From Thauera phenylacetica B4P (lineage in GTDB: Bacteria; Pseudomonadota; Gammaproteobacteria; Burkholderiales; Rhodocyclaceae), in the NCBI RefSeq assembly GCF_000310225.1, contig NZ_AMXF01000001.1:124001-188000 (forward strand): a stretch of DNA of 64,000 nucleotides. The letters run 5' to 3'. A model generated the notes under the pieces. The model had not been told where the DNA came from. It saw nothing but the letters and a program-made list of their open reading frames with translations, and made no database searches. Below are positions 1 to 64,000 of the stretch, piece by piece (the first letter of the stretch is position 1; each line of letters begins with the position of its first letter). Both the position numbers and the translations under genes were made by a program.

Positions 1-301
1 GGCGACTCGGGAAGAAGGACTTGAGGTTGATGAAGTCGGGCAGCCGGCCTTGCTCGTGCAGGTAGTTCACGAAGGTGAAGCGGCTGCGCGGGTTGCGCAG
101 CGTCGCCAGATCCTTCAGATAGGAGATCTGCATGTGGGCATGGTCGAGCAGCATGCCCGGGTGCCAGGAGAAGCCGGCTTGCTTTTCGATGAAGAACGCG
201 TCGATGGGGCGGTGCCCTGCCTGTCGTTCTTCCTGGAGGGCAATGGCGAGGGCGATGTTGGATGGCCCGAATCCGATTCCGATCAGATCATGGATGTGCA
301 T
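1..301 (-). CDS. pvdA: L-ornithine N5-monooxygenase, N-terminal part (runs off left edge)
   Basis: The first 100 codons of a flavin-dependent N-hydroxylase are present; the gene continues beyond base 1. Enzymes of this family hydroxylate the side-chain amine of ornithine or lysine with FAD and NADPH in the cytoplasm, the first step in making hydroxamate siderophores. The protein opens with MHIHDLIGIGFGPSN, the FAD-binding glycine motif at residues 8-15, followed by an FFIEK strand and the WHPGM and MQISYLKDL blocks typical of PvdA/SidA proteins. The ATG at 301 is the natural start because the FAD motif follows at once. A candidate iron-starvation sigma promoter lies about 200 bases upstream on the same strand. 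Ornithine rather than lysine is inferred from the formyltransferase next door. Confidence 0.9.
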   Translation of the reverse strand, partial: MHIHDLIGIGFGPSNIALAIALQEERQAGHRPIDAFFIEKQAGFSWHPGMLLDHAHMQISYLKDLATLRNPRSRFTFVNYLHEQGRLPDFINLKSFFPSR

Positions 302-505
302 GCGGTGGTCCTCACGAGGTGGTGCTGATGGATGGGGCATCTGAGATCGTCGACACAAAAGACATCGATGAAGACGCCGATGACGCACGGCCGCAGATCG
401 GTCGTGAGGGGGCCATCTCGGTCCGGACGGGCTGCGCCATAGCACCGCACCGGGGATGTCCGGCGCAGAGGAGCTCATGGCGTGATGGCGGTCCCATGCC
501 AACAA

Positions 506-530
506 GACGGGGGAGGGCTTTGTTTGTTTA
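506..530 (-). promoter_or_regulatory. Iron-starvation ECF sigma promoter for the monooxygenase gene
   Basis: On the minus strand TAAAC (-35 like, 530-526) is followed after 16 bases by CGTCTT (-10 like, 509-504). PvdS and OrbS type sigma factors of fluorescent pseudomonads and Burkholderia recognise TAAA near -35 and CGT near -10 with this spacing. The same pattern occurs at five other places in the window. It points toward the monooxygenase start at 301, leaving a leader of about 200 bases. Confidence 0.75.
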
Positions 531-555
531 GTCCGCAGGGCTCCGCGAGCGTGGC

Positions 556-580
556 TAAACAGATGCGCGGCTGGTACGTC
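556..580 (+). promoter_or_regulatory. Iron-starvation ECF sigma promoter for the siderophore maturation operon
   Basis: TAAAC at 556-560, 16 bases, then CGTCTT at 577-582. It is divergent from the matching site at 506-530 and lies 125 bases before the formyltransferase start. It should drive the formyltransferase, acylase, exporter and deacetylase genes as one transcript. Confidence 0.75.
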
Positions 581-707
581 TTATGAGGCAACACACCTGA
601 TCGCGAGCGCAAAGTAGCTGGCTGCGTGAATCGGATCAGGCCGTGGACACCAGGATGCGTGCCGGTTGGCAGGCGTCTTCGCCAGAACATGCCTCTTCAT
701 ACCGACC

Positions 708-1556
708 ATGGCTCAGAAACGTCTTGTTTACATCTGGTCCCTCAGGAACGCCGCCGCGGACAAGGCGGGCCAGCACATCAACTACAAGGCCGAGGCGCGG
801 TACATGCCCTCGCCACTCGAGCATCTGGTGACCCTGCTCAACGAAGGCCCCTTGGGCGAGCATTTGGTGCTCGACCGCGTGATCTTCGATGACGACGAGG
901 GTTCTCCCGCAGACCGGGCCAAGCTGGCCGACTACGGCTTCACGCCTCGGCCCGGGGGGGCGTGGTTCTACCCTCCGGGGCTGACCGTCCAGGGGCGTGC
1001 GCTCAACGACTTGCTCACGCCCGTGCCCTCGACCTACCGGCGTTTGCCGCTGAACGATCCCCGGCGCGCCAGTGGCAAGCATGATTTCGAGGAGCGCCTG
1101 CTGGCTGCGCTGACCGACGTGCAGGCCGATGTCGTCGTGCTGGATGGCTTGCTGGTCATCCTGGATGAGTTGGTGCGTCCGGGGGCGCCATTCGCCCGGC
1201 GCATCTACAACATCCATCCCGGAATCACGCGGGATGGCTCGACCCACCAGCGGCGCGGCGCCTACGCCACGCTCGACGCCCTGCATGGCGCGCGGGGCAG
1301 GAAGGTGGTGAACTGGCAGACGATGGAGGACATCGACGTGCCCGTGGTTCGTCAGACCGGCGCGTCTTTCCATTACGTTGACAACGGCATCGACTCCGGA
1401 GAAGTCGTGGCCGACGTCCTGGCCACCGACATCGACCCCGAGGACACGATTTTGGAGCTGCGCTGGAACAACTTCCATCGCAGTCTTTTCCCGGCGCTGG
1501 AGCGGGGCCTCGCCAAGGTCGTGGGCGTCGAGCTGGGAGTGGCCCATGCCTGCTGA
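708..1556 (+). CDS. N5-hydroxyornithine formyltransferase-like enzyme
   Basis: A 282-residue protein with the formyl_trans_N fold: the NIHPG segment gives Asn168 and His170, and the YVDNGIDSGEV segment gives Asp229, matching the Asn-His-Asp triad of formyltetrahydrofolate-dependent transferases. PvdF-type enzymes formylate N5-hydroxyornithine to make the hydroxamate ligand of pyoverdine, ornibactin and related siderophores. Its position opposite the ornithine monooxygenase supports the same substrate here. The ATG at 708 is chosen because the conserved strand starts directly after it; an in-frame TTG at 666 adds only 14 unlikely residues. Its end overlaps the acylase start by 11 bases, so the two are probably translationally coupled. 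The substrate is an inference from family and context. Confidence 0.85.
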   Translation: MAQKRLVYIWSLRNAAADKAGQHINYKAEARYMPSPLEHLVTLLNEGPLGEHLVLDRVIFDDDEGSPADRAKLADYGFTPRPGGAWFYPPGLTVQGRALNDLLTPVPSTYRRLPLNDPRRASGKHDFEERLLAALTDVQADVVVLDGLLVILDELVRPGAPFARRIYNIHPGITRDGSTHQRRGAYATLDALHGARGRKVVNWQTMEDIDVPVVRQTGASFHYVDNGIDSGEVVADVLATDIDPEDTILELRWNNFHRSLFPALERGLAKVVGVELGVAHAC

Positions 1557-3981
1557 ACCCGGGATCGCGCGGGCGTGGGGGCAGCGGTGTGCCTCGGGCG
1601 CGGTGCTGATCGCCGCGTTTTCGCTCCTGATGCCCCATCAGGCGCGCGCCCGTGGGGCGTCGGATGAAGCGATGGCCGCAGTCGCGCGATCCATCGAGAT
1701 CCGGCGCACCACCGATGACATTCCGCACATCCGAGCGACCGGATGGCGCGACCTGGGCGTTGGCATCGGGTATGTGCAGGCGCAGGATGCGCTGTGCACG
1801 CTGGCGGAGTCGTTCGTGACCAACGAAGGTCGACGATCCATTTTTTTTGGCGCGGAGCAGCGTCCCTCGGTTGATTCCAATGTGGGGCGATCGAAGAACA
1901 TCGACTCGGACTTCTTCTTTCGGGCCTTTGTCGATGACGCTGCGGTGGCGCGTTTCCAGGCCGAGCAGCCCCGTGAGTTGAACGAACTCGCAGAGGGTTT
2001 TGCGCAGGGCTACAACCGCTGGCTGCGAGAGGCCCAAGCCCACCCGCGCCGCCACGCCCACCGTGCCTGCCTGGGCGAGAAATGGGTTCGCGAGATCTCG
2101 CAGCAGGACATCCACCGCCGGATGTACGCCTCGCATCTGACGGCGGGCTATCTGCAGTTTCTCCCTGACATCGTCAATGCCTCGCCTGACAGGGTGCGTG
2201 CGACCGATGCTGTCGGTTCGCGGGAGCTGCGGGTGCGTCTGGCCAACAACCTCGGCCCGCGTGCCGAGTTGGGCAGCAACGTGATCGCCTGGGGACAACG
2301 TGCCACCGGCGGCGACGGGGCCGTGCTGCTCGGCAACCCGCACTGGTATTGGGGTGGCCCGGACCGCTTCTACCAGATGCACCTCACCATTCCTGGGAAG
2401 TTGAACGTGGCGGGGGTGGGGTTCCTGGGTGTGCCGCTGGTGATGATTGGCTTCAACGAGCATGTAGCGTGGAGTCACACGGTCTCCAGCGCGCGTCGCT
2501 TTGGCTTGTTCCAGCTGGAGCTCGACCCGTCGGATCCCCGGCGCTATCTGGTCGATGGCGTGCCCGAGCCCATGCAGTCGCGCACCGTCACCGTGGAGGT
2601 GGCGGACGAGGGCGGGCAGGCTCGCCAGGTGAGCAGGACGCTGTACACGTCGAGGTTCGGCCCCGTGGTGGATCTGAGTCGGATGGACCCCGCCCTGGGC
2701 TGGTCTGCCCGACGTGCCCTGGCGGTGCGCGATGTCAACGCGGACAACTGGCGCGTCTACCGGAATTTCCTGCGGTGGAATCTGGCGGGCTCGCTCGACG
2801 AGTTCATCGCCATCCAGCGCAAGGAGGCGGCCATGCCATGGGTGAATACCGTGGCCATCGGCAAGGGAGATGGGCGGGTCTGGTATGCGGACATCGGTGC
2901 GGTACCCGATGTGCCCGATGATCACCGTCAGTCCTGCAATGCGCCTCTTGCCGGCGCCTTCGCCAAGTTCGATCCGCGCACCCCGTTCCTGGATGGCAGC
3001 CGATCGGCCTGCATTTGGCGGATCGACCGAGAGGTGGCGCAGTCAGGCGCCATGCCGGCCGAGCGGCTTCCCAGTCTCCTGCGCGAAGACTATGTGGCCA
3101 ACATGAACAACAGCTACTGGCTGGCCAACGTCGATCAGCCGCTCGACGGATTTCCTTCCTTGCTTGGGGCGGCTCAATCCGCGTTGCATCACCGCGGCCG
3201 TCTGGGGCATCAGATTGCGATTGACCTGTTGCAACGGGGTGCGCGGTCGTCCGAGGAACTCGGGCGCTGGGCGATGCAGGAAGCGCTGCGCTCACGCGCC
3301 TATTCCGCAGAGCAGTTCAAGCTGACCTTGCTCGATCAGGCCTGCTCTCGGGTGGGCGTGCCGGCAAGCGCAGGGCGTGACGCCTACACGAAGGCCTGCG
3401 GCGTTCTGCGCGCCTGGGGGAACACCGGAGAGGCGGACGACCGTGGGGCACTGCTGTGGGATGCGTTCTGGGACGAATTGGAGAAGATCCCCGAAGGGAA
3501 ACTTTACCGGACCTCTTTTTCCATCGAGGCGCCGCTGTCCACGCCCGCGGTGCCCATGCCGAGCGACGGTGGGGTGGGCAAGGCGCTGACCTCGGCCATC
3601 GCGGCGCTGACCGCCAAAGGGATACCGCTGGACGCGGCGACGGGAAATCGGCGCCATGTGCGCAGCGGCGGTCGGCGCTGGCCGATCTACGGTGGCTGCG
3701 GTGGCGCAGGCTACTTCACCGTGGCTTGCCCCGAGGACGGGAAGGACGTTCTGGACGCGAATGCGGTCTCCAACAGCTACCTGCAGGTGGTGCGTTTCGG
3801 TGAGAAGGGGGTCGAGGCGCACACGCTGCTGGCCCATGGCCAGGACGAACTCGCCGTGAGCAACGGTCGCGGCAGCGCGCCGGTTGCGCGCTACTCGCGC
3901 AAGGCATGGCTGCGTTTTCCGTTCAACGAGGCGGACATCCAGCGCGATCCGCAGTTGACGCGTGCGGTCTTGCGGCCGTGA
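1546..3981 (+). CDS. pvdQ: Periplasmic Ntn-hydrolase acylase, PvdQ-like
   Basis: An 811-residue penicillin-amidase family precursor. A hydrophobic segment around residues 18-30 ending in QARA is a signal peptide. The autocatalytic site is visible at Gly243-Ser244 (LGSNVIAWG): cleavage would expose Ser244 as the N-terminal nucleophile of the beta chain, followed by the GNPHWYW block that binds the acyl chain. Family members of this length are acyl-homoserine-lactone acylases; PvdQ removes the fatty acid from the acylated pyoverdine precursor in the periplasm. Being next to a formyltransferase and a PvdE-like exporter favours siderophore maturation over quorum quenching. The ATG at 1546 overlaps the preceding gene and gives the best signal peptide. 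Confidence 0.88.
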   Translation: MPAEPGIARAWGQRCASGAVLIAAFSLLMPHQARARGASDEAMAAVARSIEIRRTTDDIPHIRATGWRDLGVGIGYVQAQDALCTLAESFVTNEGRRSIFFGAEQRPSVDSNVGRSKNIDSDFFFRAFVDDAAVARFQAEQPRELNELAEGFAQGYNRWLREAQAHPRRHAHRACLGEKWVREISQQDIHRRMYASHLTAGYLQFLPDIVNASPDRVRATDAVGSRELRVRLANNLGPRAELGSNVIAWGQRATGGDGAVLLGNPHWYWGGPDRFYQMHLTIPGKLNVAGVGFLGVPLVMIGFNEHVAWSHTVSSARRFGLFQLELDPSDPRRYLVDGVPEPMQSRTVTVEVADEGGQARQVSRTLYTSRFGPVVDLSRMDPALGWSARRALAVRDVNADNWRVYRNFLRWNLAGSLDEFIAIQRKEAAMPWVNTVAIGKGDGRVWYADIGAVPDVPDDHRQSCNAPLAGAFAKFDPRTPFLDGSRSACIWRIDREVAQSGAMPAERLPSLLREDYVANMNNSYWLANVDQPLDGFPSLLGAAQSALHHRGRLGHQIAIDLLQRGARSSEELGRWAMQEALRSRAYSAEQFKLTLLDQACSRVGVPASAGRDAYTKACGVLRAWGNTGEADDRGALLWDAFWDELEKIPEGKLYRTSFSIEAPLSTPAVPMPSDGGVGKALTSAIAALTAKGIPLDAATGNRRHVRSGGRRWPIYGGCGGAGYFTVACPEDGKDVLDANAVSNSYLQVVRFGEKGVEAHTLLAHGQDELAVSNGRGSAPVARYSRKAWLRFPFNEADIQRDPQLTRAVLRP

Positions 3982-4006
3982 AACCCAGATAGGACGAGGT
4001 CTGCGC

Positions 4007-5725
4007 ATGGCGTATTCGATGAGTGAACGCAATCAGGCACGCGAGCTGTTGCAGCTGCTGCGGCCGTTTTTCCCATGGATCCTGCTGTCGGCCATCACCG
4101 GCGTCGGCGCGGGTGCCGCCACGGTGGCCTTGCTGGGAGTGGTCAATCAGGTGCTTGCCGGCGGCAGCGGCATGGCCGGCGACGTGCTGCTGTCCTTCGT
4201 GGCGTTGTGCCTGGTGGCCTTGCTGGGGCGCGCTGTCTCGCACGTGTCCACCAACTGGGTCGGTCAGCGCCTGGTGGCCGAAGTGCGCAAGAGCCTGGCG
4301 CGCAAGATCCTGTCGGCCCCGATCGACGCGCTCGAGCGGTACCGAACGCACCGGCTGATGCCCGTGCTGTCTCAGGACGTGGACATGATCAGCGACGTGA
4401 TCTTCGCCCTCGCCACGACCTTGGTCTCGGTGGCCACCGTCCTGGGCTGCCTGGGCTACCTGGCCTATCTGTCGCTGCCGTTGTTCGGCTTTCTGATCGT
4501 CGCGCTGGTCGGGGGGACGGTGGCCCAACTGTTTGCGCAGGCGCGCGGGGTGTCGGGCTTCTGGAAGGCGCGGGACCATGAGGAGCAACTGCACAAGACC
4601 TACCGTGACATCAGTGCGGGGGCCAAGGAACTTCGCATGCACCGGGAGCGGCGCAGCCGGATGTACAACGGGCAGATCGAACGCATCATCGGGGCGATCC
4701 GTGACGTCAACAGCAAGGCAATCAACACCTATGTGCTGGCGACTGCGTTCGGGTCCGCGCTCTACTTTCTCTTGATCGCCTGGATCCTGGGCTGGGCGGC
4801 TTTCCAGTCCACGGAGCCCGCAGTGCTCAGCGGGTTCGTGCTGGTGCTGCTGTTCCTGAAAGGGCCGATGGACCAGATCCTGGGGGTGTTGCCTGAGGTC
4901 GGGCGTGCCAAGGTGGCGTTTCAGCGAATCGCCGACCTGTCGGCCCACTTCGCCAATCCGGAGCCGCACCTGCATCTCGATCGACCCGAGAGCCGGGTGG
5001 CCCTGGAGCAGTCCATCGAGCTGAGGAACGTGCAGTACGCCTTCCAGGCGCCAGACGGTGCGACCGAAGGGTTCGTCCTGGGGCCGCTGAGCCTGCGGTT
5101 AGACAGCGGGGAACTGGTCTTCGTCGTTGGCGACAACGGGTCGGGCAAGACCACCCTCATCAAGGTCTTGCTGGGGCTGTACCCGCCAAAGGCCGGGGAG
5201 ATCCTGCTGGACGGGGAGCCGGTGACGGTGGAAACGCGGGACGACTACCGGCAGCTGTTCACGACCGTGTTCGCAGACTTCTACCTGTTCGAGGACTTGC
5301 TGGCCGGAGGCAAGGTGGACGGGCGCGAGCAGGGCGTGACGCAAGCAGCCCTGAAGTACCTGGAGCGTCTCGAGATCGCCCACAAGGTGAGCGTCAAGGA
5401 GGGGGCATTCAACACCCTGGATCTGTCCACCGGGCAGCGCAAGCGGCTGGCCTTGGTGCATGCCTATCTGGAGGGCCGGCAGGTTCTGGTGTTCGACGAG
5501 TGGGCTGCAGATCAGGACCCGACGTTCCGGCACCTGTTCTACACCGAACTGCTGCCGGAACTGCGGGATCGGGGCCATCTCGTCGTCGTCATCTCCCACG
5601 ATGATCGTTACTTCCACGTGGCCGATCGGGTGGTGCGAATGGCCAACGGGCGCATCGTCGAGGACCGAAAGACCGGTGCGGACGAGGCAGGGCCGGTGTT
5701 GGCAGCAGGATTGGCTGGCGCATGA
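4007..5725 (+). CDS. pvdE: Cyclic-peptide/siderophore precursor exporter, PvdE-like ABC protein
   Basis: A 572-residue fused ABC exporter half: about six membrane segments in residues 15-310, then a nucleotide-binding domain. Walker A is GDNGSGKT at 375-382; the signature is the unusual LSTGQRKR, Walker B is VLVFDEWAADQDP, and the switch histidine lies in ISHDD. The LSTGQ signature and DEWAADQDP are characteristic of the SyrD/PvdE cyclic-peptide exporters, which carry siderophore precursors across the inner membrane. A ribosome site (AGGACGAGG) lies seven bases before the ATG at 4007. It follows the acylase by 25 bases, so cytoplasmic assembly, export and periplasmic deacylation are encoded together. 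Confidence 0.9.
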   Translation: MAYSMSERNQARELLQLLRPFFPWILLSAITGVGAGAATVALLGVVNQVLAGGSGMAGDVLLSFVALCLVALLGRAVSHVSTNWVGQRLVAEVRKSLARKILSAPIDALERYRTHRLMPVLSQDVDMISDVIFALATTLVSVATVLGCLGYLAYLSLPLFGFLIVALVGGTVAQLFAQARGVSGFWKARDHEEQLHKTYRDISAGAKELRMHRERRSRMYNGQIERIIGAIRDVNSKAINTYVLATAFGSALYFLLIAWILGWAAFQSTEPAVLSGFVLVLLFLKGPMDQILGVLPEVGRAKVAFQRIADLSAHFANPEPHLHLDRPESRVALEQSIELRNVQYAFQAPDGATEGFVLGPLSLRLDSGELVFVVGDNGSGKTTLIKVLLGLYPPKAGEILLDGEPVTVETRDDYRQLFTTVFADFYLFEDLLAGGKVDGREQGVTQAALKYLERLEIAHKVSVKEGAFNTLDLSTGQRKRLALVHAYLEGRQVLVFDEWAADQDPTFRHLFYTELLPELRDRGHLVVVISHDDRYFHVADRVVRMANGRIVEDRKTGADEAGPVLAAGLAGA

Positions 5726-5753
5726 ATCCTCGGTGGGTGCAAGGAATTGGCCG

Positions 5754-6812
5754 GTGCTGATCGTCTACAACAGTGTTCATCCGCGCCATCACGGGCGCGT
5801 GGAGATGTTTCGGGGCGCGCTGGTCGAGAGTGTGGAGGTGCCCGCGCGGGTCGAACGTGTGCGCCAGGAGCTGGTGCGCCGCGGGATGGGGCGCTTCGAG
5901 CTGCCGGGTGAAATGGATCTGGCCTTGTTGAACAAGGTCCATGCGCCGTCCTTCGTGGCGTTCCTGCGCGGTGCCTGGGCGGAATGGGTTGCGCTCGATC
6001 CGGCCAATGCCGGGAAGGATGCCCTGCCGTCATACTGGCCGATCCGCGCGTTCCGCTCCGATGTGGTTCCCGACACTTTCGTGGCGCGCCTGGGCCAATA
6101 CACTTTCGATGCGGGCACGCCGCTGACCGCCGGCAGCTGGGAAGCGGCCTGCGAGGGTGCCAACTGCGCGATCACGGCAGCCCGGCGTGTTCTCGCTGGC
6201 GAGCCGGTGGCTTTCGCACTGACGCGGCCGCCCGGGCACCATGCGGGATGGGACTATTTCGGCGGCTATTGCTTTCTGAACAATGCGGCGCTTGCGGCGC
6301 AGGCCTTGCGTGACGGCGGAGCGCAGCGCGTGGCGATCCTCGACGTGGATTACCACCATGGCAACGGGACGCAGACGATCTTCTACGACCGTCCCGACGT
6401 GTTGTTCGTGAGCATACACGCCGATCCGCGGACCGATTACCCGTACTACATCGGCTACGCCGAAGAAACCGGTGCCGGTCTCGGCGAAGGGTTCAACGTG
6501 AACCTGCCGCTGCCGCGGGGTACCGATGGGGCGGCCTGGTGCCGGGCTCTTGAGATGGCCCTGCAGAGAATCCAGGCATTCAAGGCGGACGCATTGGTGG
6601 TGTCGCTTGGGGTGGACACCTACGAAGGCGATCCGATCTCGGGCTTTCGGCTGACCCGCGACGACTTCCTGAGGGTTGGCAGCCGGTTGGGCCGGTTGGC
6701 CATGCCGACGGTCCTGGTGTTCGAAGGCGGCTACGCGGTGGACGACATCGGCATCAACACCGCCAACGTGCTCCAGGCTTACTTGAGCGACGGAGTCGGG
6801 TTGGCCCGATGA
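5754..6812 (+). CDS. HDAC / acetylpolyamine amidohydrolase family deacetylase
   Basis: A 352-residue zinc deacetylase. The active-site pair is His162-His163 (RPPGHHAG), and the zinc ligands are Asp199, His201 (DVDYHHGNGT) and Asp288 (SLGVDTYEGDP), close to the ligand spacing known for bacterial acetylpolyamine amidohydrolases. Loop GGYAVDD carries the probable transition-state tyrosine. A GTG start at 5754 is chosen because AAGGA lies eight bases before it and the domain begins immediately (VLIVYNS); an upstream start would overlap the exporter. Known substrates of the family are acetylated polyamines and lysines. Membership of a siderophore operon suggests removal of an acyl group from a hydroxyornithine or polyamine intermediate, but nothing in the sequence proves that. 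Confidence 0.85.
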   Translation: MLIVYNSVHPRHHGRVEMFRGALVESVEVPARVERVRQELVRRGMGRFELPGEMDLALLNKVHAPSFVAFLRGAWAEWVALDPANAGKDALPSYWPIRAFRSDVVPDTFVARLGQYTFDAGTPLTAGSWEAACEGANCAITAARRVLAGEPVAFALTRPPGHHAGWDYFGGYCFLNNAALAAQALRDGGAQRVAILDVDYHHGNGTQTIFYDRPDVLFVSIHADPRTDYPYYIGYAEETGAGLGEGFNVNLPLPRGTDGAAWCRALEMALQRIQAFKADALVVSLGVDTYEGDPISGFRLTRDDFLRVGSRLGRLAMPTVLVFEGGYAVDDIGINTANVLQAYLSDGVGLAR

Positions 6813-6895
6813 GGATGTCGGCATAGGACCGGCCCGTAGGCAATGAACGAAGTGATGCATCCCCCGATGCGTCTGGCTGGGAAATCAAAATGTGA

Positions 6896-6940
6896 CTTAT
6901 AACGCGTGCACTGATGGGGCGTGGATTCATAGAGCGTGTC
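6896..6940. repeat. Three tandem 15-bp repeats upstream of XRE regulator 1
   Basis: Units begin at 6896, 6911 and 6926: CTTATAACGCGTGCA, CTGATGGGGCGTGGA and TTCATAGAGCGTGTC. Each carries GCGTG at the same place, and a fourth partial unit (CCTATAG) follows. The array ends 31 bases before the XRE start at 6972. An array with the same unit length and copy number precedes the paralogous regulator at 62956, which marks it as the likely operator. Confidence 0.7.
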
Positions 6941-6971
6941 CCTATAGCTTTCCTTCTGTTTTGGAAATGCT

Positions 6972-7205
6972 ATGGAACTCGACTACGATCCCCGCAAGCG
7001 CTTTGGTGCCCATCTTGCCGCCGTTCGGCGCAAGAGGGGTATATCGCAGGAGCGCCTTGCGCTGGAGAGCGGGCTGGCTCGCAGCTACCTGAGCGGTGTG
7101 GAGCGGGGCTTGCGCAACATCGCCCTGGTCAATATCTGCATCCTCGCGCAGGCCCTCGACATGCAGCCCTCCGAATTGCTGGACTTCCGGGCCACCGGTG
7201 CATAG
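6972..7205 (+). CDS. Small XRE-family transcriptional regulator (copy 1)
   Basis: A 77-residue protein that is almost entirely one Cro/C1-type helix-turn-helix domain: FGAHLAAVRRKRGISQERLALESGLARSYLSGVERGLRN at residues 11-49 holds both helices. It has no ligand domain. It begins MELDYDPRKRFG, as does the 84-residue paralogue at 62956, and the two are close throughout the HTH. Both follow three 15-bp repeats, so autoregulation is likely. It sits between the siderophore maturation operon and the convergent fhuF-like gene, so a role in iron or siderophore control is plausible but not shown. Confidence 0.85.
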   Translation: MELDYDPRKRFGAHLAAVRRKRGISQERLALESGLARSYLSGVERGLRNIALVNICILAQALDMQPSELLDFRATGA

Positions 7206-7262
7206 CGAGATCGGGGCCGGCCGACGGCCGCCATTCAGGCTCGCTCGACCTCGTTGATGCGG

Positions 7263-8072
7263 CTATTGACCTGGGTCACGGTCGCCCTCACACACCTCCA
7301 GCAGCGTTTCGTCGCCCGGTTGAAGGGGAGTGCGGTGCTGCGGGTCGAGTGGGCAAGCGCCGCAGTATCCGTGGCCCGGGAGCCGGTAGTACAGGCAGCA
7401 CTGCCGGTGCAGCCGGATGGTGACAGGGGTACCGTCCTCGATCCGCCTGGCTTCGCGTTGTCGGGCATACAGCGGGTTGCGGTGGTGGTCCGGCCAGTGC
7501 GGTTCGTGCAGCAGGGCGTGCTGGTCTGCGGCGACATGGGGGGCGTTTCCGGTCAAGGCCACCGCTTGCTCTAGGATGGTCTGCAGATACCGTGCGGCAT
7601 TGGCCCACAGGATTTTCTGCGGCAGGCGCGTTTGCCGAGCGATGGCTGCGAACAGCGGTTCGAGGTGGTGCCACAGCAGGGGACCATAGCGAACTGCCGT
7701 CGGTTCGCCCGCCATTGAACTGCCTTCCAGTGCGATGTGGAAGCGCGTCGGTGTGCCGGAGCCGTCCAGTTCGACCGCGACGTGCTCAGCGCGTATCGGA
7801 AAACCGTGCTGCAGCACGCTAGCAGCGGCGGCGACCGGCGGCAGCAGGGCCCACAGATAGTCCATGCTCCAGGCGGAGGCTGCAGCCCGCAGATCGTCAC
7901 CCGTGACGCCACGGCCGCGTGCATGTTGCCGGATCGCGCCGGCCAGCAGCCGATCGTCCCGAATCAGGCACGAGACCTGGATGGCATCGGGCGGCCAGCG
8001 CGGGGAGCAGGCGAGCGACTCTCCATAGGGTGCCCACTCGCCCTGGAACAAGGGGGTGAGCAGAGGAATCAC
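7263..8072 (-). CDS. fhuF: Siderophore-iron reductase, FhuF family
   Basis: A 269-residue protein ending in the FhuF [2Fe-2S] motif: Cys225-Cys226, ten residues, Cys237, two residues, Cys240 (CCLYYRLPGHGYCGAC). FhuF-type proteins reduce ferric hydroxamate siderophores in the cytoplasm so that iron is released. The start is GTG at 8072, with GAAGAG about eight bases upstream. Transcription probably comes from the ECF-type promoter at 8158-8182, placing the reductase under the same control as siderophore synthesis. It converges on the XRE gene with a 57-base gap. Confidence 0.88.
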   Translation of the reverse strand: MIPLLTPLFQGEWAPYGESLACSPRWPPDAIQVSCLIRDDRLLAGAIRQHARGRGVTGDDLRAAASAWSMDYLWALLPPVAAAASVLQHGFPIRAEHVAVELDGSGTPTRFHIALEGSSMAGEPTAVRYGPLLWHHLEPLFAAIARQTRLPQKILWANAARYLQTILEQAVALTGNAPHVAADQHALLHEPHWPDHHRNPLYARQREARRIEDGTPVTIRLHRQCCLYYRLPGHGYCGACPLDPQHRTPLQPGDETLLEVCEGDRDPGQ

Positions 8073-8157
8073 CGTGGGTTCTCTTCAAGAAGACGATGGC
8101 ATTCGCCGAGCGGGAGCGGGCCTGGCAAGGTCGAGGTCGCGAGGGTCACACACCCAA

Positions 8158-8182
8158 GACGCATGGGCGCCCGCGGTGTTTA
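8158..8182 (-). promoter_or_regulatory. Iron-starvation ECF sigma promoter for fhuF
   Basis: On the minus strand TAAAC (8182-8178), 16 bases, then CGTCTT (8161-8156). Its -35 element shares the TTTAAA palindrome at 8179-8184 with the plus-strand promoter at 8181, so the two promoters are back to back. The fhuF start is about 85 bases downstream. Confidence 0.75.
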
Positions 8183-8205
8183 AACAAATCGGCGGGTCGC
8201 CCGTC
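8181..8205 (+). promoter_or_regulatory. Iron-starvation ECF sigma promoter, rightward
   Basis: TAAAC at 8181-8185, 16 bases, CGTCTT at 8202-8207. It points to the 8304-10932 genes. It cannot be occupied at the same time as the fhuF promoter because the two -35 boxes overlap by two bases. Confidence 0.7.
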
Positions 8206-8303
8206 TTCAATGGAGCGGCTTCATCCGCGTCGCGCGCCCACCCTGGTAGCAAGGTATCGAATTGAGATACTTTCTGCCGTTTTCATCGAATTCGAACCGT
8301 CCA

Positions 8304-8596
8304 TGCTTGCCTATCCTCACCAGCAGCTATGCCGCCTGTTCCTTGCTGAGGCGCTGACCAACATCGCGAGCGGCGCGTGCCGCCTGGCGTCGCTCGTCAC
8401 CCAGGGCAACGCGCCGCTGGCGGTGGCCGAGGTGGATGGGGACAAGCCTGAGTCGATCGTCCCGGACGGCCATCGCCATTTTTTGTTCGCTGATCGCCTG
8501 ATCCGTGTCCAGGGCGCTCGGATCACAGGGATCGGGGCTTCTTTTGGGTTTGCTGCGCTTAGACCGCCGTTCGGCAAACTGACCGCTGCGGCATGA
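8304..8596 (+). CDS. Hypothetical protein between ECF promoter and barrel protein
   Basis: A 97-codon open frame begins at ATG 8304, about 95 bases downstream of the rightward ECF promoter. Its stop overlaps an ATG at 8593 (ATGA), which opens the frame of the large barrel protein. I do not recognise the product (start MLAYPHQQLCRLFLAEALTN) and see no membrane segment or motif. Long open frames also exist on the opposite strand here, so this may be an untranslated leader. The promoter position and the coupled stop are the only support. Confidence 0.3.
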
Positions 8597-8727
8597 CGGT
8601 CGGGCGGTCTGGAATCGCCGGCGGCTGGCGCTTGCTGATGTGGATGACAGGGCTGTGTGGCCTTGGGTATGGCTGCGCGCGTTGCCGCGGCAGTTTTCGA
8701 CGTTATGCATACCTGTATGGAAAGGGC

Positions 8728-10932
8728 TTGGGCCATGTCCGCCAGGCGGTGGCGCTCTCCGTGGCAATGATGGCGTCTTTCGCGATGGCCGCTCCGGATG
8801 CAGCGCCTGCATCGCCGCCCCTCATGGCCGCCTTGCGGTTGCCCGCGAAGGCAGATTTCGCTGGTGCTGTGCCGTCTCTGGTCGATGCCGCACCCATCGG
8901 CGGTTTTGTGCAGGTGGCCCCCGTGGCCGGATCGGCCCCCACGCGCCGCACTGAGTTGCGCATGGCCCACGACGGCAGGGCCTTGCACATCCAGGTGCGC
9001 GCCTACGACCCCGAACCGTCGGCCATCGTGGCGCAGCAGATGCGTCGGGACGTGGAGGGTATGCTCAAAGAGGATCAGGTGACGCTGGTGATCGATCCCG
9101 ATGGCGATGGCCGCAACGGTTACCTTTTCGCGGTCAATGCCAACGGCGCCCAGTTCGACGCGCTGATTTTCGACGGTGGGCAGATGCGCTTCGACTGGGA
9201 CGCGCTGTGGCGCAGCGAGGCGCGCATCGAGGCCGACGGCTGGCGTGCCGACATCACCATTCCTCTGTCGGTCTTCGGGCGCGGGCGCCCGGTCGGCGAG
9301 GACGAGGCGCGCACCTGGCGCGTCAACGCCGAACGTTGGATGCCGCGCGGCAGCGAGCGTGTGCGGCTGGCCGGCATCCAGCCCGACAAGGAGGTGTACT
9401 CCCTGGGCGATGCGCTGCCCATGCCGGCCATCGTCGCCGATCAGGACGGCTGGGGGCTGCGCCTCAAGGCCTCGCTGCGCGCCACCAGCGAGTCGTCGGC
9501 CGCCTCGGGCACCGGCCAGGCGCGGCAGCGCCTGGAGCCCGGTCTGGAGGTGTTCCACGAGAGCCCTACCGGGCTGCGGACCACGGCCGCGCTGAACATC
9601 GACTTCGGCGAGGCGGAGGCCGATGAGCGCACCGTCAACCTCACGCGCTTTGAACTCTTCCGCCCCGAGAAGCGCGAGTTCTTCCTTCAGGACGCGGGGC
9701 GCTTCACGTTCGGCGGCCTGGTGGAGAGCGCCGTCATTCCGTACTACTCGCGACGGATCGGGCTGGATGCGACCGGGCGTGGGCGCAGCCTGGATGCCGG
9801 CCTCAAGTTCTCGGGACAACTCGCTGGCACCGATTTCGGCCTTTTTGGCGCTCGCGTGGCCGGCGGGCCGACCGAGCCGGGCGCGCCTGATCAGCGCGCC
9901 GCCGATGTGGCCGTGCTGCGGGTCGCGCGTCCGCTGGGCCATCGCAGCCGCGTCGGGCTGACGGCCACCCGTGGCAATCCCGAAGGCACGCCCGGCAGCA
10001 GCCTGTGGGGCGTGGACTATCAGTTCCGGGACACCAACTGGGTGCCACCGGGCGGGGAGGGTGGCAAGACCCTGGAGACGCATGCCTGGGTGCTGGAATC
10101 GAGCAACGCCGGGTTGGGCGATGGCCGGTCTTGGGGGGCGAGCGTGAAGTATCCCAACGTCGGCCTCATGGGCAACGCCGAGGTGCAGCGCATCGATGCG
10201 CACTTCAATCCCGCCCTGGGCTACCTCGCCGAGGCTGGCGTGACGCGTGGGCAGGGAGAACTGGGCTGGTGGCATCGCACCCGAATCGGTGAGGACATCA
10301 TCCCGGGCGTCGATTGGAATTTCCGTCGCAAGCAGGACGGTAGCGAGCGCTCTTGGTTGCTCAACCCGGAGATCGGCTACACCAATGCGGCCGGCGATAC
10401 GGTAATGGTCGAGGTGTTCTTCGAAGGGGATCGCCTGGCCTCTGCCTACACCCCTGTGCCTGGCGTCACTGTTCAGCCGGGCCGCTATGGCTGGCACTAC
10501 CTGTTCGGGTACCTGGAGACCGCGCCGTCCCGGCCGGTCTCGGCGACTGCGGAGTTGCGCAGCGGCGGGTACTACGACGGGCATCGCGACGACCAGACCT
10601 TGCAGCTGGCCTGGAAGCCCAGCCCGTACTGGGGCTGGCGGGTGGGCCTCGCGCGTAACGCCATTCGCCTGCCGTCGGGCAGTTTCACCGTCCGCACCGC
10701 CTCCTTGCGCCTGGATCACACCCCCAGCACACGTCTGGCTCAAAGCCTGCTGCTGCAGTGGGACAACGTCTCGAAGGAACTGGGCGTCAGCGCGCGCTTG
10801 CGATGGCTATGGAGGCCGGACCGGGAAGTGATTTTCTCGCTCGATCGCCTGGGCTACACGGGCGATCAGCGCGACCTGCTGCCCAATCAGACCCGCGCCA
10901 TGCTCAAGCTGGTGTGGAATCTTGAGCGGTGA
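8728..10932 (+). CDS. CBM9-like / DUF5916 outer-membrane barrel protein
   Basis: About 734 residues if started at TTG 8728. A hydrophobic stretch ending AMAAPDAAP fits a signal peptide. An N-terminal carbohydrate-binding-family-9-like domain (about residues 30-210) contains DGRALHIQVRAYDPEP, DQVTLVIDPDGDGRNGYLF and the DW..W.SEARI block. The rest holds RFELFRPEKREFFLQDAGRF followed by amphipathic strands to the C-terminus, the pattern of DUF5916 barrels. The function of this family is unknown. An ATG at 8593 would add 45 residues that do not look like a signal peptide. It lies behind an iron-starvation promoter, so it may serve the siderophore system, but that is inference. Confidence 0.75.
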   Translation: MGHVRQAVALSVAMMASFAMAAPDAAPASPPLMAALRLPAKADFAGAVPSLVDAAPIGGFVQVAPVAGSAPTRRTELRMAHDGRALHIQVRAYDPEPSAIVAQQMRRDVEGMLKEDQVTLVIDPDGDGRNGYLFAVNANGAQFDALIFDGGQMRFDWDALWRSEARIEADGWRADITIPLSVFGRGRPVGEDEARTWRVNAERWMPRGSERVRLAGIQPDKEVYSLGDALPMPAIVADQDGWGLRLKASLRATSESSAASGTGQARQRLEPGLEVFHESPTGLRTTAALNIDFGEAEADERTVNLTRFELFRPEKREFFLQDAGRFTFGGLVESAVIPYYSRRIGLDATGRGRSLDAGLKFSGQLAGTDFGLFGARVAGGPTEPGAPDQRAADVAVLRVARPLGHRSRVGLTATRGNPEGTPGSSLWGVDYQFRDTNWVPPGGEGGKTLETHAWVLESSNAGLGDGRSWGASVKYPNVGLMGNAEVQRIDAHFNPALGYLAEAGVTRGQGELGWWHRTRIGEDIIPGVDWNFRRKQDGSERSWLLNPEIGYTNAAGDTVMVEVFFEGDRLASAYTPVPGVTVQPGRYGWHYLFGYLETAPSRPVSATAELRSGGYYDGHRDDQTLQLAWKPSPYWGWRVGLARNAIRLPSGSFTVRTASLRLDHTPSTRLAQSLLLQWDNVSKELGVSARLRWLWRPDREVIFSLDRLGYTGDQRDLLPNQTRAMLKLVWNLER

Positions 10933-11027
10933 TGGTGAAGCGGGTTGCGTTGTTGTGATGTGCACGCCACATGCAGTGTGATCCCTCATTCGGTCAACCG
11001 GAGTGGCGGGCCCGATGACAGCTTTGC

Positions 11028-11052
11028 TAAACAAACGCACGGGCAACTCGTC
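11028..11052 (+). promoter_or_regulatory. Iron-starvation ECF sigma promoter for the Fur paralogue
   Basis: TAAAC at 11028-11032, 16 bases, CGTCTT at 11049-11054. It also shares the extended TAAACAAA with the sites at 506-530 and 8181. The Fur-family start is 92 bases downstream. Confidence 0.75.
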
Positions 11053-11143
11053 TTGGTTGACGGTGGCGGCGCGCTGCATTGGGGCGACGACTGCTGGGCG
11101 GGTGACCAAGGCTGTGTGGTCTTGAACGTATCAATATCTGTGC

Positions 11144-11590
11144 ATGAAAACCCTCCAAGAGTTGGACGACCAGGATCTGAAACGGACCGGGCTGAAGGCG
11201 ACGCTGCCGCGTCGTCTCGTGCTGGAGATCATCCGCTCCAGCAGCGAGCGCCACCTGTCCGCCGAAGATGTCTATCGGCGTCTGCTCGCTCATGGGCATG
11301 ACGTGGGGCTGGCTACGGTGTACCGGGTGCTGTCGCAACTGGAATCGGCGGGCCTGTTGTCTCGCAACGTCTTCGAGGCGGGCAAGGCGCTGTTCGAACT
11401 CAATGAGGGTGGCGATCACGACCACCTGATCTGTCTCGGGTGCGGGCGGGTGGACGAGTTCCGCAACGAGGCGGTCGAGGCATTGCGGCAGGACGTGGCG
11501 GCGGCCCACCGCTACCAACTCTCGCGCCACCGACTGGCGCTCTACGGCTACTGCCCAGACTGCACCCCAGGGCACCCAGCGGGCCGATGA
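11144..11590 (+). CDS. Fur-family metalloregulator
   Basis: A 148-residue Fur protein. The winged helix spans residues 10-85, with recognition helix LATVYRVLSQLESAGLL. The dimerisation and metal-binding half carries DHDHLICLGCGRVDEF and ends with a CPDC pair, so both cysteine pairs of a structural zinc site are present. Fur proteins repress iron genes when loaded with Fe(II). Unusually, the upstream promoter is of the iron-starvation sigma type, so this copy would be made when iron is scarce. No strong ribosome site precedes the ATG at 11144. It could be Zur- or PerR-like; the sequence alone does not decide the metal. Confidence 0.85.
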   Translation: MKTLQELDDQDLKRTGLKATLPRRLVLEIIRSSSERHLSAEDVYRRLLAHGHDVGLATVYRVLSQLESAGLLSRNVFEAGKALFELNEGGDHDHLICLGCGRVDEFRNEAVEALRQDVAAAHRYQLSRHRLALYGYCPDCTPGHPAGR

Positions 11591-11630
11591 CGTCCCATCG
11601 ATTTCGATTCACTCTTGAAGGAGTTTTGCC

Positions 11631-12110
11631 ATGTCGTTTGCCGTTTCCCGCCGCTTCTCCACCATGCCTTGCCCGGATGTCGTCCTGGGTGGGCTTCTGC
11701 TGCTGGCTGTCGCGTCATCGGCACAAGCCGCGGACCACACCGTGAAGATGCTCAGCACCGGCAAGGACGGAGCCATGGTGTTCGAGCCCGCTTTCGTGAA
11801 GGTGGCGGTGGGGGACACGGTCGTGTTCACGCCAACCGAAAAAGCCGCCCACAACAGCGCCTCCCTGCTGGTGCCGCCGGGCGCGAACAGCTGGAAGAGC
11901 GACCCGGACAAGGAGTTCAAGGTCAAGGTCGAGAAGGAAGGTGTCTACCTCTACGCCTGCCAGCCGCACAAGATGATGGGCATGGTCGGTGTGATCCAGG
12001 CCGGCAAGCCGGTCAACTTGGCCGATGCCAAGGCCGCGGCGGTGAAGGAGCAGGCGGCCTTCGCCATGGGCAAGGACCGCTTCGACAAGGCACTGGCCCA
12101 GGTCAAGTGA
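11631..12110 (+). CDS. paz: Pseudoazurin (periplasmic blue copper protein)
   Basis: A 159-residue cupredoxin with a signal peptide (hydrophobic 18-30, cleavage after AQAA near 34). The type-1 copper ligands are all visible: His74 (KAAHNS), Cys110, His113 and Met118 (CQPHKMMGM), with the Cys+3 and Cys+8 spacing of pseudoazurin. It carries electrons in the periplasm, in known cases to copper nitrite reductase or cytochrome peroxidase; neither partner is in this window. AAGGAG lies seven bases before the ATG. It follows the Fur gene by 40 bases and could share its transcript, which would place copper electron transfer under iron limitation. Confidence 0.9.
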   Translation: MSFAVSRRFSTMPCPDVVLGGLLLLAVASSAQAADHTVKMLSTGKDGAMVFEPAFVKVAVGDTVVFTPTEKAAHNSASLLVPPGANSWKSDPDKEFKVKVEKEGVYLYACQPHKMMGMVGVIQAGKPVNLADAKAAAVKEQAAFAMGKDRFDKALAQVK

Positions 12111-12193
12111 CCCTGGCTCGGTGACCCCGAAGCCAGTCTGTGAGTTCTGCACAATCCGCACCCTGGCCCCATCCCGGTCCGGGGGCGTGCGAC

Positions 12194-12346
12194 ATGGAAT
12201 GGTGCCCTTGCGACTTCTCTGAAGTTGCGCCTCCTGGGTTTACCGTCAAGGGCCATGTGCTGGCACTCTACGGGCGTTGCCGAAGGTGCCAGGAGCGATC
12301 CCCAGGAGGAAGTCGGCGCAGCGGCTTCGCCAAGGCGAGTGCATAG
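12194..12346 (+). pseudogene. C-terminal remnant of a Fur-family gene
   Basis: In this frame the segment GFTVKGHVLALYGRCRRC (about 12236-12291) matches the last strand, helix and CxxC zinc pair of Fur/PerR/Zur proteins. No winged-helix half precedes it, and the frame upstream is not Fur-like. It looks like the tail of a degraded regulator distinct from the intact copy at 11144. Confidence 0.4.
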
Positions 12347-12393
12347 GCCGCACGTTCGACCGGACATTCCACCGTCTCAGGCGCGAACGGCCT

Positions 12394-13257
12394 CTATCGG
12401 CGCTGCGGAGTGGATGTTGCTCGTGCATTGACCATCCAGCATGCGGCAACGAAGTGGACTGCAGAGCCCGTCACGTAGGAATCGAAGGCCGCACGGACGG
12501 TTTCGATGACCTCTTTGCGGCCGCCTTCGTCCACCTCTTGGAGCACCCGGCCGACAGGTCCGAGCCGGCTCAGGTAGGGGACCAGTTCTTTCTCGGGAAG
12601 GGTGCAGCTGACGTCGATTGGTTGGATATCGATCCCACTCCAGCCGCTGTTCTCCAGGATGTTTAGAACCCGCTGCGCGTTGGCAAAGGCGAACTGCCCT
12701 GGTGCATCCGGCCGACGGGCGGGGATGTTCGGCAGGAGAGGGGCCGCGGCCCGTTCGGCTGTCGTCATGAAGGGGTTTTCTGCTGGACTGCGCCAGGCGA
12801 TGACGCGGAGTTCGCCATCGTCCCTCACGGCGTGTCGAAGATTGGCGAAGGCCCGCACGGGATCGTCGAAGAACATGACGCCGAAACGCGAGACGATCAT
12901 GTCGAAGACCGCCGGCTCGAAAGCATGAACCTGCGCGTCCGCAAGGATGAAGCTTGTTGGCGCAGGTTCGCTTTCTGCGCGGACCCGGGCTGCGGCGATC
13001 ATAGGCTCCGAAATGTCGATGCCGGTGCAGCGGCCCCCTTCGCCAAGTTGCCGGGCGATCGCGAGCGTCGTGCCACCCGTGCCGCAGCCGACGTCCAGCA
13101 CCCGGCCGCCGGACGTGGTGGACGCTGCCGTGACGAGGAGATCCTCGAACGGTTTGAACATCCGGTCGAGCACCTCCTGCGCCTCGACCCAGGCCCGGCC
13201 GGCCGCGCCGTTCCACAGGGCTGCTTGCCCGTCATCGGTAGGTGGGGTGACTTCCAT
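12394..13257 (-). CDS. Class I SAM-dependent methyltransferase
   Basis: A 287-residue methyltransferase with motif I VLDVGCGTGGTTLAIA, the acidic turn in GIDISEPMI and a post-motif region VSRFGVMFFDDP resembling UbiE/COQ5-like enzymes. The substrate is unknown. ATG 13257 is preferred over 13263 because AAGGAG is six bases before it and abuts the latter. It is divergent from a MerR regulator with tandem repeats between them, the usual arrangement of a MerR-controlled target gene. Confidence 0.8.
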   Translation of the reverse strand: MEVTPPTDDGQAALWNGAAGRAWVEAQEVLDRMFKPFEDLLVTAASTTSGGRVLDVGCGTGGTTLAIARQLGEGGRCTGIDISEPMIAAARVRAESEPAPTSFILADAQVHAFEPAVFDMIVSRFGVMFFDDPVRAFANLRHAVRDDGELRVIAWRSPAENPFMTTAERAAAPLLPNIPARRPDAPGQFAFANAQRVLNILENSGWSGIDIQPIDVSCTLPEKELVPYLSRLGPVGRVLQEVDEGGRKEVIETVRAAFDSYVTGSAVHFVAACWMVNARATSTPQRR

Positions 13258-13303
13258 GTCCATCTCCTTGTGCTTGCCTGAATGAGGCGGGAGCCATACT
13301 GTG

Positions 13304-13325
13304 CAACTTGAAGTCAACTTGAAGT
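13304..13325. promoter_or_regulatory. Two tandem 11-bp repeats, likely MerR operator
   Basis: CAACTTGAAGT occurs at 13304-13314 and again at 13315-13325, followed by CAACC. ACTTGAAGT is itself nearly palindromic. The repeats lie in the divergent gap between the methyltransferase and the MerR gene and read TTGACTTCAAG on the methyltransferase strand, so they overlap a -35-like element. Confidence 0.55.
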
Positions 13326-13342
13326 CAACCCGAAGGAATGAG

Positions 13343-13774
13343 ATGGAAAGCCTGGACATCACCGAGGTGGCGCGGCGCGCAGGTGTCCCCGCTTCGACGC
13401 TGCGCTTTTACGAAGAAAAGGGGTTGATCGCCTCGATCGGCCGACGCGGATTGCATCGTCTTTTCGGCGCGGGCGTGCTGGAGCGGCTGGCGTTGATCGC
13501 CTTGGGGCGTGCCGCCGGTTTTTCGCTCGATGACATCGCGCGCATGTTCTCGCCGGACGGCCAGCCCAGCATCGACCGGCAGATGCTCACGGCCAAGGCG
13601 GATGAACTGGACCGGACGATCCGCCAACTGAGCGCCATGCGCGACGGCCTGCGCCACGCAGCCGTCTGTCCGGCCCCGTCCCATATGGAATGTCCCACCT
13701 TCCGCCGCATCCTGCAGGCGGCTGCATCCGGTGCGCTCGGCCCGAGAAGGAAGACGAGGGTGCGCTCCCCGTAG
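13343..13774 (+). CDS. MerR-family transcriptional regulator
   Basis: A 143-residue MerR protein: winged HTH (ITEVARRAGVPASTLRFYEEKGLI, residues 5-28), the RRGLHRLFG wing, then a helix bundle and long dimerisation helix (about 85-107). Two cysteines, in AAVCPAPSHMECPTF, sit in the effector region where metal- or redox-sensing MerR proteins place ligands; the inducer cannot be named. ATG 13343 has GAAGGA upstream. It probably controls the divergent methyltransferase and itself through the 11-bp repeats. Confidence 0.82.
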   Translation: MESLDITEVARRAGVPASTLRFYEEKGLIASIGRRGLHRLFGAGVLERLALIALGRAAGFSLDDIARMFSPDGQPSIDRQMLTAKADELDRTIRQLSAMRDGLRHAAVCPAPSHMECPTFRRILQAAASGALGPRRKTRVRSP

Positions 13775-13790
13775 TGCCGGACGTGCGCCG

Positions 13791-14720
13791 TCAGACCGGT
13801 GTGTTCAGCGACTTTGGCACCTGCCCGAAGTAGCGGCTGAAGGCCGCGCTGAAGCTGGCCGGGTGCCGGTACCCGACCGCGTAGGCCGCCTGAGCCACCT
13901 GACATCCGGACTGCAGCAATGCACGTGCGCGCCGCATGCGCAGATCGAGCAGGAACTGGTGCGGCGTGGTGCCGTAAAGCTCACGAAACCCCTGCTTGAA
14001 TTTACATTCGTTGAGCCCGACGGTGGCGCTGAGGTACGGAATCGTCAGTGCGCGATCCATCTGGGTGTGCATCAGATCGCGGGCTCGGGCGAGTTTTTCC
14101 ACGTCGGCTGCGCTCAGGCGCAGGGATGAGGCGCCCGGCACCGCAGCCGGCATGAGCAAGCGCAAGTGTTCGGCTGCCAGGGTCAGCGCAGCGATGTGCC
14201 GATCCACGGGCGTTGCCACCTCGGGCGACAGCAGAGGATGGAGCAGGGTGCGGCACCAGGCCGTCGTCGCGTGTTCACCCAGCAGGCGGATTCCCCTGCG
14301 ACTGGCCAGGCGGGCAGCGGCCGCTTCACCCAGATAGCGCGACAGCGCGTTGCCGTTGAGCACCAGCCTGAGCTGGCGAACGGACGTCTGTGCCCGGAAG
14401 TGCCGCTCGCCGCGCGTGTGCGCAAAGGCCGCGAGGGTGGTGCGTCCGGCGCCAAAGCGCAGGCTGGAGCCATCCTCGGCCACGAAGCCGGACTCGCCGG
14501 ACAGGCCGTAGGTGATCACCAGCGTCGGCCCCGTGTCGCTCTGGGTGGATGCCTCGGCGAGGTCCCGCGCCGGTTGGTAGTGCGAGCGAACCACCGTCAG
14601 CCCATCGTCGAGCGTGGCGCGTTCAATCCAGCAGCCGTTGCCCGAGACAGGAAGGCGGCCTGTCTTCCCCACAGCGCGCACCTCTTCAACCTTCGTGCCC
14701 AGCCTCGCTCCCGTTTGCAT
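13791..14720 (-). CDS. AraC-family regulator of metallophore cluster A
   Basis: A 309-residue AraC protein with an N-terminal effector domain and two C-terminal helix-turn-helix motifs: LTIPYLSATVGLNECKFKQGFRELYGTTP and VAQAAYAVGYRHPASFSAAFSRYFGQVP. PchR and YbtA, which sense an incoming siderophore and activate its receptor operon, have this plan. It is divergent from the TonB receptor gene, with a Fur-like palindrome between them. A role as siderophore-responsive activator of 14814-20335 is therefore likely. Confidence 0.85.
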   Translation of the reverse strand: MQTGARLGTKVEEVRAVGKTGRLPVSGNGCWIERATLDDGLTVVRSHYQPARDLAEASTQSDTGPTLVITYGLSGESGFVAEDGSSLRFGAGRTTLAAFAHTRGERHFRAQTSVRQLRLVLNGNALSRYLGEAAAARLASRRGIRLLGEHATTAWCRTLLHPLLSPEVATPVDRHIAALTLAAEHLRLLMPAAVPGASSLRLSAADVEKLARARDLMHTQMDRALTIPYLSATVGLNECKFKQGFRELYGTTPHQFLLDLRMRRARALLQSGCQVAQAAYAVGYRHPASFSAAFSRYFGQVPKSLNTPV

Positions 14721-14752
14721 ACGAAACCCTCCCGATTGCTACCGAAATACTG

Positions 14753-14767
14753 TGAGAACAATTCTCA
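14753..14767. promoter_or_regulatory. Fur-box-like palindrome
   Basis: TGAGAACAATTCTCA is a 15-base dyad in the gap between the AraC and TonB receptor genes. It resembles the GAGAAT/ATTCTC core of Fur sites and could repress both divergent genes when iron is plentiful. Confidence 0.55.
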
Positions 14768-14813
14768 TTCTTTCTTAGCATGGAAGTCATCAGATACTCA
14801 AGGAGAACGATCC

Positions 14814-16823
14814 ATGCCCATTCCTCCCTTGCGGGCAATCGGGGTGTTGCCGATGCTGGCAACCGCCCTGTCGGCGGTGGCTCAGCAGACCCAGGAGCCT
14901 ATGCTGCCGGCCGTCACGGTCACGGCGAACAAGCAGTCTCAAGTGCTCGAGCGCGTGCCCACCAGCGTGTCCGTCTTTGATGGCGAACAGCTCGAAGCTG
15001 ATGGTGAGCGTGGTCTGGAGGGCGTGGCGGCGATGACGCCCGGCTTCGTGTTCCAGACTATGGGGCAATCGGGTGCGCAGCCGCCGGTGATGCGCGGGCT
15101 GTCGGCCAACGTCACCTCGTTTTCGTCATCGACCGCGCTGGTGGTGGATGGCGTGGCGACGCTGCGCGGGCTGGGCTTCGACGACGCCTTGCTGGGGGTG
15201 GAGCGCGTGGAGGTGCTGCGCGGCCCGCAGTCCACACTGTATGGGCGCAATGCCGAGGCCGGCGTGGTGAACATCATCACCCGCCGCCCGGGCAATGAAC
15301 CGTACGCCGCCGTCTCGCTCGACCTGGGCAGCCGCAACAAGCAGGCCCTGCGCTTCGATGCGAGCCGGGCCCTGGTGGACAACACGCTCTTCCTGGGCGT
15401 GGCCGGCGAATTCGCCCGGCAGGACGGGTTCATCGACAACACCACCACCGGCCGCAAGGAGGACGACCGGGAGCGCAAGGGCGGCCGTGTGGCCCTGCGC
15501 TGGACGCCGAGTGCCCGCACCGATGCCACGCTGCGGCTGAACCAGCGCGAGCACGACGACGGCGGCTCCCTGTGGGGGCCGACGGGAGGCACGCGCGAGA
15601 CCGTGCGCTCGGGCACCGAGAGCCGGAACCGATCCAAGGCCCGTTCGGCGTCACTGGATGTCTCCCATGAACTGGCCGACGACCTGCGCCTGCGCTCGAT
15701 CACGGCGCGCAACGAGTACTTCGACCGCATTCTTCAGGACACCGATTTCCAGCCGGCCGACCTCCTGCACCTGGGGCGCGACTACCACTTCAAGACCGTG
15801 TCGCAGGAGCTGCGCCTGGAGGGCAAGGCCGGCGAGGCGCGCTGGGTCGCCGGTGTCTATCTCGACCGCGAAGACAACGCCTTGAACTTCGAGCAGAAGA
15901 CGCCGTTCGCGCTGGCGCGCACGCGCTCGACGCAGCAAGGGAATTCCACGGCAGCGTTCACCCACTGGGACGTGCCGCTGACGGCACTGGGGTCGGCGCT
16001 GTGGTCCATCCAGGCCGGCCTGCGCATCGAGCGCGACGAGATGCGCTTTGCACTGGCCGGCGGCAGCGAGCAGTCGCGCAGCTGGACCCATGCCAGCCCC
16101 AAGCTCGCACTGCAATACCAGTGGCAGCCTGCGGCGCAGCTCTACGCCAGCGTGTCCGACGGCTTCCGTGCGGGGGGATTCAACACCTTCGCGCCGGAAA
16201 CGCATCGCCGCTACGAGCCCGAGAAGGTGCGCGCCTTCGAGCTGGGTGCCAAGGGCCACCTCTTGAACCGCCGCCTGCGCTACAGCGCGGCCGTCTACCG
16301 CATGGACATCGACGACATGCAGGTGCAGCAGATGGGCTCGGTGGCCGGGCAGGTGTTCATGACCAACGCGGCGTCGGCCCGCTCGACCGGCGCCGAGGCC
16401 GAATTGCGTTGGCTGATGGGCAGCGGCTGGCAGGTGCAGACGGGGCTCGGGCTCAACCACACGCGTTTCCGCGAGTTTCGTGACGGCGCCAACGACCACA
16501 CCGGCAAGCGCAACCCCTTTGCGCCCGACATCAACGGCCATCTCGGCGTGCGCTACGACGCGCCCTCCGGCTGGTTCGCTCAGGCCCAGACGGTCGGTGT
16601 CGGCAAGGTCTACGTCGACGCGGCCAACACGGCGGCGAACAAGCGGTCGGGCTATGCCGTCATCAACCTGTCGGCTGGTTATGCGTGGGCCCGCACCGAA
16701 CTGACGGCCTACGTCAACAACGCTGCCAACAAGCACTACGACGTGATCGGCTTTCCCGCCAGCACGATCACGATCTACAGCCCGCCTCGCGAAGCCGGGC
16801 TGCGCCTGAGCTTCCGTCTTTGA
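14814..16823 (+). CDS. TonB-dependent outer-membrane receptor, cluster A
   Basis: A 669-residue receptor without an N-terminal signalling domain. A short signal peptide ends near AVAQQ; the TonB box and plug follow (LPAVTVTANK, VPTSVSVFDGEQLE, VERVEVLRGPQSTLYGRNAEAGVVNIITRRP), then a 22-strand-type barrel ending in LRLSFRL. Such receptors import ferric siderophores or other metal complexes. AAGGAG precedes the ATG at 14814. Control by the divergent AraC protein and the Fur-like dyad at 14753 is likely. The ligand is unknown. Confidence 0.9.
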   Translation: MPIPPLRAIGVLPMLATALSAVAQQTQEPMLPAVTVTANKQSQVLERVPTSVSVFDGEQLEADGERGLEGVAAMTPGFVFQTMGQSGAQPPVMRGLSANVTSFSSSTALVVDGVATLRGLGFDDALLGVERVEVLRGPQSTLYGRNAEAGVVNIITRRPGNEPYAAVSLDLGSRNKQALRFDASRALVDNTLFLGVAGEFARQDGFIDNTTTGRKEDDRERKGGRVALRWTPSARTDATLRLNQREHDDGGSLWGPTGGTRETVRSGTESRNRSKARSASLDVSHELADDLRLRSITARNEYFDRILQDTDFQPADLLHLGRDYHFKTVSQELRLEGKAGEARWVAGVYLDREDNALNFEQKTPFALARTRSTQQGNSTAAFTHWDVPLTALGSALWSIQAGLRIERDEMRFALAGGSEQSRSWTHASPKLALQYQWQPAAQLYASVSDGFRAGGFNTFAPETHRRYEPEKVRAFELGAKGHLLNRRLRYSAAVYRMDIDDMQVQQMGSVAGQVFMTNAASARSTGAEAELRWLMGSGWQVQTGLGLNHTRFREFRDGANDHTGKRNPFAPDINGHLGVRYDAPSGWFAQAQTVGVGKVYVDAANTAANKRSGYAVINLSAGYAWARTELTAYVNNAANKHYDVIGFPASTITIYSPPREAGLRLSFRL

Positions 16824-16842
16824 TCGACAGGAGGCCGACGCC

Positions 16843-17961
16843 ATGAATCTCGAACAAACACATGAGTTGCGCCGCTGGTGGGATCTGGCGGTCGCGCCCG
16901 TGCAGGCCGAGGGCCTGCGGCTCGCTATCGAACTCGGCGTGCTGGATGCGCTCGTCGAGCCGGCCGGCGCCGCGGCGCTGGCGCAGCGCCTGCAACTGCA
17001 CCCCGTCGGCACCGCCCATCTGCTGGAGCTGCTGTGGAGCATGGGTGTGCTGGAGCGCCAGGGCCATGGCCGCCATGACGGCGATGCCGACGCCGCGGGC
17101 CCGGTCGGCAAGGATGCCCAGGGCGGCGGTGCGGCCGACGCCGACGGGATCTATCGTCTCGACGCAGGTGCGCGCGCCTACCTCACGCAGGGGGCCGAGC
17201 TGTCCTGCGCCAAGGCCTGGTTGTTCCGGCTGCGGTCCATGCGCGGGTTCGTCGACAGCCTGGGGGAGCATGTCCGCCATGGTCCGGGCGTGCCGAAGCC
17301 CCCGCTTTCGGCTGACCACGGCCCCTCCGGTGGCGCAGCGCAGTGGGCGGCCGCGGCGCGGGTGCAGATCGCGCAGGAGCAGCGTGCGGTGACCGCGCCG
17401 GCCGCCGTCGAGGTGATGAGGCGCCTGCCGGAGTTCCAGCAGGCGCAGCGGCTGCTGGACCTGGGGGGCGGCCCGGGCCTGGTGGCCATCGCGCTGGCCC
17501 AGCAGCGCTCCCAGCTTCAGGGCGTCGTGTTCGACTTCCCCGAGACGGTCGCCGTGGCGGCCGAGAACATCCTGGCGCGGGGGCTCGGCCCCCGCCTGTC
17601 CACGCGGGGCGGCAGCCTGGCCACGGACGACATCGGGTCGGACCACGACCTGGTCTGGTGTTCATCGGTGCTGCACTTCGTGCCGGACATCGAAGCGGCC
17701 CTGCACAAGATCCTCGCCGCCCTGCGGCCGGGTGGTGTGCTGGTGGCGGTGCACGCGGAACTGCCCAGGGAGCAGGGTGAGGCATGCAGCGTGGTGCCGT
17801 GGTACCTGCCGCTGCGCATGCTTGGGCGGCACGTGACCCATGAGGGGGAACTGGCTGCGGCCATGGCGCGTGCCGGCTTCGTGCGCATCGAGCAGTTCGC
17901 ATCCGGCCAGTTCCCGATGGCGGTGCAGCAGGTCGTCGTGGCGCGGCGGGACGTGCCATGA
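16843..17961 (+). CDS. SAM-dependent methyltransferase (plant O-MT-like), cluster A
   Basis: A 372-residue enzyme with an N-terminal winged-helix dimerisation domain (LRLAIELGVLDALVEPAG, residues 27-44) and a C-terminal Rossmann fold with RLLDLGGGPGLVAIALA, then VVFDFPETV as the acidic motif. This two-domain plan is that of O-/N-methyltransferases acting on small metabolites. An insertion rich in Gly, Asp and Ala (about residues 75-105) separates the domains. It starts 19 bases after the receptor and overlaps the MFS gene by four bases. Modifying or degrading the imported metallophore is a reasonable guess. Confidence 0.8.
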   Translation: MNLEQTHELRRWWDLAVAPVQAEGLRLAIELGVLDALVEPAGAAALAQRLQLHPVGTAHLLELLWSMGVLERQGHGRHDGDADAAGPVGKDAQGGGAADADGIYRLDAGARAYLTQGAELSCAKAWLFRLRSMRGFVDSLGEHVRHGPGVPKPPLSADHGPSGGAAQWAAAARVQIAQEQRAVTAPAAVEVMRRLPEFQQAQRLLDLGGGPGLVAIALAQQRSQLQGVVFDFPETVAVAAENILARGLGPRLSTRGGSLATDDIGSDHDLVWCSSVLHFVPDIEAALHKILAALRPGGVLVAVHAELPREQGEACSVVPWYLPLRMLGRHVTHEGELAAAMARAGFVRIEQFASGQFPMAVQQVVVARRDVP

Positions 17962-19238
17962 ACGGCGCGCTGCGTCCCGGCGTCCAGCAGCTGCTGTTCG
18001 GCTGGGTGAACTTCGCGTTGACGGCCCCGGCCATCTACCTCTGGCTGGGGCTGCCGCTGGTCATGCGGCAACAAGGGTGGTCGGGCACGGAGATCGGCGT
18101 CTTTCAACTTGCCGGCCTGCCTGCGGTCTTCAAGGCGCTGCTGGCGATTCCGGTGGAACGCTGGCCGTTGCAGCGGCGCTCTGCCGTGTTGCCGGATCCG
18201 GCGTTCAGCCCGTCGTCCAGGGTCTTGGCCTGGCAGCGCTGGGCGTGGCTGACGGGCGGCGGCTTTGCGCTGTGCCTGCTGGCTCTGGCGGCAGTGGGTG
18301 AAGGTGCCGGCAAGGGCACGCTCTTTGCGCTGGCCTTGCTGGCGGCCCTGCTGTCCACCTGGGCCGACATCCCGGTGCAGGCACTGGCCATCGGGCTGCT
18401 GCCACCGCAGGCCAGGCCGCTGGCCGGCGGCATCCGCGCGGCGGCCACGTTTGCGGGCGCGGTCGTGGGCGGGGGCCTCATGCTGTTGGTCCAGCAGGCC
18501 AGGGGTTGGACGCTTCCTTTCCTGATTCTGGCCATGGGTGTGTTGAGCACCTTGGTGATCGTCGCCGTGCTGGGCCGCGGATCCGCTCCATTGCAACAGG
18601 CGATGTTTTCAGGGGCCGTCGTGTCGCGGCTGGCGCCCTGGCGTGTCTGGAGAGGCTTCTTTCAGCAGCCGGGGGCGCCGGCCTGGACTCTGCTGCTGAT
18701 CGGGCAGTTTCCCTTTGTTGCGGCCGCCTGGGTGTTCCTCAAGCCGCTGCTGCTGGACCACGGACTGCCCGCCGCGCAGGTGGCGCTGGTCGCCGGTGTG
18801 GGGGGCGGGGCCCTGGGGGCAGGCGCCAGCCTGGCTGCAGGCTGGGTGCGGCGCGAGCGCCTGATGGCGGTGGCGTGGCGGTCGGCGTGGGCCAATGTGC
18901 TGGCCCTCGGGGTGTTTGCCGCTGTCCTGGGTTTTCAGCTTGGGGTGGAGGCGCGTTGGGGGCTGTTGGCGGGCAGCGCCGCGCTGGCCCTGGCGATGGG
19001 GCTGGCGTCTTCGCTCGCCTTCGCCTTGATGATGGAGTTCTCCCGCGATGCCTGCCGGGCCGCCGACTACGGCCTGCAGGCCGGGCTGTTCGCGCTGAGC
19101 CGTGTGCTGGTGCCGCCTGTGGCGGGCCTGCTGCTTGACCGCTTTGGGGACGCGGCGATGTTGGGAACACTGGCGGCGTTCGCCCTGTGCACGGTGCTGG
19201 GCGGGCGCTGTCTGCGGCGGGGGGAGCCCACGCCATGA
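17958..19238 (+). CDS. MFS transporter, RhtX/FptX-like, cluster A
   Basis: A 426-residue, twelve-segment major facilitator protein. The N-terminal LPLVMRQQGWSGTEIGVFQL and the WADIPVQALAIGLLPPQARPLAGG loop resemble RhtX/FptX/YbtX permeases, which carry siderophores such as pyochelin or rhizobactin across the inner membrane as single proteins. ATGA overlaps with both neighbours show tight coupling. Downstream of a TonB receptor, import is the more likely direction. Confidence 0.78.
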   Translation: MNGALRPGVQQLLFGWVNFALTAPAIYLWLGLPLVMRQQGWSGTEIGVFQLAGLPAVFKALLAIPVERWPLQRRSAVLPDPAFSPSSRVLAWQRWAWLTGGGFALCLLALAAVGEGAGKGTLFALALLAALLSTWADIPVQALAIGLLPPQARPLAGGIRAAATFAGAVVGGGLMLLVQQARGWTLPFLILAMGVLSTLVIVAVLGRGSAPLQQAMFSGAVVSRLAPWRVWRGFFQQPGAPAWTLLLIGQFPFVAAAWVFLKPLLLDHGLPAAQVALVAGVGGGALGAGASLAAGWVRRERLMAVAWRSAWANVLALGVFAAVLGFQLGVEARWGLLAGSAALALAMGLASSLAFALMMEFSRDACRAADYGLQAGLFALSRVLVPPVAGLLLDRFGDAAMLGTLAAFALCTVLGGRCLRRGEPTP

Positions 19239-20335
19239 CGAACGCGAGACCTGAGGCGATGGTGAGTGCCGACCAGGCGGTGCTGGTTGTCGGCGGCTAT
19301 GGTGCGGTGGGAGGCGGCATCGTCCGCGCCCTTTTGCGCGACAGTCCCTGTCATGTGCTGGTTGCCGGGCGCAGCCTGGAGCGGGCTCGCGCGTTCTGCC
19401 AGGTCCAGGGCCCCCGGGTGACGGCGGTTGCCTTGGGTGACGGGTATCTCCCGGTGATCGAGGTGTTGCCGCACCGGATCACCGTGGTGGTCAACTGCGT
19501 CGAGGAAGCGAGCCTGTGGATTGCCCTGCAGTGCCAGGCCGCGGGCATTCACTACGTCGACGTCTCGGCCACGGCCTCGGTGTTGGACGCTGTGCGGACC
19601 CGATGGGCGTCAGGTGAAAGTCAGCGTTCCAGCGCGGTCCTGAGCGTCGGCGTCGCGCCGGGGCTCACCAATTTGCTGGTGCGCCAGGCCTGCGATCAAC
19701 TGGGGCCGCTGCAGCATGCCGACATCACGGTGCTGCTGGGCGCAGGTGAGGTCCATGGACTGGCTGCCATCCGCTGGACGCTGGACCGTTTGGGTGCCAC
19801 GTTCACGCTGCAGACCCCTGCCGGGGCAAGGGAGGTTCGCGCCTTTGGCGAGTCGCGGCCGGTGCGGCTCGCGGCGCCCTACGGCCGAAGAACCGCCTAC
19901 CGCTTCGACTTCTCGGAGCAGCACACGTTGCCGCGTACCCTGGCGATGCAGTCGGCGGCCACCTGGCTGTGTTTCGATTCGCGGCTGGTGACGCAGGCAT
20001 TTGCCTGGATGGCGCGCTGGCGCGTCCGGCAGTGGCTGCCGCCGGACGGTTTGGCGAAGTCGCTGGCATGGACAGCGGCCCATGCGCCGATCGGCGGAAA
20101 TGGATTCATGGTCCAGGTCGATGCCCTCAGCCAGTCTGGCGATCGCGCGAGTTGGGTCGTTGCCGGGGATGGGGAGGCGGCATGCACGGCTGCGGTGGCA
20201 GTCTGGGTGGCGCGCACGTTGCTGGTTGGCCGTCTGGCACCGGGCGCCCATCACATCGAGGAGGTGCTGACGTTGGACGAGGCGTTGGCGGGCTGTGCGC
20301 CAGTCCTTCGGCGCGTGGAGTTCAACCCGATGTAG
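19235..20335 (+). CDS. Saccharopine-dehydrogenase-like oxidoreductase, cluster A
   Basis: A 366-residue protein with an N-terminal NAD(P)-binding fold (VLVVGGYGAVGGGIVRALL at about residues 16-34) and the CVEEASLWIALQCQAAGIHYVDVSAT segment of saccharopine-dehydrogenase-like proteins. Relatives include opine dehydrogenases such as CntM, which finish staphylopine-type metallophores. No nicotianamine-synthase-like partner is present here, so synthesis of an opine metallophore is not supported; reduction or release of an imported ligand is an alternative. The start at 19235 overlaps the MFS stop (ATGA). Confidence 0.72.
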   Translation: MTNARPEAMVSADQAVLVVGGYGAVGGGIVRALLRDSPCHVLVAGRSLERARAFCQVQGPRVTAVALGDGYLPVIEVLPHRITVVVNCVEEASLWIALQCQAAGIHYVDVSATASVLDAVRTRWASGESQRSSAVLSVGVAPGLTNLLVRQACDQLGPLQHADITVLLGAGEVHGLAAIRWTLDRLGATFTLQTPAGAREVRAFGESRPVRLAAPYGRRTAYRFDFSEQHTLPRTLAMQSAATWLCFDSRLVTQAFAWMARWRVRQWLPPDGLAKSLAWTAAHAPIGGNGFMVQVDALSQSGDRASWVVAGDGEAACTAAVAVWVARTLLVGRLAPGAHHIEEVLTLDEALAGCAPVLRRVEFNPM

Positions 20336-20411
20336 GCGCTTCTCGCCGGCTCAACAAGGCTCGGGTTCGCCTGGATGGGCGGGGCGTCTGACCGTGCCTT
20401 TTCGCGGGTGC

Positions 20412-20912
20412 TCAGCCACGGTGTTGCGGACAGAATCGCCGCTCGAACCACTCGGTGAGCATGGCCTTGTCGTACACCAGCGGATCGCCGTCGGAGCGGA
20501 CAAACGCACTGCGAGACAGGTAGTCCATGTCCGAAACACGCTCCTGCCGTTCGGCGAGTACCTTGCCCTGTGCGTCCTTCCAGAGGTACTCGAGGTCCGC
20601 CCGCGGCCACGTGACACCGCGCATGATGCGCACATCGTACGTGCCAGGGCGCCACCACTCGTGTCGGCCCGCCAGGTCGAGGTCGATGATTCTGATGTCC
20701 AGCGTATGGCCCGCCGGCAGGCAGCGATCTCCCAGGGCCTGCAGGTGCCGCTTGATGGACTCGAGGTTGCGCTGGGAGCGCACGCCGTAGTCGCCCGCGT
20801 CGGCATAGTGCTCGGGATGGATGAATTGCACCGCGACGTCGGCTGCAGCATGCAGCACGGGCGCCGACATGGCTGCGACACAGCACAGCGCACGGAACGT
20901 TCTGATGGTCAT
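20412..20912 (-). CDS. Periplasmic DUF3016 family protein
   Basis: A 166-residue secreted protein: signal peptide MTIRTFRALCCVAAMSAPVLHA, then VAVQFIHPEHYADAG, the L.I.I.DLDLAGRHE core, and RIMRGVTWPRADLEY. This fits DUF3016, a periplasmic family of unknown function in beta- and gammaproteobacteria. ATG 20912 gives the signal peptide directly. It converges on cluster A. Confidence 0.75.
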   Translation of the reverse strand: MTIRTFRALCCVAAMSAPVLHAAADVAVQFIHPEHYADAGDYGVRSQRNLESIKRHLQALGDRCLPAGHTLDIRIIDLDLAGRHEWWRPGTYDVRIMRGVTWPRADLEYLWKDAQGKVLAERQERVSDMDYLSRSAFVRSDGDPLVYDKAMLTEWFERRFCPQHRG

Positions 20913-21070
20913 GGTGAACCCTCGACTTGCTACATGGTATTCGACTCCGTCGACCTTCATCTGGTTGCACCGAGCACATGGAGGCCGACATCGAAATCGG
21001 GCCGATAGGGCAGTGATTTTGGATGGCGTTCCGGTCTTGCCGCCAGCACGATGGGCTTTTCGAGACCTCC

Positions 21071-22276
21071 ATGGACGCTCAGCGCTATTCCATCGCCGGA
21101 CAGGTGTATGACGCTCTGGATCCTCGCTTGCAGGAGGTTCTGGCGCGCGTGCGCGAGGGGGTGGATCGGCCGCGTTGCCTGTGCGTGCCTGACGGTGTCG
21201 AGATGTACGTGGCGCGCCACCGGCAGTACGTCGTCAAGCGCATGCCGGGCACTGGTGGGCAGCATCATCCGCAGTGCCCGTCCTATGAGCCGGATGCCCA
21301 GCAGTCCGGGCTCGGCGAACTGATGGGGGAGGCCATCATCGAGACCCTGGCGGGCAGCGTCGAGTTGCGCGTGGATTTTCCGTGGGTGCGCGTCCTCGGC
21401 CGGGGTGTCGCGCCGGGTGAGCCCCATGATCCGGGTGAGATCAACGTCCCGCGTCGCCGGATGAGCCTGCGCGCCTTGACGCACTTCCTTTTCGAACGGG
21501 CGGGCTTCAATCGCTGGTTGCCCGCCATGGCGGGCAAGCGCAACCAGGGTGTCATCTGCAAGCACTTGCTGGAGGCCGCGGCGGAGATGATCGTCAAGGG
21601 ACAGCCACTGGCTCAACGCCTCCATGTCCCCGAGCCCTTCAGCGAGGCTTCGAAAGCCGCGGCCGCCCAGCGCCGCCGCGACAAGCTCGCGATCCTGCAA
21701 CCACGTGAGGGTCAGTCGCCGCTGGCGGTGGTTCTGGGCGAGTTCAAGACCTGCGAGGCGACAGCGTTTGGGCGTCGTGTGTGGATCAAGCACATGCCTG
21801 ACGCGCCGCTGCTCATCGCCGACAAGACCTGGGAGCGCGCTCGGCGGGCCTATTCGGCGTACTTCGAAGTGCAGGACGCCGATGCGGGCTACCGGCCACG
21901 GCTGGTGTTGACGGCCTTGATTCGCGCCAAGCGTGAGCACGTCTATGAAGTGGACGCGTTGAGCTTGATGTTGACGACCGAACACTGGATTCCCGTGGAG
22001 GGCGCGCACGAAATTGAATTCATCCACGCCCTGGTGGAGCAGCAGCGGCGTTTCATCAAGCCCTTGCGTTACGACGCGAGGATCACGGCGGGGTTTCCGA
22101 ACGCACTGCTGGCTGACACCGGCGCCGAGCCAGTCGCCCTTCACGTGGTCAGCGCGTTCGCCGAGGCAAAGGAACGTGCGGCCAAAGTGCAGGTGATTGC
22201 GCGGATAGCGCCTCCGCCCTGGACCTGGTGGACCGATCAGCCGATGCCGACATTGCCGGCTTGTGCGGTGTGCTGA
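21071..22276 (+). CDS. DUF1173-like ICE protein
   Basis: A 401-residue soluble protein. RCLCVPDGVEMYVARHRQYVVKRMPGTGGQHHPQCPSYEP near the start holds Cys and His residues spaced like a zinc site, and the body (LRALTHFLFERAGFNRWLPAMAGKR, GVICKHLLEAA) resembles DUF1173 proteins found on conjugative elements and plasmids. Function is unknown. ATG 21071 follows the only sensible junction; an earlier in-frame start would add 16 residues. It marks the return of mobile-element sequence after cluster A. Confidence 0.6.
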   Translation: MDAQRYSIAGQVYDALDPRLQEVLARVREGVDRPRCLCVPDGVEMYVARHRQYVVKRMPGTGGQHHPQCPSYEPDAQQSGLGELMGEAIIETLAGSVELRVDFPWVRVLGRGVAPGEPHDPGEINVPRRRMSLRALTHFLFERAGFNRWLPAMAGKRNQGVICKHLLEAAAEMIVKGQPLAQRLHVPEPFSEASKAAAAQRRRDKLAILQPREGQSPLAVVLGEFKTCEATAFGRRVWIKHMPDAPLLIADKTWERARRAYSAYFEVQDADAGYRPRLVLTALIRAKREHVYEVDALSLMLTTEHWIPVEGAHEIEFIHALVEQQRRFIKPLRYDARITAGFPNALLADTGAEPVALHVVSAFAEAKERAAKVQVIARIAPPPWTWWTDQPMPTLPACAVC

Positions 22277-22306
22277 ACACGGCGTCCTCCGAGGGAGGAA
22301 GAGTTC

Positions 22307-22349
22307 GGGTACGGTACCCTACCTTTGGAGGAAATCGGGTACCATACCC
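22307..22349. promoter_or_regulatory. Twin palindromic operators before the defence-like island
   Basis: GGGTACGGTACCC (22307-22319) and GGGTACCATACCC (22337-22349) are two palindromes with the same arms, 30 bases centre to centre, so on the same DNA face. They lie between the DUF1173 gene and the HTH regulator, which probably binds them to control 22381-26765. Confidence 0.65.
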
Positions 22350-22380
22350 GACGTTGGCGAACTCTGTTGAAAGGATGGCT

Positions 22381-22887
22381 ATGCGACTGGTCCCGACCCC
22401 GGTGGCATCGAAGCTGACGGGCCTTTCGATAGAGAAGCTTCGCGAGTGGACCAGTCGACGTGCGCTGGTGCCGGCGGACGTGCGTCCGAAGACGAAAGGA
22501 TCGCCAGCACAGTTCAGTTGGCAAACCATCCTCGTCCTTCGGCTGGCCGTGCTTCTTCGCGACCAGTTTGCTGTTGAGCTGCAGACGCATCAAAGCGCGT
22601 TCGCCCAGTTGCGCAAGGCGCTGCGATCAACCTCTTTCATTGCGCTTTGGGGCCGGCGCTTGGCGTTGGCTCCCGGAGGCACATGGTTCTTTCTGGATGA
22701 TGGGTCGCTGCCGTCCGAAGCCGATGCCATCGTTGTTCGTCTCGATCCGCACCTTGCTGTCCTGCGGGACGGCTTTGCCTTGCCTGATGTGGCTGCTGGT
22801 CAACTTGATCTTTTCTCCTTGCCTGCCACGCGCGATACCCCGACGGTCAAGGCGGTGAGTCGCCCCCGCCAGAGGAGCTCAGCATGA
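22381..22887 (+). CDS. MerR-like HTH regulator of the methylase/nuclease island
   Basis: A 168-residue protein whose N-terminus (VASKLTGLSIEKLREWTSRRALVPADVRPKTKGSPAQFSWQTILVLRLAVLL) is a MerR-type winged helix with an arginine-rich wing. The C-terminal half is not recognised. ATG 22381 is chosen because AAAGG lies seven bases upstream; ATG 22375 is too close. The twin operators directly upstream suggest autoregulation. Its stop overlaps the ATG of a 23-codon frame leading to the methylase. Confidence 0.7.
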   Translation: MRLVPTPVASKLTGLSIEKLREWTSRRALVPADVRPKTKGSPAQFSWQTILVLRLAVLLRDQFAVELQTHQSAFAQLRKALRSTSFIALWGRRLALAPGGTWFFLDDGSLPSEADAIVVRLDPHLAVLRDGFALPDVAAGQLDLFSLPATRDTPTVKAVSRPRQRSSA

Positions 22888-22955
22888 GCCGCCAAGCTTG
22901 GAGCGTCGCAGTGCGTGGTCGGCACGGTTTGATGCGCAGAGGGAGAGGGGCGTAG
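22884..22955 (+). CDS. Possible 23-codon coupling peptide
   Basis: ATG 22884 overlaps the HTH stop (ATGA), has AGGAG seven bases upstream, and reads 23 arginine-rich codons to a TAG one base before the methylase GTG at 22957. It may exist only to carry ribosomes from the regulator to the methylase. No homology is claimed. Confidence 0.35.
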   Translation: MSRQAWSVAVRGRHGLMRRGRGA

Positions 22956-22956
22956 C

Positions 22957-25900
22957 GTGGCGGACGCAGTGCTGAAGCAGTGGCTGGACAGGCTCGGCTA
23001 TGCCGCCGAGCCTGCGGCGCTTCACGTCCGCGGTGCGGCGATCTCCGAAGCGCACCCTTATGCGTTGGAGATCAAGTCGCTGCTCAAGCCGGACGGGGCC
23101 GTTCGGGCTCAGGCGGTTTTCGTGGTGGAAGGCGTGCCAACCGTTGTCTTCATGGCGGATGACCAGCCTTTGTCGGCTTCTGCGCTCGACGATGTCCGCA
23201 AACGCATTTGGAATCAGAACCTGGCAACGGTGGTGATCGAGCTGCGCGACCGCGAAGCGGTTGCGCTACCGGTCCGAAAGCTCCAGAAGGCTGAGCAGCG
23301 TTTCAGTCTGCAAGAAGCCAGGCCGGATGGTCCGTTTTCCGCCCTCGATGTCGCCACTGCGAATCTGTCGCGAAGGCTGCCGGCTTGGTTCGACGTCAAG
23401 GCTCGGGTGGACAGCAAGCTGCTTGCGAACTTGTCGGTGACAGTGTCGAAACTTGCGGGTACTGGTTTTCGTGGCGCAGCAAAGACCAGTGACCGCAAGC
23501 GATGGGCAGAGCTGCTCATGGGGCAGGTGCTCTTCATCTCCTATCTGGAGCATCGGGAGATTGTTGGAGTGACCTATCGCGGGCGTCGCGACGTCGGTGA
23601 GCTTCATGACCTCGTTGCGCGAATGGACCGCGAGGGCGTGCGCGTGCTGGTCGATCGTCTGCGGGGAGATTTCAATGGCGATTTCCTGGGTGACGACCGG
23701 CACGATCCCTGGACTGCCCTCACAGATGACGGATTCGACTTCCTGAACCAGTTTCTGCGTCGAACCGACATGGAGACGGGGCAGGGCGATTTCTGGAATT
23801 ACGATTTCAGCTACATACCCGTCGAACTGCTCTCCGGTCTGTATGAGAAGTTTCTGACGCCAGAGCAGCAGGCCAAAGATGGCGCCTACTACACGCCCCG
23901 CAACCTGGCAATGCTGGCGGTTGAACAGGCGCTCATGGCCTCGCCCGATCCGTTGGCGGAGACGATTTTTGATGGGGCCTGCGGTTCAGGCATCCTGCTG
24001 ACCACAGCCTATCGTCGCCTGATTGCACTGTGCGAGGCGCGGCAGGGGAGACAACTCGGATTCGCCGAGCGGGGCGAGCTCCTCAAGCGCAGCATCTTTG
24101 GCGGCGACATCAATTTCATGGCGTGCCGCGTGACGGCCTTCAGCCTGTACCTGTCACTCCTTGAGGGGCTGGCCCCAGCGGACATCTTGGCGGCACAGGA
24201 GCGCGATGGAACGAAGCTGCCCTCCCTCAACGGGAGCAACCTTGCCCATGGCAGCCAACGGGCCGACTTCTTCCGGACTTCCCACACGTTCCACACCCGC
24301 CGATTTTCATTGGTCATCTCCAATCCTCCCTGGGCAGAACCTGAGGGTGAGAGCCGAACGTCGGCGGATGACTGGGCGGATCGCGCTGGTGTTCCTTTCG
24401 CACGGCGGCAGATCGCCGGTGCCTACGCGCTGCGCGCGCTTGAATTTCTCTCGGAGGGCGGTCGAGCTTGCCTGATCCTTCCCATCGGCCAATTTCTCGG
24501 CGCTTCCAGCGCGGACTTTGTCGCTCACCTTCTCAAGGGATACCGACCGTCACGCCTGATCAACTTTGGCGATCTGCAGGGGCTGCTGTTTCCTACGGCT
24601 GAAAACACGTGCCATGTCTTCCTGGGGGAGAGGCGTCCGGATGGCTTGTTGAGTCACATTCCGTTTGGGGAGACGTTCGACTATTTGGTGCCGAAAGCCG
24701 ACCTTAGTCTTGCCCTCGGTCGGCTGACCATGCAGTCCGCCGATCGCCACACGCTGCAGACCCGCTCGGTTGCCGAGGATCCGCAACTGCTTGTCGCCAT
24801 GATGTGGGGAGATGCCAGTGACCTGTCCATCTGGACGCGGTTGACCTTGCGCGGTACGTTTGCCGATTTCTGGCGTGGGCCCCGCGAGTTTCGGCGCTGG
24901 GTATATCGCAAGGGGATCCATCTCCATGACAAGAGCCGTGAGGCGGTCGATCCCGGCGAGCTGCGCCAGATGCCATTCGTGCCCATTGCGGCGCTGCGTG
25001 CGGGCTCGCCTGTTCTTCATCCCGAACTGCTGGCCAATTGGCCTGAGGCTCAGGACACGGTCGTGGGTTTGAACGAAGGGGTGCGTGCCGTTTTCGATGG
25101 ACCGCGAGTGCTTTTCCCGGATGGTTTCTCCAAGGGTGAGCAGAACATTCGCGCGGTCTACTACGATGGGCAGGCCTCCTTCACCCACAGCATCGGCGTG
25201 ATCGCTGGCCGCGAGGAGGACGCTGCCCTGCTTCAGTTCACTGCGGCGTATCTGCGCTCGACGCTCGCCCGCTACTTTCTCATGATGCGTGGCTGGAAGA
25301 TGCTGTGCGAGCGCAACGGCGTGCATCTGGCTGACGTCGAAACCTTCCCGTTCTTTGTGCCAGAGGATGCGCCGGATCCGGCGGCGGCACGGGACGCGCT
25401 CTTGGCGGTTCAGGCTCGCATGGCGGAATTGATGGCCTTGCCCGAACTTGAGCAAGCATCCCGCTACGATGAGTTGCGTGACGAGTTTGACGAGGCGGTT
25501 TTTTCCTATTTCGGACTCTCCGGTGAAGAGCAGACGTTGATCCGTGAATCGGTTCGCGTCCTCATGCCCTCTGTGCGGCCGCGCAGTTTCAAAAGTCTGG
25601 ACACCCCAGCTCAGCATAGGGCCAGCTCCGAGGACTGCGGCATCTATGCGCAGGCACTCGCCAATGCCTTGACCGCGTGGAGAACGAAGGCACGCGGCCA
25701 AGGCCGATTCCGTGTCGATGTGGTTGCGAACGATCCGAGTCGCGCCGGGCCGTCAGGCATCGTGCGGATTTCGTATCTGGGAGATTCCACCGACAGGCCC
25801 GAGGTCAGCGCGTCGATGAATGACGAGTTGGTGCTTGCGACACTCGCCGAGTTGAGAAATGCGGGGCTTTGCGCGATTCCATCGGGAGACTTCCTGTGCC

Positions 25901-26061
25901 TGGTGCCGGATGTGCACCTCTGGGTTGATGGTGCGCTGTACCTTGTGCGGCCGCTTACCAAGCGCAACTGGACAGTGCGAAAGGCTCTTCGAGATGCCGA
26001 GCATATCGTCCGTGGTGTGCAAGTGCGCCAATCCGTCGAGAAGGGGGAGGCGACAGCATGA
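22957..26061 (+). CDS. Large N6-adenine DNA methyltransferase (Eco57I/BREX PglX-like class)
   Basis: A 1034-residue protein. Residues 1-130 resemble an N-terminal restriction-like module; an Eco57I/N6_Mtase core follows, with the YYTPR block, SAM motif DGACGSG at 339-345 and catalytic NPPW at 456-459, after which ACLILPIGQFLGA and a TaqI-like C-terminal region may form the target-recognition part. It would methylate adenine in host DNA at a specific site. No helicase motif is seen. GTG 22957 has GAGAGGGG about seven bases upstream. It overlaps the next gene by four bases, so methylase and putative nuclease are made together. A type IIG-like enzyme, or methylase of an unnamed system, are both possible. 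Confidence 0.8.
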   Translation: MADAVLKQWLDRLGYAAEPAALHVRGAAISEAHPYALEIKSLLKPDGAVRAQAVFVVEGVPTVVFMADDQPLSASALDDVRKRIWNQNLATVVIELRDREAVALPVRKLQKAEQRFSLQEARPDGPFSALDVATANLSRRLPAWFDVKARVDSKLLANLSVTVSKLAGTGFRGAAKTSDRKRWAELLMGQVLFISYLEHREIVGVTYRGRRDVGELHDLVARMDREGVRVLVDRLRGDFNGDFLGDDRHDPWTALTDDGFDFLNQFLRRTDMETGQGDFWNYDFSYIPVELLSGLYEKFLTPEQQAKDGAYYTPRNLAMLAVEQALMASPDPLAETIFDGACGSGILLTTAYRRLIALCEARQGRQLGFAERGELLKRSIFGGDINFMACRVTAFSLYLSLLEGLAPADILAAQERDGTKLPSLNGSNLAHGSQRADFFRTSHTFHTRRFSLVISNPPWAEPEGESRTSADDWADRAGVPFARRQIAGAYALRALEFLSEGGRACLILPIGQFLGASSADFVAHLLKGYRPSRLINFGDLQGLLFPTAENTCHVFLGERRPDGLLSHIPFGETFDYLVPKADLSLALGRLTMQSADRHTLQTRSVAEDPQLLVAMMWGDASDLSIWTRLTLRGTFADFWRGPREFRRWVYRKGIHLHDKSREAVDPGELRQMPFVPIAALRAGSPVLHPELLANWPEAQDTVVGLNEGVRAVFDGPRVLFPDGFSKGEQNIRAVYYDGQASFTHSIGVIAGREEDAALLQFTAAYLRSTLARYFLMMRGWKMLCERNGVHLADVETFPFFVPEDAPDPAAARDALLAVQARMAELMALPELEQASRYDELRDEFDEAVFSYFGLSGEEQTLIRESVRVLMPSVRPRSFKSLDTPAQHRASSEDCGIYAQALANALTAWRTKARGQGRFRVDVVANDPSRAGPSGIVRISYLGDSTDRPEVSASMNDELVLATLAELRNAGLCAIPSGDFLCLVPDVHLWVDGALYLVRPLTKRNWTVRKALRDAEHIVRGVQVRQSVEKGEATA

Positions 26062-26765
26062 TGTCTCCAGTCGACTGGTTTGCCGCCTTTCCGATCCAGC
26101 CGGCCACGGAGGCCGTGGAGGCGCTGCGTCAGGGCTGGACAGAATTGGCGGGACGGCCGCGCCCGGATTTCAATCCCAAGACGAAGGAAGATGGGCTGAC
26201 CAAACGGCTGAAGGTGTACGTTGAGAACCACGTCGCACGGGAACGCGGCTTACTCGGTATGTGGGCTGCCGAAGACATCATCGGGGACGTTGATCCGAAC
26301 ACTGGCGCGATGCTTGAGGAGCGGCGGACCGATATTGTCTACGGCTGGAACGATGACGTCCGCGGCATGAAGCTGGTCTTCGAGTTCAAACGCCTGGGTC
26401 GCCAGAAGAAACACCGTGACCACTATCTACAAGACCAGGGATTGGGGCGATTCGTCACGGGCATCTATAGCCGAAAGGAGGCTGTTGCGGCCATGGTGGG
26501 AGTTCTGCTGGATCCGGAGCCTGAGGTGGTGCCACCCATCAGGGAGGCACTCCAGGACGCTGTGCTTGCCACGTTTCTGCGTTTGCGGCGCTTGCCTTCG
26601 GGCCTCCCTTATGCCCGGCCTTCTGCGATGTTCACGGGGGCGGATTTTGATACGGAACACGAGCGGGATGCCGCGCTTGCTCCCACGCACGGGACGATTC
26701 GCGTATCTCATTTCTTCTTCGCATTCGGCTATCCGACTACCACTCGGAAGCAGAAATCCGCATAG
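26058..26765 (+). CDS. PD-(D/E)XK nuclease-like partner of the methylase
   Basis: A 235-residue protein. Residues 90-111 read RTDIVYGW, then LVFEFK, giving Asp92, Glu109 and Lys111 in the D-x(n)-ExK order of PD-(D/E)XK nucleases, followed by the HYLQDQGLGRFVTGIYS helix typical of that fold. It starts inside the methylase stop (ATGATG). Paired with a DNA methylase this is most simply a restriction enzyme, but activity is inferred from the motif and context only. Confidence 0.62.
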   Translation: MMSPVDWFAAFPIQPATEAVEALRQGWTELAGRPRPDFNPKTKEDGLTKRLKVYVENHVARERGLLGMWAAEDIIGDVDPNTGAMLEERRTDIVYGWNDDVRGMKLVFEFKRLGRQKKHRDHYLQDQGLGRFVTGIYSRKEAVAAMVGVLLDPEPEVVPPIREALQDAVLATFLRLRRLPSGLPYARPSAMFTGADFDTEHERDAALAPTHGTIRVSHFFFAFGYPTTTRKQKSA

Positions 26766-26784
26766 GAGCTCATTGCCAGCCGGA

Positions 26785-27765
26785 TCATCGGCCGCGCCGT
26801 CTGGCCTCTCCCGGATTGACGCCGAACTGCTTGCGAAATGCCGCTGAGAAGTGGCTCATGTTCGAGTAGCCCAGATCGCACGCCACTGCCGACACACTGG
26901 TGTCGTCCCGCAGCAGGCGGCGCCGGGCCTCGTTCATGCGCTCATGCTGGAACAGGCCGTACACACTGAAGCCGTACAGCGCGCGAAACCCGCGCTTCAG
27001 TTTCGCCGGGCTCAGCCCGTTCTCGCGCGCCACATCCAGGATCAGCGGAGGCTGCGACAGATCGGACAGGAGATGCGCGCGCGCACGGGCCAGACGCATT
27101 TGATCTGCTCGGTCCAATCCGCCTGCGCCACCCGTATCGGCCCGCGCCTCCAGAAGCAGGCTCACCAGCGTCAGTCCTTGCGCCTGCAGCCATAAAGGGT
27201 GCCGCTCTCCTGAAGCTTCGCTGTCGCCCGGACGGTGTCGCATCGCATGCGCCAATGCTTGGGCCGTGGCATGCAATTCCGTGCCGCGGTGCCCGGTCTC
27301 AAAACACAGTCCATTTGACAGCGCACGGCGCAGCGTCGGCTCGGCGTCGCCCACCAACTGCTCGAATGCGTCATGTCGCAGCATGACGCCAACGCTCTCG
27401 TAAACGCCGTGCTGGTGAAATCGCCAGCACTGACCGGGGCCAAACGCGATGTTGCCGCTGGCTGCGTGCACTTGGCGCTCGTCGATCTTCCGACCGACAC
27501 CGTGTCCTTTCCTGCCGTTCAGCACCGCGAGGGATTCGCCCAGCAATACGTAGCTGAAATGGATGAACCCGCTGTCATCGAGCACGCTGAGCTCGATTGG
27601 GTTGGCCAGACGCGTGGACCAGTGCATCAGCTGCACACCCTCTCGCGTCGCCACCCGCCGATGACTGGACGAGACAAGGTCCAGCCCCAAGGCTTCGCTG
27701 GGGTCTCTGATCATCTCCGTAGCCAGGAGATGGGGTACCGATGTGGCTGCGTCCGACCTGGGCAT
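26785..27765 (-). CDS. AraC-family regulator of metallophore cluster B
   Basis: A 326-residue AraC protein; the C-terminal domain has both helix-turn-helix motifs (PLILDVARENGLSPAKLKRGFRALYGFSVYG and VSAVACDLGYSNMSHFSAAFRKQFGVNP). YbtA and PchR share this plan and respond to their own siderophore. ATG 27765 is chosen; upstream in-frame codons run through the Fur-like site and are probably untranslated. It is divergent from the cluster B methyltransferase and TonB receptor genes, which it presumably activates. Confidence 0.82.
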   Translation of the reverse strand: MPRSDAATSVPHLLATEMIRDPSEALGLDLVSSSHRRVATREGVQLMHWSTRLANPIELSVLDDSGFIHFSYVLLGESLAVLNGRKGHGVGRKIDERQVHAASGNIAFGPGQCWRFHQHGVYESVGVMLRHDAFEQLVGDAEPTLRRALSNGLCFETGHRGTELHATAQALAHAMRHRPGDSEASGERHPLWLQAQGLTLVSLLLEARADTGGAGGLDRADQMRLARARAHLLSDLSQPPLILDVARENGLSPAKLKRGFRALYGFSVYGLFQHERMNEARRRLLRDDTSVSAVACDLGYSNMSHFSAAFRKQFGVNPGEARRRGR

Positions 27766-27837
27766 CAATGCATCGCTTCCTCTTGCCTTTGTTGATCCGA
27801 TGCGGGCAGCAATGAGCCCGTTCCGGGTAGCAATCGT

Positions 27838-27856
27838 AATACGAATCATTATTATC
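27838..27856. promoter_or_regulatory. Fur-box-like site of cluster B
   Basis: AATACGAATCATTATTATC matches 13 of 19 positions of the classic Fur box. It lies between the divergent AraC gene and the cluster B methyltransferase, where it could repress both. Confidence 0.6.
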
Positions 27857-27950
27857 GAACAGGGCTTGTAACTGTTCCTTGCGTGGGTCCTAGGGGCTGG
27901 GCGTTTGCCTTCGCACCACCACGGATCCATCGAATTTCCTTGATCGATTC

Positions 27951-28796
27951 ATGTCCCCAGCGCCGCTCAATCCCGTTTCCGCAGTTGACGCCACGCCGGT
28001 GCTGTGCGGCGTACCGCAGACCATGCTGTGGACGCTGCACAACCGCGCCACCGAATCCCTGCGGCCCGATGCTTGGTTTCGTGATCCGGAGGCCGAGCGC
28101 ATCTTCCAGTCCATCGAATTTAACTACCGGGCCCACTTCGGCCGTCCCGACAGTTCGCATGCCACCCGCTCGCAGATGTTTGATGAGGCACTGCGTCCGT
28201 GGCTTGCTGCGCATCCCGGCGGCATGGTGGTCGAACTCGGCTGCGGGCTGGAGACGCAGTTCCAGCGCTGCGACGATGGACGTGTGCGCTGGTTGTGCGT
28301 GGATGTGCCAGACGCAATTGCCGTGCGCGAGCGCTACCTGGCACCCAGCGAGCGATGCCGCCATATTGTGCGCTCCGCGCTCGACTTGAGCTGGATGGAC
28401 GAGGTCGAGGCGAGCAAGGGTGTCTTCGTCACCGCCCAGGGCCTGTTCATGTATTTCCCCGAAGACGAGGTTGGGCGTCTGGTCTCGGCGATGGCGAAGC
28501 GCTTCGAAGGGGGGGAACTCATGTTCGACACCATCCCGCGCTGGTTCTCGCGCAAGACCATGGACGGCTTCGATGTCACGCGCCACTACCGCGCCCCGCC
28601 CATGCCCTGGGGCATCAATCGCGACGAAATCGAGGCCGCGTTGCGGGCGTGGAGTCCACACATCGCCTCGGTGCAGCACGAGCCCTACCGCCGTTTCAGA
28701 ACCTTCCCTGCGCGGCTGGGGCTCTGGATGGCGCACATACCGCCACTTGCCAAATTCCTCCCCGCGATCGTGCGCGTGCGCTTCGCCCGTGAATGA
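27951..28796 (+). CDS. LCM-type class I methyltransferase, cluster B
   Basis: A 281-residue enzyme of the leucine-carboxyl-methyltransferase/TcmP-like group: R.Q.FDEALRPWLAAHPGGMVVELGCGLETQFQR holds SAM motif I, then WLCVDVPDAI and GVFVTAQGLFMYF. Members methylate carboxyl or hydroxyl groups on small molecules. It sits between the Fur-like box and the TonB receptor, so it should be induced by iron limitation. Cluster A also encodes a methyltransferase beside its receptor, from a different subfamily, hinting that methylation is a shared step in handling the two ligands. Confidence 0.78.
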   Translation: MSPAPLNPVSAVDATPVLCGVPQTMLWTLHNRATESLRPDAWFRDPEAERIFQSIEFNYRAHFGRPDSSHATRSQMFDEALRPWLAAHPGGMVVELGCGLETQFQRCDDGRVRWLCVDVPDAIAVRERYLAPSERCRHIVRSALDLSWMDEVEASKGVFVTAQGLFMYFPEDEVGRLVSAMAKRFEGGELMFDTIPRWFSRKTMDGFDVTRHYRAPPMPWGINRDEIEAALRAWSPHIASVQHEPYRRFRTFPARLGLWMAHIPPLAKFLPAIVRVRFARE

Positions 28797-28856
28797 CCGC
28801 CCTCCGGCGTCCGCCACAAGCTCCTGTTCATCCATGCCCGCCTCCCATCTTTCCTC

Positions 28857-31208
28857 ATGACATCCTTTCAAGCCCGCCCGAACAAAGCCCACCGCATCGC
28901 AGCACTTGTCGCACTCGCATCGTTTCATTGGACCTGCCTGGCCGCCGAGCTGCCTTTCGACATCCCAACCCAGCCGCTCGAGGCCGCGCTGAGGCTGTTC
29001 GAAGCACAGGCCGGCGTTGCGGTTCAGCGTCCGCTGCAGTGGCCCCAAGGGCTGGCTGAAACCCCGGCCTCTGCACTGAGCGGCCGCTTCGAGCCAATGC
29101 GGGCGCTGCATCGCCTGCTTGCGGGACATCCGCTCCAGATCGCGGAACGCGATGGACGCTTCGTGATCGCGGTGGTCGAGCAAGCCCAGCCCGCCACCGA
29201 GCCAGACAAGACCTTGCCCGCGGTGACGGTCACTGCCCGGCGCGGTGCCGAGCGCGCCAAGGACGTGCCGTTCAGCGTCAGCACGGTTCAGGGGTTTGAG
29301 CTGGAGCAGCGGCGCCTCACCACGCTCGAAGAAGCCCTGCGCGACACCCCAGGCGTCGAGGTCAACGCCTGGGGCGGCTTCGGCGACGCCAACGTGCGCA
29401 TGCGTGGCGTGGGTTCCCTGTACCAGGTCAGCAGCGAGGACAGCTCGGTGGTCGTCAATCTGGACGGTACACCGCTGTCGGCGCGCAACGCTTCGCTGCC
29501 CATGTTGGACGTGGAACGTGTCGAGGTGCTCAAGGGACCGCAGGGCACGCTATTCGGGCGCAACAGCGAGGCCGGCGCCATCAACATCGTCACGCGCAAG
29601 CCAACCCGCGAACCCGATGGCTATGCGCGCGTCGAGGCCGGGCAGGAGGGGCAGCGGCTGGTCGAGGGCGCCGTGGGCGGCGCCCTCGCCGAGGACTGGA
29701 CTGCGCGCATCGCGCTGCGCAGCCAGCAGTCGGATGACGTGGTCCACAACATCCAGACCGGCGAGCCGATCATGAAAGCCAAGGAACTCGGCTTGCGCGC
29801 CAGCGTGCTGTGGCAGCCGCAGGCGGCGACGTCGGTGCTGCTGACCACCGAGCATCAGGACCAGAAAGACAAGGTCGGCCTGATGCTGCTGCGGCCCTAC
29901 GGCGACCCGCCCAGCCTGGATGCCACGCCCGGCCTTTTCGGTGCCGACGTGAAGAGCCATCGGCACGCGCTGGAAGTCAATCACGACCTGGCCAATGCAC
30001 GCCTCACGTCTCACACTTCATTCCAGCAGCGCCGCGAAGACCAGACCTCGGGGGCCGATCGCATCGTGGCGGCCACCGTGTTCGGGATGCCCACCGAGTA
30101 CCTCAAGCAATATCACCGCGACGAATCCGCGTGGAACCAGGATCTGCGCCTGTCCTCGCTGCCCGGTGCCGCGACGTTCTGGGTGGCGGGCGTCAATCTG
30201 TACGGCTCCAAGCGCGAGTACGACACCACCGTCGGCGGGATGACCGACAACCTGCGCGACTTCGAGACGCGCAGCGAGGCGGCCTACGGCGAAGTCACGG
30301 TGCCGCTCGCGGCCGCGCTCAAGCTCACCGGCGGCCTGCGCTACACGCAAGAGCGCAAGAAATACGACGCCAGCTTCGTCACCACCGGCTATCCGGCTAC
30401 TCAGGACAGCCGCTCGCTCGACGACCGGTATGCGACCGGGCGGGTGGCCCTGTCCTGGGCGCTGGACACCCAGACCAACCTGTACGGCGTGCTCGCCCAC
30501 GGGCACAAGGCCAAGGGCTTCCAGGACGAGACCTCGCAGGTCGCCGACGGCGATCCCTTCAAGGCCGCCAAGGTCGACAGCCTGGAACTGGGCCTCAAGT
30601 TCGAGAGCGCCGACCGCCGTCTCGCATGGACCACCGCGGCCTTCCTCAATCGAGTGCGCGACGATCACATGCTGGGCTACGACTACACCACCTTCGCGAC
30701 CAAGGCGATCAACGCCGACACGCGAGCCCGGGGCCTGGAAGTCGAAGGCCAGTGGCGCGCGGCGCCCGGCCTCACCCTCAAGGGCGGCGCCGTCTACACG
30801 GACGCCACCATCACCCAGTCGGTGACGGGCGTATCGGGCGGCGACGTGGCTGCCGGCAACCGCGTGCCGGACGTGCCGCGCTGGAGCGGCAAGCTCTCCG
30901 TGAATTACACCCGGCCGCTGCCCGGTTTCATGGGGCTGGCCTCGCCGCAGCTCACAACGCTGCTGGCCTACCGGGTCATGAGCACGCGTGCCAACGATCC
31001 GCAGAACCACATCTTCCTGCCGCGTTTCCAGAAGATCGACGCGCGCATCGGCATCGCCTCGGGCGCCGGCGAACTCTATCTGTGGGTGGACAACCTGCAG
31101 GACAAGCGTTACGACCAGTACGTCTACTACTTCACCCCGAATGCCAATGTGGGCATGCCGACGCGCGGGCGGACCGTGGGGCTGGGCTTCACCTGGCAGT
31201 TCTTCTGA
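28857..31208 (+). CDS. TonB-dependent receptor with STN signalling domain, cluster B
   Basis: A 783-residue receptor. After a signal peptide ending CLAAE comes a secretin/TonB short N-terminal domain (FDIPTQPLEAALRLFEAQAGV, LAGHPLQIAERDGRFVI, residues 33-105), the TonB box (LPAVTVTARR), the plug (VERVEVLKGPQGTLFGRNSEAGAINIVTRKP) and a barrel ending VGLGFTWQFF. The STN domain in FecA-type receptors signals through a FecR anti-sigma factor, yet no fecI/fecR pair is in this window; the target could be elsewhere or the domain may be vestigial. Its stop overlaps the CDF start by one base. Confidence 0.9.
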   Translation: MTSFQARPNKAHRIAALVALASFHWTCLAAELPFDIPTQPLEAALRLFEAQAGVAVQRPLQWPQGLAETPASALSGRFEPMRALHRLLAGHPLQIAERDGRFVIAVVEQAQPATEPDKTLPAVTVTARRGAERAKDVPFSVSTVQGFELEQRRLTTLEEALRDTPGVEVNAWGGFGDANVRMRGVGSLYQVSSEDSSVVVNLDGTPLSARNASLPMLDVERVEVLKGPQGTLFGRNSEAGAINIVTRKPTREPDGYARVEAGQEGQRLVEGAVGGALAEDWTARIALRSQQSDDVVHNIQTGEPIMKAKELGLRASVLWQPQAATSVLLTTEHQDQKDKVGLMLLRPYGDPPSLDATPGLFGADVKSHRHALEVNHDLANARLTSHTSFQQRREDQTSGADRIVAATVFGMPTEYLKQYHRDESAWNQDLRLSSLPGAATFWVAGVNLYGSKREYDTTVGGMTDNLRDFETRSEAAYGEVTVPLAAALKLTGGLRYTQERKKYDASFVTTGYPATQDSRSLDDRYATGRVALSWALDTQTNLYGVLAHGHKAKGFQDETSQVADGDPFKAAKVDSLELGLKFESADRRLAWTTAAFLNRVRDDHMLGYDYTTFATKAINADTRARGLEVEGQWRAAPGLTLKGGAVYTDATITQSVTGVSGGDVAAGNRVPDVPRWSGKLSVNYTRPLPGFMGLASPQLTTLLAYRVMSTRANDPQNHIFLPRFQKIDARIGIASGAGELYLWVDNLQDKRYDQYVYYFTPNANVGMPTRGRTVGLGFTWQFF

Positions 31209-32209
31209 TGTGCGACGCCATCATGAGTACTCTGTCTGTCGCGTCCCGAACCTGCCCGCAAGCCGATGCCTCGGCGCACGCCCATGACTTCGGCCAGGAG
31301 GGGATACGCCCGGCCGAGCGCCGGGTCGGCATGGTGGCCATGCTGACCGTCGCGGTGATGGGCCTGGAGGTCGCCGCCGGATGGTGGACGGGCTCCATGG
31401 CACTGTTGGCCGACGGAGTGCACATGGGGGGACACGCCGTTGCGCTGGGCCTTGCGGCTGGCGCCTATGCCATGTCGCGGCGCTACGCCCGTGACCGGCG
31501 CCTGAGCCTGGGAAGCGGCAAGATCAACGATCTGGCGGCCTACACCAGCGCCCTGATCCTGGCGGCATCCACGGCGTGGACTGCCATCGAGTCAGCGCAG
31601 CGCCTGCTGAGTCCCGAACCGCTGCGCCCGACGGAAGCCCTGGTCGTGGCCGTGCTTGGGTTGGCGGTGAACCTGCTGTCCGCCTGGCTCCTGGGCGGTG
31701 CGCACGATCATGGCCATGAACACGACCATCACCACGATCACCCTATCCATGTGCACGACCACAACCTCGGTGCCGCACTAGCTCATGTGCTTTCCGATGC
31801 CGCCACGTCGGTGGCGGCCATCGCCGGTCTGCTCGCGGCCGGGGCCTGGGGCTGGACCTGGCTGGACCCGCTGATCGCATTGCTGGCGCTGGGCGTGGTG
31901 GCGCGCTGGGCCGTCGGGCTGCTGCGCCAGACCGGTGCCGTGCTGCTCGATGCCGAAGGCCCCGACGAACAGCGGCGCCAGGTGCGTACCCGGCTCGAAG
32001 CGGTGGCCGACAGCCGCGTGACCGATCTGCACCTGTGGTCTGTGGGCCAGGGCGCCTGGACGCTCGCAGCCTCGGTGGTCAGTCACGGCCCCGCCGCACC
32101 CGATGCGTACAAGGCCGTGCTCGCCGGCCTGCCCGGCATCCATCACCCGCTGGTCGAGATCCATGCCTGCCGCCATTGCCCGAGTCCCCATGGGGCGGAG
32201 TCGCCATGA
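31208..32209 (+). CDS. CDF-family divalent metal efflux protein (DmeF-like)
   Basis: A 333-residue cation diffusion facilitator with six membrane segments, metal-site aspartates and histidines in ALLADGVHMGGH and ALAHVLSDAATS, and a His-rich loop (HDHGHEHDHHHDH) between segments IV and V. DmeF-type members export Co, Ni or Zn in exchange for protons. Its place inside a metallophore import operon suggests it removes a metal brought in with, or instead of, the intended one. ATG 31208 overlaps the receptor stop; ATG 31223 is an alternative. Confidence 0.85.
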   Translation: MCDAIMSTLSVASRTCPQADASAHAHDFGQEGIRPAERRVGMVAMLTVAVMGLEVAAGWWTGSMALLADGVHMGGHAVALGLAAGAYAMSRRYARDRRLSLGSGKINDLAAYTSALILAASTAWTAIESAQRLLSPEPLRPTEALVVAVLGLAVNLLSAWLLGGAHDHGHEHDHHHDHPIHVHDHNLGAALAHVLSDAATSVAAIAGLLAAGAWGWTWLDPLIALLALGVVARWAVGLLRQTGAVLLDAEGPDEQRRQVRTRLEAVADSRVTDLHLWSVGQGAWTLAASVVSHGPAAPDAYKAVLAGLPGIHHPLVEIHACRHCPSPHGAESP

Positions 32210-33477
32210 CCGAAGTTGCGACGACGACACGCCTGCGCACTCCGGCCGGCACCTGGTGGCTGCTGGGGAGCCTCTACACCACCCAGTTCCTCGCCCTCGG
32301 CTTCCTGTCGGTGGCGCTGGTCGCCCTGTTGCAGGAGCAGGGCGCCTCCATGTCGCGCCTGAGCCTGATCTATCTGCTCGGCACGGTCTGGGCCCTCAAG
32401 CTGCTGTGGGCGCCGCTGCTCGACCATTTCAGCTGGGCCCGGCTGGGACATTACCGCGGCTGGCTGCTGCTCACGCAGGCCGGGCTGGTGCTTGCGCCGC
32501 TGGCCATGATGGCGTTCGATCCGGTCGCGGACTTTGCCGCCGTCTATGCGCTGGCCGTGCTCGTCGCCGTGCTGTCGGCGACGCAGGACGTGGCCACCGA
32601 CGCCATTGCCTGCCGCACGCTGCCCGAGGCCGAACGGGGCCTGGGCAACGGCATCCAGACGGCGGGCGGCCTGCTGGGGAATCTGCTCGGCGGCGGCGTG
32701 CTGGTGATGGCCTATCCGAGCATCGGCTGGGGCGCCTGCATGGGGTGGCTCGCCGCAGGCACGGCCGTGTCGCTCGTACAGCTTGTCTGGCTGCGCGAGC
32801 CCGGACAGCGCCTGACGCCCCTGTCCGCGCGCACCCTGTACGGGCGCCTGCGCACCTTCTGGCCCGATGCCGGGGGCGTCGGCTGGCTGTTCGTGCTGCT
32901 CCTGTTTCCCTTCGCGGCCGGACTGGCCTACGGCCTGGTGACGCCGCTGCTGGTGACGGCGGGCTGGAGCATGGAGCGCATCGGCCTGGTGACCAACGTC
33001 GCTGGTTCGCTGCTCTCGGCGGCCTCGGCGCTGGCGGTCGGCTGGCTGCTGCCGCGCTGGGGGCGGCGGCGCGCACTGATCATGGCCGCGGCCATCAATC
33101 TCTTCGGCAGTGCGGCGCTGCTGGCCCCCTGGGCCGGCTGGGGCGGCGCTGGCGGGAGCGACGCTGCCTTGACGCTGGCCGTGTGCCTGTACTTCCTGTG
33201 CTACACGCCGCTGCACGTGGTGCTCGCCACGCTGATGATGGACCGTGTCCACCCCGCCAGCGCAGGCACCGACTACAGCCTGCAGTTCAGCGTGTTCATG
33301 CTGTCCAGCATGGGCTCGGCCACGCTGGCGCCGCTGCTGATCGACGCGCTGGGCATGCGCGACACGCTGCTCGTCGGCGCGCTCGCCGCCCTCGCGTCGG
33401 TGGTGCTGGCCTGGCGCCCCCGCCTGTCGACCCCGCCGGCTCCCGCAACGCCCCCCACACCGGCCCGTCCGTCATGA
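32206..33477 (+). CDS. MFS transporter 1, RhtX/FptX family, cluster B
   Basis: A 423-residue twelve-segment MFS protein with the motifs of RhtX/FptX siderophore permeases: YTTQFLALGFLSVALVALL, ALKLLWAPLLDHF, and SATQDVATDAIACRTL on the fourth and fifth segments. It would carry the free or metal-loaded metallophore across the inner membrane. ATGA overlaps on both sides couple it to the CDF and ABC genes. Confidence 0.82.
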   Translation: MTEVATTTRLRTPAGTWWLLGSLYTTQFLALGFLSVALVALLQEQGASMSRLSLIYLLGTVWALKLLWAPLLDHFSWARLGHYRGWLLLTQAGLVLAPLAMMAFDPVADFAAVYALAVLVAVLSATQDVATDAIACRTLPEAERGLGNGIQTAGGLLGNLLGGGVLVMAYPSIGWGACMGWLAAGTAVSLVQLVWLREPGQRLTPLSARTLYGRLRTFWPDAGGVGWLFVLLLFPFAAGLAYGLVTPLLVTAGWSMERIGLVTNVAGSLLSAASALAVGWLLPRWGRRRALIMAAAINLFGSAALLAPWAGWGGAGGSDAALTLAVCLYFLCYTPLHVVLATLMMDRVHPASAGTDYSLQFSVFMLSSMGSATLAPLLIDALGMRDTLLVGALAALASVVLAWRPRLSTPPAPATPPTPARPS

Positions 33478-35324
33478 ACACGTCCAACACCGCGACAGCC
33501 GATCGCTCGGCACTGCCTCCCCCAGCCGATCCGCAGGCGGGTGATACCGCAGCACTAACGCCTCGATCGGTGCATGCCTCCCCGTGGCGGATCATGCAAC
33601 CGGTGCGCAGGCGCATCCAGTTCGCCATGGCCCTGTCTGCGCTGGCCACACTGTGCCAATTCGTCGTGCTCGGGGCGCTGGCCTGGATGGTGCGCGCGCT
33701 GCTCACAGAGACCGCCCCAGATCCATGGCCTTGGCTGGCGCTGGCCGCGCTCGGCACGGTGCTGTTCCTCGTGCTGCGCATCACGGCCTTCAACCAGTCC
33801 CACTACGCTGCCTTCCGGCTGGAGACGATCCTGCGCACGCGGGTGGCCGAGTATGCGGCCCGCGTGTCCATGGGTGAGGTCCAGCGCCTGGGCTCGGGGG
33901 CGCTGGCCAAGGTCATGCAGGACGACGTGAATGCGCTGCATGTCTTCGTGGCCGACAGCACACCGCTGTTTGCTCGCGCCGCCGTGGCGCCTCTCGCAAG
34001 CCTGGCGCTGATGTTCGCGCTCGACTGGCGTCTGGCGCTGGCCGCGCTGGGCGTGGTGCTGGCAGGCCTGGCCGTGCTGAGCCTGGCCATGCGCGACCGG
34101 ACCGAGATGGTGCGTCGGTACAACGAGGCGCGCGAACAGGTCAGCGCCGCTGTGGTGGAGTTCGTCCAGGCCATGCCGGTGGTCCGCACCTTCGACACCG
34201 GTCAGTCCACCTTCGGCCGCTACCAGCGCGCACTCGACAGTTACCTGGACGTGCTCCTGCGCTGGTACGCGGGCGCGGCGTTCAGCGCGCGTTTCGGCAT
34301 GGCGGCCATGAGTGCGCTGCCCACGCTGGCCGTGCTGCTGGCGATGGGCGGCTGGCAGTTCCAGGCCGGCCGGCTCGACTTCGGCACCTGGCTGGCCGTG
34401 CTGCTGCTGGGCGCCGGCGTGGCCGAGGCCATGCTGCCGTTGATGACGCTGATGCATCTGGTGGACAAGACCATGTTGTCGGTGCGTCGCATCCAGCAGG
34501 TGCTGGAGTTGCCCGTGCTGCCGCAGCCCACGGCGGCGCAAGAGCGCGCGCCTGCAGACGCCAGCGTGCGCTTCGAACACGTCAGCTTCAGCTACGGTGC
34601 CGATGCCGCCGAGCCCGCCCTCGCCGACGTCAGCTTCTGTGCGGCGCAGGGCACCGTCACCGCGCTGGTCGGCCCCTCGGGCGCGGGCAAGACGACCGTG
34701 GCGCGCCTGATCCCACGCTTCTGGGACGTGAACGCCGGCCGCGTGCTCGTCGGCGGTGTGGACGTGCGGGATATGAGCGCCGATACCTTGATGCGGCACG
34801 TGGCCTTCGTCTTCCAAGACACCTTCCTCTTTGCCAGCAGCATTGCCGACAACATCCGCCTGGGCCTGCCCGAGACGACGATGGACGAGGTGGTCGCCGC
34901 GGCCACCGCGGCGCAGGCGCACGAGTTCATCAGCGCGCTGCCGCGAGGCTATGACACCCCGGCCGGCGAGCGCGGCGTGTTCCTCTCGGGCGGGCAGCGC
35001 CAGCGCATCACCATCGCGCGCGCCATCCTGCAGAACCGGCCCATCCTCGTGCTCGACGAGGCCACCGCCTTCGCCGACCCGGAGAACGAGGCCGCACTGG
35101 TGCAGGCGCTGTCGGCCCTGATGCGAGGCAAGACGGTGCTCATGGTTGCGCACCGCCTGGCCACCATCCGCGACGCCGATCAGATCCTGGTGTTCGAGCG
35201 TGGCCGCTTGGCCGAGTCCGGAACCCACGAGGCGCTGCTGGCAGGCCAGGGCGTCTACGAACGCCTGTGGGCCGGCTACGAGCGCGCCCAGCACTGGACC
35301 TTGCACACGAAAGCCCTCGCATGA
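33474..35324 (+). CDS. Fused ABC transporter half 1 (YbtP/IrtA-like), cluster B
   Basis: A 616-residue membrane-plus-ATPase protein. Six segments span about residues 45-340; Walker A GPSGAGKTT, Q-loop FQDTFLFASS, signature LSGGQRQR, Walker B ILVLDEATAFADP and switch histidine AHRLATI are all present. The exporter fold is used for import by YbtPQ and IrtAB, which work as heterodimers with MFS or reductase partners. ALAKVMQDDVNALHVFVAD is the coupling region usual in YbtP/YbtQ proteins. The second half is at 36640. Import is inferred from the TonB receptor and MFS genes in the operon. Confidence 0.83.
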   Translation: MNTSNTATADRSALPPPADPQAGDTAALTPRSVHASPWRIMQPVRRRIQFAMALSALATLCQFVVLGALAWMVRALLTETAPDPWPWLALAALGTVLFLVLRITAFNQSHYAAFRLETILRTRVAEYAARVSMGEVQRLGSGALAKVMQDDVNALHVFVADSTPLFARAAVAPLASLALMFALDWRLALAALGVVLAGLAVLSLAMRDRTEMVRRYNEAREQVSAAVVEFVQAMPVVRTFDTGQSTFGRYQRALDSYLDVLLRWYAGAAFSARFGMAAMSALPTLAVLLAMGGWQFQAGRLDFGTWLAVLLLGAGVAEAMLPLMTLMHLVDKTMLSVRRIQQVLELPVLPQPTAAQERAPADASVRFEHVSFSYGADAAEPALADVSFCAAQGTVTALVGPSGAGKTTVARLIPRFWDVNAGRVLVGGVDVRDMSADTLMRHVAFVFQDTFLFASSIADNIRLGLPETTMDEVVAAATAAQAHEFISALPRGYDTPAGERGVFLSGGQRQRITIARAILQNRPILVLDEATAFADPENEAALVQALSALMRGKTVLMVAHRLATIRDADQILVFERGRLAESGTHEALLAGQGVYERLWAGYERAQHWTLHTKALA

Positions 35325-36643
35325 CGATCCCTGCCCCCCGAACGAATCTTCGCGACGACGCACTGCTGGCCGTCCTGTTCTTCGCCCAAGGGCTGCCCAC
35401 CGGGCTGGCCTGGCTCGGCTTGCCGGCGTGGCTGCGCAGCCACGGCGCCGCGCTGGACACCATCGGCCTGGTGAGCCTGACTTTCCTGCCCTGGGCGCTG
35501 AAATTTCTGTGGGCCGCGCCGGTCGAGCGCCTGGCGGTACGGCTGGGTTGCGGTCGCGTCATCGCCGCCACGCAATTTGCCGCGGCCCTGGCCTACGCCG
35601 CCCTGGCGGCGGTGGATTTGCGCACGCATTTCCTGCCCGGATTGGCGCTGCTGACCCTGTTGGCCGCCGCCTGCGCGACGCAGGATGTCGCCACCGATCG
35701 CCATGCCATCGTCCGCCGAGGGGCCATCGGCGCTGCACGCATCAACACCCTGCGTTTCGCCGGTTTCACGGGCGGCATGCTGGCTGGCGGAGCCGGCCTA
35801 CTGCTGGCCGGCGCCACGGCGGGCTGGGCCGCCTTCATGCTCGCGTGCGCCTCGGCCATGATCGTCGCGGCCGCCATGGCGATTCGGATGATGCCGGCGG
35901 CGCGAACACCTGGCGGTGCACTCGAACTTCGAGCCCGGGACGATGCGGCGCGGGTGCGCCTGCGCGGCTTCTTCGGGCGTGCCCACCCCTGGACGCTGCT
36001 CGCGCTGGCCCTATTGTTCAAGAGCGCCAGCGCCGCCAGCGAATCCATGGTCAAGAGCTTCTGGGTGGACCACGGCGTCACGCTGGAGCAGGTGGGCATC
36101 ATGACCGCGGTGAACCTGGGGTTGTGGGGACTGGTGGGCGCTCCGCTGGGCGCCTGGCTGCTTGGCCGCAAGGGGCTGTCCGCGCGCGGTGTGGCGGCCG
36201 GGGCGGGTCTGTGTGTGGCGCTGCTGCTGGGTCTGCTGGCCGCTTGCATCCACGGCGGCCTTGGCATCACCTGGCGGCCGACATCGGACATCGAGTGGGA
36301 TTGGGTCTACGTGCTGCTGCCAGCGCTGCAGGCGGTGGCCGACGGCGTGGCATCGATGGGCTTCTTCACTGTCTTCACCCGTGCCGTCGTCGGCCGGCAG
36401 CCGGGTACCGACCTCACGCTGGTGATGTGTGCGGAGAGTCTGGGCGGCCTCGTGCTCGGCGCGCTGGCCGGCGTCTCGGCGGCGCGGCTGGGGTACGGAG
36501 TGCATTTCGCTCTGGCCGGTGCAGCCTACGCCGCCTACATCGCCTGGGCTTGGCGGGCGCTGCCGCGCGTGGATGTCCACGCTGCGGTGAACGAGCCCGC
36601 CAGCCAACCCTTCACCGCCACACCGACCCGAGCCCTGCCATGA
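35321..36643 (+). CDS. MFS transporter 2, RhtX/FptX family, cluster B
   Basis: A 440-residue MFS protein with FFAQGLPTGLAWLGLPAWL at the start, ALKFLWAAPVERL, and ACATQDVATDRHAIVR, the same landmark blocks as the MFS protein at 32206 but clearly diverged. RhtX/FptX/YbtX members import siderophores. Two different MFS proteins in one operon suggest two substrate forms or opposite directions. ATGA overlaps join it to both ABC genes. Confidence 0.82.
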   Translation: MTIPAPRTNLRDDALLAVLFFAQGLPTGLAWLGLPAWLRSHGAALDTIGLVSLTFLPWALKFLWAAPVERLAVRLGCGRVIAATQFAAALAYAALAAVDLRTHFLPGLALLTLLAAACATQDVATDRHAIVRRGAIGAARINTLRFAGFTGGMLAGGAGLLLAGATAGWAAFMLACASAMIVAAAMAIRMMPAARTPGGALELRARDDAARVRLRGFFGRAHPWTLLALALLFKSASAASESMVKSFWVDHGVTLEQVGIMTAVNLGLWGLVGAPLGAWLLGRKGLSARGVAAGAGLCVALLLGLLAACIHGGLGITWRPTSDIEWDWVYVLLPALQAVADGVASMGFFTVFTRAVVGRQPGTDLTLVMCAESLGGLVLGALAGVSAARLGYGVHFALAGAAYAAYIAWAWRALPRVDVHAAVNEPASQPFTATPTRALP

Positions 36644-38466
36644 GTACCGCAACCATTGTCCACGCCACTCCTCTCGCCACCTGGCGCCAACTGCTGCAAC
36701 GCCTGCTGCGCAGCACCGGCGGCGAGGCGCAGGCGTTGCGCGCCAGCCTCGCCGGGCTGGCGGCCGCTGCTGCCGTACAGGGCTTGGCGTTGGCCTGCGT
36801 GTTTCCAATGCTTGCCGCGCTGGCGGGCACGGCGAACCGCGAACCCGATGGCGCCGCCGCATCGCGCTGGCTGCTCGCCTTCGTGGCGCTGGCGCTGATC
36901 GCCTCCGCGCTGCGCTGGCGCGCCCAGGGCTTCGATTTTCACGGACACATGGCGCGCGCCACCCATGCCCTGCGCACGCGGTTGGGCGCGCAGTTGCGCC
37001 GCATGCCGCTGGAGACCATCCAGGACAAGCGTGCGGGCGAACTGAACGCCGCCCTGCTGGGCAATGTGGACGAGAACTTCAACTACACACTGACGGTGGT
37101 CAACCTGATCGCGCAGGTGCTGGTCATGCCGCCGGTGCTGGCATTGGCGCTCTTGACCGTGGACTGGCGCCTCGGTCTCGCACTGCTGCTGATCTACCCA
37201 CCCATCGTCGTGCTGTACCGCTGGCGCCGCCCGTACCAGGCGCGCGGCATGCGCGCACTGGAAGACGCCCACCGGCGCGCCAACGCCGACATCGTCGAAT
37301 ATGCGCAGGGCCTACCGGTGCTGCGCGCCGCGCGCTGCGAGGGCGAGAAGGCCGTCGCGCTGCAAGCCTCGTTCGCGCAGGTCGAGCGCGTGCAGACCAT
37401 CGGCCAGCGCAAAGCCGCCGGGCCGAAGATGATCTTCGCCAGCGTGGTCGAGCTCGGACTGCTCGCCACGGCCGCAGCGGGCGCCGGTTGGGTGGCGGCG
37501 GGCACGCTGGAGCCGGCCCTGCTGGCCGCGTGGCTGGTCGTACTGGTGCGGTTCTCCGAGCCGCTGGCCAACTTCCTCAGCTACACCAACATCGTCGAGC
37601 TGGTCGAGGCGGCCCTGGACCGTATCGAGGCACTGCTGGCCGTGCCGCCGTTGCCGCAGCGCGAGCCGGCGCACATGCCCGCGGCGTTTAGCGTACGCTT
37701 CGAAGACGTGTGCTTCCATTACGCGGGTCAGGACGCGGCGCGCGACGCGCCGGTGCTCGCCGACTTCAGCGTTGATCTGCCCGAGCGCGGCATGACGGCG
37801 CTGGTCGGCCCCTCGGGCTCGGGCAAGACCACCATCACCCGCCTGCTGATGCGCCACGCCGATCCGCAGGCGGGCCGCATCCTGATCGGCGGCATCGACC
37901 TGCGCGAGATGACGCCCGATGTACTCAATGGCCTCGTCTCCACCGTGTTCCAGGACGTCTACCTGTTCGACGACACGGTCATCGCCAACATCCGGATGGC
38001 CCGCCCCGATGCGGGCGACGAGGCAGTGCGCGAAGCCGCCCGCGCCGCGCAATGCCTCGACTTCATCGAACGCCTGCCGCAAGGCTGGGATACGCGCCTG
38101 GGCGACATCGGCGCGCGCCTGTCCGGCGGCGAACGCCAGCGCATCTCCATCGCCCGCGCCCTGCTCAAGGACGCACCCATCGTCATCCTCGACGAGCCGA
38201 CCGCGGCGCTCGACACCGAGAGCGAGCTGGCCGTGCAGCGGGCCATCGACGCGCTGGTGGAGAGCCGTACGGTCATCGTCATCGCCCACCGGCTTTCCAC
38301 CATTGCGGCGGCCGACCGGATTCTGGTCATCGATGGCGGTCGGCTCGTGCAGCAAGGCCGGCACGACGAACTCCTTGCCAGGGAAGGGCGGTACCGCGCG
38401 ATGTGGGCAGCTCAGCAGCGCGCCAAGGCCTGGCATGTTCGGCAGGCTGCTTTGGCCGAACAGTGA
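36640..38466 (+). CDS. Fused ABC transporter half 2 (YbtQ/IrtB-like), cluster B
   Basis: A 608-residue ABC protein: six membrane segments (about 35-330), then Walker A GPSGSGKTT, Q-loop FQDVYLFDD, signature LSGGERQR, Walker B IVILDEPTAALD and AHRLSTI. GELNAALLGNVDENFNYTL is the equivalent of the coupling helix in YbtQ. It pairs with the protein at 33474 as a heterodimeric metallophore importer. It is the last gene of cluster B; about 275 bases without a gene follow, and I see no clear terminator there. Confidence 0.83.
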   Translation: MSTATIVHATPLATWRQLLQRLLRSTGGEAQALRASLAGLAAAAAVQGLALACVFPMLAALAGTANREPDGAAASRWLLAFVALALIASALRWRAQGFDFHGHMARATHALRTRLGAQLRRMPLETIQDKRAGELNAALLGNVDENFNYTLTVVNLIAQVLVMPPVLALALLTVDWRLGLALLLIYPPIVVLYRWRRPYQARGMRALEDAHRRANADIVEYAQGLPVLRAARCEGEKAVALQASFAQVERVQTIGQRKAAGPKMIFASVVELGLLATAAAGAGWVAAGTLEPALLAAWLVVLVRFSEPLANFLSYTNIVELVEAALDRIEALLAVPPLPQREPAHMPAAFSVRFEDVCFHYAGQDAARDAPVLADFSVDLPERGMTALVGPSGSGKTTITRLLMRHADPQAGRILIGGIDLREMTPDVLNGLVSTVFQDVYLFDDTVIANIRMARPDAGDEAVREAARAAQCLDFIERLPQGWDTRLGDIGARLSGGERQRISIARALLKDAPIVILDEPTAALDTESELAVQRAIDALVESRTVIVIAHRLSTIAAADRILVIDGGRLVQQGRHDELLAREGRYRAMWAAQQRAKAWHVRQAALAEQ

Positions 38467-38740
38467 CTATCCGGTCCACCGGGACCCCTTCCATCCCGCC
38501 AGCGTTCATCAGCGCCAGCGAGGTCAGACGACACGCACGATCGTGCAGAGGTGCCATGAGCGGCGCTTCAGCCTCGGCGTTCGGTTGACCTTGCATTTCA
38601 CGCAAGCGGAAATCGCGAGGGCAGGGACGGGCCGACGCTTGTTCCGGTCGGGAGGAGAGGGCGTTCGCGGGCTTGAAAGGTGGTAGCGCGCTGAGAGCAT
38701 GAATCGTCGGCATCTGCCGAGGTTCATGAAGGAACGAAAC

Positions 38741-40027
38741 ATGGCGAACACCATCGTCACCGTTCAGGGCGGTTCCGTCGCGCAGCCGACACTGCTGGGC
38801 CAGGGGCCTGCACGCATCCCGACCGGCGGCAAGATTCGTCCGGGCATCATGGTGCTCACCAAGCGCGCGGCTGAGATGCCGAAGGCGAAGGAGATCTACA
38901 GGCAGGGCGTGGCCGATGGCCATTCGTTCGAGCAGATCGAGCGTACCTTGAAGGAGGCGCTGCCCCAACTCAAGTCGCCGCTGGTGCCGCGCAATGTGCC
39001 CTGGTTCACGGTACGGGCTCAGGATTTCTCCAACCCGGAGGTCGCGCAACAGATCCTCGACGCTTACGGCGAGGAGCGGGGCCAGGGGCGCCGCCTCTAC
39101 CGCTTCCCCGTGGTGTTTCCGGCCGATCACTGGCAGAGCGTCATGCCCCACGAGCTGGCTGCCTGGGGTACGCACGAGAAGCGCTTCTGGTCTCAGTATT
39201 CGGCCGATGGCGTGACGCGCCATTGCATGTGCCACGCGCCGGTTCCGATGGATCACACCGGCCGGCGCACGATCCGCATCTTCGGCGGACGCAAGACCAT
39301 GCTGCGCGAGGACAACGGCGGGGTCTGCGATCCCGAGTCTTGCCCGGAATACCAGGCGCGCCAGTGCAACCTCACCGGCCGCTTTCTTTTCTTCATCCCG
39401 GGCATCCGCACCATCAGCGCGCTGGAGCTGCCGACGACGAGCTTCTATGCGATGAGCAACGCGATCCAGCGTTTCCAGGCCATCGGCCACATGCGGGGCG
39501 GCCGGATCTCGGGCTTCCTTGGCCGGGCGCGCGAGACCTTCTATCTCACCAAGGTGCTGCGCGAGGTGCCGCACATCGACGAGAACGGGCGCGCCGTGCG
39601 CGTGCCGCAGTGGATCATCGAGCTGGAGGCGCCGATCGACGTGACCGCGCTCTTGCGCGACGGCGAGGATACGGAAACGGCCATCATGCAGGCGAGCCTG
39701 GCCGAGCAGGTGCTCGAAGGCGTGCCAGCGGGGCATTCAGCGGCAGTCGACAAGCCGGTCGAGGGCGATGTGAAGTCGGTGGAAGAGTCCGCGCCCATGC
39801 GCCCGGGGCATCCCACGCTTGAACAGCTGCTGGGGCGCGCCGAGGCGATGGGTTTGGATACAGGACGATTCCAGCAATACGCCGATAGGCGCTGGGGCCG
39901 GGGCTGGAAGATCAATCCCCATGGCCGCGGCCGTGCCTGGGACGAGATGGAGCGCTACGCCGCCGATCCGGAAGGCTATGCCGACAAGATCGACTGCGCC
40001 CTGGGCGCGGTGGCCGGGAGGGTTTGA
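38741..40027 (+). CDS. ICE-conserved metal-binding protein
   Basis: A 428-residue protein of the kind labelled hydrolase or metal-binding protein on clc/PAGI-2-like elements. A cysteine cluster (HCMCHAP, then VCDPESCPEYQARQCN) could bind zinc or a cluster. The C-terminus has a short helical repeat (TLEQLLGRAEAMGLD, GRGWKINPHGRGRAWDEME). Its biochemical role is unknown; the fixed order metal-binding protein, SbcD-like, SbcC-like suggests a DNA end-processing module for the element. ATG 38741 has GAAGGA upstream. Confidence 0.65.
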   Translation: MANTIVTVQGGSVAQPTLLGQGPARIPTGGKIRPGIMVLTKRAAEMPKAKEIYRQGVADGHSFEQIERTLKEALPQLKSPLVPRNVPWFTVRAQDFSNPEVAQQILDAYGEERGQGRRLYRFPVVFPADHWQSVMPHELAAWGTHEKRFWSQYSADGVTRHCMCHAPVPMDHTGRRTIRIFGGRKTMLREDNGGVCDPESCPEYQARQCNLTGRFLFFIPGIRTISALELPTTSFYAMSNAIQRFQAIGHMRGGRISGFLGRARETFYLTKVLREVPHIDENGRAVRVPQWIIELEAPIDVTALLRDGEDTETAIMQASLAEQVLEGVPAGHSAAVDKPVEGDVKSVEESAPMRPGHPTLEQLLGRAEAMGLDTGRFQQYADRRWGRGWKINPHGRGRAWDEMERYAADPEGYADKIDCALGAVAGRV

Positions 40028-40029
40028 GC

Positions 40030-41307
40030 ATGCGCATCGCTCACTTTTCCGATCTGCACTACGGCGCGGCGACGCTGGAGGAAGCGGACCGGTGCTTCGG
40101 CGCGGCGGTCGACCGGGCGATCGCCGAGAACGTCGAGGTGGCGATCCTCTCGGGGGATGCCACCGACCACGGCCTGGACCTGCATGAGCCGGCCACCCTC
40201 AAGCTTCTGGCGCAGGTGCGCCGGCTGGCCGACCATTGCCCGGTGCTGATGCTGCAGGGGACGTTTTCGCACGAGCCACCGGGGACGCTGTCGGTGTTCC
40301 GGTTGTTGGGGGCACGCCATCCGGTGCATGTCGCCGACCGCATCGAGCAGGTCGCGCTGACGCGGGAGGGCCAGTGGCAGGCCTCGGGCAGTTGGCGCTT
40401 CGAGGACGTGCCGGCGGGCGCGCGGCTGCTGGTGTCCTGCGTGCCGACCATCAACAAGGCCGTGGTTGCGGCCACCGTCGGCGCTGCCGATGCGCCCCAG
40501 GCGGTGGGCGAGCACCTGGCGCTGTTGCTCGCGGGCTTTGCGCCGACCAACCGGCGGGCGCAGGCACAGAGCATTCCGACGGTCGCTGTCTCACATGGAA
40601 CGGTGTTCGGCAGCCTCTCCGAGCATGGCGTGCCGATGGCGGGTTTCGACCACGAGTTCAGCACCGGCGTGCTGTTCAGCGCCGAAACCCAGGCCGTGAT
40701 GCTGGGCCACATCCACCGCCATCAGTCCTGGGAACAGGACGGGCCGGCCGGCCGCCAGTGCATCGCCTATGCCGGCTCCATCGGGCGCTTCCACTTCGGG
40801 GAGGAGGGCGAGAAGGGCTTTCTGCTGTGGGAGGTGGGCGCCGATGCGGGGGCGTGCATGCTGGTGCCGACGCCGGCGCGGCGCACCATCGATATCGTGT
40901 TCGAAGGTCGGCCGGATCTGGAGACACTGCGCGAGGCCATCGCCAGCCATGGGGTCGAGGGGGCGCATGTGCGCGTGCGCTGGACAGTCGCGGACGAGGA
41001 TCGCCACGCGGTCGACCGCACCGCAATCTGCCGATTGCTGGCAGGCGCCGCACAGGCCAAGCTGGAAGGGCGGATCGTTCCGATCATGCGGACCCGGGCG
41101 CCGGGCATCAGCCAGCTTGGCTCCCTGGCCGACAAGGTGCGGCGCTGGGCGGAGCTTACTGGCGTGGAGCCGACTTGTGTGTTGGGTTGCCTGAAAGCAC
41201 TGAGCGAAGAGGGGCCGACTGAGATCGTGGAGCGTCTGCTCCAATCGATTGGGACGAGGGCGCTGGTGAAGGAATATGCCTCGACATGTGCGCGCGTGTT
41301 TGTTTGA
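40030..41307 (+). CDS. SbcD-like metallophosphoesterase (DNA exonuclease)
   Basis: A 425-residue calcineurin-like phosphoesterase. The two-metal site is visible: HFSDLHYG (D-x-H) at residues 4-11, SGDATDHG near 42, and MLGHIHRHQS further on. SbcD/Mre11 proteins are Mn-dependent nucleases that work with the SbcC ATPase; the partner lies at 45023-49949 but is interrupted. ATG 40030 is used; a TTG two codons earlier overlaps the preceding stop. In ordinary SbcCD the genes are adjacent; here a cargo insert of about 3.7 kb separates them. Confidence 0.83.
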   Translation: MRIAHFSDLHYGAATLEEADRCFGAAVDRAIAENVEVAILSGDATDHGLDLHEPATLKLLAQVRRLADHCPVLMLQGTFSHEPPGTLSVFRLLGARHPVHVADRIEQVALTREGQWQASGSWRFEDVPAGARLLVSCVPTINKAVVAATVGAADAPQAVGEHLALLLAGFAPTNRRAQAQSIPTVAVSHGTVFGSLSEHGVPMAGFDHEFSTGVLFSAETQAVMLGHIHRHQSWEQDGPAGRQCIAYAGSIGRFHFGEEGEKGFLLWEVGADAGACMLVPTPARRTIDIVFEGRPDLETLREAIASHGVEGAHVRVRWTVADEDRHAVDRTAICRLLAGAAQAKLEGRIVPIMRTRAPGISQLGSLADKVRRWAELTGVEPTCVLGCLKALSEEGPTEIVERLLQSIGTRALVKEYASTCARVFV

Positions 41308-41329
41308 ATCGTGGAAGGCTGAATGTCTA

Positions 41330-41361
41330 TATAATTAGGTACCATATGATATGGTGGCTAA
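41330..41361. promoter_or_regulatory. -10 box and palindromic operator over the MarR start
   Basis: TATAAT occupies 41330-41335, and a 27-base imperfect palindrome (TTAGGTACCATAT, one base, ATATGGTGGCTAA) runs 41335-41361. The ATG of the MarR gene is inside the dyad at 41351, so transcription would start almost at the start codon. Binding here would block RNA polymerase; autorepression is likely. Confidence 0.6.
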
Positions 41362-41869
41362 TGTGAAGTTCGATCAAAAATACCAAGCCCTACTTCAAGA
41401 GGCGCAGCGGCGGGGGCTCCCTGATGTAGAGGGAATCCGGCTGTGCTTTCAAGTGCTGTCGCTCGCGTCTTCTATTGATCGTGACTGTGCGCGCTTGCTG
41501 GCGCCCCACGGCCTCTCCGAGGGCCGCTTTGTGCTGATGTTCCTTCTAGAAGCCGCCAGCGATGGATTGGCTCCCAATGAACTCGCCAAACAGGCAGGCG
41601 TAACACGTGCTACGGTCACGGGACTCCTTGATGGCCTGGAACGTGAGGCGTTGATCGAGCGTCGGGTCGATAGCCATGATCGCCGGGCTTTGCGCATCTA
41701 TTTGACCCGTAAAGGCAAACAGGTGGCAGTGAGGGTTTTTGATTCGCATGGGCGTTGGATTGCAGGCTTGTTCAGCAACCTGACTATCCATGAGCGTGGC
41801 CACCTTGCGCTGCTGCTCGATAAGGCTGCTGGCAACCTTTGCGTTGGTGGCGTAAAGACATGCAGGTGA
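41351..41869 (+). CDS. MarR-family repressor
   Basis: A 172-residue MarR protein with the winged helix LAPNELAKQAGVTRATVTGLLDGLEREALIERRVDSHDRRALRIYLTRKG. No ribosome site precedes the ATG at 41351, which fits a leaderless or very short-leader message from the TATAAT at 41330. It overlaps the alkylation-repair-like gene by ten bases. GC content is visibly lower than in the flanking ICE genes, suggesting a recent cargo insertion. Confidence 0.8.
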   Translation: MVANVKFDQKYQALLQEAQRRGLPDVEGIRLCFQVLSLASSIDRDCARLLAPHGLSEGRFVLMFLLEAASDGLAPNELAKQAGVTRATVTGLLDGLEREALIERRVDSHDRRALRIYLTRKGKQVAVRVFDSHGRWIAGLFSNLTIHERGHLALLLDKAAGNLCVGGVKTCR

Positions 41870-42642
41870 GTCGGTCTGCCGCTCGCAAGGGGGCTACGCG
41901 TGGGACCGACATCCCTCCTGACATCCTTGACGGATTGTCGCGCGGCGTGTTGCAGAGCGCGACGCTCGTAGAGTGCCTCGCAGTAGATCAGGCTCGCCTG
42001 CTGCGTGCAACCTTTCCTGAACTGCCTCAGCGGTTACTGGCTGAGGCAGACGAGGTGTGCCGACTTGGCATCCTGAAGCGGATGGCGGGGATCGGCGCTG
42101 TGCTGCTGAATGCTCTGGGGACGGCAGGTATCGATCGCTGCCGTACTAGCGAATCGGACACAGTGCGTGGCTGGGCTTGTTTCATGATTGGTGCGCAGGT
42201 TCAGCAGGATCTATTGGCGCGTCTCGCCGCCATCCAACCGCTTGCTGACGACGCGCATTTTGGTGTTCGCGAGTGGGCCTGGATGGCACTACGACCACAC
42301 CTGACAGAGCAGTTGGAAGTGTCTGTCCAGCAACTGGCGGTCTGGACAGCCTCTCCTTCCTGCCGTCTGCGACGCTTCGCCAGCGAAGCTTTGCGGCCGC
42401 GTGGCGTGTGGTGCGCGCACATCTCTTTGTTCAAGGACGAACCGAACCGTGGCTTGCCCATTCTGTCGCCGTTGCGTGCCGATCCGTCTGCGTATGTGCA
42501 GGACTCCGTAGCCAACTGGCTTAACGATGTCGCCAAGGATCAACCCGACTGGGTGCGCAGCCTTTGCGCACAGTGGCTTCAAGGCAAGCCCGCCGATGCC
42601 ACACGCCGAATATGCCAGCGGGCTCTGCGTAATTTGAAATGA
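41860..42642 (+). CDS. HEAT-like DNA alkylation repair family protein
   Basis: A 260-residue protein made of short helical repeats (DTVRGWACFMIGAQVQQDLLARLAAIQPLADDAHFGVREWAWMALRPHL and similar), as in AlkC/AlkD-like glycosylases. Catalytic residues cannot be placed with certainty. With a MarR repressor upstream, it may be induced by an alkylating or toxic compound. ATG 41860 overlaps the end of the MarR gene. Confidence 0.6.
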   Translation: MQVSRSAARKGATRGTDIPPDILDGLSRGVLQSATLVECLAVDQARLLRATFPELPQRLLAEADEVCRLGILKRMAGIGAVLLNALGTAGIDRCRTSESDTVRGWACFMIGAQVQQDLLARLAAIQPLADDAHFGVREWAWMALRPHLTEQLEVSVQQLAVWTASPSCRLRRFASEALRPRGVWCAHISLFKDEPNRGLPILSPLRADPSAYVQDSVANWLNDVAKDQPDWVRSLCAQWLQGKPADATRRICQRALRNLK

Positions 42643-42654
42643 AAGGAACAACTT

Positions 42655-42843
42655 ATGTCGCACTATCTCATCGAACTCTACACTCCCAATGCCGCGTGGC
42701 AGGTATTGTCAGCCGATCAGCGCAAAAAGTTCTTGAATGGTATTCAATCTGCCATGAGCGAGCTGTCTAAGCTGGGAATTGAAGTGCTGGCACTGGGCGA
42801 AAACGATCGCAGCATTGCGCAGGCTATTGCTCCGGCCCTGTGA
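42655..42843 (+). pseudogene. DUF6616-like gene, 5' part, broken by IS630
   Basis: MSHYLIELYTPNAAWQVLSA starts a small alpha/beta barrel protein of about 112 residues (family name from memory). The true reading frame is lost at the TA of 42825-42826, after residue 57; the last codons to 42843 lie inside the insertion element and are an accident. The remainder of the gene is at 43943-44109. It was the third gene of the MarR operon. Confidence 0.75.
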
Positions 42844-43940
42844 AGTTTTAAGCGGCGTACCGAACCCGACGATCCTGGAAGTAGCTCATAACGCGCTCAG
42901 GAGTTTTCTCCAGCATCGTCATATGCTCGTTGGCGGCCTCGCGTAATTTGGCTTTGGTTCGCACTGGAACGCGCTTGCCCATTTCCTGCTTCAAGTCCGC
43001 GTTGAGTCGCTCCTCTGGGTTGAGTTGCGGACTGTAGCTGGGAAGGTAAAACAGCTCAATCTGATCCTTACGCTCGCCCACCCACGCCTTGACCAATTTG
43101 CTGTGATGCACACGCAAGTTGTCCAGTATCAGGAAGACTTTTTTGCCCGCGTCTTTGATCAAGGAGGCCAGGAATTCAATGAGCTTTTCAGCATCAAATG
43201 CTTCGTCAATGATCATCCACCGGGTCTTGCCCTGGTTGGTCACCGTGGCAATCATCGAGAGCTTTTGGCGCGTGCCTCCTACCGACATGGTCACAGGTGT
43301 TTTTCCCGCTGGGGCATAGCTCCTGCCGCGCACGTCAGTGTTGACCAGTGCGGTCTCATCACCCCAGTGGATTTCCCCTCCCTCCGCTCTGGCGCGCTGC
43401 TCTATGGCAGGGTATTCACCTTCGAGCCAGGCTTGCACCGCTGCGGGGCTTTGCTCGTAGGCACGTTTGATGGGTTTCTGTGGGGTGAAGCCCCATCGTG
43501 TGAGGTATTTTCCTATGCTGCGTACCTGCAGTTTGATGCCAAATTCCTGCTCAATGAGTTGTCCCACTGCAGCCCGGCTCCAAAGATGGAAGTCCATCTT
43601 CAGCTGCTCAGGTCGCTTGTCGATGATCATGCGTTGGATGGCATCTTCTTGGGCTTGGCTGAGCACCCGTCCATCACCCTTGTTGCGGCCACGAAGTGCT
43701 GGGCGAATGCTTGCCCACCCACCGGCCTCGAACAGATCAATCGTCGTGCGCACTGTCGGGTAACTCAGCCCGCTCATCGCCACGATTTGCATGACTTTGA
43801 TGCCCTTCTTGTACAGCCGAATCACCTGCTTGCGCCTCTCGTGCAGTTGATCCAGTGTTTGATATCTTGCGTCTTCTTTTTCCATGACCAGTACATGGGG
43901 GCAGCGATCAAAATATCAATACTTTACTGGGCCGAATCTA
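42827..43940 (-). mobile_element. IS630-family insertion sequence
   Basis: A 1114-bp element bounded by 25-base terminal inverted repeats (42827-42851 and 43916-43940, 18 of 25 matching, shared core CGGCCC-GT-AAGT). It is flanked by TA at 42825-42826 and 43941-43942, the target duplication of IS630/Tc1-mariner elements. Removing it with one TA restores the DUF6616-like reading frame, so the boundaries are secure. Confidence 0.85.
42848..43885 (-). CDS. IS630-family DDE transposase
   Basis: A 345-residue transposase. An N-terminal HTH (KGIKVMQIVAMSGLSYPTVRTTIDLF) is followed by a DDE domain: HWGDETALVN, VFLILDNLRVHHSKLV and LPSYSPQLNPEERLNADLK give the two aspartates and final glutamate of the IS630/Tc1 class. 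It looks complete and fills the element. Confidence 0.93.
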   Translation of the reverse strand: MEKEDARYQTLDQLHERRKQVIRLYKKGIKVMQIVAMSGLSYPTVRTTIDLFEAGGWASIRPALRGRNKGDGRVLSQAQEDAIQRMIIDKRPEQLKMDFHLWSRAAVGQLIEQEFGIKLQVRSIGKYLTRWGFTPQKPIKRAYEQSPAAVQAWLEGEYPAIEQRARAEGGEIHWGDETALVNTDVRGRSYAPAGKTPVTMSVGGTRQKLSMIATVTNQGKTRWMIIDEAFDAEKLIEFLASLIKDAGKKVFLILDNLRVHHSKLVKAWVGERKDQIELFYLPSYSPQLNPEERLNADLKQEMGKRVPVRTKAKLREAANEHMTMLEKTPERVMSYFQDRRVRYAA

Positions 43941-43942
43941 TA

Positions 43943-44109
43943 GCGAGCACCGCTTCGTGGGAATCTGGCGCTTTCCAGATCAGCAGGCGCGAAATGTACT
44001 TTTGGGGGGAATTTTGGCTAGCGGCTGGTACAACTACTTTGACCATGTGAATGCCGCCAGTGATGCGGGCGGCTTCGAGGGTCACTTGGTTGCCTTGGCG
44101 AGGGACTGA
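43943..44109 (+). pseudogene. DUF6616-like gene, 3' part
   Basis: The frame reads SEHRFVGIWRFPDQQARNVL and continues to TGA at 44107-44109, 55 residues. Joined at the TA to codon 57 of the fragment at 42655 it gives an uninterrupted 112-residue protein, ...IAQA-SEHRF... The 3' part has no start of its own. Confidence 0.75.
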
Positions 44110-44183
44110 GCTTTGCGGTTCATGGGGTTGTCTCCAGACGGGAATTAACCTGACGAGGCTTGACCTGGAACGGCAGACTCGGC

Positions 44184-44657
44184 CTACGCGGAAAACCAAA
44201 GCGGGAAGGCCGCGAGGAGCTGGCTGAACGTGTGCTCGGCAGTCAGTGCGGGCAATTGCTCGGTGTGGAATGCCGCCGGAATGTCGTCCTGGCTCATCTC
44301 GCCCTTGCGCACGGCACGGTTCAGCACCTCCAGGCGCTCGAGCCAGATCAGCTCGTAGCGCGCGATGGCGTCCCATTCGGCCGGCGTATTGCTCTCCAGG
44401 TCGAAGGCGTAACCGGTGGCGATCGGGTCGGTGTCCTCATAGCGCACGCACACCTCGCGGTAACTGCCGAAGTCGTGCGGGAAGGACTTGATGACCAGGC
44501 CGGCCTGGCAGTCGGCAGGGACGGGATGCAGGCGTTCCAGCATGCGCTTGAACACCTGGCATTCGCGCCGGGAGCGTTCTTCGTAGTCGGGGCGGCCCAC
44601 CTGGGCCGCGTTTTCTTCGCATGGCACGGGGCCGATGTTCATGATCTGGCTGGGCAT
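44184..44657 (-). CDS. ICE-associated hypothetical protein
   Basis: A 157-residue soluble protein (start MPSQIMNIGPVPCEENAAQVGRPDYEERSRREC). I know no function; it looks like the small conserved proteins between radC-like and sbcCD-like genes on clc-type elements. ATG 44657 is chosen because upstream codons run through a GC-rich dyad leader that recurs before other ICE genes. Two cysteines and an acidic middle (RYEDTDPIATGYAFDLES) are the main features. Confidence 0.65.
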   Translation of the reverse strand: MPSQIMNIGPVPCEENAAQVGRPDYEERSRRECQVFKRMLERLHPVPADCQAGLVIKSFPHDFGSYREVCVRYEDTDPIATGYAFDLESNTPAEWDAIARYELIWLERLEVLNRAVRKGEMSQDDIPAAFHTEQLPALTAEHTFSQLLAAFPLWFSA

Positions 44658-44681
44658 CGAGGCGGTGTCTCCAAGAAGAAC

Positions 44682-44716
44682 GGAAACACCTCCCCGCGCC
44701 GGGAACGTGTTCCCGG
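44682..44716 (-). promoter_or_regulatory. Leader dyad of ICE gene 44657
   Basis: CCGGGAAC and GTTCCCGG (44699-44716) form a dyad with a two-base centre, and a nearby GGAAACAC (44682-44689) could pair with the same arm instead. It lies 25-60 bases before the start codon. Similar structures precede the genes starting at 52686, 54932, 56325 and 57044. Confidence 0.6.
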
Positions 44717-44745
44717 GATTGCGGGGTCCGCGAGGTGCGGAAATC

Positions 44746-44770
44746 AAAGGCAGGTAACGGCTGCGCCGCC
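44746..44770 (-). repeat. 26-bp ICE box, copy 1
   Basis: Plus strand AAAGGCAGGTAACGGCTGCG, then CCGCC. It matches boxes at 52778 and 57337 with few changes and lies about 90 bases upstream of the ICE gene at 44657. Function unknown; possibly a promoter or protein-binding site. Confidence 0.5.
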
Positions 44771-45022
44771 CGGCACGCGGCCGGGTTCCCCGTCCGGGGC
44801 TGGAAGGGGGGGCGATCATCCGATCGCAAAGGATGAGGGAAGTCTGCTGGGGCTGGGTGAATCGGGCAACGGGGTGCGCGGCAAGGCGACGCGCACAGGT
44901 TCGAAGGCGCGCGATTTCCGGGTGCCGTGTGGACGTTTCTCGACAAGGCGCCACTCGCTCGCCCCTTGAAGCGGTGCGCGCCGGTGGGAAGCTGAAGGCT
45001 CTGACCTTTGGAGCCCGATGCG

Positions 45023-45411
45023 ATGTATCCCCTCTCGCTCACCTTGAAGGGCTTTCGCGGCATCCGCGATGGCCTTGGACTCGACGTACTGACCCTCGAC
45101 CTGGAGCGGCTGGCGGGCGATGCCGAACTGGTGGCGCTTTCCGGGGCTAACGGCCGCGGCAAGAGCACCATCCTCGACAACCTGCAGCCTTTCCAGACCC
45201 TGCCGTCCCGCGCGAGCCTGGCGGGGCCGGGCGGCTTCTCCTACTACGATCACGTGGTGCTGCCGGAAAGCGAGAAGGACCTGGTATGGCTGCACGAGGG
45301 GCGGCGCTTTCGCTCGCAGATCGTGATCCGCAACAACGGCCGGCGGGCGACCGATGCCTTCCTCTTCGAGGCCGATGCAGAGGGGCGTTGGCGTCCGGTG
45401 GTGCGTAACCG
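45023..45411 (+). pseudogene. SbcC-like ATPase, 5' fragment
   Basis: The first 129 codons of an SMC-like ATPase: SLTLKGFRGI, then Walker A SGANGRGKSTILDNLQPF. Translation would run into the IS66 element at 45412. The remaining two-thirds with the signature and Walker B are at 47827-49949. ATG 45023 has GGAG about nine bases upstream. Without the downstream half no functional ATPase can form. Confidence 0.8.
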
Positions 45412-45488
45412 GTCACTGAGCGGCGTTCTTTGCCCGCCCGCGCCCACGCGGAACAATCCCTCCCACATTCATCAGGGAGGAGCCGGCA

Positions 45489-45797
45489 GTGACCAGGGCG
45501 ACAGCGACCAACAACAAGTGGCGGCGGCGTAGCCGCCAGGAGTGGGAAACCGTCTTTGCGCGGTTTGCCGCGAGCGGCCTGGGGATCGAGCCGTTCTGCG
45601 CCCGCGAGGGGCTCAGCGAGTCGAGCTTCCGGCGCTGGCGTAGCCTGCTGGGCGAGCCGAGTACGCAGCCTGCCGCGCCGGCGATGGAGGCCACTGGCTT
45701 CGTCGACGCCGGCACGCTCAAACTCGGCGGCACGGGCCGCCTCGAACTGCGGCTCGACCTGGGCGACGGCGTGATCCTTCACCTGTCGCGCGGCTGA
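45489..45797 (+). CDS. tnpA: IS66 accessory protein TnpA
   Basis: A 102-residue small HTH protein (WETVFARFAASGLGIEPFCAREGLSESSFRRWR), the first gene of IS66 elements, needed for transposition though not itself the recombinase. Its stop overlaps the tnpB start (TGATG). Confidence 0.9.
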   Translation: MTRATATNNKWRRRSRQEWETVFARFAASGLGIEPFCAREGLSESSFRRWRSLLGEPSTQPAAPAMEATGFVDAGTLKLGGTGRLELRLDLGDGVILHLSRG

Positions 45798-46156
45798 TGT
45801 TCTTCCCCGAAGGCGCCGTCCGCGTCCATGTCTATGGCCGCCCGGTCGACATGCGCAAATCCTTCGACGGCCTGTACGCGCTCACGCGCCAGGCGCTCGG
45901 CTGCGATCCGCTGTCGGGCGAGCTGTTCGTGTTCATCAACCGGCGTGGCACGCAGATGAAGGTGCTGTACTGGGACCGCACCGGATTCTGCGTGTGGGCC
46001 AAGCGTCTCGAGCAGGGGCGCTTCGTGTCGAACTGGGCGCAGGTCCGCACGCGCCAGATGGACTGGACCGGGCTCAAGCTCTTGCTCGAAGGCATCGAGC
46101 CGGCCCGCACCAAGCGCCGTTTCAGATTGCCCCAGAACGCCGTGAAACCCGCATGA
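45797..46156 (+). CDS. tnpB: IS66 accessory protein TnpB
   Basis: A 119-residue protein of the IS66 Orf2 family with the diagnostic VHVYGRPVDMRKSFDGLYAL and FVFINRRGTQMKVLYWDRTGF blocks. The role in transposition is established for the family but mechanistically unclear. It is complete and coupled to tnpA. Confidence 0.93.
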   Translation: MFFPEGAVRVHVYGRPVDMRKSFDGLYALTRQALGCDPLSGELFVFINRRGTQMKVLYWDRTGFCVWAKRLEQGRFVSNWAQVRTRQMDWTGLKLLLEGIEPARTKRRFRLPQNAVKPA

Positions 46157-46185
46157 ATGCTGGGCTCTACGGTAAAATATGCGCC

Positions 46186-47805
46186 ATGTCCGCACCGCAC
46201 TGCACCCCCGTTCCGACCCTTGCCGAGGCCGCCCAGTGGGCGCCCGAGCAGATCGTCGGACTGGCACAGGCGAACGTCGCCTTGCAGCGCGACATGGATG
46301 CGATGCGGCTCGAGTTTGCGGCACTCAAGCATCAGCTCGAGTGGTTCCGCCGCCAGCTCTTTGGCCAGAAGAGCGAGAAGCGCGTGGTGTCACCCGACAC
46401 CACGCAGATGTATCTGGGCGAGTTGCCGATCCCCGACACGCCGCCCGACACCCCCGCCAAGACCGTGGCGGGACACACCCGTCGTGCGTCGCGCACCGAC
46501 TTCGCCCAGAGCAAGGACGAATCGGCGCTGTTCTTTGACGAGACGCGCGTCCCGGTCGAGACGATCACGCTCGCCAACCCCGAGACCGAGGGCCTCACCG
46601 CCGAACAGTTCGAGGTGATCGGCGAGAAGGTGAGCCATCGCCTGGCGCAGCGCCCGGGCAGCTACGTGATCCTCAAGTACGTGCGCCCGGTCATCAAGCG
46701 CCGCGACACGCAGACGATCCACTGCCCGGCGGCCCCCGCCGGGGTGATCGACGGCAGCCGCGCCGACGTGAGCTTCGTCGCCGGGCTCATCACAGACAAG
46801 TTCTGCTACCACCAGCCGCTGTACCGCCAGCATCAGCGGCTCGGGGACAACGGCATCCGGGTCTCGCGCCCGTGGCTCACGCAGCTCACCCACGCGGCGC
46901 TCGCGCTGCTCGAGCCGGTCTTTACGGCCCAGCTCGACTCGATCCGCGCAAGTCGCATCAAGGCGATGGACGAGACCCCGATCAAGGCCGGGCGCGCCAG
47001 CCCGGGGAAGATGAAGGGCGGCTACTTCTGGCCGGTGTATGGCGAGCGCGACGAAATCTGCTTCGCCTATCACGAGGGGCGTAGTGGCAAGCACATCGCG
47101 CAGACCCTGGGGACCGACCCACCGCCCGAGGGGGCGGTGCTGCTCACCGACGGCTACGCGGCCTACGAACGTTACGCACAAAAATGCGGGCTCACGCGCG
47201 CGCAATGCTGGGCGCACTCGAGAAGAAAGTTCTTCGAGGCCCAGTCGATCGAGCCCGAACGGGCGGCGCAGGCACTGGAGATGATCGGCCAGCTCTACGC
47301 GGTAGAGCAGCACATCCGTGAGGCACAGCTCGTCGGCGAGGCACGCCGCGCATACCGGCTCGCCCAGGCCAAGCCGATGGTCGACCGGTTCTTCGACTGG
47401 GTCGACACCCAATTCGAATCCCACGGTCTGCTGCCGAGCTCACCGCTAACCACTGCCCTGGCCTACGTGCGTGAGCGCCGGGCCGCCCTCGAGGTCTACC
47501 TCGCCGACCCCGAGGTGCCGATCGACACCAACCACCTCGAGCGGGCGCTACGCGTAGTGCCGATGGGCCGCCGCAACTGGCTCTTCTGCTGGACCGAGGT
47601 CGGCGCGAAATACGTGGGGATCGCGCAGAGCCTGATCGCCACCTGTCGCCTGCACGACATCGACCCCTATGCCTATCTGGTCGATGTGCTCCAGCGCGTC
47701 GGCCAGCACCCTGCCGCCGATGTCGCGCAACTCACCCCAAGGCTGTGGAAGCAACACTTCGCGGCCAATCCGCTTCGATCCGATCTCCACCCGCGCTCGA
47801 AGTAG
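46186..47805 (+). CDS. tnpC: IS66 transposase TnpC
   Basis: A 539-residue transposase: N-terminal coiled coil (VALQRDMDAMRLEFAALKHQLEWFRRQLFG), zinc-binding middle, then the DDE region with KAMDETPIKAG, LLTDGYAAYERYA and DTNHLERALRVVPMGRRNW. It looks intact. ATG 46186 is taken because the coiled coil follows closely. The next few bases after the stop form the right terminal repeat. Confidence 0.92.
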   Translation: MSAPHCTPVPTLAEAAQWAPEQIVGLAQANVALQRDMDAMRLEFAALKHQLEWFRRQLFGQKSEKRVVSPDTTQMYLGELPIPDTPPDTPAKTVAGHTRRASRTDFAQSKDESALFFDETRVPVETITLANPETEGLTAEQFEVIGEKVSHRLAQRPGSYVILKYVRPVIKRRDTQTIHCPAAPAGVIDGSRADVSFVAGLITDKFCYHQPLYRQHQRLGDNGIRVSRPWLTQLTHAALALLEPVFTAQLDSIRASRIKAMDETPIKAGRASPGKMKGGYFWPVYGERDEICFAYHEGRSGKHIAQTLGTDPPPEGAVLLTDGYAAYERYAQKCGLTRAQCWAHSRRKFFEAQSIEPERAAQALEMIGQLYAVEQHIREAQLVGEARRAYRLAQAKPMVDRFFDWVDTQFESHGLLPSSPLTTALAYVRERRAALEVYLADPEVPIDTNHLERALRVVPMGRRNWLFCWTEVGAKYVGIAQSLIATCRLHDIDPYAYLVDVLQRVGQHPAADVAQLTPRLWKQHFAANPLRSDLHPRSK

Positions 47806-47826
47806 GCAAGAACGCCGCTCGGTTAC

Positions 47827-49949
47827 CGCTTACGGTGGTGCTGCCGGATGGCACCCTGTCCGATGGCAAGACCGGCACCTACAACCGCTGTGTCGAACAC
47901 TTGCTGGGTAGCGCCGAGACCTTCTTCACCTCTGCCTTCAGTGCCCAGGGCAAGCGCCAGCTGAGCGCCTACCAGAACAGCGAGATCAAAACCCTGCTCG
48001 CCGACCTGCTGGGGCAGGAGCACATCCGGAACGAAGGGAAGAAGGCTGCGCAGGTGGTCGACCTGCTGAAGGCTGGTCTGGTCGCCATGCGCCAGCAACA
48101 GGCGAGCCTGGACGAACAGCTCCTGCGCCTGCAGGATGAGTACCAGTCCTTGGGAGACACCGGCACGCGCATCGCCACACAGGCGCGTGCCCGGGTGGAG
48201 GCCCTGCGTGTGCAGGAAGCTGCCCACACGCATCTGGCCCGCCAGCAAGCGGTCTTCGATCAGGCGCGGGGCCTCGAAGCCCGGCGCACCCAGTTGAATG
48301 GCGAGCGCAGTGCCTTGATCGGCACGGGCAAACAGGTGATCGAGGTCATCGCCGACCAGGCGCAAGCTCAGCGACAACGCTTGGTGCGCCTCGAACAGCG
48401 CATCGCCCACCGCAAGGCGCAACGGTCGGCACAACTCCAGACCCTCGACCGCCAGCGTCGGCAATGCGACACGGTGCTTCTGGGCGAGGCGGCAGTGCGG
48501 CGCGCAGGCCGTCGGCTGTCGCTGGCAGAATCCGTGGCGGCCCGCCGCGCCGAGCGGTTGCAGTCTGCACGCCATCAGGTGCAGGAACTCAGCCGATGCA
48601 CGGCCGCATGGGAGTCGGCCAGGCAGCGCCTGAAGGCGATCGAGCGTGAGGCGGGGCAGGCCGCTCTGAGGGCGGAGGATCTGGCGCGCCGGTTCGGGCT
48701 CGCACGGGAGGTGCCTTGCGCCGGGACCGACCTGCAGGGGCGGTGCAAGCTCCTGGGCGACGCCCGCGAGGCGCAGGGGTTGATGCCCAGCGCCCAGGGG
48801 GCGATCCGGCGCTTGTCCGCCGACAAGGCGGATGTCCAGCGGCAACTGAGCGAGCACGAGACGCAGCGTCGGGCCCTGACGCAGGCGCCCCAGGTGTTGG
48901 CGCATGCCGAGCGGCGGGAAGCCATCGCCCGCGATCGGGCAACCCGGTACGGCAGGTTGGCCGCCCGGATGGGCGAGATTCAGCAGACACTGACCCGACG
49001 CAACGACATCGAGCGGGAACTGGCAGCGCTGACGCAAGCCGGAAGCCAGGACGGCGAGACCGATGAGGAACATGCCGAGCGCCTCGACATCAGGGCGACG
49101 CTAAAGGCGCTGGAAGCACAGCACGAGCAGCAGGCCAAGCACTACCGACAGGGGCTCGATCGGCTGGATGAGGCACTGGCAGCCTTGCCGCCGGCCTTCG
49201 ACGGACGGGTTCTGTCCGAGGCGGAGCGAACCCTGGCCGCAGCGCAGGCTGCATTCGCCGAGGCCGAGCGCGCCCACCTGCAAGCGGTGCGGGATGCCGA
49301 AAGGCGGACCGCCCTGGACCGCCAGCTCCGGGACAGGAAGCGGGAGCGGGCGGATGCAGCGGCACGCATCGCCCAGGTGGAGGCGCAGCTGGGCAACTGG
49401 AGCCTGCTGGTCAAGTGCCTGGGCAACGATGGCCTGATCGCGCTGGCGATCGACGATGCGGGGCCCGCCCTCGCGGGCCTTGCCAACGACCTGCTGTTGG
49501 CGAGCTACGGCCCGAGGTTCACGGTCTCACTGCTGACCCAGGTGGAGAACCGCAAGGGCGAGCAGCGCGAGGGCTTCGTCATCGAAGTCCACGACGGGGA
49601 GTCCGGGCAGAGCAAGCGGGTCGAGCAGATGAGCGGTGGGGAGAGGATCTGGGTGAACGAGTGCCTGGTGCGTGCGGTCGCCCTGTACCTGTCGCAGAAC
49701 AGTGGCCGCTGTTACGGCACGCTCTTCAGCGACGAGGCCGATGGCGCTCTGGACCCGGCGCGCAAGCGCATGTTCATGGCGATGAAGCGCGAGGTGCTGC
49801 GCCTGGGTGGGTATGCGCGGGAGATCTTCATCTCCCAGACGCCGGAACTGACGTCCATGGCCGACGCGGTGATCAATCTGGACGCCTGGGGGCCTCCAAC
49901 GATGAAAGCGTCGGCCCCGCCAGCTGAGCCGGAGTATCAAGGGGCATGA
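47827..49949 (+). pseudogene. SbcC-like ATPase, 3' fragment
   Basis: About 707 codons: a long coiled coil rich in Arg, Gln, Ala and Leu (about 48000-49400), then YGPRFTVSLLTQVENRKG, MSGGERIWVNECLVRAVALYL (ABC signature) and TLFSDEADGALDP (Walker B), ending near 49949. A zinc-hook CxxC is not obvious; CAGTDLQGRC in the coiled-coil middle could serve. Together with the 5' fragment it formed an SMC/Rad50-like partner of the SbcD protein at 40030. Internal restarts are possible but the ATPase would lack Walker A. Confidence 0.8.
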
Positions 49950-49984
49950 TGGGCGTCACGGCTGGTTACAGAATGGACAACTGA

Positions 49985-50000
49985 TGCCGGTTTTCCGGCA
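49985..50000. other. Short perfect hairpin after the sbcC remnant
   Basis: TGCCGG-TTTT-CCGGCA, a six-pair stem with a four-base loop, without a following T-run. It may be a weak terminator or only structure. Confidence 0.3.
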
Positions 50001-50079
50001 AATTGTGAACATGTAAGTTATTGTCGCTGCTTGGAAAAATGGAATTTCTATGGGGTGAGTGTTAAAATTGAACTTGTGA

Positions 50080-50089
50080 CCTTGCAAGG
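50080..50089. promoter_or_regulatory. Palindrome before the toxin-antitoxin pair
   Basis: CCTTGCAAGG is a perfect ten-base palindrome ending nine bases before the antitoxin ATG at 50099, with TTAAAAT (-10-like) just upstream. Antitoxin autorepression through this site is plausible. Confidence 0.4.
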
Positions 50090-50098
50090 GGTGTTCGT

Positions 50099-50782
50099 AT
50101 GAAGTTGGAGGATCGGATGCGCCAGTCGATCAGGCGTCGATCAGGCTCCGTCGTGCTTCGCTCGGAAGTTGCTGCTCTAGGGAGTCGGACGCAGGTGACG
50201 CATGCTCTGGGAGCTCTGTTGCGCGATGGGGAGTTGCTCCGTCTTGCAAATGGCGTCTATGCCAAGGCGAAGCGCGAAAGCCCGAGCGGGCGAGTACGTC
50301 CCCTTGGAAATCTGGAGGAAATCGTTCGCGAGACGGCCCAGAAGTGGGGGTTGGTTCTGCGAGGGATGGTGTCCTGCAATGAAGCTGGCGGAACTGAAGA
50401 TGGTGCAGTGGCTCTCGTGGCGGAGACCGATTCGCCGAGGATCTCGCGCAGGCTGGTGATTGATGGACAGCTCGTCAAATTCCGAAGCCGTCGTCGAAAG
50501 CATCGTGAAGTCGAGGCGCATCGGTCGCTGGCGATCCCGGCGTCGGGCGTCGCGCGCTTCGTTCAAGACCTCGCGCGTCGACTCGAGGTGGCCTACGTCC
50601 CGAGCTCGATGGATCAGTGGGCGGAGACGGTCACGAATCTGGCTGGCGATGAGGTCAGGTCAGACACTACTCAGGATTTGCTCGTTGCACTCAAGCGGGC
50701 TGGAAAGCTGTCCAAGGAGGAGGTGGCAGCACTGACGGTCAACCACCTCCGGGAGCGTAAGCAGAATGTTCGACCCGTTTAA
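50099..50782 (+). CDS. DUF6088/AbiEi-like antitoxin-type regulator
   Basis: A 227-residue protein with an N-terminal winged helix (SGSVVLRSEVAALGSRTQVTHALGALLRDGELLRLANGVYAKAKRE), the pattern of DUF6088/AbiEi antitoxin-like regulators. It overlaps the Fic gene by 17 bases, so both are translated together in fixed ratio. Neutralising the Fic protein and repressing the operon are the likely jobs. Family assignment is from motif recall. Confidence 0.68.
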   Translation: MKLEDRMRQSIRRRSGSVVLRSEVAALGSRTQVTHALGALLRDGELLRLANGVYAKAKRESPSGRVRPLGNLEEIVRETAQKWGLVLRGMVSCNEAGGTEDGAVALVAETDSPRISRRLVIDGQLVKFRSRRRKHREVEAHRSLAIPASGVARFVQDLARRLEVAYVPSSMDQWAETVTNLAGDEVRSDTTQDLLVALKRAGKLSKEEVAALTVNHLRERKQNVRPV

Positions 50783-51500
50783 GGACTTCGACCAGGCCGG
50801 CTACCTTCGAAACCTGTACGGCGAGAAGGATCCTCAGATCGTGCGGGGGCTGGAGCACACCTTGTTTCGAACTGGGTTGGACGAGGCGCTCGCCCACGTT
50901 GCGAAGCGCCGGACGCTCGGATACTCAGACTTCCTTGCCGTTCATCGAATCCTGTTTTCGGCGTTTTATCCTTCGGCCGGGCAGGATCGTGCAGCGACTG
51001 TGCCCAACATCGCGGTTTCCAAAGGCAACACCGTGTTTGCCCATCCTCTTGATGCTCGACGGGCGGTTGAGGAGGGATTGCGCATCGGGCAAGACAAGGC
51101 TGCCTTGCGGCAGCACCCGGGCGAGGTCATGGGATGGTTCGCCTACGGTCACCCCTTTCTCGATGGCAATGGTCGGACGATGCTGATCATCCACAGCGAA
51201 CTCTGCCATCGAGCTGGTTTTTGCATTGAGTGGCAGCGCACTCGCAAAACGGAGTACCTTGCGGCGCTGAACGCGGAGATCGCATCTCCCGGGCAAGGCC
51301 TCTTGGACGGTTACCTGTTGAGCTTTGTCGGTGCCGCATGCGAACGCCAACTGTGGGGTGGGGCCATCGACGGCATCCGAGGGCTGGATGGGCGGAGTAT
51401 CGAGGACGCGGTCGATGGCGAGTACACCGACGTGCGTGTCATGCAGAAGTACCAAGCGTTTGAAATGAGCCGAGCCATGTCCAAGGCCGACCGGCGTTGA
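50766..51500 (+). CDS. fic: Fic-domain toxin (putative AMP-transferase)
   Basis: A 244-residue protein with the complete Fic loop HPFLDGNGR at residues 129-137, preceded by FAYGHP, with an upstream beta flap (PNIAVSKGNTVFAH). Fic enzymes transfer AMP or related groups to a hydroxyl of a target protein. An inhibitory (S/T)xxxE(G/N) helix is not obvious within the protein, so inhibition would have to come from the overlapping upstream gene. As cargo on a conjugative element it would stabilise the element or defend it from phage. Confidence 0.85.
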   Translation: MFDPFKDFDQAGYLRNLYGEKDPQIVRGLEHTLFRTGLDEALAHVAKRRTLGYSDFLAVHRILFSAFYPSAGQDRAATVPNIAVSKGNTVFAHPLDARRAVEEGLRIGQDKAALRQHPGEVMGWFAYGHPFLDGNGRTMLIIHSELCHRAGFCIEWQRTRKTEYLAALNAEIASPGQGLLDGYLLSFVGAACERQLWGGAIDGIRGLDGRSIEDAVDGEYTDVRVMQKYQAFEMSRAMSKADRR

Positions 51501-51616
51501 TCGTCCGGCTGGCTGGAGTCCCGTTGGCACCATGTCCATTGCGGATAGCGCAGCCTTTCATGCCAGGGCGCAGGCCCTCTCTACTTCTCGTTGATTCCCG
51601 GACATCGCTGTTGAAC

Positions 51617-51651
51617 GGAAAAAGAAAACCGCCTTGGCGAACCAAGGCGGT
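51617..51651 (-). terminator. Rho-independent terminator of the radC operon
   Basis: ACCGCCTTGG-CGAA-CCAAGGCGGT (51628-51651) is a perfect ten-pair stem. On the minus strand it is followed by TTTTCTTTTT, so it ends the leftward radC and zinc-ribbon transcript. Confidence 0.85.
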
Positions 51652-51762
51652 GAAAGGTCTGCTTGCTACAGGGAGGAGATGGCAGGGAGGTGCAGACCTG
51701 GCCGTCGAATTATCACCTTGATTCCGCGACGCACAGACTGGGAGTTCCTTGTCGTGGGGGCA

Positions 51763-51954
51763 TCATGGTTGATGCTCCGGGCGTGTCAGAGGAGGGGGGT
51801 GATGAACCTCGGCTCGCCTGGGCTTGCGCCGAGCGGCCTTGCTGAAGTCCATGCCGCAATCCCGGCAGCGGAACCAGCGCAGGTTGCCGAGCTGGCCCAG
51901 CGCGACGCCGGGGCCAGCGCACATAGGGCAGGAGGGAGGAATGCGTGTGCTCAT
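51763..51954 (-). CDS. Small zinc-ribbon protein downstream of radC
   Basis: A 63-residue protein with two CxxC pairs (CPMCAGPG and FRCRDCGMDF), a zinc ribbon, and a basic tail. It begins four bases after the radC stop and ends before a strong terminator, so it is the last gene of that operon. Similar small ribbons accompany radC on ICEs; function unknown. Confidence 0.65.
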   Translation of the reverse strand: MSTRIPPSCPMCAGPGVALGQLGNLRWFRCRDCGMDFSKAARRKPRRAEVHHPPPLTRPEHQP

Positions 51955-51957
51955 CGC

Positions 51958-52686
51958 TCAGATCAACCCGTGTTCGGCAAACGAGTAGTGCCCCTCTGCG
52001 GCCACGATGAAGTGGTCGATGACGCGGACGTCGATGAGCGCCAGGCTGGTCTTCAACTGCTGGGTGATCCGCTGATCTGCCATGCTGGGCTCCAGGCCAC
52101 CGCTGGGGTGGTTGTGCGCCAGGGCCAGGGCCGCAGCCCCGTGGGCAAGTGCCTGTTTCAGGACCTCTCGGGGATACACGCTGACCTGGGTGAGCGTCCC
52201 CCGAAAGAGCTGCTCGACAGTGATCAGCCGATGTTGGGAATTCAGGTAAATGACGAGGAAGACCTCGTAGTCCAGCCCCGCGCAATGCAGGCGCAACCAT
52301 TCGGCCAGTTGCTTGGGTGAATCCATCACCGGACGTCCCTGCAGGTCAGTCAGCATGTCGCGGCACAGCAGTTCCCGTGCAGCGAGCAGGCGCCGGGTGA
52401 TCCCGGCTTCCAGGGCGGCCGGCAAGGCCAGTGGGAGACTTGCGTCGCAGGCTTGGCTCAGCTCACCTGATCCGATGGGAGGCATGGGGGCAAGGAGTTC
52501 GCCCAATAGCCTGGCGCGGCTGAGCTGTCGTGGGTCGAAGCCGGTGCCTGCGGTGGGTGCGTCTGTCGGTGTGGCGACGCAGGCTGTCGCTGCGGGTTTC
52601 GGCGCGGTTCCGCCGATCACCGACTTGATGGCGTTGCGGATCGCTGCGGTCAGCACGGTCCAAAGATCCATGCGAAGGTTGCTCAT
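51958..52686 (-). CDS. radC: RadC-like JAMM domain protein
   Basis: A 242-residue protein with the RadC/JAMM motif: His191-x-His193-Pro-Ser (HNHPSGG) and Asp204 (PSMADQRITQQL). The N-terminal HhH part of chromosomal RadC is replaced by an unrelated segment, as in the shorter RadC copies on mobile elements; the chromosomal function is itself unclear. AGGAG lies six bases before ATG 52686, behind one of the leader dyads described at 52705. Confidence 0.85.
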   Translation of the reverse strand: MSNLRMDLWTVLTAAIRNAIKSVIGGTAPKPAATACVATPTDAPTAGTGFDPRQLSRARLLGELLAPMPPIGSGELSQACDASLPLALPAALEAGITRRLLAARELLCRDMLTDLQGRPVMDSPKQLAEWLRLHCAGLDYEVFLVIYLNSQHRLITVEQLFRGTLTQVSVYPREVLKQALAHGAAALALAHNHPSGGLEPSMADQRITQQLKTSLALIDVRVIDHFIVAAEGHYSFAEHGLI

Positions 52687-52704
52687 GGTGTTCTCCTGAT
52701 GGAC

Positions 52705-52739
52705 GGAACACCAGACCTCCCTCGGGACCGGTGTCCCGA
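52705..52739 (-). promoter_or_regulatory. Leader dyad of radC
   Basis: TCGGGAC-CGGT-GTCCCGA (52722-52739) is a seven-pair dyad; GGAACACC (52705-52712) nearer the gene could pair with GGTGTCCC (52730-52737) with one mismatch, so two exclusive folds are possible. It lies 19-53 bases upstream of the start. Confidence 0.6.
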
Positions 52740-52777
52740 ATGGATGGGAGGAACCAGCCGCGTGCGCGGCCGGTACG

Positions 52778-52803
52778 AAAGGGCAGGTGACGACTGCGAC
52801 GCC
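52778..52803 (-). repeat. 26-bp ICE box, copy 2
   Basis: Plus strand AAAGGGCAGGTGACGACTGC, then GACGCC. It is the second of three similar boxes (others at 44746 and 57337), again about 90 bases upstream of a start codon on the minus strand. Confidence 0.5.
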
Positions 52804-52970
52804 GGGCGTACCCGGAATGGCTCCGCGATGGAGCGCGAGTGATGAGGCATTGTCTCGCGGCGAGGGTGGGTTCGTGATGGGGGAGGGCGAAACGCCATCC
52901 GCAATGCGTGGCAAGTGAAGACGCTTGCGGCTGACGTGACCATCGTTTTCAGGAGCCGCATCTTTCCGCA

Positions 52971-53011
52971 CAAAAAGCGGCCCCGACCACCCGTGTGGGG
53001 AGTCGGGGCCG
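52971..53011 (-). terminator. Rho-independent terminator of the 53-55.6 kb ICE operon
   Basis: CGGCCCCGAC (52978-52987) and GTCGGGGCCG (53002-53011) are perfect ten-base arms. On the minus strand a TTTTTG run follows. It closes the leftward transcript carrying the genes at 55626, 54932 and 53697. Confidence 0.85.
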
Positions 53012-53025
53012 TAAAGTGAGGGCAG

Positions 53026-53697
53026 CTACTGGAAGATGCGCGGCTCGACCGTCTCGCCGCGCATGAAGGCGACATAGGCACCGGCCTTGCCGATGTCCCA
53101 GAAGCACGCCACAACCTGTTCGTCATGGAGCACCTCCCAGGGGCGTTCCGTGTCGTCACTCGGCCGGATCAGCAGGTCCGGCGCGCGGTACCGGGGATGG
53201 CGGAAAAGGAACTTCCCGCTCTCCCAGTCGATGATCGCCAGCAGGCAGGCCGTGAGGACGGCGATGCCGCCGTCGGCGCCCGGCTCGATCAGCAGCGGCA
53301 CCTTGAGCGTTCCCGTCGATCGGCCGATCCGGCCGACCACGTCATGCTCGTCGAGCCAAGTCCGGCCTGTTGCGGTGTCGCCCAGGATCAGACGGACCTT
53401 CGCATGGGCTTCCCGGCACCGTTCCAGGACCCGGGCGGCCTTGGGATCGGTTGCCGGGTCGAAGTAGGTCTTGCGGCTCAAGAGGGACTTCCCCCAGGCC
53501 TCCACCGCGGCCAGGTATTTCTGGTAGCCACTGAGGGTGCCGAAGTCCGCTTCACCGAAGGCGAGATCCGGACGCTTCAGGCGCTCGGCCATCTGGTTTG
53601 CGTGATCATGCGCGTTGGCGAAGCCGAAGCACGAGTAGCCGCGGCCATGATCGAGCACGTAGAGCTGCTGCTCGGTATTGAGGGTGACGTTGACCAT
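53026..53697 (-). CDS. ICE-conserved hypothetical protein
   Basis: A 223-residue soluble protein starting MVNVTLNTEQQLYVLDHGRG. No domain is recognised. It is translated eight bases after the NPPF methylase-like gene and ends next to a strong terminator, so it belongs to that operon. Similar-sized proteins accompany this methylase on clc-like elements. Confidence 0.65.
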   Translation of the reverse strand: MVNVTLNTEQQLYVLDHGRGYSCFGFANAHDHANQMAERLKRPDLAFGEADFGTLSGYQKYLAAVEAWGKSLLSRKTYFDPATDPKAARVLERCREAHAKVRLILGDTATGRTWLDEHDVVGRIGRSTGTLKVPLLIEPGADGGIAVLTACLLAIIDWESGKFLFRHPRYRAPDLLIRPSDDTERPWEVLHDEQVVACFWDIGKAGAYVAFMRGETVEPRIFQ

Positions 53698-53705
53698 GGC
53701 ACACC

Positions 53706-54932
53706 TCACCCCTTCCGCCCGGCTCGGCGACCCGAGGGGGCACCCTCGACCGGTTTCACGGCCCGCAGGCGCAGGACGGAGACATTCGTTCCCGCCGCCT
53801 TGAAGGTCCCGGCCGGCAAGGCTTCGACCTCGGCGCCGATGTTGTCCACGAAGGCGCGGAAATTGCGTTGTGCTTTCGTGCGTCCGGTACGCCAGCCCGG
53901 CGAGGTCAGGCTCACCAGCACGCCCCCTGGACGCAGGAAACGCCACATGTGGATCACGTGGGCGATGTCCTGGTCCTTGGTGAACGGCGGATTGGCGATG
54001 ACCACATCGAAGAGGCCGATGTCGGCCAGGCTCAGGGACAGAAAATCCCGCTCCACCACCTCGAAGCCCTTGTTGCGCAGGATCTGCGCGCTCGGGCCAT
54101 GGTTTTCCACGGTGAGCACCTTGGCGCCGGCGGCGCGGGCGGGCTCGGCCAGGGCACCTTCTCCGGCCGAGGGTTCGAGCATCCGCTTGCCAGCGAGGTC
54201 ACCCAGGTATTCAGCGGCCCAGGCCACCGTCTCGGCGGCCAGATCCTCTGGGGTGAAGAAGGCTTGCCGCGCCTTCTTAGGGTTGGGCTTCTCGCCACCC
54301 CGTAATCGGGTCAGCACCTCCTTGACGTCGATGGCCGCGCCGAACTGGAAGCCGTTGCGGCTGTAGACGCCTCCAGCCGCCAGGATCAGTGCCTTGATGC
54401 GGGCGTAGTGCTGAAGCCGCCGGGCGGGCAGCTCGATGCGTTGCCCCTTCGCGCGCAGCAGGGCCATCTCGCCTTGCAGCGACGAGGTGTCGATCTCGGC
54501 TTCCGAGTCGGCGTCCTTGTCCGGTTCGGGCGCTCGCAGTTGCCGGGCCGTCTTCTCGAACAGCGCGGCTTGCTCCTCGGTCATCTGGATCAGCAGGCGC
54601 GAACCGAGGATCTGCTGATACTTCAGCCACAGGCAGCGCTGCGCCGGGAGGTACTCGATGTAGAAATCGTCGGCGACCCGAACAGTGCGCAGCGAATAGA
54701 CCACCCCGCTCGCGAGAACTGCCTCGATCAGCCGCTCATAGAGCTTCAGGGCGATCTGCGGCCGGGGACTTGGCTTGTGGGTGGCATCGGACCCGGCGGA
54801 CTCGGGGATGCCGAAGATCCTCAGGACACTGCGGTCGTGGGGCTCCGCCGCGATCACGCCGGCGAGGATGCGCGGGAACTGCTCGGTCGCGAGGACCGGG
54901 GTGGGCGCGTCGGCCCAGAATGTGGAGGGCAT
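53706..54932 (-). CDS. DNA methylase-like ICE protein (DUF6094-like)
   Basis: A 408-residue protein. The C-terminal half is a class I methyltransferase fold with MLEPSAGEGALAEPA (SAM site) and catalytic-type IANPPFTKDQ, as in N6-adenine methylases; the N-terminal half (residues 1-220) is unassigned. It could modify element DNA to evade host restriction, or be a divergent relative without activity. ATG 54932 follows AGGAGTTGAGC; a leader hairpin lies at 54967. Confidence 0.75.
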   Translation of the reverse strand: MPSTFWADAPTPVLATEQFPRILAGVIAAEPHDRSVLRIFGIPESAGSDATHKPSPRPQIALKLYERLIEAVLASGVVYSLRTVRVADDFYIEYLPAQRCLWLKYQQILGSRLLIQMTEEQAALFEKTARQLRAPEPDKDADSEAEIDTSSLQGEMALLRAKGQRIELPARRLQHYARIKALILAAGGVYSRNGFQFGAAIDVKEVLTRLRGGEKPNPKKARQAFFTPEDLAAETVAWAAEYLGDLAGKRMLEPSAGEGALAEPARAAGAKVLTVENHGPSAQILRNKGFEVVERDFLSLSLADIGLFDVVIANPPFTKDQDIAHVIHMWRFLRPGGVLVSLTSPGWRTGRTKAQRNFRAFVDNIGAEVEALPAGTFKAAGTNVSVLRLRAVKPVEGAPSGRRAGRKG

Positions 54933-54966
54933 GCTCAACTCCTGATGAAGACGTGAGATGCCCTCG

Positions 54967-54994
54967 CCCGTAGGGGGAAGGCTCCCCCGTCGGG
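54967..54994 (-). promoter_or_regulatory. Leader hairpin of the NPPF methylase-like gene
   Basis: CCCG-TA-GGGGGA-AGGC-TCCCCC-GT-CGGG, a ten-pair two-part stem, lies 35-62 bases upstream of ATG 54932. It resembles the GGGA/TCCC dyads before other ICE genes but with fully C/G arms. Confidence 0.55.
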
Positions 54995-55044
54995 TGGATG
55001 AAAAGACCGGGTGGTCTGGGATCAGTGACGAGCGGCTCAGGGAC

Positions 55045-55626
55045 TCAGGCGACCTGCCGCAGCGCGGTGAAGAGTTGCTGTGCCGGCGCCGGCTCCCCGT
55101 TCTCGAGGGCCTGGCAGGCGCGGGCGACGTGCGCTTGCACGACAGGCATCGGCTTCTCGATGGCCTCGATGCGCAGCAGCACCGTGCCGTAGTGCGAGCG
55201 CACGGTGAGCGTGCCCCGGCCATCGGCCCAGCCGGCTTCGGTCAGATCGGCCGGATCGGCCTTATGCCGATCGGCGGCTACCTGGACGGCCAGTGGGAAG
55301 CTCTCGACGACAGTCACGTCCTCGAGGTCGCCATAGTCGCGGTCGAAGAAGCGGACTTCGTAGTCGCTCGGGCCGGGCGGCCACAGGCCGTCCAGGTCCG
55401 GCAGCGGCGGCATGGGTGGCATCGTGCCGGTGTCGATTGGCCGGACAACCTGATCGTCGATCAGGCGGTCGAGCTTGAGCAGCAAGGCATCGGCATGGGC
55501 GCGATCGTCCAGGATCAGGGCCGTCCGCAGGCCCAGCACCTGCTGAATCATCTGATGCAGCTCCTGGGCAATGGCGCGTTCGGCGCGCTGTTCGATCGAA
55601 CGCAGGATGTCTGTGGCGGTACTCAT
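55045..55626 (-). CDS. ICE-associated hypothetical protein
   Basis: A 193-residue protein: helical N-terminus (MSTATDILRSIEQRAERAIAQELHQMIQQVLGL), a proline-rich linker (TGTMPPMPPLPDLDGLWPPGP) and a mixed C-terminal part. Function unknown. AAAGGAG precedes ATG 55626. It is the first gene of the leftward transcript that ends at 52971. Confidence 0.65.
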   Translation of the reverse strand: MSTATDILRSIEQRAERAIAQELHQMIQQVLGLRTALILDDRAHADALLLKLDRLIDDQVVRPIDTGTMPPMPPLPDLDGLWPPGPSDYEVRFFDRDYGDLEDVTVVESFPLAVQVAADRHKADPADLTEAGWADGRGTLTVRSHYGTVLLRIEAIEKPMPVVQAHVARACQALENGEPAPAQQLFTALRQVA

Positions 55627-55818
55627 GGTGGTGGGCTCCTTTCGAGTGAGCGAAATTTGTGGAGGTCACCGTGCGGGCACGGCGATGGGGGGTGAAAGCC
55701 CGCGGCGGGAGCCGGGGCCGGGAAATTGGGGAAATACGCGAGGGGAGGGCGCGGAGCGGCGATGCGCGCCGCACGGACCGGCGTCGGAGGACGCCAGGTC
55801 GCGTGGGCACATCGCAGC

Positions 55819-56325
55819 TCAGGAGGAAGCCGGGTCGGCTTTCTCCGCGCCTGCCTCTGCGGGTGCAGTGGCATCGGGCCGGGCCTTGCGGCTGCGGCGG
55901 GGTGGCGTGGTGACGCCGGACGGGGAAGGGGGCAGGGCGGCGGCCGTTTCAAGGGCGCGCGGTGTCTGCCGGGGCGAACGGTCGGCTTCGGGCAGCATCT
56001 CGATCGCGATGTCGCGGCCTTCGCTGCCGAACTCCCGCAGGGCCTGCCACGGCATGACGAACAGGGTGTACGCCAGCCAGCGAACGAAGAAGCCGATGCG
56101 CTTGTGGCGGGCCTGTCGCGCCTTATCGCGCCGCAAGGCTTCCTTGCAGGACAGGTACAGCGCCAGATGACTGCGCTTCATTTCGACATCACGTTCGAGT
56201 TGGGCGAGCACTTCGGCGGCCAGCGCAGCATCGCTGCGCACGCGCCGGTAGAACTCGACCCAGGTCCGTTCTTCCTCGCTTTCGATGCCCGAACGCTTCG
56301 GGCGGGGACGTTTCTCAGGGGACAT
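55819..56325 (-). CDS. ICE-associated basic protein with a hydrophobic segment
   Basis: A 168-residue protein: charged helical N-half, one hydrophobic stretch (IGFFVRWLAYTLFVMPWQALREF, about residues 75-97), then a Pro/Ala/Lys-rich tail. It may be membrane-attached. No family is recognised. ATG 56325 follows CGAGGAG, and the leader dyad at 56345 lies in the divergent gap to 56451. Confidence 0.6.
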   Translation of the reverse strand: MSPEKRPRPKRSGIESEEERTWVEFYRRVRSDAALAAEVLAQLERDVEMKRSHLALYLSCKEALRRDKARQARHKRIGFFVRWLAYTLFVMPWQALREFGSEGRDIAIEMLPEADRSPRQTPRALETAAALPPSPSGVTTPPRRSRKARPDATAPAEAGAEKADPASS

Positions 56326-56344
56326 GGTTTCTCCTCGGAAAACA

Positions 56345-56386
56345 GGGAGGCACCGTCCCCGGCCGGGAGACGACTGAGTCTCCCCG
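56345..56386 (-). promoter_or_regulatory. Leader dyad of ICE gene 56325
   Basis: GGGAGAC (56365-56371) pairs with GTCTCCC (56378-56384) around a six-base loop. As at 52705 and 57065, a second GGGAGG-type arm (from 56345) nearer the gene offers an alternative partner. Confidence 0.55.
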
Positions 56387-56450
56387 GGGTTGCATGGCTG
56401 TGCGGCGTGGCTATGCTGGTCGACAACCCCTATCGAGGAGAGCGACGAAC

Positions 56451-56708
56451 ATGCTGCGCGCAGGCGATTCACTCCGGTTCACAGCCGCCGAAATCGAGGA
56501 GTTCCGATCGCTCGGAATCGATTTTGACGGCGTGCGAACACAGGCCGATGTCGAGGCGGCGCTGGCCAGATGGACCCACGTGCTCGGCGAAGAACGGCCG
56601 GATCTGCTGGAGAAGATTGCCTTGGAAATGGCAAAGGCCAAGGAGGTGTCGCTACCCCCGCGACTCAGCGTCGTTGGCCCCGCACCTGATTCTCCTGAGC
56701 AATCCTGA
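56451..56708 (+). CDS. Small ICE-associated hypothetical protein
   Basis: An 85-residue acidic helical protein (MLRAGDSLRFTAAEIEEFRSLGIDFDG...). GAGGAG lies about 11 bases upstream. Its end overlaps the convergent gene at 56665 by 44 bases. It runs opposite to all neighbouring ICE genes, with a GGGGTTG/CAACCCC stem in its leader near 56387-56430. Function unknown. Confidence 0.5.
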   Translation: MLRAGDSLRFTAAEIEEFRSLGIDFDGVRTQADVEAALARWTHVLGEERPDLLEKIALEMAKAKEVSLPPRLSVVGPAPDSPEQS

Positions 56709-56865
56709 TCCAGCGGTCGGCGATCCTGTCCAGATAGACGAGATCGTCGGCTTCGATGTCGCCCGCTTCGCGAAGACGGGCGATGACCTCCTTGACCAGT
56801 TGCGGGTCATCCTTGGCGAGTTGGATCGCCATGGCTGCAATGCGCTTGCGGTAGTTGCCGAGCAT
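56665..56865 (-). CDS. Small ICE-associated helical protein
   Basis: A 66-residue basic helical protein (MLGNYRKRIAAMAIQLAKDDPQLVKEVIARLREAGDIEADDL...). AGGAG lies six bases before ATG 56865, inside the end of the upstream gene, so the two are coupled. Function unknown. Confidence 0.6.
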   Translation of the reverse strand: MLGNYRKRIAAMAIQLAKDDPQLVKEVIARLREAGDIEADDLVYLDRIADRWIRIAQENQVRGQRR

Positions 56866-56867
56866 GC

Positions 56868-57044
56868 TCAGCTCCTGTCAAAGCGCGGTTCGACGGCGCC
56901 GCTGGCCGCTCCCGAAGGAGACGGCTGGGGACGCAGCAGTGCGGCCACAGGACGCGACTGCACGGTGGGCGGCCGGCTGTGGCCGGAACCGCCCAACAGC
57001 ACGCAGGTGCGTGCGACGGATCGGGTTGCGATCGATGCGAACAT
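56868..57044 (-). CDS. Small ICE-associated peptide
   Basis: A 58-residue Ser/Arg/Pro-rich peptide starting MFASIATRSVARTCVLLGGSG. It has the ribosome context (GGAGAACACC-ATG) of radC and the leader dyad of the family. Function unknown; the leader and RBS are the main support for translation. Confidence 0.5.
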   Translation of the reverse strand: MFASIATRSVARTCVLLGGSGHSRPPTVQSRPVAALLRPQPSPSGAASGAVEPRFDRS

Positions 57045-57064
57045 GGTGTTCTCCTTCGGGTAAA

Positions 57065-57102
57065 GGGAACACCCATCCCCGGACGGGAAACAGTGTTCCC
57101 GT
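57065..57102 (-). promoter_or_regulatory. Leader dyad of ICE gene 57044
   Basis: ACGGGAA (57083-57089) and TTCCCGT (57096-57102) form one stem; GGGAACAC (57065-57072) and GTGTTCCC (57093-57100) form a perfect eight-pair alternative. The two folds compete for the TTCCC arm, the clearest case of the switch-like layout seen before five ICE genes. Confidence 0.65.
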
Positions 57103-57285
57103 TCGGGTGTGCTCTGCCCGGAAAGGGCGAAGCGGCTCGGTGGCGGCACCTTGCGGTGCGCCGGGGTGGTGGTCCACCGTGCTTGCGCACGGGGACCAGC
57201 GCTCCTGCCTGGCGGCAAAAGCTCGGCATCGATGCGATGCGAAGGACACTCATCCGGCGGGCCGGATGCAGGGCATGAAGCCCAG

Positions 57286-57507
57286 CTACTGGGTCAGCCG
57301 TCGAAGCGGCGGACCGACCAGGAAGACCTGGCGACCAGAGGGCGGGTAACGACCGCGACGCCAGCGAAGCTGGACTTCAAGCCACCCGCGATGGGCGGTG
57401 TTGAAGGCTGCGCAGACACGATGTCCGCAGGAAGCACACTCAGTGTGATCCGGGAAATGATCGTCTTCAAGGGCGAGTAAAGCCCTTCGAATGCACGCCA
57501 CCCCCAA
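57286..57507 (-). CDS. Doubtful small open frame with a CxxC pair
   Basis: Seventy-three codons from TTG 57507, with ECASCGHRVC in the middle and a basic tail. The frame crosses the conserved 26-bp box, which argues that conservation here may be of DNA rather than protein. Kept only because of the cysteine motif. Confidence 0.22.
   Translation of the reverse strand: MGVACIRRALLALEDDHFPDHTECASCGHRVCAAFNTAHRGWLEVQLRWRRGRYPPSGRQVFLVGPPLRRLTQ
57337..57362 (-). repeat. 26-bp ICE box, copy 3
   Basis: Plus strand AGAGGGCGGGTAACGACCGC, then GACGCC. It matches the boxes at 44746 and 52778 but stands about 300 bases from the next start codon at 57044, which weakens a simple promoter role. Confidence 0.45.
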
Positions 57508-57661
57508 CTCCCTGCTGATGACGGCTCTTGTGCATTGCGCCTTGAAAGGTGGCGGTCACACTTGCCCAAGGGGCGTGGGGCGTTTCAAGTGCCTGTTGCG
57601 CTCCTGGTGTCCTTGGTCCCGCTTGCCGACTGGGCAACGAAGTCCTTTTTCAGTGACAACA

Positions 57662-58258
57662 TCACTGATCGCCTTGCTTGCCGAGCCTTGACTTGATGCG
57701 ACTCAGCGCCACGGGTGTCACCCGGATGTAGCTTGCAATATCGCTTTGTCGCAAGGCGGCGACCAATTCGGGGTTGTCGTGCATGAACCGTATGTAGCGG
57801 TCTTCGGGTGAGAGCGTGAGAAGTTCCATTTCCCGCCGCTCCTTGCGCTGTCCGTAGAACTTCAGAGCGTTGGCGATGGCACGCTGCCAAGCAATATGCT
57901 GGCCTGCCAGACGAAGTAACACACGATAGTCGATTTGATGAATGCACGATTCGACAACGGCGTAACTGGAGAAACTTGTCAGTCCATCTTCTTCGAGCGC
58001 GGCGACGCTTGCGAAGCAAACGCCGGACTCCGCAAAGCCCTTTACCCACGAATCACCGTTGGGCGTTTCGTAAACCATCTTCACGATCCCCTCATTGACG
58101 ACGAAGACGAACGGCTTTCTCTCGCCAGCAAGGAATAGCGCTTCCCCGGGCCGGAGTCGCCGTTCGCACGCCGCGCCTTCGACGACGGACCACTCCGGGA
58201 GAGCCGACCCGGCGAGGCGCTGAAACGCATCGCTTGTGGAAGAGCGAGTTCTGCGCAT
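57662..58258 (-). CDS. Crp/Fnr-family transcriptional regulator
   Basis: A 198-residue regulator with a cyclic-nucleotide-binding-like beta roll (RLRPGEALFLAGERKPFVFVVNEGIVKMVYETPNGDSWVKGF) and a C-terminal winged helix (LRQSDIASYIRVTPVALSRIKSRLG). The cysteine cluster of Fnr is absent, so it does not sense oxygen that way. The HTH lies at the very end, a short form. It is divergent from the membrane methyltransferase gene, its likely target. Confidence 0.8.
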   Translation of the reverse strand: MRRTRSSTSDAFQRLAGSALPEWSVVEGAACERRLRPGEALFLAGERKPFVFVVNEGIVKMVYETPNGDSWVKGFAESGVCFASVAALEEDGLTSFSSYAVVESCIHQIDYRVLLRLAGQHIAWQRAIANALKFYGQRKERREMELLTLSPEDRYIRFMHDNPELVAALRQSDIASYIRVTPVALSRIKSRLGKQGDQ

Positions 58259-58332
58259 GTCATTAACCAGGGTTATCGATGTCGCTCGCCGAAGCGGAGA
58301 TACTGGATTGGTCTCTTCGATCAGCAGCCATC

Positions 58333-58779
58333 ATGAAACCTCTCTTGCTCCCGCCCGTTGTTTGGCTTGTGTCCGTTGTCTGCATGTTGGTCCTCCATTG
58401 GAAGAGCCCCATCGCGGTGTGGCTGCCACAGCCATACAACTGGCTTGGGCTCGCGCTGATCATGGCCGGTCTCGGAATCGCCAATTGGCATGCTCGTCTC
58501 TTTCGTCGTCTCGGCACAAACATCAACACGTTCGGCGAGCCGGGCGAACTGACGATGGAAGGACTCTTTCGTCGAACCAGGAATCCCATGTATCTCGGGA
58601 TGTTTATCTCCCTTTTCGGAGTCGCGTGTGTATTGGGCTCGACTTCCGCACTTGCAGGGCCAGTTGCGTTCTTCGCACTCGCGCAATTCTGGTACATACG
58701 CAGCGAAGAAGAGGCGATGACATTGAAGTTCGGGGACAAGTACATCGAGTACCAGCGATCGGTTCCGCGTTGGCTGTAG
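58333..58779 (+). CDS. Isoprenylcysteine carboxyl methyltransferase-like membrane protein
   Basis: A 148-residue protein with four or five membrane segments and the family hallmarks: FRRTRNPMYLGMFISLFG and, near the end, SEEEAMTLKFGDKYIEYQRSVPRWL, which form the SAM pocket in ICMT/PEMT-like enzymes. ATG 58333 is preferred over 58279 because the latter leaves only 20 bases for divergent promoters. The methyl acceptor is unknown. Divergent from the Crp/Fnr gene. Confidence 0.78.
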   Translation: MKPLLLPPVVWLVSVVCMLVLHWKSPIAVWLPQPYNWLGLALIMAGLGIANWHARLFRRLGTNINTFGEPGELTMEGLFRRTRNPMYLGMFISLFGVACVLGSTSALAGPVAFFALAQFWYIRSEEEAMTLKFGDKYIEYQRSVPRWL

Positions 58780-58840
58780 TTGCGCTTCTTTGGTGCCGGG
58801 ATTGGCTCAGGCGATGGGAGGCTGGCCCGGGCTGCTCCTG

Positions 58841-60538
58841 TCAGCCCGCAAAGTAACTGCGCCGCTTCGCGCGATAGTTCGACGGGTCGAGGTGTGGCGG
58901 CAGCCATTGATCGGCTCGCTCCTTCAGATAGTTGCCGGAGCTCTTGGGCTTGCGCTGGTACTTGGCCGCCAGGTAGCGCGCGTAGTGATGGTCGAACAGG
59001 CGCATGAACTCGCCGAAATAGATGTCCGCCACGCGGGTGTCACCGCGGATCACGAGCATGTTCTCGTCGTTCTGGACCTGGGATGAGCTGCTGAAGTTTG
59101 CCGAGCCGGTCACGACGGTGGGCGTGTCGCTCAGCGGATCGACCAGCATGTACTTGGTGTGGATGTAGTCGTTGCTGTTGAGCGGGTTGTCGCGCTCCTT
59201 GAGCGCGTTCACCAGAGTGCTTTCTTCCTCGAGATAGCTGCCCGCGGCGAAGATGACGTCGCCGTCGGTGCCGATGTTCTCGGTCTTCTTGAGGGGATCG
59301 TCCTTGACGATGTAGCGCAACACGTCGTTCTGCTTCTGAAAGACCGCCTGGAACTCCGGCGCGATATCGAACGCGGCGGTGAAGCACACCAGTTGCTCCG
59401 CGGCATCGGCCAGGTTCGCATACCACTGCAGCGTCTTCTGCGCCTGTGGCGTCTCCTTTGCCTCACGAGGACTGAACAGAGGGTAGGTGCCGGGCTGTAG
59501 CGGTAGCGGCGGAACCGGGCTTTCCTGGGCATTGGGCTCGCGCAACTTGGTCGCCGTGAGATTGCGCTGGAGGCGCTCCCAGTAGGCAAGATACTGGCGG
59601 GCGATTTCCGGGTCATGAACCACGTGGCCGACGTTCGAGTGGCCGAAGATTCCGCCGGCCGAGATATTGGTCGAGCCCGTCCACACGCTGATCGGCTTGT
59701 CGTCCTTCAAGAGAACGATGAACTTGTTGTGCCGGATGCCCGCCGTGACGGTTCGGGGATGGACAAAGTCGCCAAGGCCTGCTTTTTCGATCGTGGCTTC
59801 GTTCTCCGCCTTGTAGCTGCTCTCCGCGTCATAGACGATCTGCACATCGCCTTTGTCCGCGGCCTTGCGCAGTGCCTGGGCGACAGGCAGGTAGTGAAAT
59901 TCGTAGAAGGCCGCCCGCAATCCCATGCCCTTCTTGGCGCCGCGCTTGATGAACGCGAGCAGGGCCTCGTACAGGCCGCGCGAGAGCCACTTCATCGGCT
60001 TGGATGAGGGGGCATCCGGATCGGGTTCGACGTTGCCGAACTCCCGCGCGTATGCCTGGGAGCCGATCACGCCCCGGTTGAAGTGAATGTCATGCCGGGA
60101 GCCTTTCCCGTGAGGTGCTGCGGTCGTTTCGCAGCGAACGCGGACCGAAACCCCCTTGGCTTCGTCGAGCCGGAGCTTCTTGGGCTCGCCGAAGACGGGG
60201 CTAACCGCGTATTCGTATTCCACGCCGGCCGTAGCCGTGTAGTCCGCCCACAGAAAGCTCTGAACAGGATGCTCGCTGGTCGGCACCAGCGTTCCCGGGG
60301 GCAGCCCTTTGTCTTTGCTTTCGAAGCGCTTGATACCCCGCAGGTAGTAGCTGGTTTCGATCTGCCCGGAGGTGTTGAATTTCTTGCGGTGTATCGCGAA
60401 ACCGAGAAGGTTGTTGTCGTCGGTGAAGTCGGCAAGGTTTGGCGGTTTCGCGAAATCCCAGGCCAAGACGACGACATGGGTTCCCGCGATGGCACGCAGG
60501 CGCAGGTATTCTCCGTTGATGGATGCTCGCATGAACAT
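58841..60538 (-). CDS. Phospholipase D-like phosphodiesterase
   Basis: A 565-residue protein with two PLD half-sites: HNKFIVLLKDDKPISVWTGSTN (His270, Lys272; the aspartate is displaced) and HTKYMLVDPLSDTPTVVTGSAN (full HxKxxxxD). An N-terminal region of about 140 residues (fibronectin-like strands) precedes them. No signal peptide is visible. PLD-fold enzymes act as nucleases or lipases through a covalent phosphohistidine. It lies 16 bases downstream of the RNase T2 gene, so the two are co-transcribed. A degraded first site may mean one-sided activity. Confidence 0.82.
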   Translation of the reverse strand: MFMRASINGEYLRLRAIAGTHVVVLAWDFAKPPNLADFTDDNNLLGFAIHRKKFNTSGQIETSYYLRGIKRFESKDKGLPPGTLVPTSEHPVQSFLWADYTATAGVEYEYAVSPVFGEPKKLRLDEAKGVSVRVRCETTAAPHGKGSRHDIHFNRGVIGSQAYAREFGNVEPDPDAPSSKPMKWLSRGLYEALLAFIKRGAKKGMGLRAAFYEFHYLPVAQALRKAADKGDVQIVYDAESSYKAENEATIEKAGLGDFVHPRTVTAGIRHNKFIVLLKDDKPISVWTGSTNISAGGIFGHSNVGHVVHDPEIARQYLAYWERLQRNLTATKLREPNAQESPVPPLPLQPGTYPLFSPREAKETPQAQKTLQWYANLADAAEQLVCFTAAFDIAPEFQAVFQKQNDVLRYIVKDDPLKKTENIGTDGDVIFAAGSYLEEESTLVNALKERDNPLNSNDYIHTKYMLVDPLSDTPTVVTGSANFSSSSQVQNDENMLVIRGDTRVADIYFGEFMRLFDHHYARYLAAKYQRKPKSSGNYLKERADQWLPPHLDPSNYRAKRRSYFAG

Positions 60539-60554
60539 GCTCCTCCCGAGTTGG

Positions 60555-61331
60555 CTATTGATGGGGTGTTCGGATTCGGATTTGCTGTGTGTCCGGTGTT
60601 CCGCCTGCTGGGCAGGACATGGGTTTCAAGTCCTTGGTCAGGCACACCCATAGTTCCTTGAGCCGGTTGCCGGAAGCCACGTTGACGCGCAGGCTGGCGT
60701 CTGGCAGTGCAGGGTTGAGTTTCAGAAACGCTCGCTTGACGTCGATCGCCTGGACGTCCACCAGTTGCCCGGAGCCGGGGCTGATGCCGCTGGTCATCAT
60801 TTCGCGCATGGTGGGGCGTCGCAGCGACATGTAGACGCTCTGGATGTCAGAGAAATAGCGCTCCGGTGAAGACCATCCGCATGTGCCGTGGGCTTGCCAC
60901 TCGTTCTGCATCAAATCCTCTCCCGGCACCATGCAGAGGTGCTGCTTGATCAAAGGGACGGAAAGCGATCCGACGGTCTGGCAGTTGCGCGGATGGTCTC
61001 GGCTGGATCGGGCCCGACCGTTCTGGGGCCAGAGGCCGTGAACCACCCATTCGAACCTATTGTCGGAGAAGCACTGAAACGCGTGCTTCTTTCGCTGATC
61101 CTTGGGCTTGTTCCGCTGCGCTTCACAGTGCTCTGGCGACCAGGAGAGGACCAGTGCCAGGTAATCCGTTGGAAGATCTTTGTTGACGTAGTCGACAGGC
61201 TTGGGAGGCGCCGCTTCGACAGACGCGGGTAAGGTGCAGACTTCCTGCGCGAAGCCTTGGGCGAGCGAAGTTGACAGCAGCACGAAGAGCAGTGCGTGTA
61301 TTCCTGCGCGATACCGTGGACTGGTGGCCAT
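60555..61331 (-). CDS. Secreted ribonuclease T2
   Basis: A 258-residue RNase T2: signal peptide (hydrophobic 10-25, cleavage near FAQE), conserved site I HGLWPQ (His98) and site II NEWQAHGTC (Glu144, His148), giving the catalytic His-Glu-His set. It would cleave RNA in the periplasm or outside. GGGAG lies seven bases before ATG 61331. It is upstream of and probably co-transcribed with the PLD-like gene. Confidence 0.92.
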   Translation of the reverse strand: MATSPRYRAGIHALLFVLLSTSLAQGFAQEVCTLPASVEAAPPKPVDYVNKDLPTDYLALVLSWSPEHCEAQRNKPKDQRKKHAFQCFSDNRFEWVVHGLWPQNGRARSSRDHPRNCQTVGSLSVPLIKQHLCMVPGEDLMQNEWQAHGTCGWSSPERYFSDIQSVYMSLRRPTMREMMTSGISPGSGQLVDVQAIDVKRAFLKLNPALPDASLRVNVASGNRLKELWVCLTKDLKPMSCPAGGTPDTQQIRIRTPHQ

Positions 61332-61727
61332 GAGAATCTCCCGGTGGGGGGGCTGCGCGCGCCGCGTACGACTCCTGGTGGCACGAGCACAAAGCCCACA
61401 TTTTGCTGCTGGAATGTGGCATGGAGTCAACCAAGTGGCATGGTTCCGCCGAAAACGCTGGAGCCGCTCCGCCGCAGCCCCGCTCAGACTGTGACGACTT
61501 CATTCAGGGCCACACCACGTACCCAGAAGAGTTGGATACCTGTCCGACATTGCTTCCGGATTTCATGGAATGCTCTCCACAATCCAATGTCGCTCGCGTT
61601 GGACGTTGATGGCTCGTGGCCTTGCTCTGGGGGCTGAACGTGAAGATCACGTCTGGGCACTCCGGTGAGTGGGGGTGGGTTGCATGCGTCGGCTCCGAGA
61701 CGATCATTGTCTTGGAGGTATCGACCT
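61332..61727. other. 396-base gap
   Basis: No gene is supported. It holds the RNase T2 promoter region and an inverted repeat CCACATT...AATGTGG (61396-61419, ten-base loop). Short open frames cross it on both strands, none with a start and ribosome site that convince. Confidence 0.45.
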
Positions 61728-62294
61728 ATGTCCTTTCGCATGAAACTCGCTTCGCTGCCAGCCGATGCGGCCACATACGAGGCTTTGCGGTTCCACGTTG
61801 ATGGCGTCGAGCCACACGGGCAGGTGGTGCGCCGTGTCGATCGGGTGCTCGGCCCGCTGGTTGGCGATGAACTGGATTACGGCGCCTTGTTTGCCTACCT
61901 GTTTCGGCGCTTTGGGTTTCCGAATGCGCCGTGGGATGCCGGTCGGCTGGCGCGATACGTCCTCGCAACCCCTTGTGCCGATATGTTTCTGGTCATCGAG
62001 CCGCGCCTCAACGGCACGGCGACTGAGGTGTTCGGCTTCCATGCTCCGAAGGCGGTGGGAGTGGCCGCTGCAGCCTATTCGGGATCACGCCTTCCCCGCT
62101 CGCCAGAGGATTGGGATGGGGCGGATCCCCTTAAGCCCTACGCCATGGCCGCAGCCAAAACCCTGAAAGGTCTGCTGCGTCCGGTGTGCCTGGAAAGCGA
62201 TGGGGCGATTGATATCTTCGGGGCGGTTCCACGTACTCGGCGTGCGCTCCATCCTGCGCCTTGGGCTCAGCCAGCCGTGTTGAGTCGCACCTGA
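61728..62294 (+). CDS. Hypothetical protein
   Basis: A 188-residue soluble protein (MSFRMKLASLPADAATYEALRFHVDGVEPHGQVVRRVDRVLGP...). No family is recognised. TTGGAGG about ten bases before ATG 61728 supports the start. It is alone on its strand between the RNase T2 gene and the DnaA-box region. Confidence 0.65.
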   Translation: MSFRMKLASLPADAATYEALRFHVDGVEPHGQVVRRVDRVLGPLVGDELDYGALFAYLFRRFGFPNAPWDAGRLARYVLATPCADMFLVIEPRLNGTATEVFGFHAPKAVGVAAAAYSGSRLPRSPEDWDGADPLKPYAMAAAKTLKGLLRPVCLESDGAIDIFGAVPRTRRALHPAPWAQPAVLSRT

Positions 62295-62417
62295 CTTTGT
62301 CCTGCAAGCTCTTGTTCAGACGGAGGTTGCCTATTTTTTGTGCGGTACCGAAACTGGGCGCGCCTGGTTCGGTGGCCGTGGGCCTCCCGGTGTCACCGGG
62401 ATGTAATGTCCCCAAGG

Positions 62418-62440
62418 TTGTCCACAGAAACTGTGGATAT
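62418..62440. other. Inverted pair of DnaA-box-like 9-mers
   Basis: TTGTCCACA (62418-62426) and, on the other strand, ATATCCACA (62440-62432) each differ from TTATCCACA by one base and face each other, so the centre also folds as CCACAG-AAA-CTGTGG. A CCCGGTG/CACCGGG stem (62386-62400) lies just to the left. It could be a replication origin part of the element or simply a hairpin. Confidence 0.4.
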
Positions 62441-62481
62441 GTTCGGCTGCAGGTGTGCAGCCCAGGGGCGGGCAGCTTGCA

Positions 62482-62832
62482 TCACGAGAAGCTGATGGCA
62501 AAGCCATGTTCCTGAAAGTAGGTCCGTGCCGCTGCCAGTTCCTCCTTGGTTGCGGACAGGATGACGGTGCTGGCCGTGCTTTGCCACATGTCGATCACCA
62601 GCTTGTGATCGCCGATGACAATCTGCAGCGCTTCGGGCGTCAGGGCTGAACTGAGTTGGGTCATGGCGCCGTTCTCAATGAGCAGGACGCCATCGTGGAA
62701 GGCGATTCTGAAGCAGCCGATGCTGAGCCGGTTGGCGGGAGAGCCCAAAGGCGTCTTCTTGAGGCCATCGAGGACTCGGAACGTCTGCGGATCGAGACAG
62801 CGCAATGGTTTGTCTGGTGCGGGCGCTTTCAT
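62482..62832 (-). CDS. Hypothetical protein divergent from XRE regulator 2
   Basis: A 116-residue soluble protein (MKAPAPDKPLRCLDPQTFRVLDG...). Function unknown. ATG 62832 is taken; the three 15-bp repeats at 62880-62924 lie in the divergent gap, so this gene may be a target of the XRE regulator. Confidence 0.55.
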   Translation of the reverse strand: MKAPAPDKPLRCLDPQTFRVLDGLKKTPLGSPANRLSIGCFRIAFHDGVLLIENGAMTQLSSALTPEALQIVIGDHKLVIDMWQSTASTVILSATKEELAAARTYFQEHGFAISFS

Positions 62833-62879
62833 TCTTGTGTTCAAGGTCAAGTCAAGCAAGCGGGCTTGTGTGTATGTTA

Positions 62880-62924
62880 CTCATAGAGCGTGCTCGTATA
62901 AAGCGTAGATTCATGGGGCGTGCG
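62880..62924. repeat. Three tandem 15-bp repeats upstream of XRE regulator 2
   Basis: Units begin at 62880, 62895 and 62910: CTCATAGAGCGTGCT, CGTATAAAGCGTAGA and TTCATGGGGCGTGCG. Unit length, copy number and the GCGTG core match the array at 6896 before the paralogous regulator. The array ends 31 bases before the XRE start, the same distance as in copy 1. Confidence 0.72.
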
Positions 62925-62955
62925 CCGTTAGTGTCCAGTTCAGAGCAAAAAAACC

Positions 62956-63210
62956 ATGGAACTGGACTACGACCCCCTCAAACGCTTCGGCGGACATCTC
63001 GCTGCGCTGCGACGCGCCAAAGGCATATCGCAGGAGCGTCTCGCGCTGGAAAGCGGCCTGGCGCGCAGCTACTTGAGCGGAATCGAACGCGGCGTGCGTA
63101 ACCTGTCACTGATGAATATCTGCATCCTCGCGCAGACCCTTCAGCTTCCTCCCGCACGCCTGCTCGAGTTTTCAATCGATCCAGAGCCGGAATCAACCGC
63201 GCCTGGCTGA
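62956..63210 (+). CDS. Small XRE-family transcriptional regulator (copy 2)
   Basis: An 84-residue HTH protein, paralogue of the one at 6972 (MELDYDPLKRFGGHLAALRR, GISQERLALESGLARSYLSG shared almost exactly). It differs mainly in the C-terminal tail. Three 15-bp repeats lie upstream. Its 3' end overlaps the convergent diguanylate cyclase gene by 70 bases. Close paralogues with matching operators suggest they cross-regulate. Confidence 0.85.
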   Translation: MELDYDPLKRFGGHLAALRRAKGISQERLALESGLARSYLSGIERGVRNLSLMNICILAQTLQLPPARLLEFSIDPEPESTAPG

Positions 63211-63797
63211 TCTGCCCGAGAAGTGCTCGCGCGGACGATGCAACCCTTGCCGCGGCGCTTGGCTTCCAACAGGGCCTCATCGGCGCGTGCAAGTGCCCGT
63301 GCCAGCGATTCGCCCGGGGTTCGCTCAGCGATGCCGGCCGAGAATTTCAGCGACCACGCCTGGGCCGGCATTGTTGTGCAAGCGCTGGATCGAAGGGTGT
63401 GCTGGATGCGCAGCAGGATGTGTTCCATGTCCACGTCGGCCGCCCCGGCCAGCATGACCGCGAACTCATCGCCGCCCAGGCGCGCCACTGTGTCGACGGG
63501 TCGAAGGCCCTGACGCAGTGCGGCCGCAAAGTACCGCAATACCGCGTCTCCGGCGGCGTGGCCATGGGTGTCGTTGATCCCTTTGAAGTCATCCAGATCG
63601 ATCATCGCGCAGGAGAGCGCCGACGAGGGGCAATCACGGGGCAGATCACAGGCGCGTCGGAGTCCTCGGCGGTTGAGTAGCGCCGTCAGATCGTCATGGT
63701 GAAGAGCCCGCTGCGCTTCTGCAAGCGCCATTTGCAGCTCGACGATGCGGTTCGTGAGCTTGGCGCGGCGACGACGGCGAAACAGGGCTGGCAACAC
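63141..63797 (-). CDS. GGDEF diguanylate cyclase
   Basis: A 218-residue protein: short basic and coiled N-terminus, then a GGDEF domain with LTALLNRRGL, IDLDDFKGINDTHGHAAGD, active-site GGDEF at 108-112 and an inhibitory RxxD site at 99-102. It should make cyclic-di-GMP and be feedback inhibited. No membrane or sensor domain is present, unless the open frame upstream (63686 to the edge) supplies one through a frameshift. GTG 63797 is the start. Confidence 0.85.
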   Translation of the reverse strand: MLPALFRRRRRAKLTNRIVELQMALAEAQRALHHDDLTALLNRRGLRRACDLPRDCPSSALSCAMIDLDDFKGINDTHGHAAGDAVLRYFAAALRQGLRPVDTVARLGGDEFAVMLAGAADVDMEHILLRIQHTLRSSACTTMPAQAWSLKFSAGIAERTPGESLARALARADEALLEAKRRGKGCIVRASTSRADQPGAVDSGSGSIENSSRRAGGS

Positions 63798-64000
63798 GGG
63801 TTGGAGGCGGGCGGAGTGGGCGAACCATCACCGTAGGTTCTCCACCCATCGTGGGCGAGGAGCAATTCGCGGCGGAACAAGTCGTTTTCCACATCGGCGG
63901 GGTGTTGCAGTCGCTCACAGTCCTGCGGTTCGCCGACTAAACATCCCTGCGCTTCATCCGTCTTCAGAAAGAAGGTCCTGGATTTGGGCGTGGATGTCCT
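63686..64000 (-). CDS. Open frame at right edge, possibly a partial gene
   Basis: An uninterrupted minus-strand frame enters from the right edge and ends at 63686, overlapping the start of the diguanylate cyclase gene in another frame. Part of it reads protein-like (DVENDLFRRELLLAHDGWRTYGDG), the last third looks like a shadow of the GGDEF gene. A strong promoter-like site on the plus strand lies within it. Confidence 0.3.
   Translation of the reverse strand, partial: RTSTPKSRTFFLKTDEAQGCLVGEPQDCERLQHPADVENDLFRRELLLAHDGWRTYGDGSPTPPASNPCCQPCFAVVAAPSSRTASSSCKWRLQKRSGLFTMTI
63938..63962 (+). promoter_or_regulatory. Iron-starvation ECF sigma promoter at the right edge
   Basis: TAAAC at 63938-63942, 16 bases, CGTCTT at 63959-63964: the sixth match to the pattern in this window. 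It points out of the window, so an iron-regulated gene probably starts just beyond 64000. Confidence 0.6.

Follow-up and report, generated by a model that had tools for sequence, protein, structure and literature searches.

The window, by which we mean the whole stretch of 64,000 nucleotides analysed here, contains two small regulator genes of the XRE type, XRE1 and XRE2, each preceded by an array of three units in a 15-bp register (Table 1). The original prediction placed these arrays at 6896-6940 and 62880-62924, ending in both cases 31 bases before the ATG (at 6972 and 62956), and counted GCGTG in five of the six units and GCGTA in the other; all of this was borne out. The true start of each array lies, however, 5 bp further upstream: TGTGAC at 6891 and TGTTAC at 62875 are assigned to the first site because TGTnAC is as conserved as the core among relatives.

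Chance is a poor explanation of the spacing. There are 37 copies of the core ATnnnGCGT in the window, counting both strands, so that about 0.01 pair is expected at any given spacing. Four pairs are seen at 15 bp and two, from the same arrays, at 30 bp, with none on either strand of the window at any other spacing from 10 to 29. A looser pattern, allowing up to two mismatches, matches four times, always within the arrays; the mean in shuffled sequence was 1.16, and 2 of 100 shuffles reached four. Across the whole genome (5.0 Mb in 681 contigs) the exact two-unit pattern has four matches, all in the two arrays, and its reversed control none.

Table 1. Regulator genes, operator sites and predicted promoter elements in the window.
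Feature	Position	Strand	Basis
XRE1 operator site 1 (TGTGACTTATAACGCGTG), strongest C-box match	6891..6908	+	15/18 bases as in Esp1396I OL, best in window on both strands; column conservation in relatives
XRE1 operator site 2 (CACTGATGGGGCGTG)	6909..6923	+	15-bp register; centre about -43 from predicted transcription start
XRE1 operator site 3 (GATTCATAGAGCGTG)	6924..6938	+	15-bp register; centre about -28, inside predicted promoter
XRE1 predicted poor -35 (TGGATT), overlapped by sites 2 and 3	6922..6927	+	3/6 consensus bases by count
XRE1 predicted -10 (TAGCTT), +46 from ATA of site 1	6945..6950	+	TAnnnT at +46 in relatives; position
XRE1, orphan C-protein-like regulator, 77 aa	6972..7205	+	phmmer C.AhdI E=1.7e-16; HTH_3; contact residues conserved
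Divergent 125-aa ORF, no family assigned, 5' end toward XRE2 operator; possible second target	62482..62859	-	Divergent ORFs in 28/41 loci
XRE2 operator site 1 (TGTTACTCATAGAGCGTG)	62875..62892	+	14/18 bases as in Esp1396I OL, second-best in window; column conservation in relatives
XRE2 operator site 2 (CTCGTATAAAGCGTA)	62893..62907	+	15-bp register
XRE2 operator site 3 (GATTCATGGGGCGTG)	62908..62922	+	15-bp register
XRE2 predicted poor -35 (TAGATT)	62906..62911	+	3/6 consensus bases by count
XRE2 predicted -10 (TAGTGT), +46 from ATA of site 1	62929..62934	+	TAnnnT at +46 in relatives; position
XRE2, paralogous orphan C-protein-like regulator, 84 aa	62956..63210	+	75% identical to XRE1; HTH_3; aligned with C proteins

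Elsewhere in the window lie a Fur-family gene, TonB receptors, ABC transporters, a DUF1173 gene and an Eco57I-like methylase. The penicillin-amidase-like, ABC transporter, histone-deacetylase-like and FhuF ferric reductase genes clustered at 1378-8072 are reminiscent of a siderophore locus.

Controller (C) proteins are the textbook timers of restriction-modification (R-M) systems, and XRE1 and XRE2 are, on sequence grounds, homologues of them. The two are the only close family members in the genome, the next four matches being at most 37% identical. In a search of solved structures the top matches to XRE1 are C.AhdI (1y7y), C.BclI (2b5a, E=1.2e-12) and C.Esp1396I (3clc, E=7e-7). XRE1 and XRE2 resemble the R-M controllers C.Esp1396I, C.AhdI and C.PvuII both in being small XRE/HTH_3 proteins and in their base-contact residues. 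For C.Esp1396I, the major base contacts are described as R35, T36 and R46, with T36A giving no measurable binding (PMC4041747). We aligned 34 proteins: 28 orphans including the two from the window, five plasmid-borne R-M-linked C proteins and a fragment of C.AhdI. Counterparts of R35, Y37 and R46 are invariant in all rows, the backbone-contacting Y37 being kept as Y throughout, while the position of T36 holds either S or T; XRE1 and XRE2 do not differ at the recognition residues identified in C.Esp1396I. The residue before the contact arginine R35 (position 36 of XRE1) tells the two groups apart: all six R-M controllers have D there, and the 28 orphans, both window proteins among them, have A or G.

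The same family relationship is visible in the DNA. The original prediction knew of no described operator with this layout, a view that does not stand: R-M controllers classically use a C-box in which two dimer sites are set 15 bp apart with a conserved GT between them, and this has been solved as a tetramer on 35 bp (PMC3758141, PMC4041747). The boxes are described as pseudo-dyads of GAC and GTC around TATA with a conserved TG outside, OL and OR together making up the 35-bp operator (PMC3758141), and two such sites with a conserved spacer GT are reported for most of the C proteins tested (PMC4824078). The idea that neighbouring sites lie about 1.5 helical turns apart is sound (15 bp is arithmetically some 1.43 turns); the further idea that successive proteins would bind on opposite faces should not be taken to mean that they bind independently, as neighbouring dimers touch in the Esp1396I complex.

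As query we used the 35-bp Esp1396I operator. The identical sequence stands on pEsp1396 (1402-1436), ahead of the C gene and a BstXI-family endonuclease gene, with the right boxes of its two dyads 15 bp apart and CGTG between the dyads. When the OL 18-mer is run over both strands of the window, the first sites of the XRE1 and XRE2 arrays rank first and second, and the next place scores 13. Over the full 35 bases each array scores 20 against a window mean of 7.9 (sd 2.4), a match that is not unique, since a chance place near 2462 on the minus strand scores 21. The XRE1 array shares with the Esp1396I operator twelve consecutive identical bases (ATGTGACTTATA) as well as the CGTG. Paired sites are likewise present at six plasmid-borne C genes that adjoin R and/or M genes (L148, L150, L152, L153, L155 and L156); the distance is 15 bp in four of them and 16 bp in L148 and L150. 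L149, which has no annotated R-M gene, and L154, in which no paired site was seen by eye, were left out of this set. The OL match and the paired sites of the R-M controllers together identify the GCGTG of the original prediction as the conserved C-box spacer, in a 15-bp layout already described.

Each array is thus, in sequence terms, a three-site form of the known C-box. Like those of the R-M controllers, the dyads lie 15 bp apart before the regulator's own gene, with TGTnACTYATA and a CGTG spacer, but there are three of them in the window arrays and two or three in relatives, against the two (OL and OR) of the R-M controllers. Most relatives have CAC/GnG boxes, a variant of GAC/GTC. The exchange of D for A or G beside the main contact arginine may accompany this change from GAC to CAC. 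In sites 2 and 3 the left half-box is degenerate, and binding there may be weak or absent.

That the two paralogues share an operator is supported by their relatives: arrays could have been missing before the orthologous regulators, and they are present there and before more distant regulators too, within about 200 bp upstream in 82 of the 97 loci found by protein searches. Seventy-one of these are clear, site 1 having at least 7 of 9 core bases, and the remaining 11 are from Pandoraea, where site 1 is degenerate (4-5 of 9). The 97 include the two window genes and exclude the R-M-linked plasmid genes, together with four loci (L141, L142, L143 and L147) that had been found through the operator pattern itself and would have biased the count. 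The genome collection gave 80 loci among 259 confirmed relatives and further protein searches gave more, many of them near copies. No recognisable operator was seen in 14 of the 97, namely seven from Pandoraea, three cut by contig ends, and L016, L081, L099 and L100. The one remaining locus, L098, comes from a relative in the same order; it combines a pair of C-box sites of the GAC/GTC type, 16 bp apart, with the D that characterises R-M controllers.

Of 30 dereplicated loci, 24 have a second unit at +15 and 11 have a third at +30; at any other displacement from +8 to +49, at most four score as high. The TG and CAC are near invariant among 33 dereplicated loci. All ten close relatives within the window's own genus have the operator, with three sites in L096 and L097 and two in the other eight.

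The relatives fall into two classes of operator length, distinguished by the position of a -10-like element. With positions counted from the ATA of site 1, 19 of 33 dereplicated loci have a TAnnnT hexamer at +46 and 12 have one at +31; the next-highest offset has 5, and base composition would give about 0.6 per position by simple arithmetic. In 78 orphan loci with an array (L141 and L143 are included here), it is found at +46 in 62, at +31 in 10, at both in one and at neither in five. Three of these five have CATCGT at +46, one has CAGCAT at +31 and in one the element is shifted by two bases. Six two-site loci from the window's genus have TAGCAT, at +31 in five and +32 in the other. The element therefore stands at +31 where there are two sites and at +46 where there are three, so that the classes differ by exactly one 15-bp unit. 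Both window genes belong to the +46, three-site class. Many of the +46 relatives have a poor third unit, with 3-4 of 9 core bases. On a poorly resolved tree of 63 proteins and 80 columns, a simple count gives four changes between two and three sites. Labels on this tree were assigned by hand for L078, L085 and L087 (CATCGT) and L055, all taken as +46, and for L143 (CAGCAT) and the six R-M controllers, taken as +31; ten loci without an extracted protein are absent from it.

No consensus sigma-70 promoter was found near XRE1 or XRE2, and the promoter positions in Table 1 are predicted from a weak hexamer. Transcription would start some 7 bases after the -10, near 6957 and 62941. The six R-M controllers have a -10-like hexamer ending in AT at +31 (AATTAT, GATTAT, CATTAT, CATCAT, CATGAT and TTTAAT), a match that is suggestive only, since no more than four of these cases are independent and the promoter assignment published for Esp1396I is not identical. 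In Esp1396I the TATA of OR is described as lying inside the -35 box (PMC3758141), and this -35 assignment is not identical to the position predicted here for the two-site class.

For XRE1 and XRE2, homology of the proteins and of the operators, conservation, register and the 15-bp phase shift of the -10-like element are established. Taken together, they lead us to propose, with a probability of roughly 70%, that XRE1 and XRE2 are orphan C-like autoregulators acting through three-site C-boxes as a cooperative switch, first activating and then repressing. Binding, dimer stoichiometry, activation, repression and cross-regulation by the two proteins are all parts of the proposal that we infer. Each 15-bp unit would present one pseudo-dyad (nACTY-ATA-GnGCGTG, with CAC or GAC as left box and GnG as right) to one homodimer, and the dimers would sit side by side, centred at about -58, -43 and -28 from the predicted start. 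In PvuII, OL is reported to activate and OR, which overlaps the -35, to repress, in a cooperative response that shows hysteresis (PMC3695507). Sites 2 and 3 would, by position, be the counterparts of OL and OR, and site 1, the best conserved, would be the extra one. At low protein levels the strong upstream site or sites would be filled and a promoter with a -10 but a poor -35 activated, by analogy with PvuII and Esp1396I; at higher levels the -28 site would be filled too and the promoter shut. Autoregulation would in this way limit itself and switch sharply, with one dimer more than usual taking part in the cooperation. XRE1 and XRE2 probably act on each other's genes in addition to their own, as their DNA-contact residues are identical and their arrays are built of a common unit.

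A simpler reading is plain negative autoregulation, in which a TTGTCA and, 17 bp on, a TATAGA form the real promoter, with site 1 in the spacer and bound dimers occluding RNA polymerase. TTGTCA followed at that distance by (T/C)ATAG is indeed seen in many relatives, and XRE2 site 2 contains a TATAAA. Against this, just 22 of 33 loci have the first T of TTGTCA, and only 7 of the 33 have a T as sixth base of the proposed -10; the XRE1 array has no recognisable form of either hexamer, the near-invariant TG and CAC are what a C-box leads one to expect, and TAnnnT at +31 or +46 is the better fit to a -10. We regard plain repression as unlikely.

The activation-then-repression switch proposed above concerns genes that, unlike R-M controllers, have no adjoining R-M genes and no C-R operon: the neighbours of XRE1 and XRE2 in the window are FhuF, a histone-deacetylase-like gene, GGDEF and ORFs of no named family. 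This lack of R-M neighbours, and the presence of the Eco57I-like N6 methylase about 16 kb from XRE1 in the same region, would also suit relics, that is C genes left behind after loss of an R-M system, with operators kept only through self-regulation. Such an origin seems distinctly improbable, however, given that gene and operator are conserved across proteobacterial families, with open reading frames and a constant register, and that the split between A/G in the orphans and D in the R-M controllers suggests an old separate lineage rather than recent decay. The methylase gene itself, encoding 1034 aa, is followed by a 235-aa ORF at 22957-26765, near the DUF1173 gene; upstream of it (20800-23100) no C-box-like site was seen by eye.

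At 41 loci (a few near copies included), the next downstream ORF of at least 100 aa has the opposite orientation in 23, follows on the same strand at no more than 150 bp in four, lies further away in 13 and is absent in one. The orphan C-like regulators are thus mostly monocistronic, and with only 4 of 41 having a close same-strand ORF, a C-R operon arrangement is not the rule. We scanned 114 of 136 flanking ORFs; R-M families were not among the best 25 of the 79 Pfam families matched, and defence models gave only single-member matches among the best 25 of 27. BrxA and ThsB had one match each among these 114 ORFs.

A divergent ORF faces the array in 28 of the 41 loci, the XRE2 locus among them, which might suggest that the array serves another gene or process, such as that neighbour or replication-type iterons, with the regulator nearby by accident; this we consider highly improbable. 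Ten divergent genes scanned belong to unrelated families or none, and it is the regulator that recurs as partner of the array; XRE1 lacks a divergent gene altogether, the one upstream of it (5682-6812) being co-directional with it; and C-box homology already accounts for the sequence. The ten comprise an outer-membrane barrel, an ACT domain protein, a YecR lipoprotein, DUF2726 twice, a hydrolase and four without a match, so that no conserved divergent-gene function was seen among them. A DUF2726 gene stands divergent to an orphan C-like regulator at L071:519-1382, in an alphaproteobacterial bin, and at L092:454-1425, in a relative from the window's own genus.

No wider regulon, as a genome search had been expected to reveal, emerged in the window's genome. 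Single-site matches with up to two mismatches number 72 there, fewer than the 119 of the reversed control, and the three best outside the arrays (one mismatch) all fall within mechanical reading frames. Strong sites (TGTCACTYATAG..., at most one mismatch) number six in the 398 other genomes of the order, where the reversed control gives one, and each of the six lies directly before a gene of the orphan C-like regulator family. A stricter two-unit pattern gave four matches in 399 genomes of the order. One is the window; the others (L104, L106 and L107) look like chance, because they lack TGTCAC and the reversed control also gave four.

The C-box layout and the switch are already known; what differs here is the presence of three sites, the orphan genes and the wide conservation. 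No literature was found on 15-bp direct repeats with XRE regulators, nor any description of orphan C proteins under the names tried, although the subscription literature is thinly covered and an earlier description is possible. The terms 'three C-boxes', 'third C-box' and 'third operator' are absent from the R-M literature among the matches listed; the single match to 'three C-protein' among those listed is a paper on Esp1396I, in which OM, OL and OR make up the three sites. A search with operator strings gave, judging by title, only the Esp1396I structure paper as relevant. A parallel outside an R-M context is QseC of ICEMlSymR7A, likewise an XRE regulator and a weak match to XRE1 (9xz9, E=0.006). 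QseC is C-protein-like and has two operators. It pairs with a qseM gene (PMC5882170), whereas no such partner is seen beside XRE1 or XRE2. C.Csp231I is described as activating and repressing through OL and OR, yet its class has CTAAG-n5-CTTAG boxes with an 18-nt spacer between the sites (PMC4824078), as opposed to the 15-bp register of the window arrays.

Some 7 kb around XRE1 (window 5000-12000; L157 and L158) are 94% identical in Roseateles oligotrophus and Acidovorax facilis, both of which also carry XRE2 relatives with arrays. This identity, with XRE2 relatives in both genera, indicates that the region has moved between genera. Tentatively, and with more doubt than confidence, the widespread family may be viewed as a self-contained switch with no strong target beyond its own gene, tuned by adding whole 15-bp sites and moving the -10 along with them, and forming here, in two copies, a cross-wired pair on a horizontally shared region. 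Addition of one site would turn a two-dimer operator into a three-dimer one, with the -10 shifted by exactly one unit. A common orphan branch with a conserved, longer operator, if real, would mean that the timer module lives outside restriction. The +15 shift would then offer a natural series, two-site versus three-site, on how the number of cooperating dimers affects switch threshold and sharpness, and many genes annotated merely as 'helix-turn-helix transcriptional regulator' would gain a name and an operator.

Other links to mobile elements were considered. Relatives of the L047 type are not supported as markers of Tn4371-like ICEs, the TrbE/VirB4 family PF03135 not being found in three of the four genomes of this type that were tested (those of L047, L055 and L079); it is present in the L052 genome, a match that does not in itself place it near the regulator. 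Tn4371 elements are reported to carry an XRE gene (PMC2789088), which we do not equate with the orphan C-like family. A viral link was likewise set aside, with no matches to the operator pattern in viral contigs and two phage records matched by the protein at 45% and 41% identity. In the window itself, a Gp3-like recombination directionality factor at 38699-40027 and an IS66 transposase at 45994-47805 are marks of mobile DNA.
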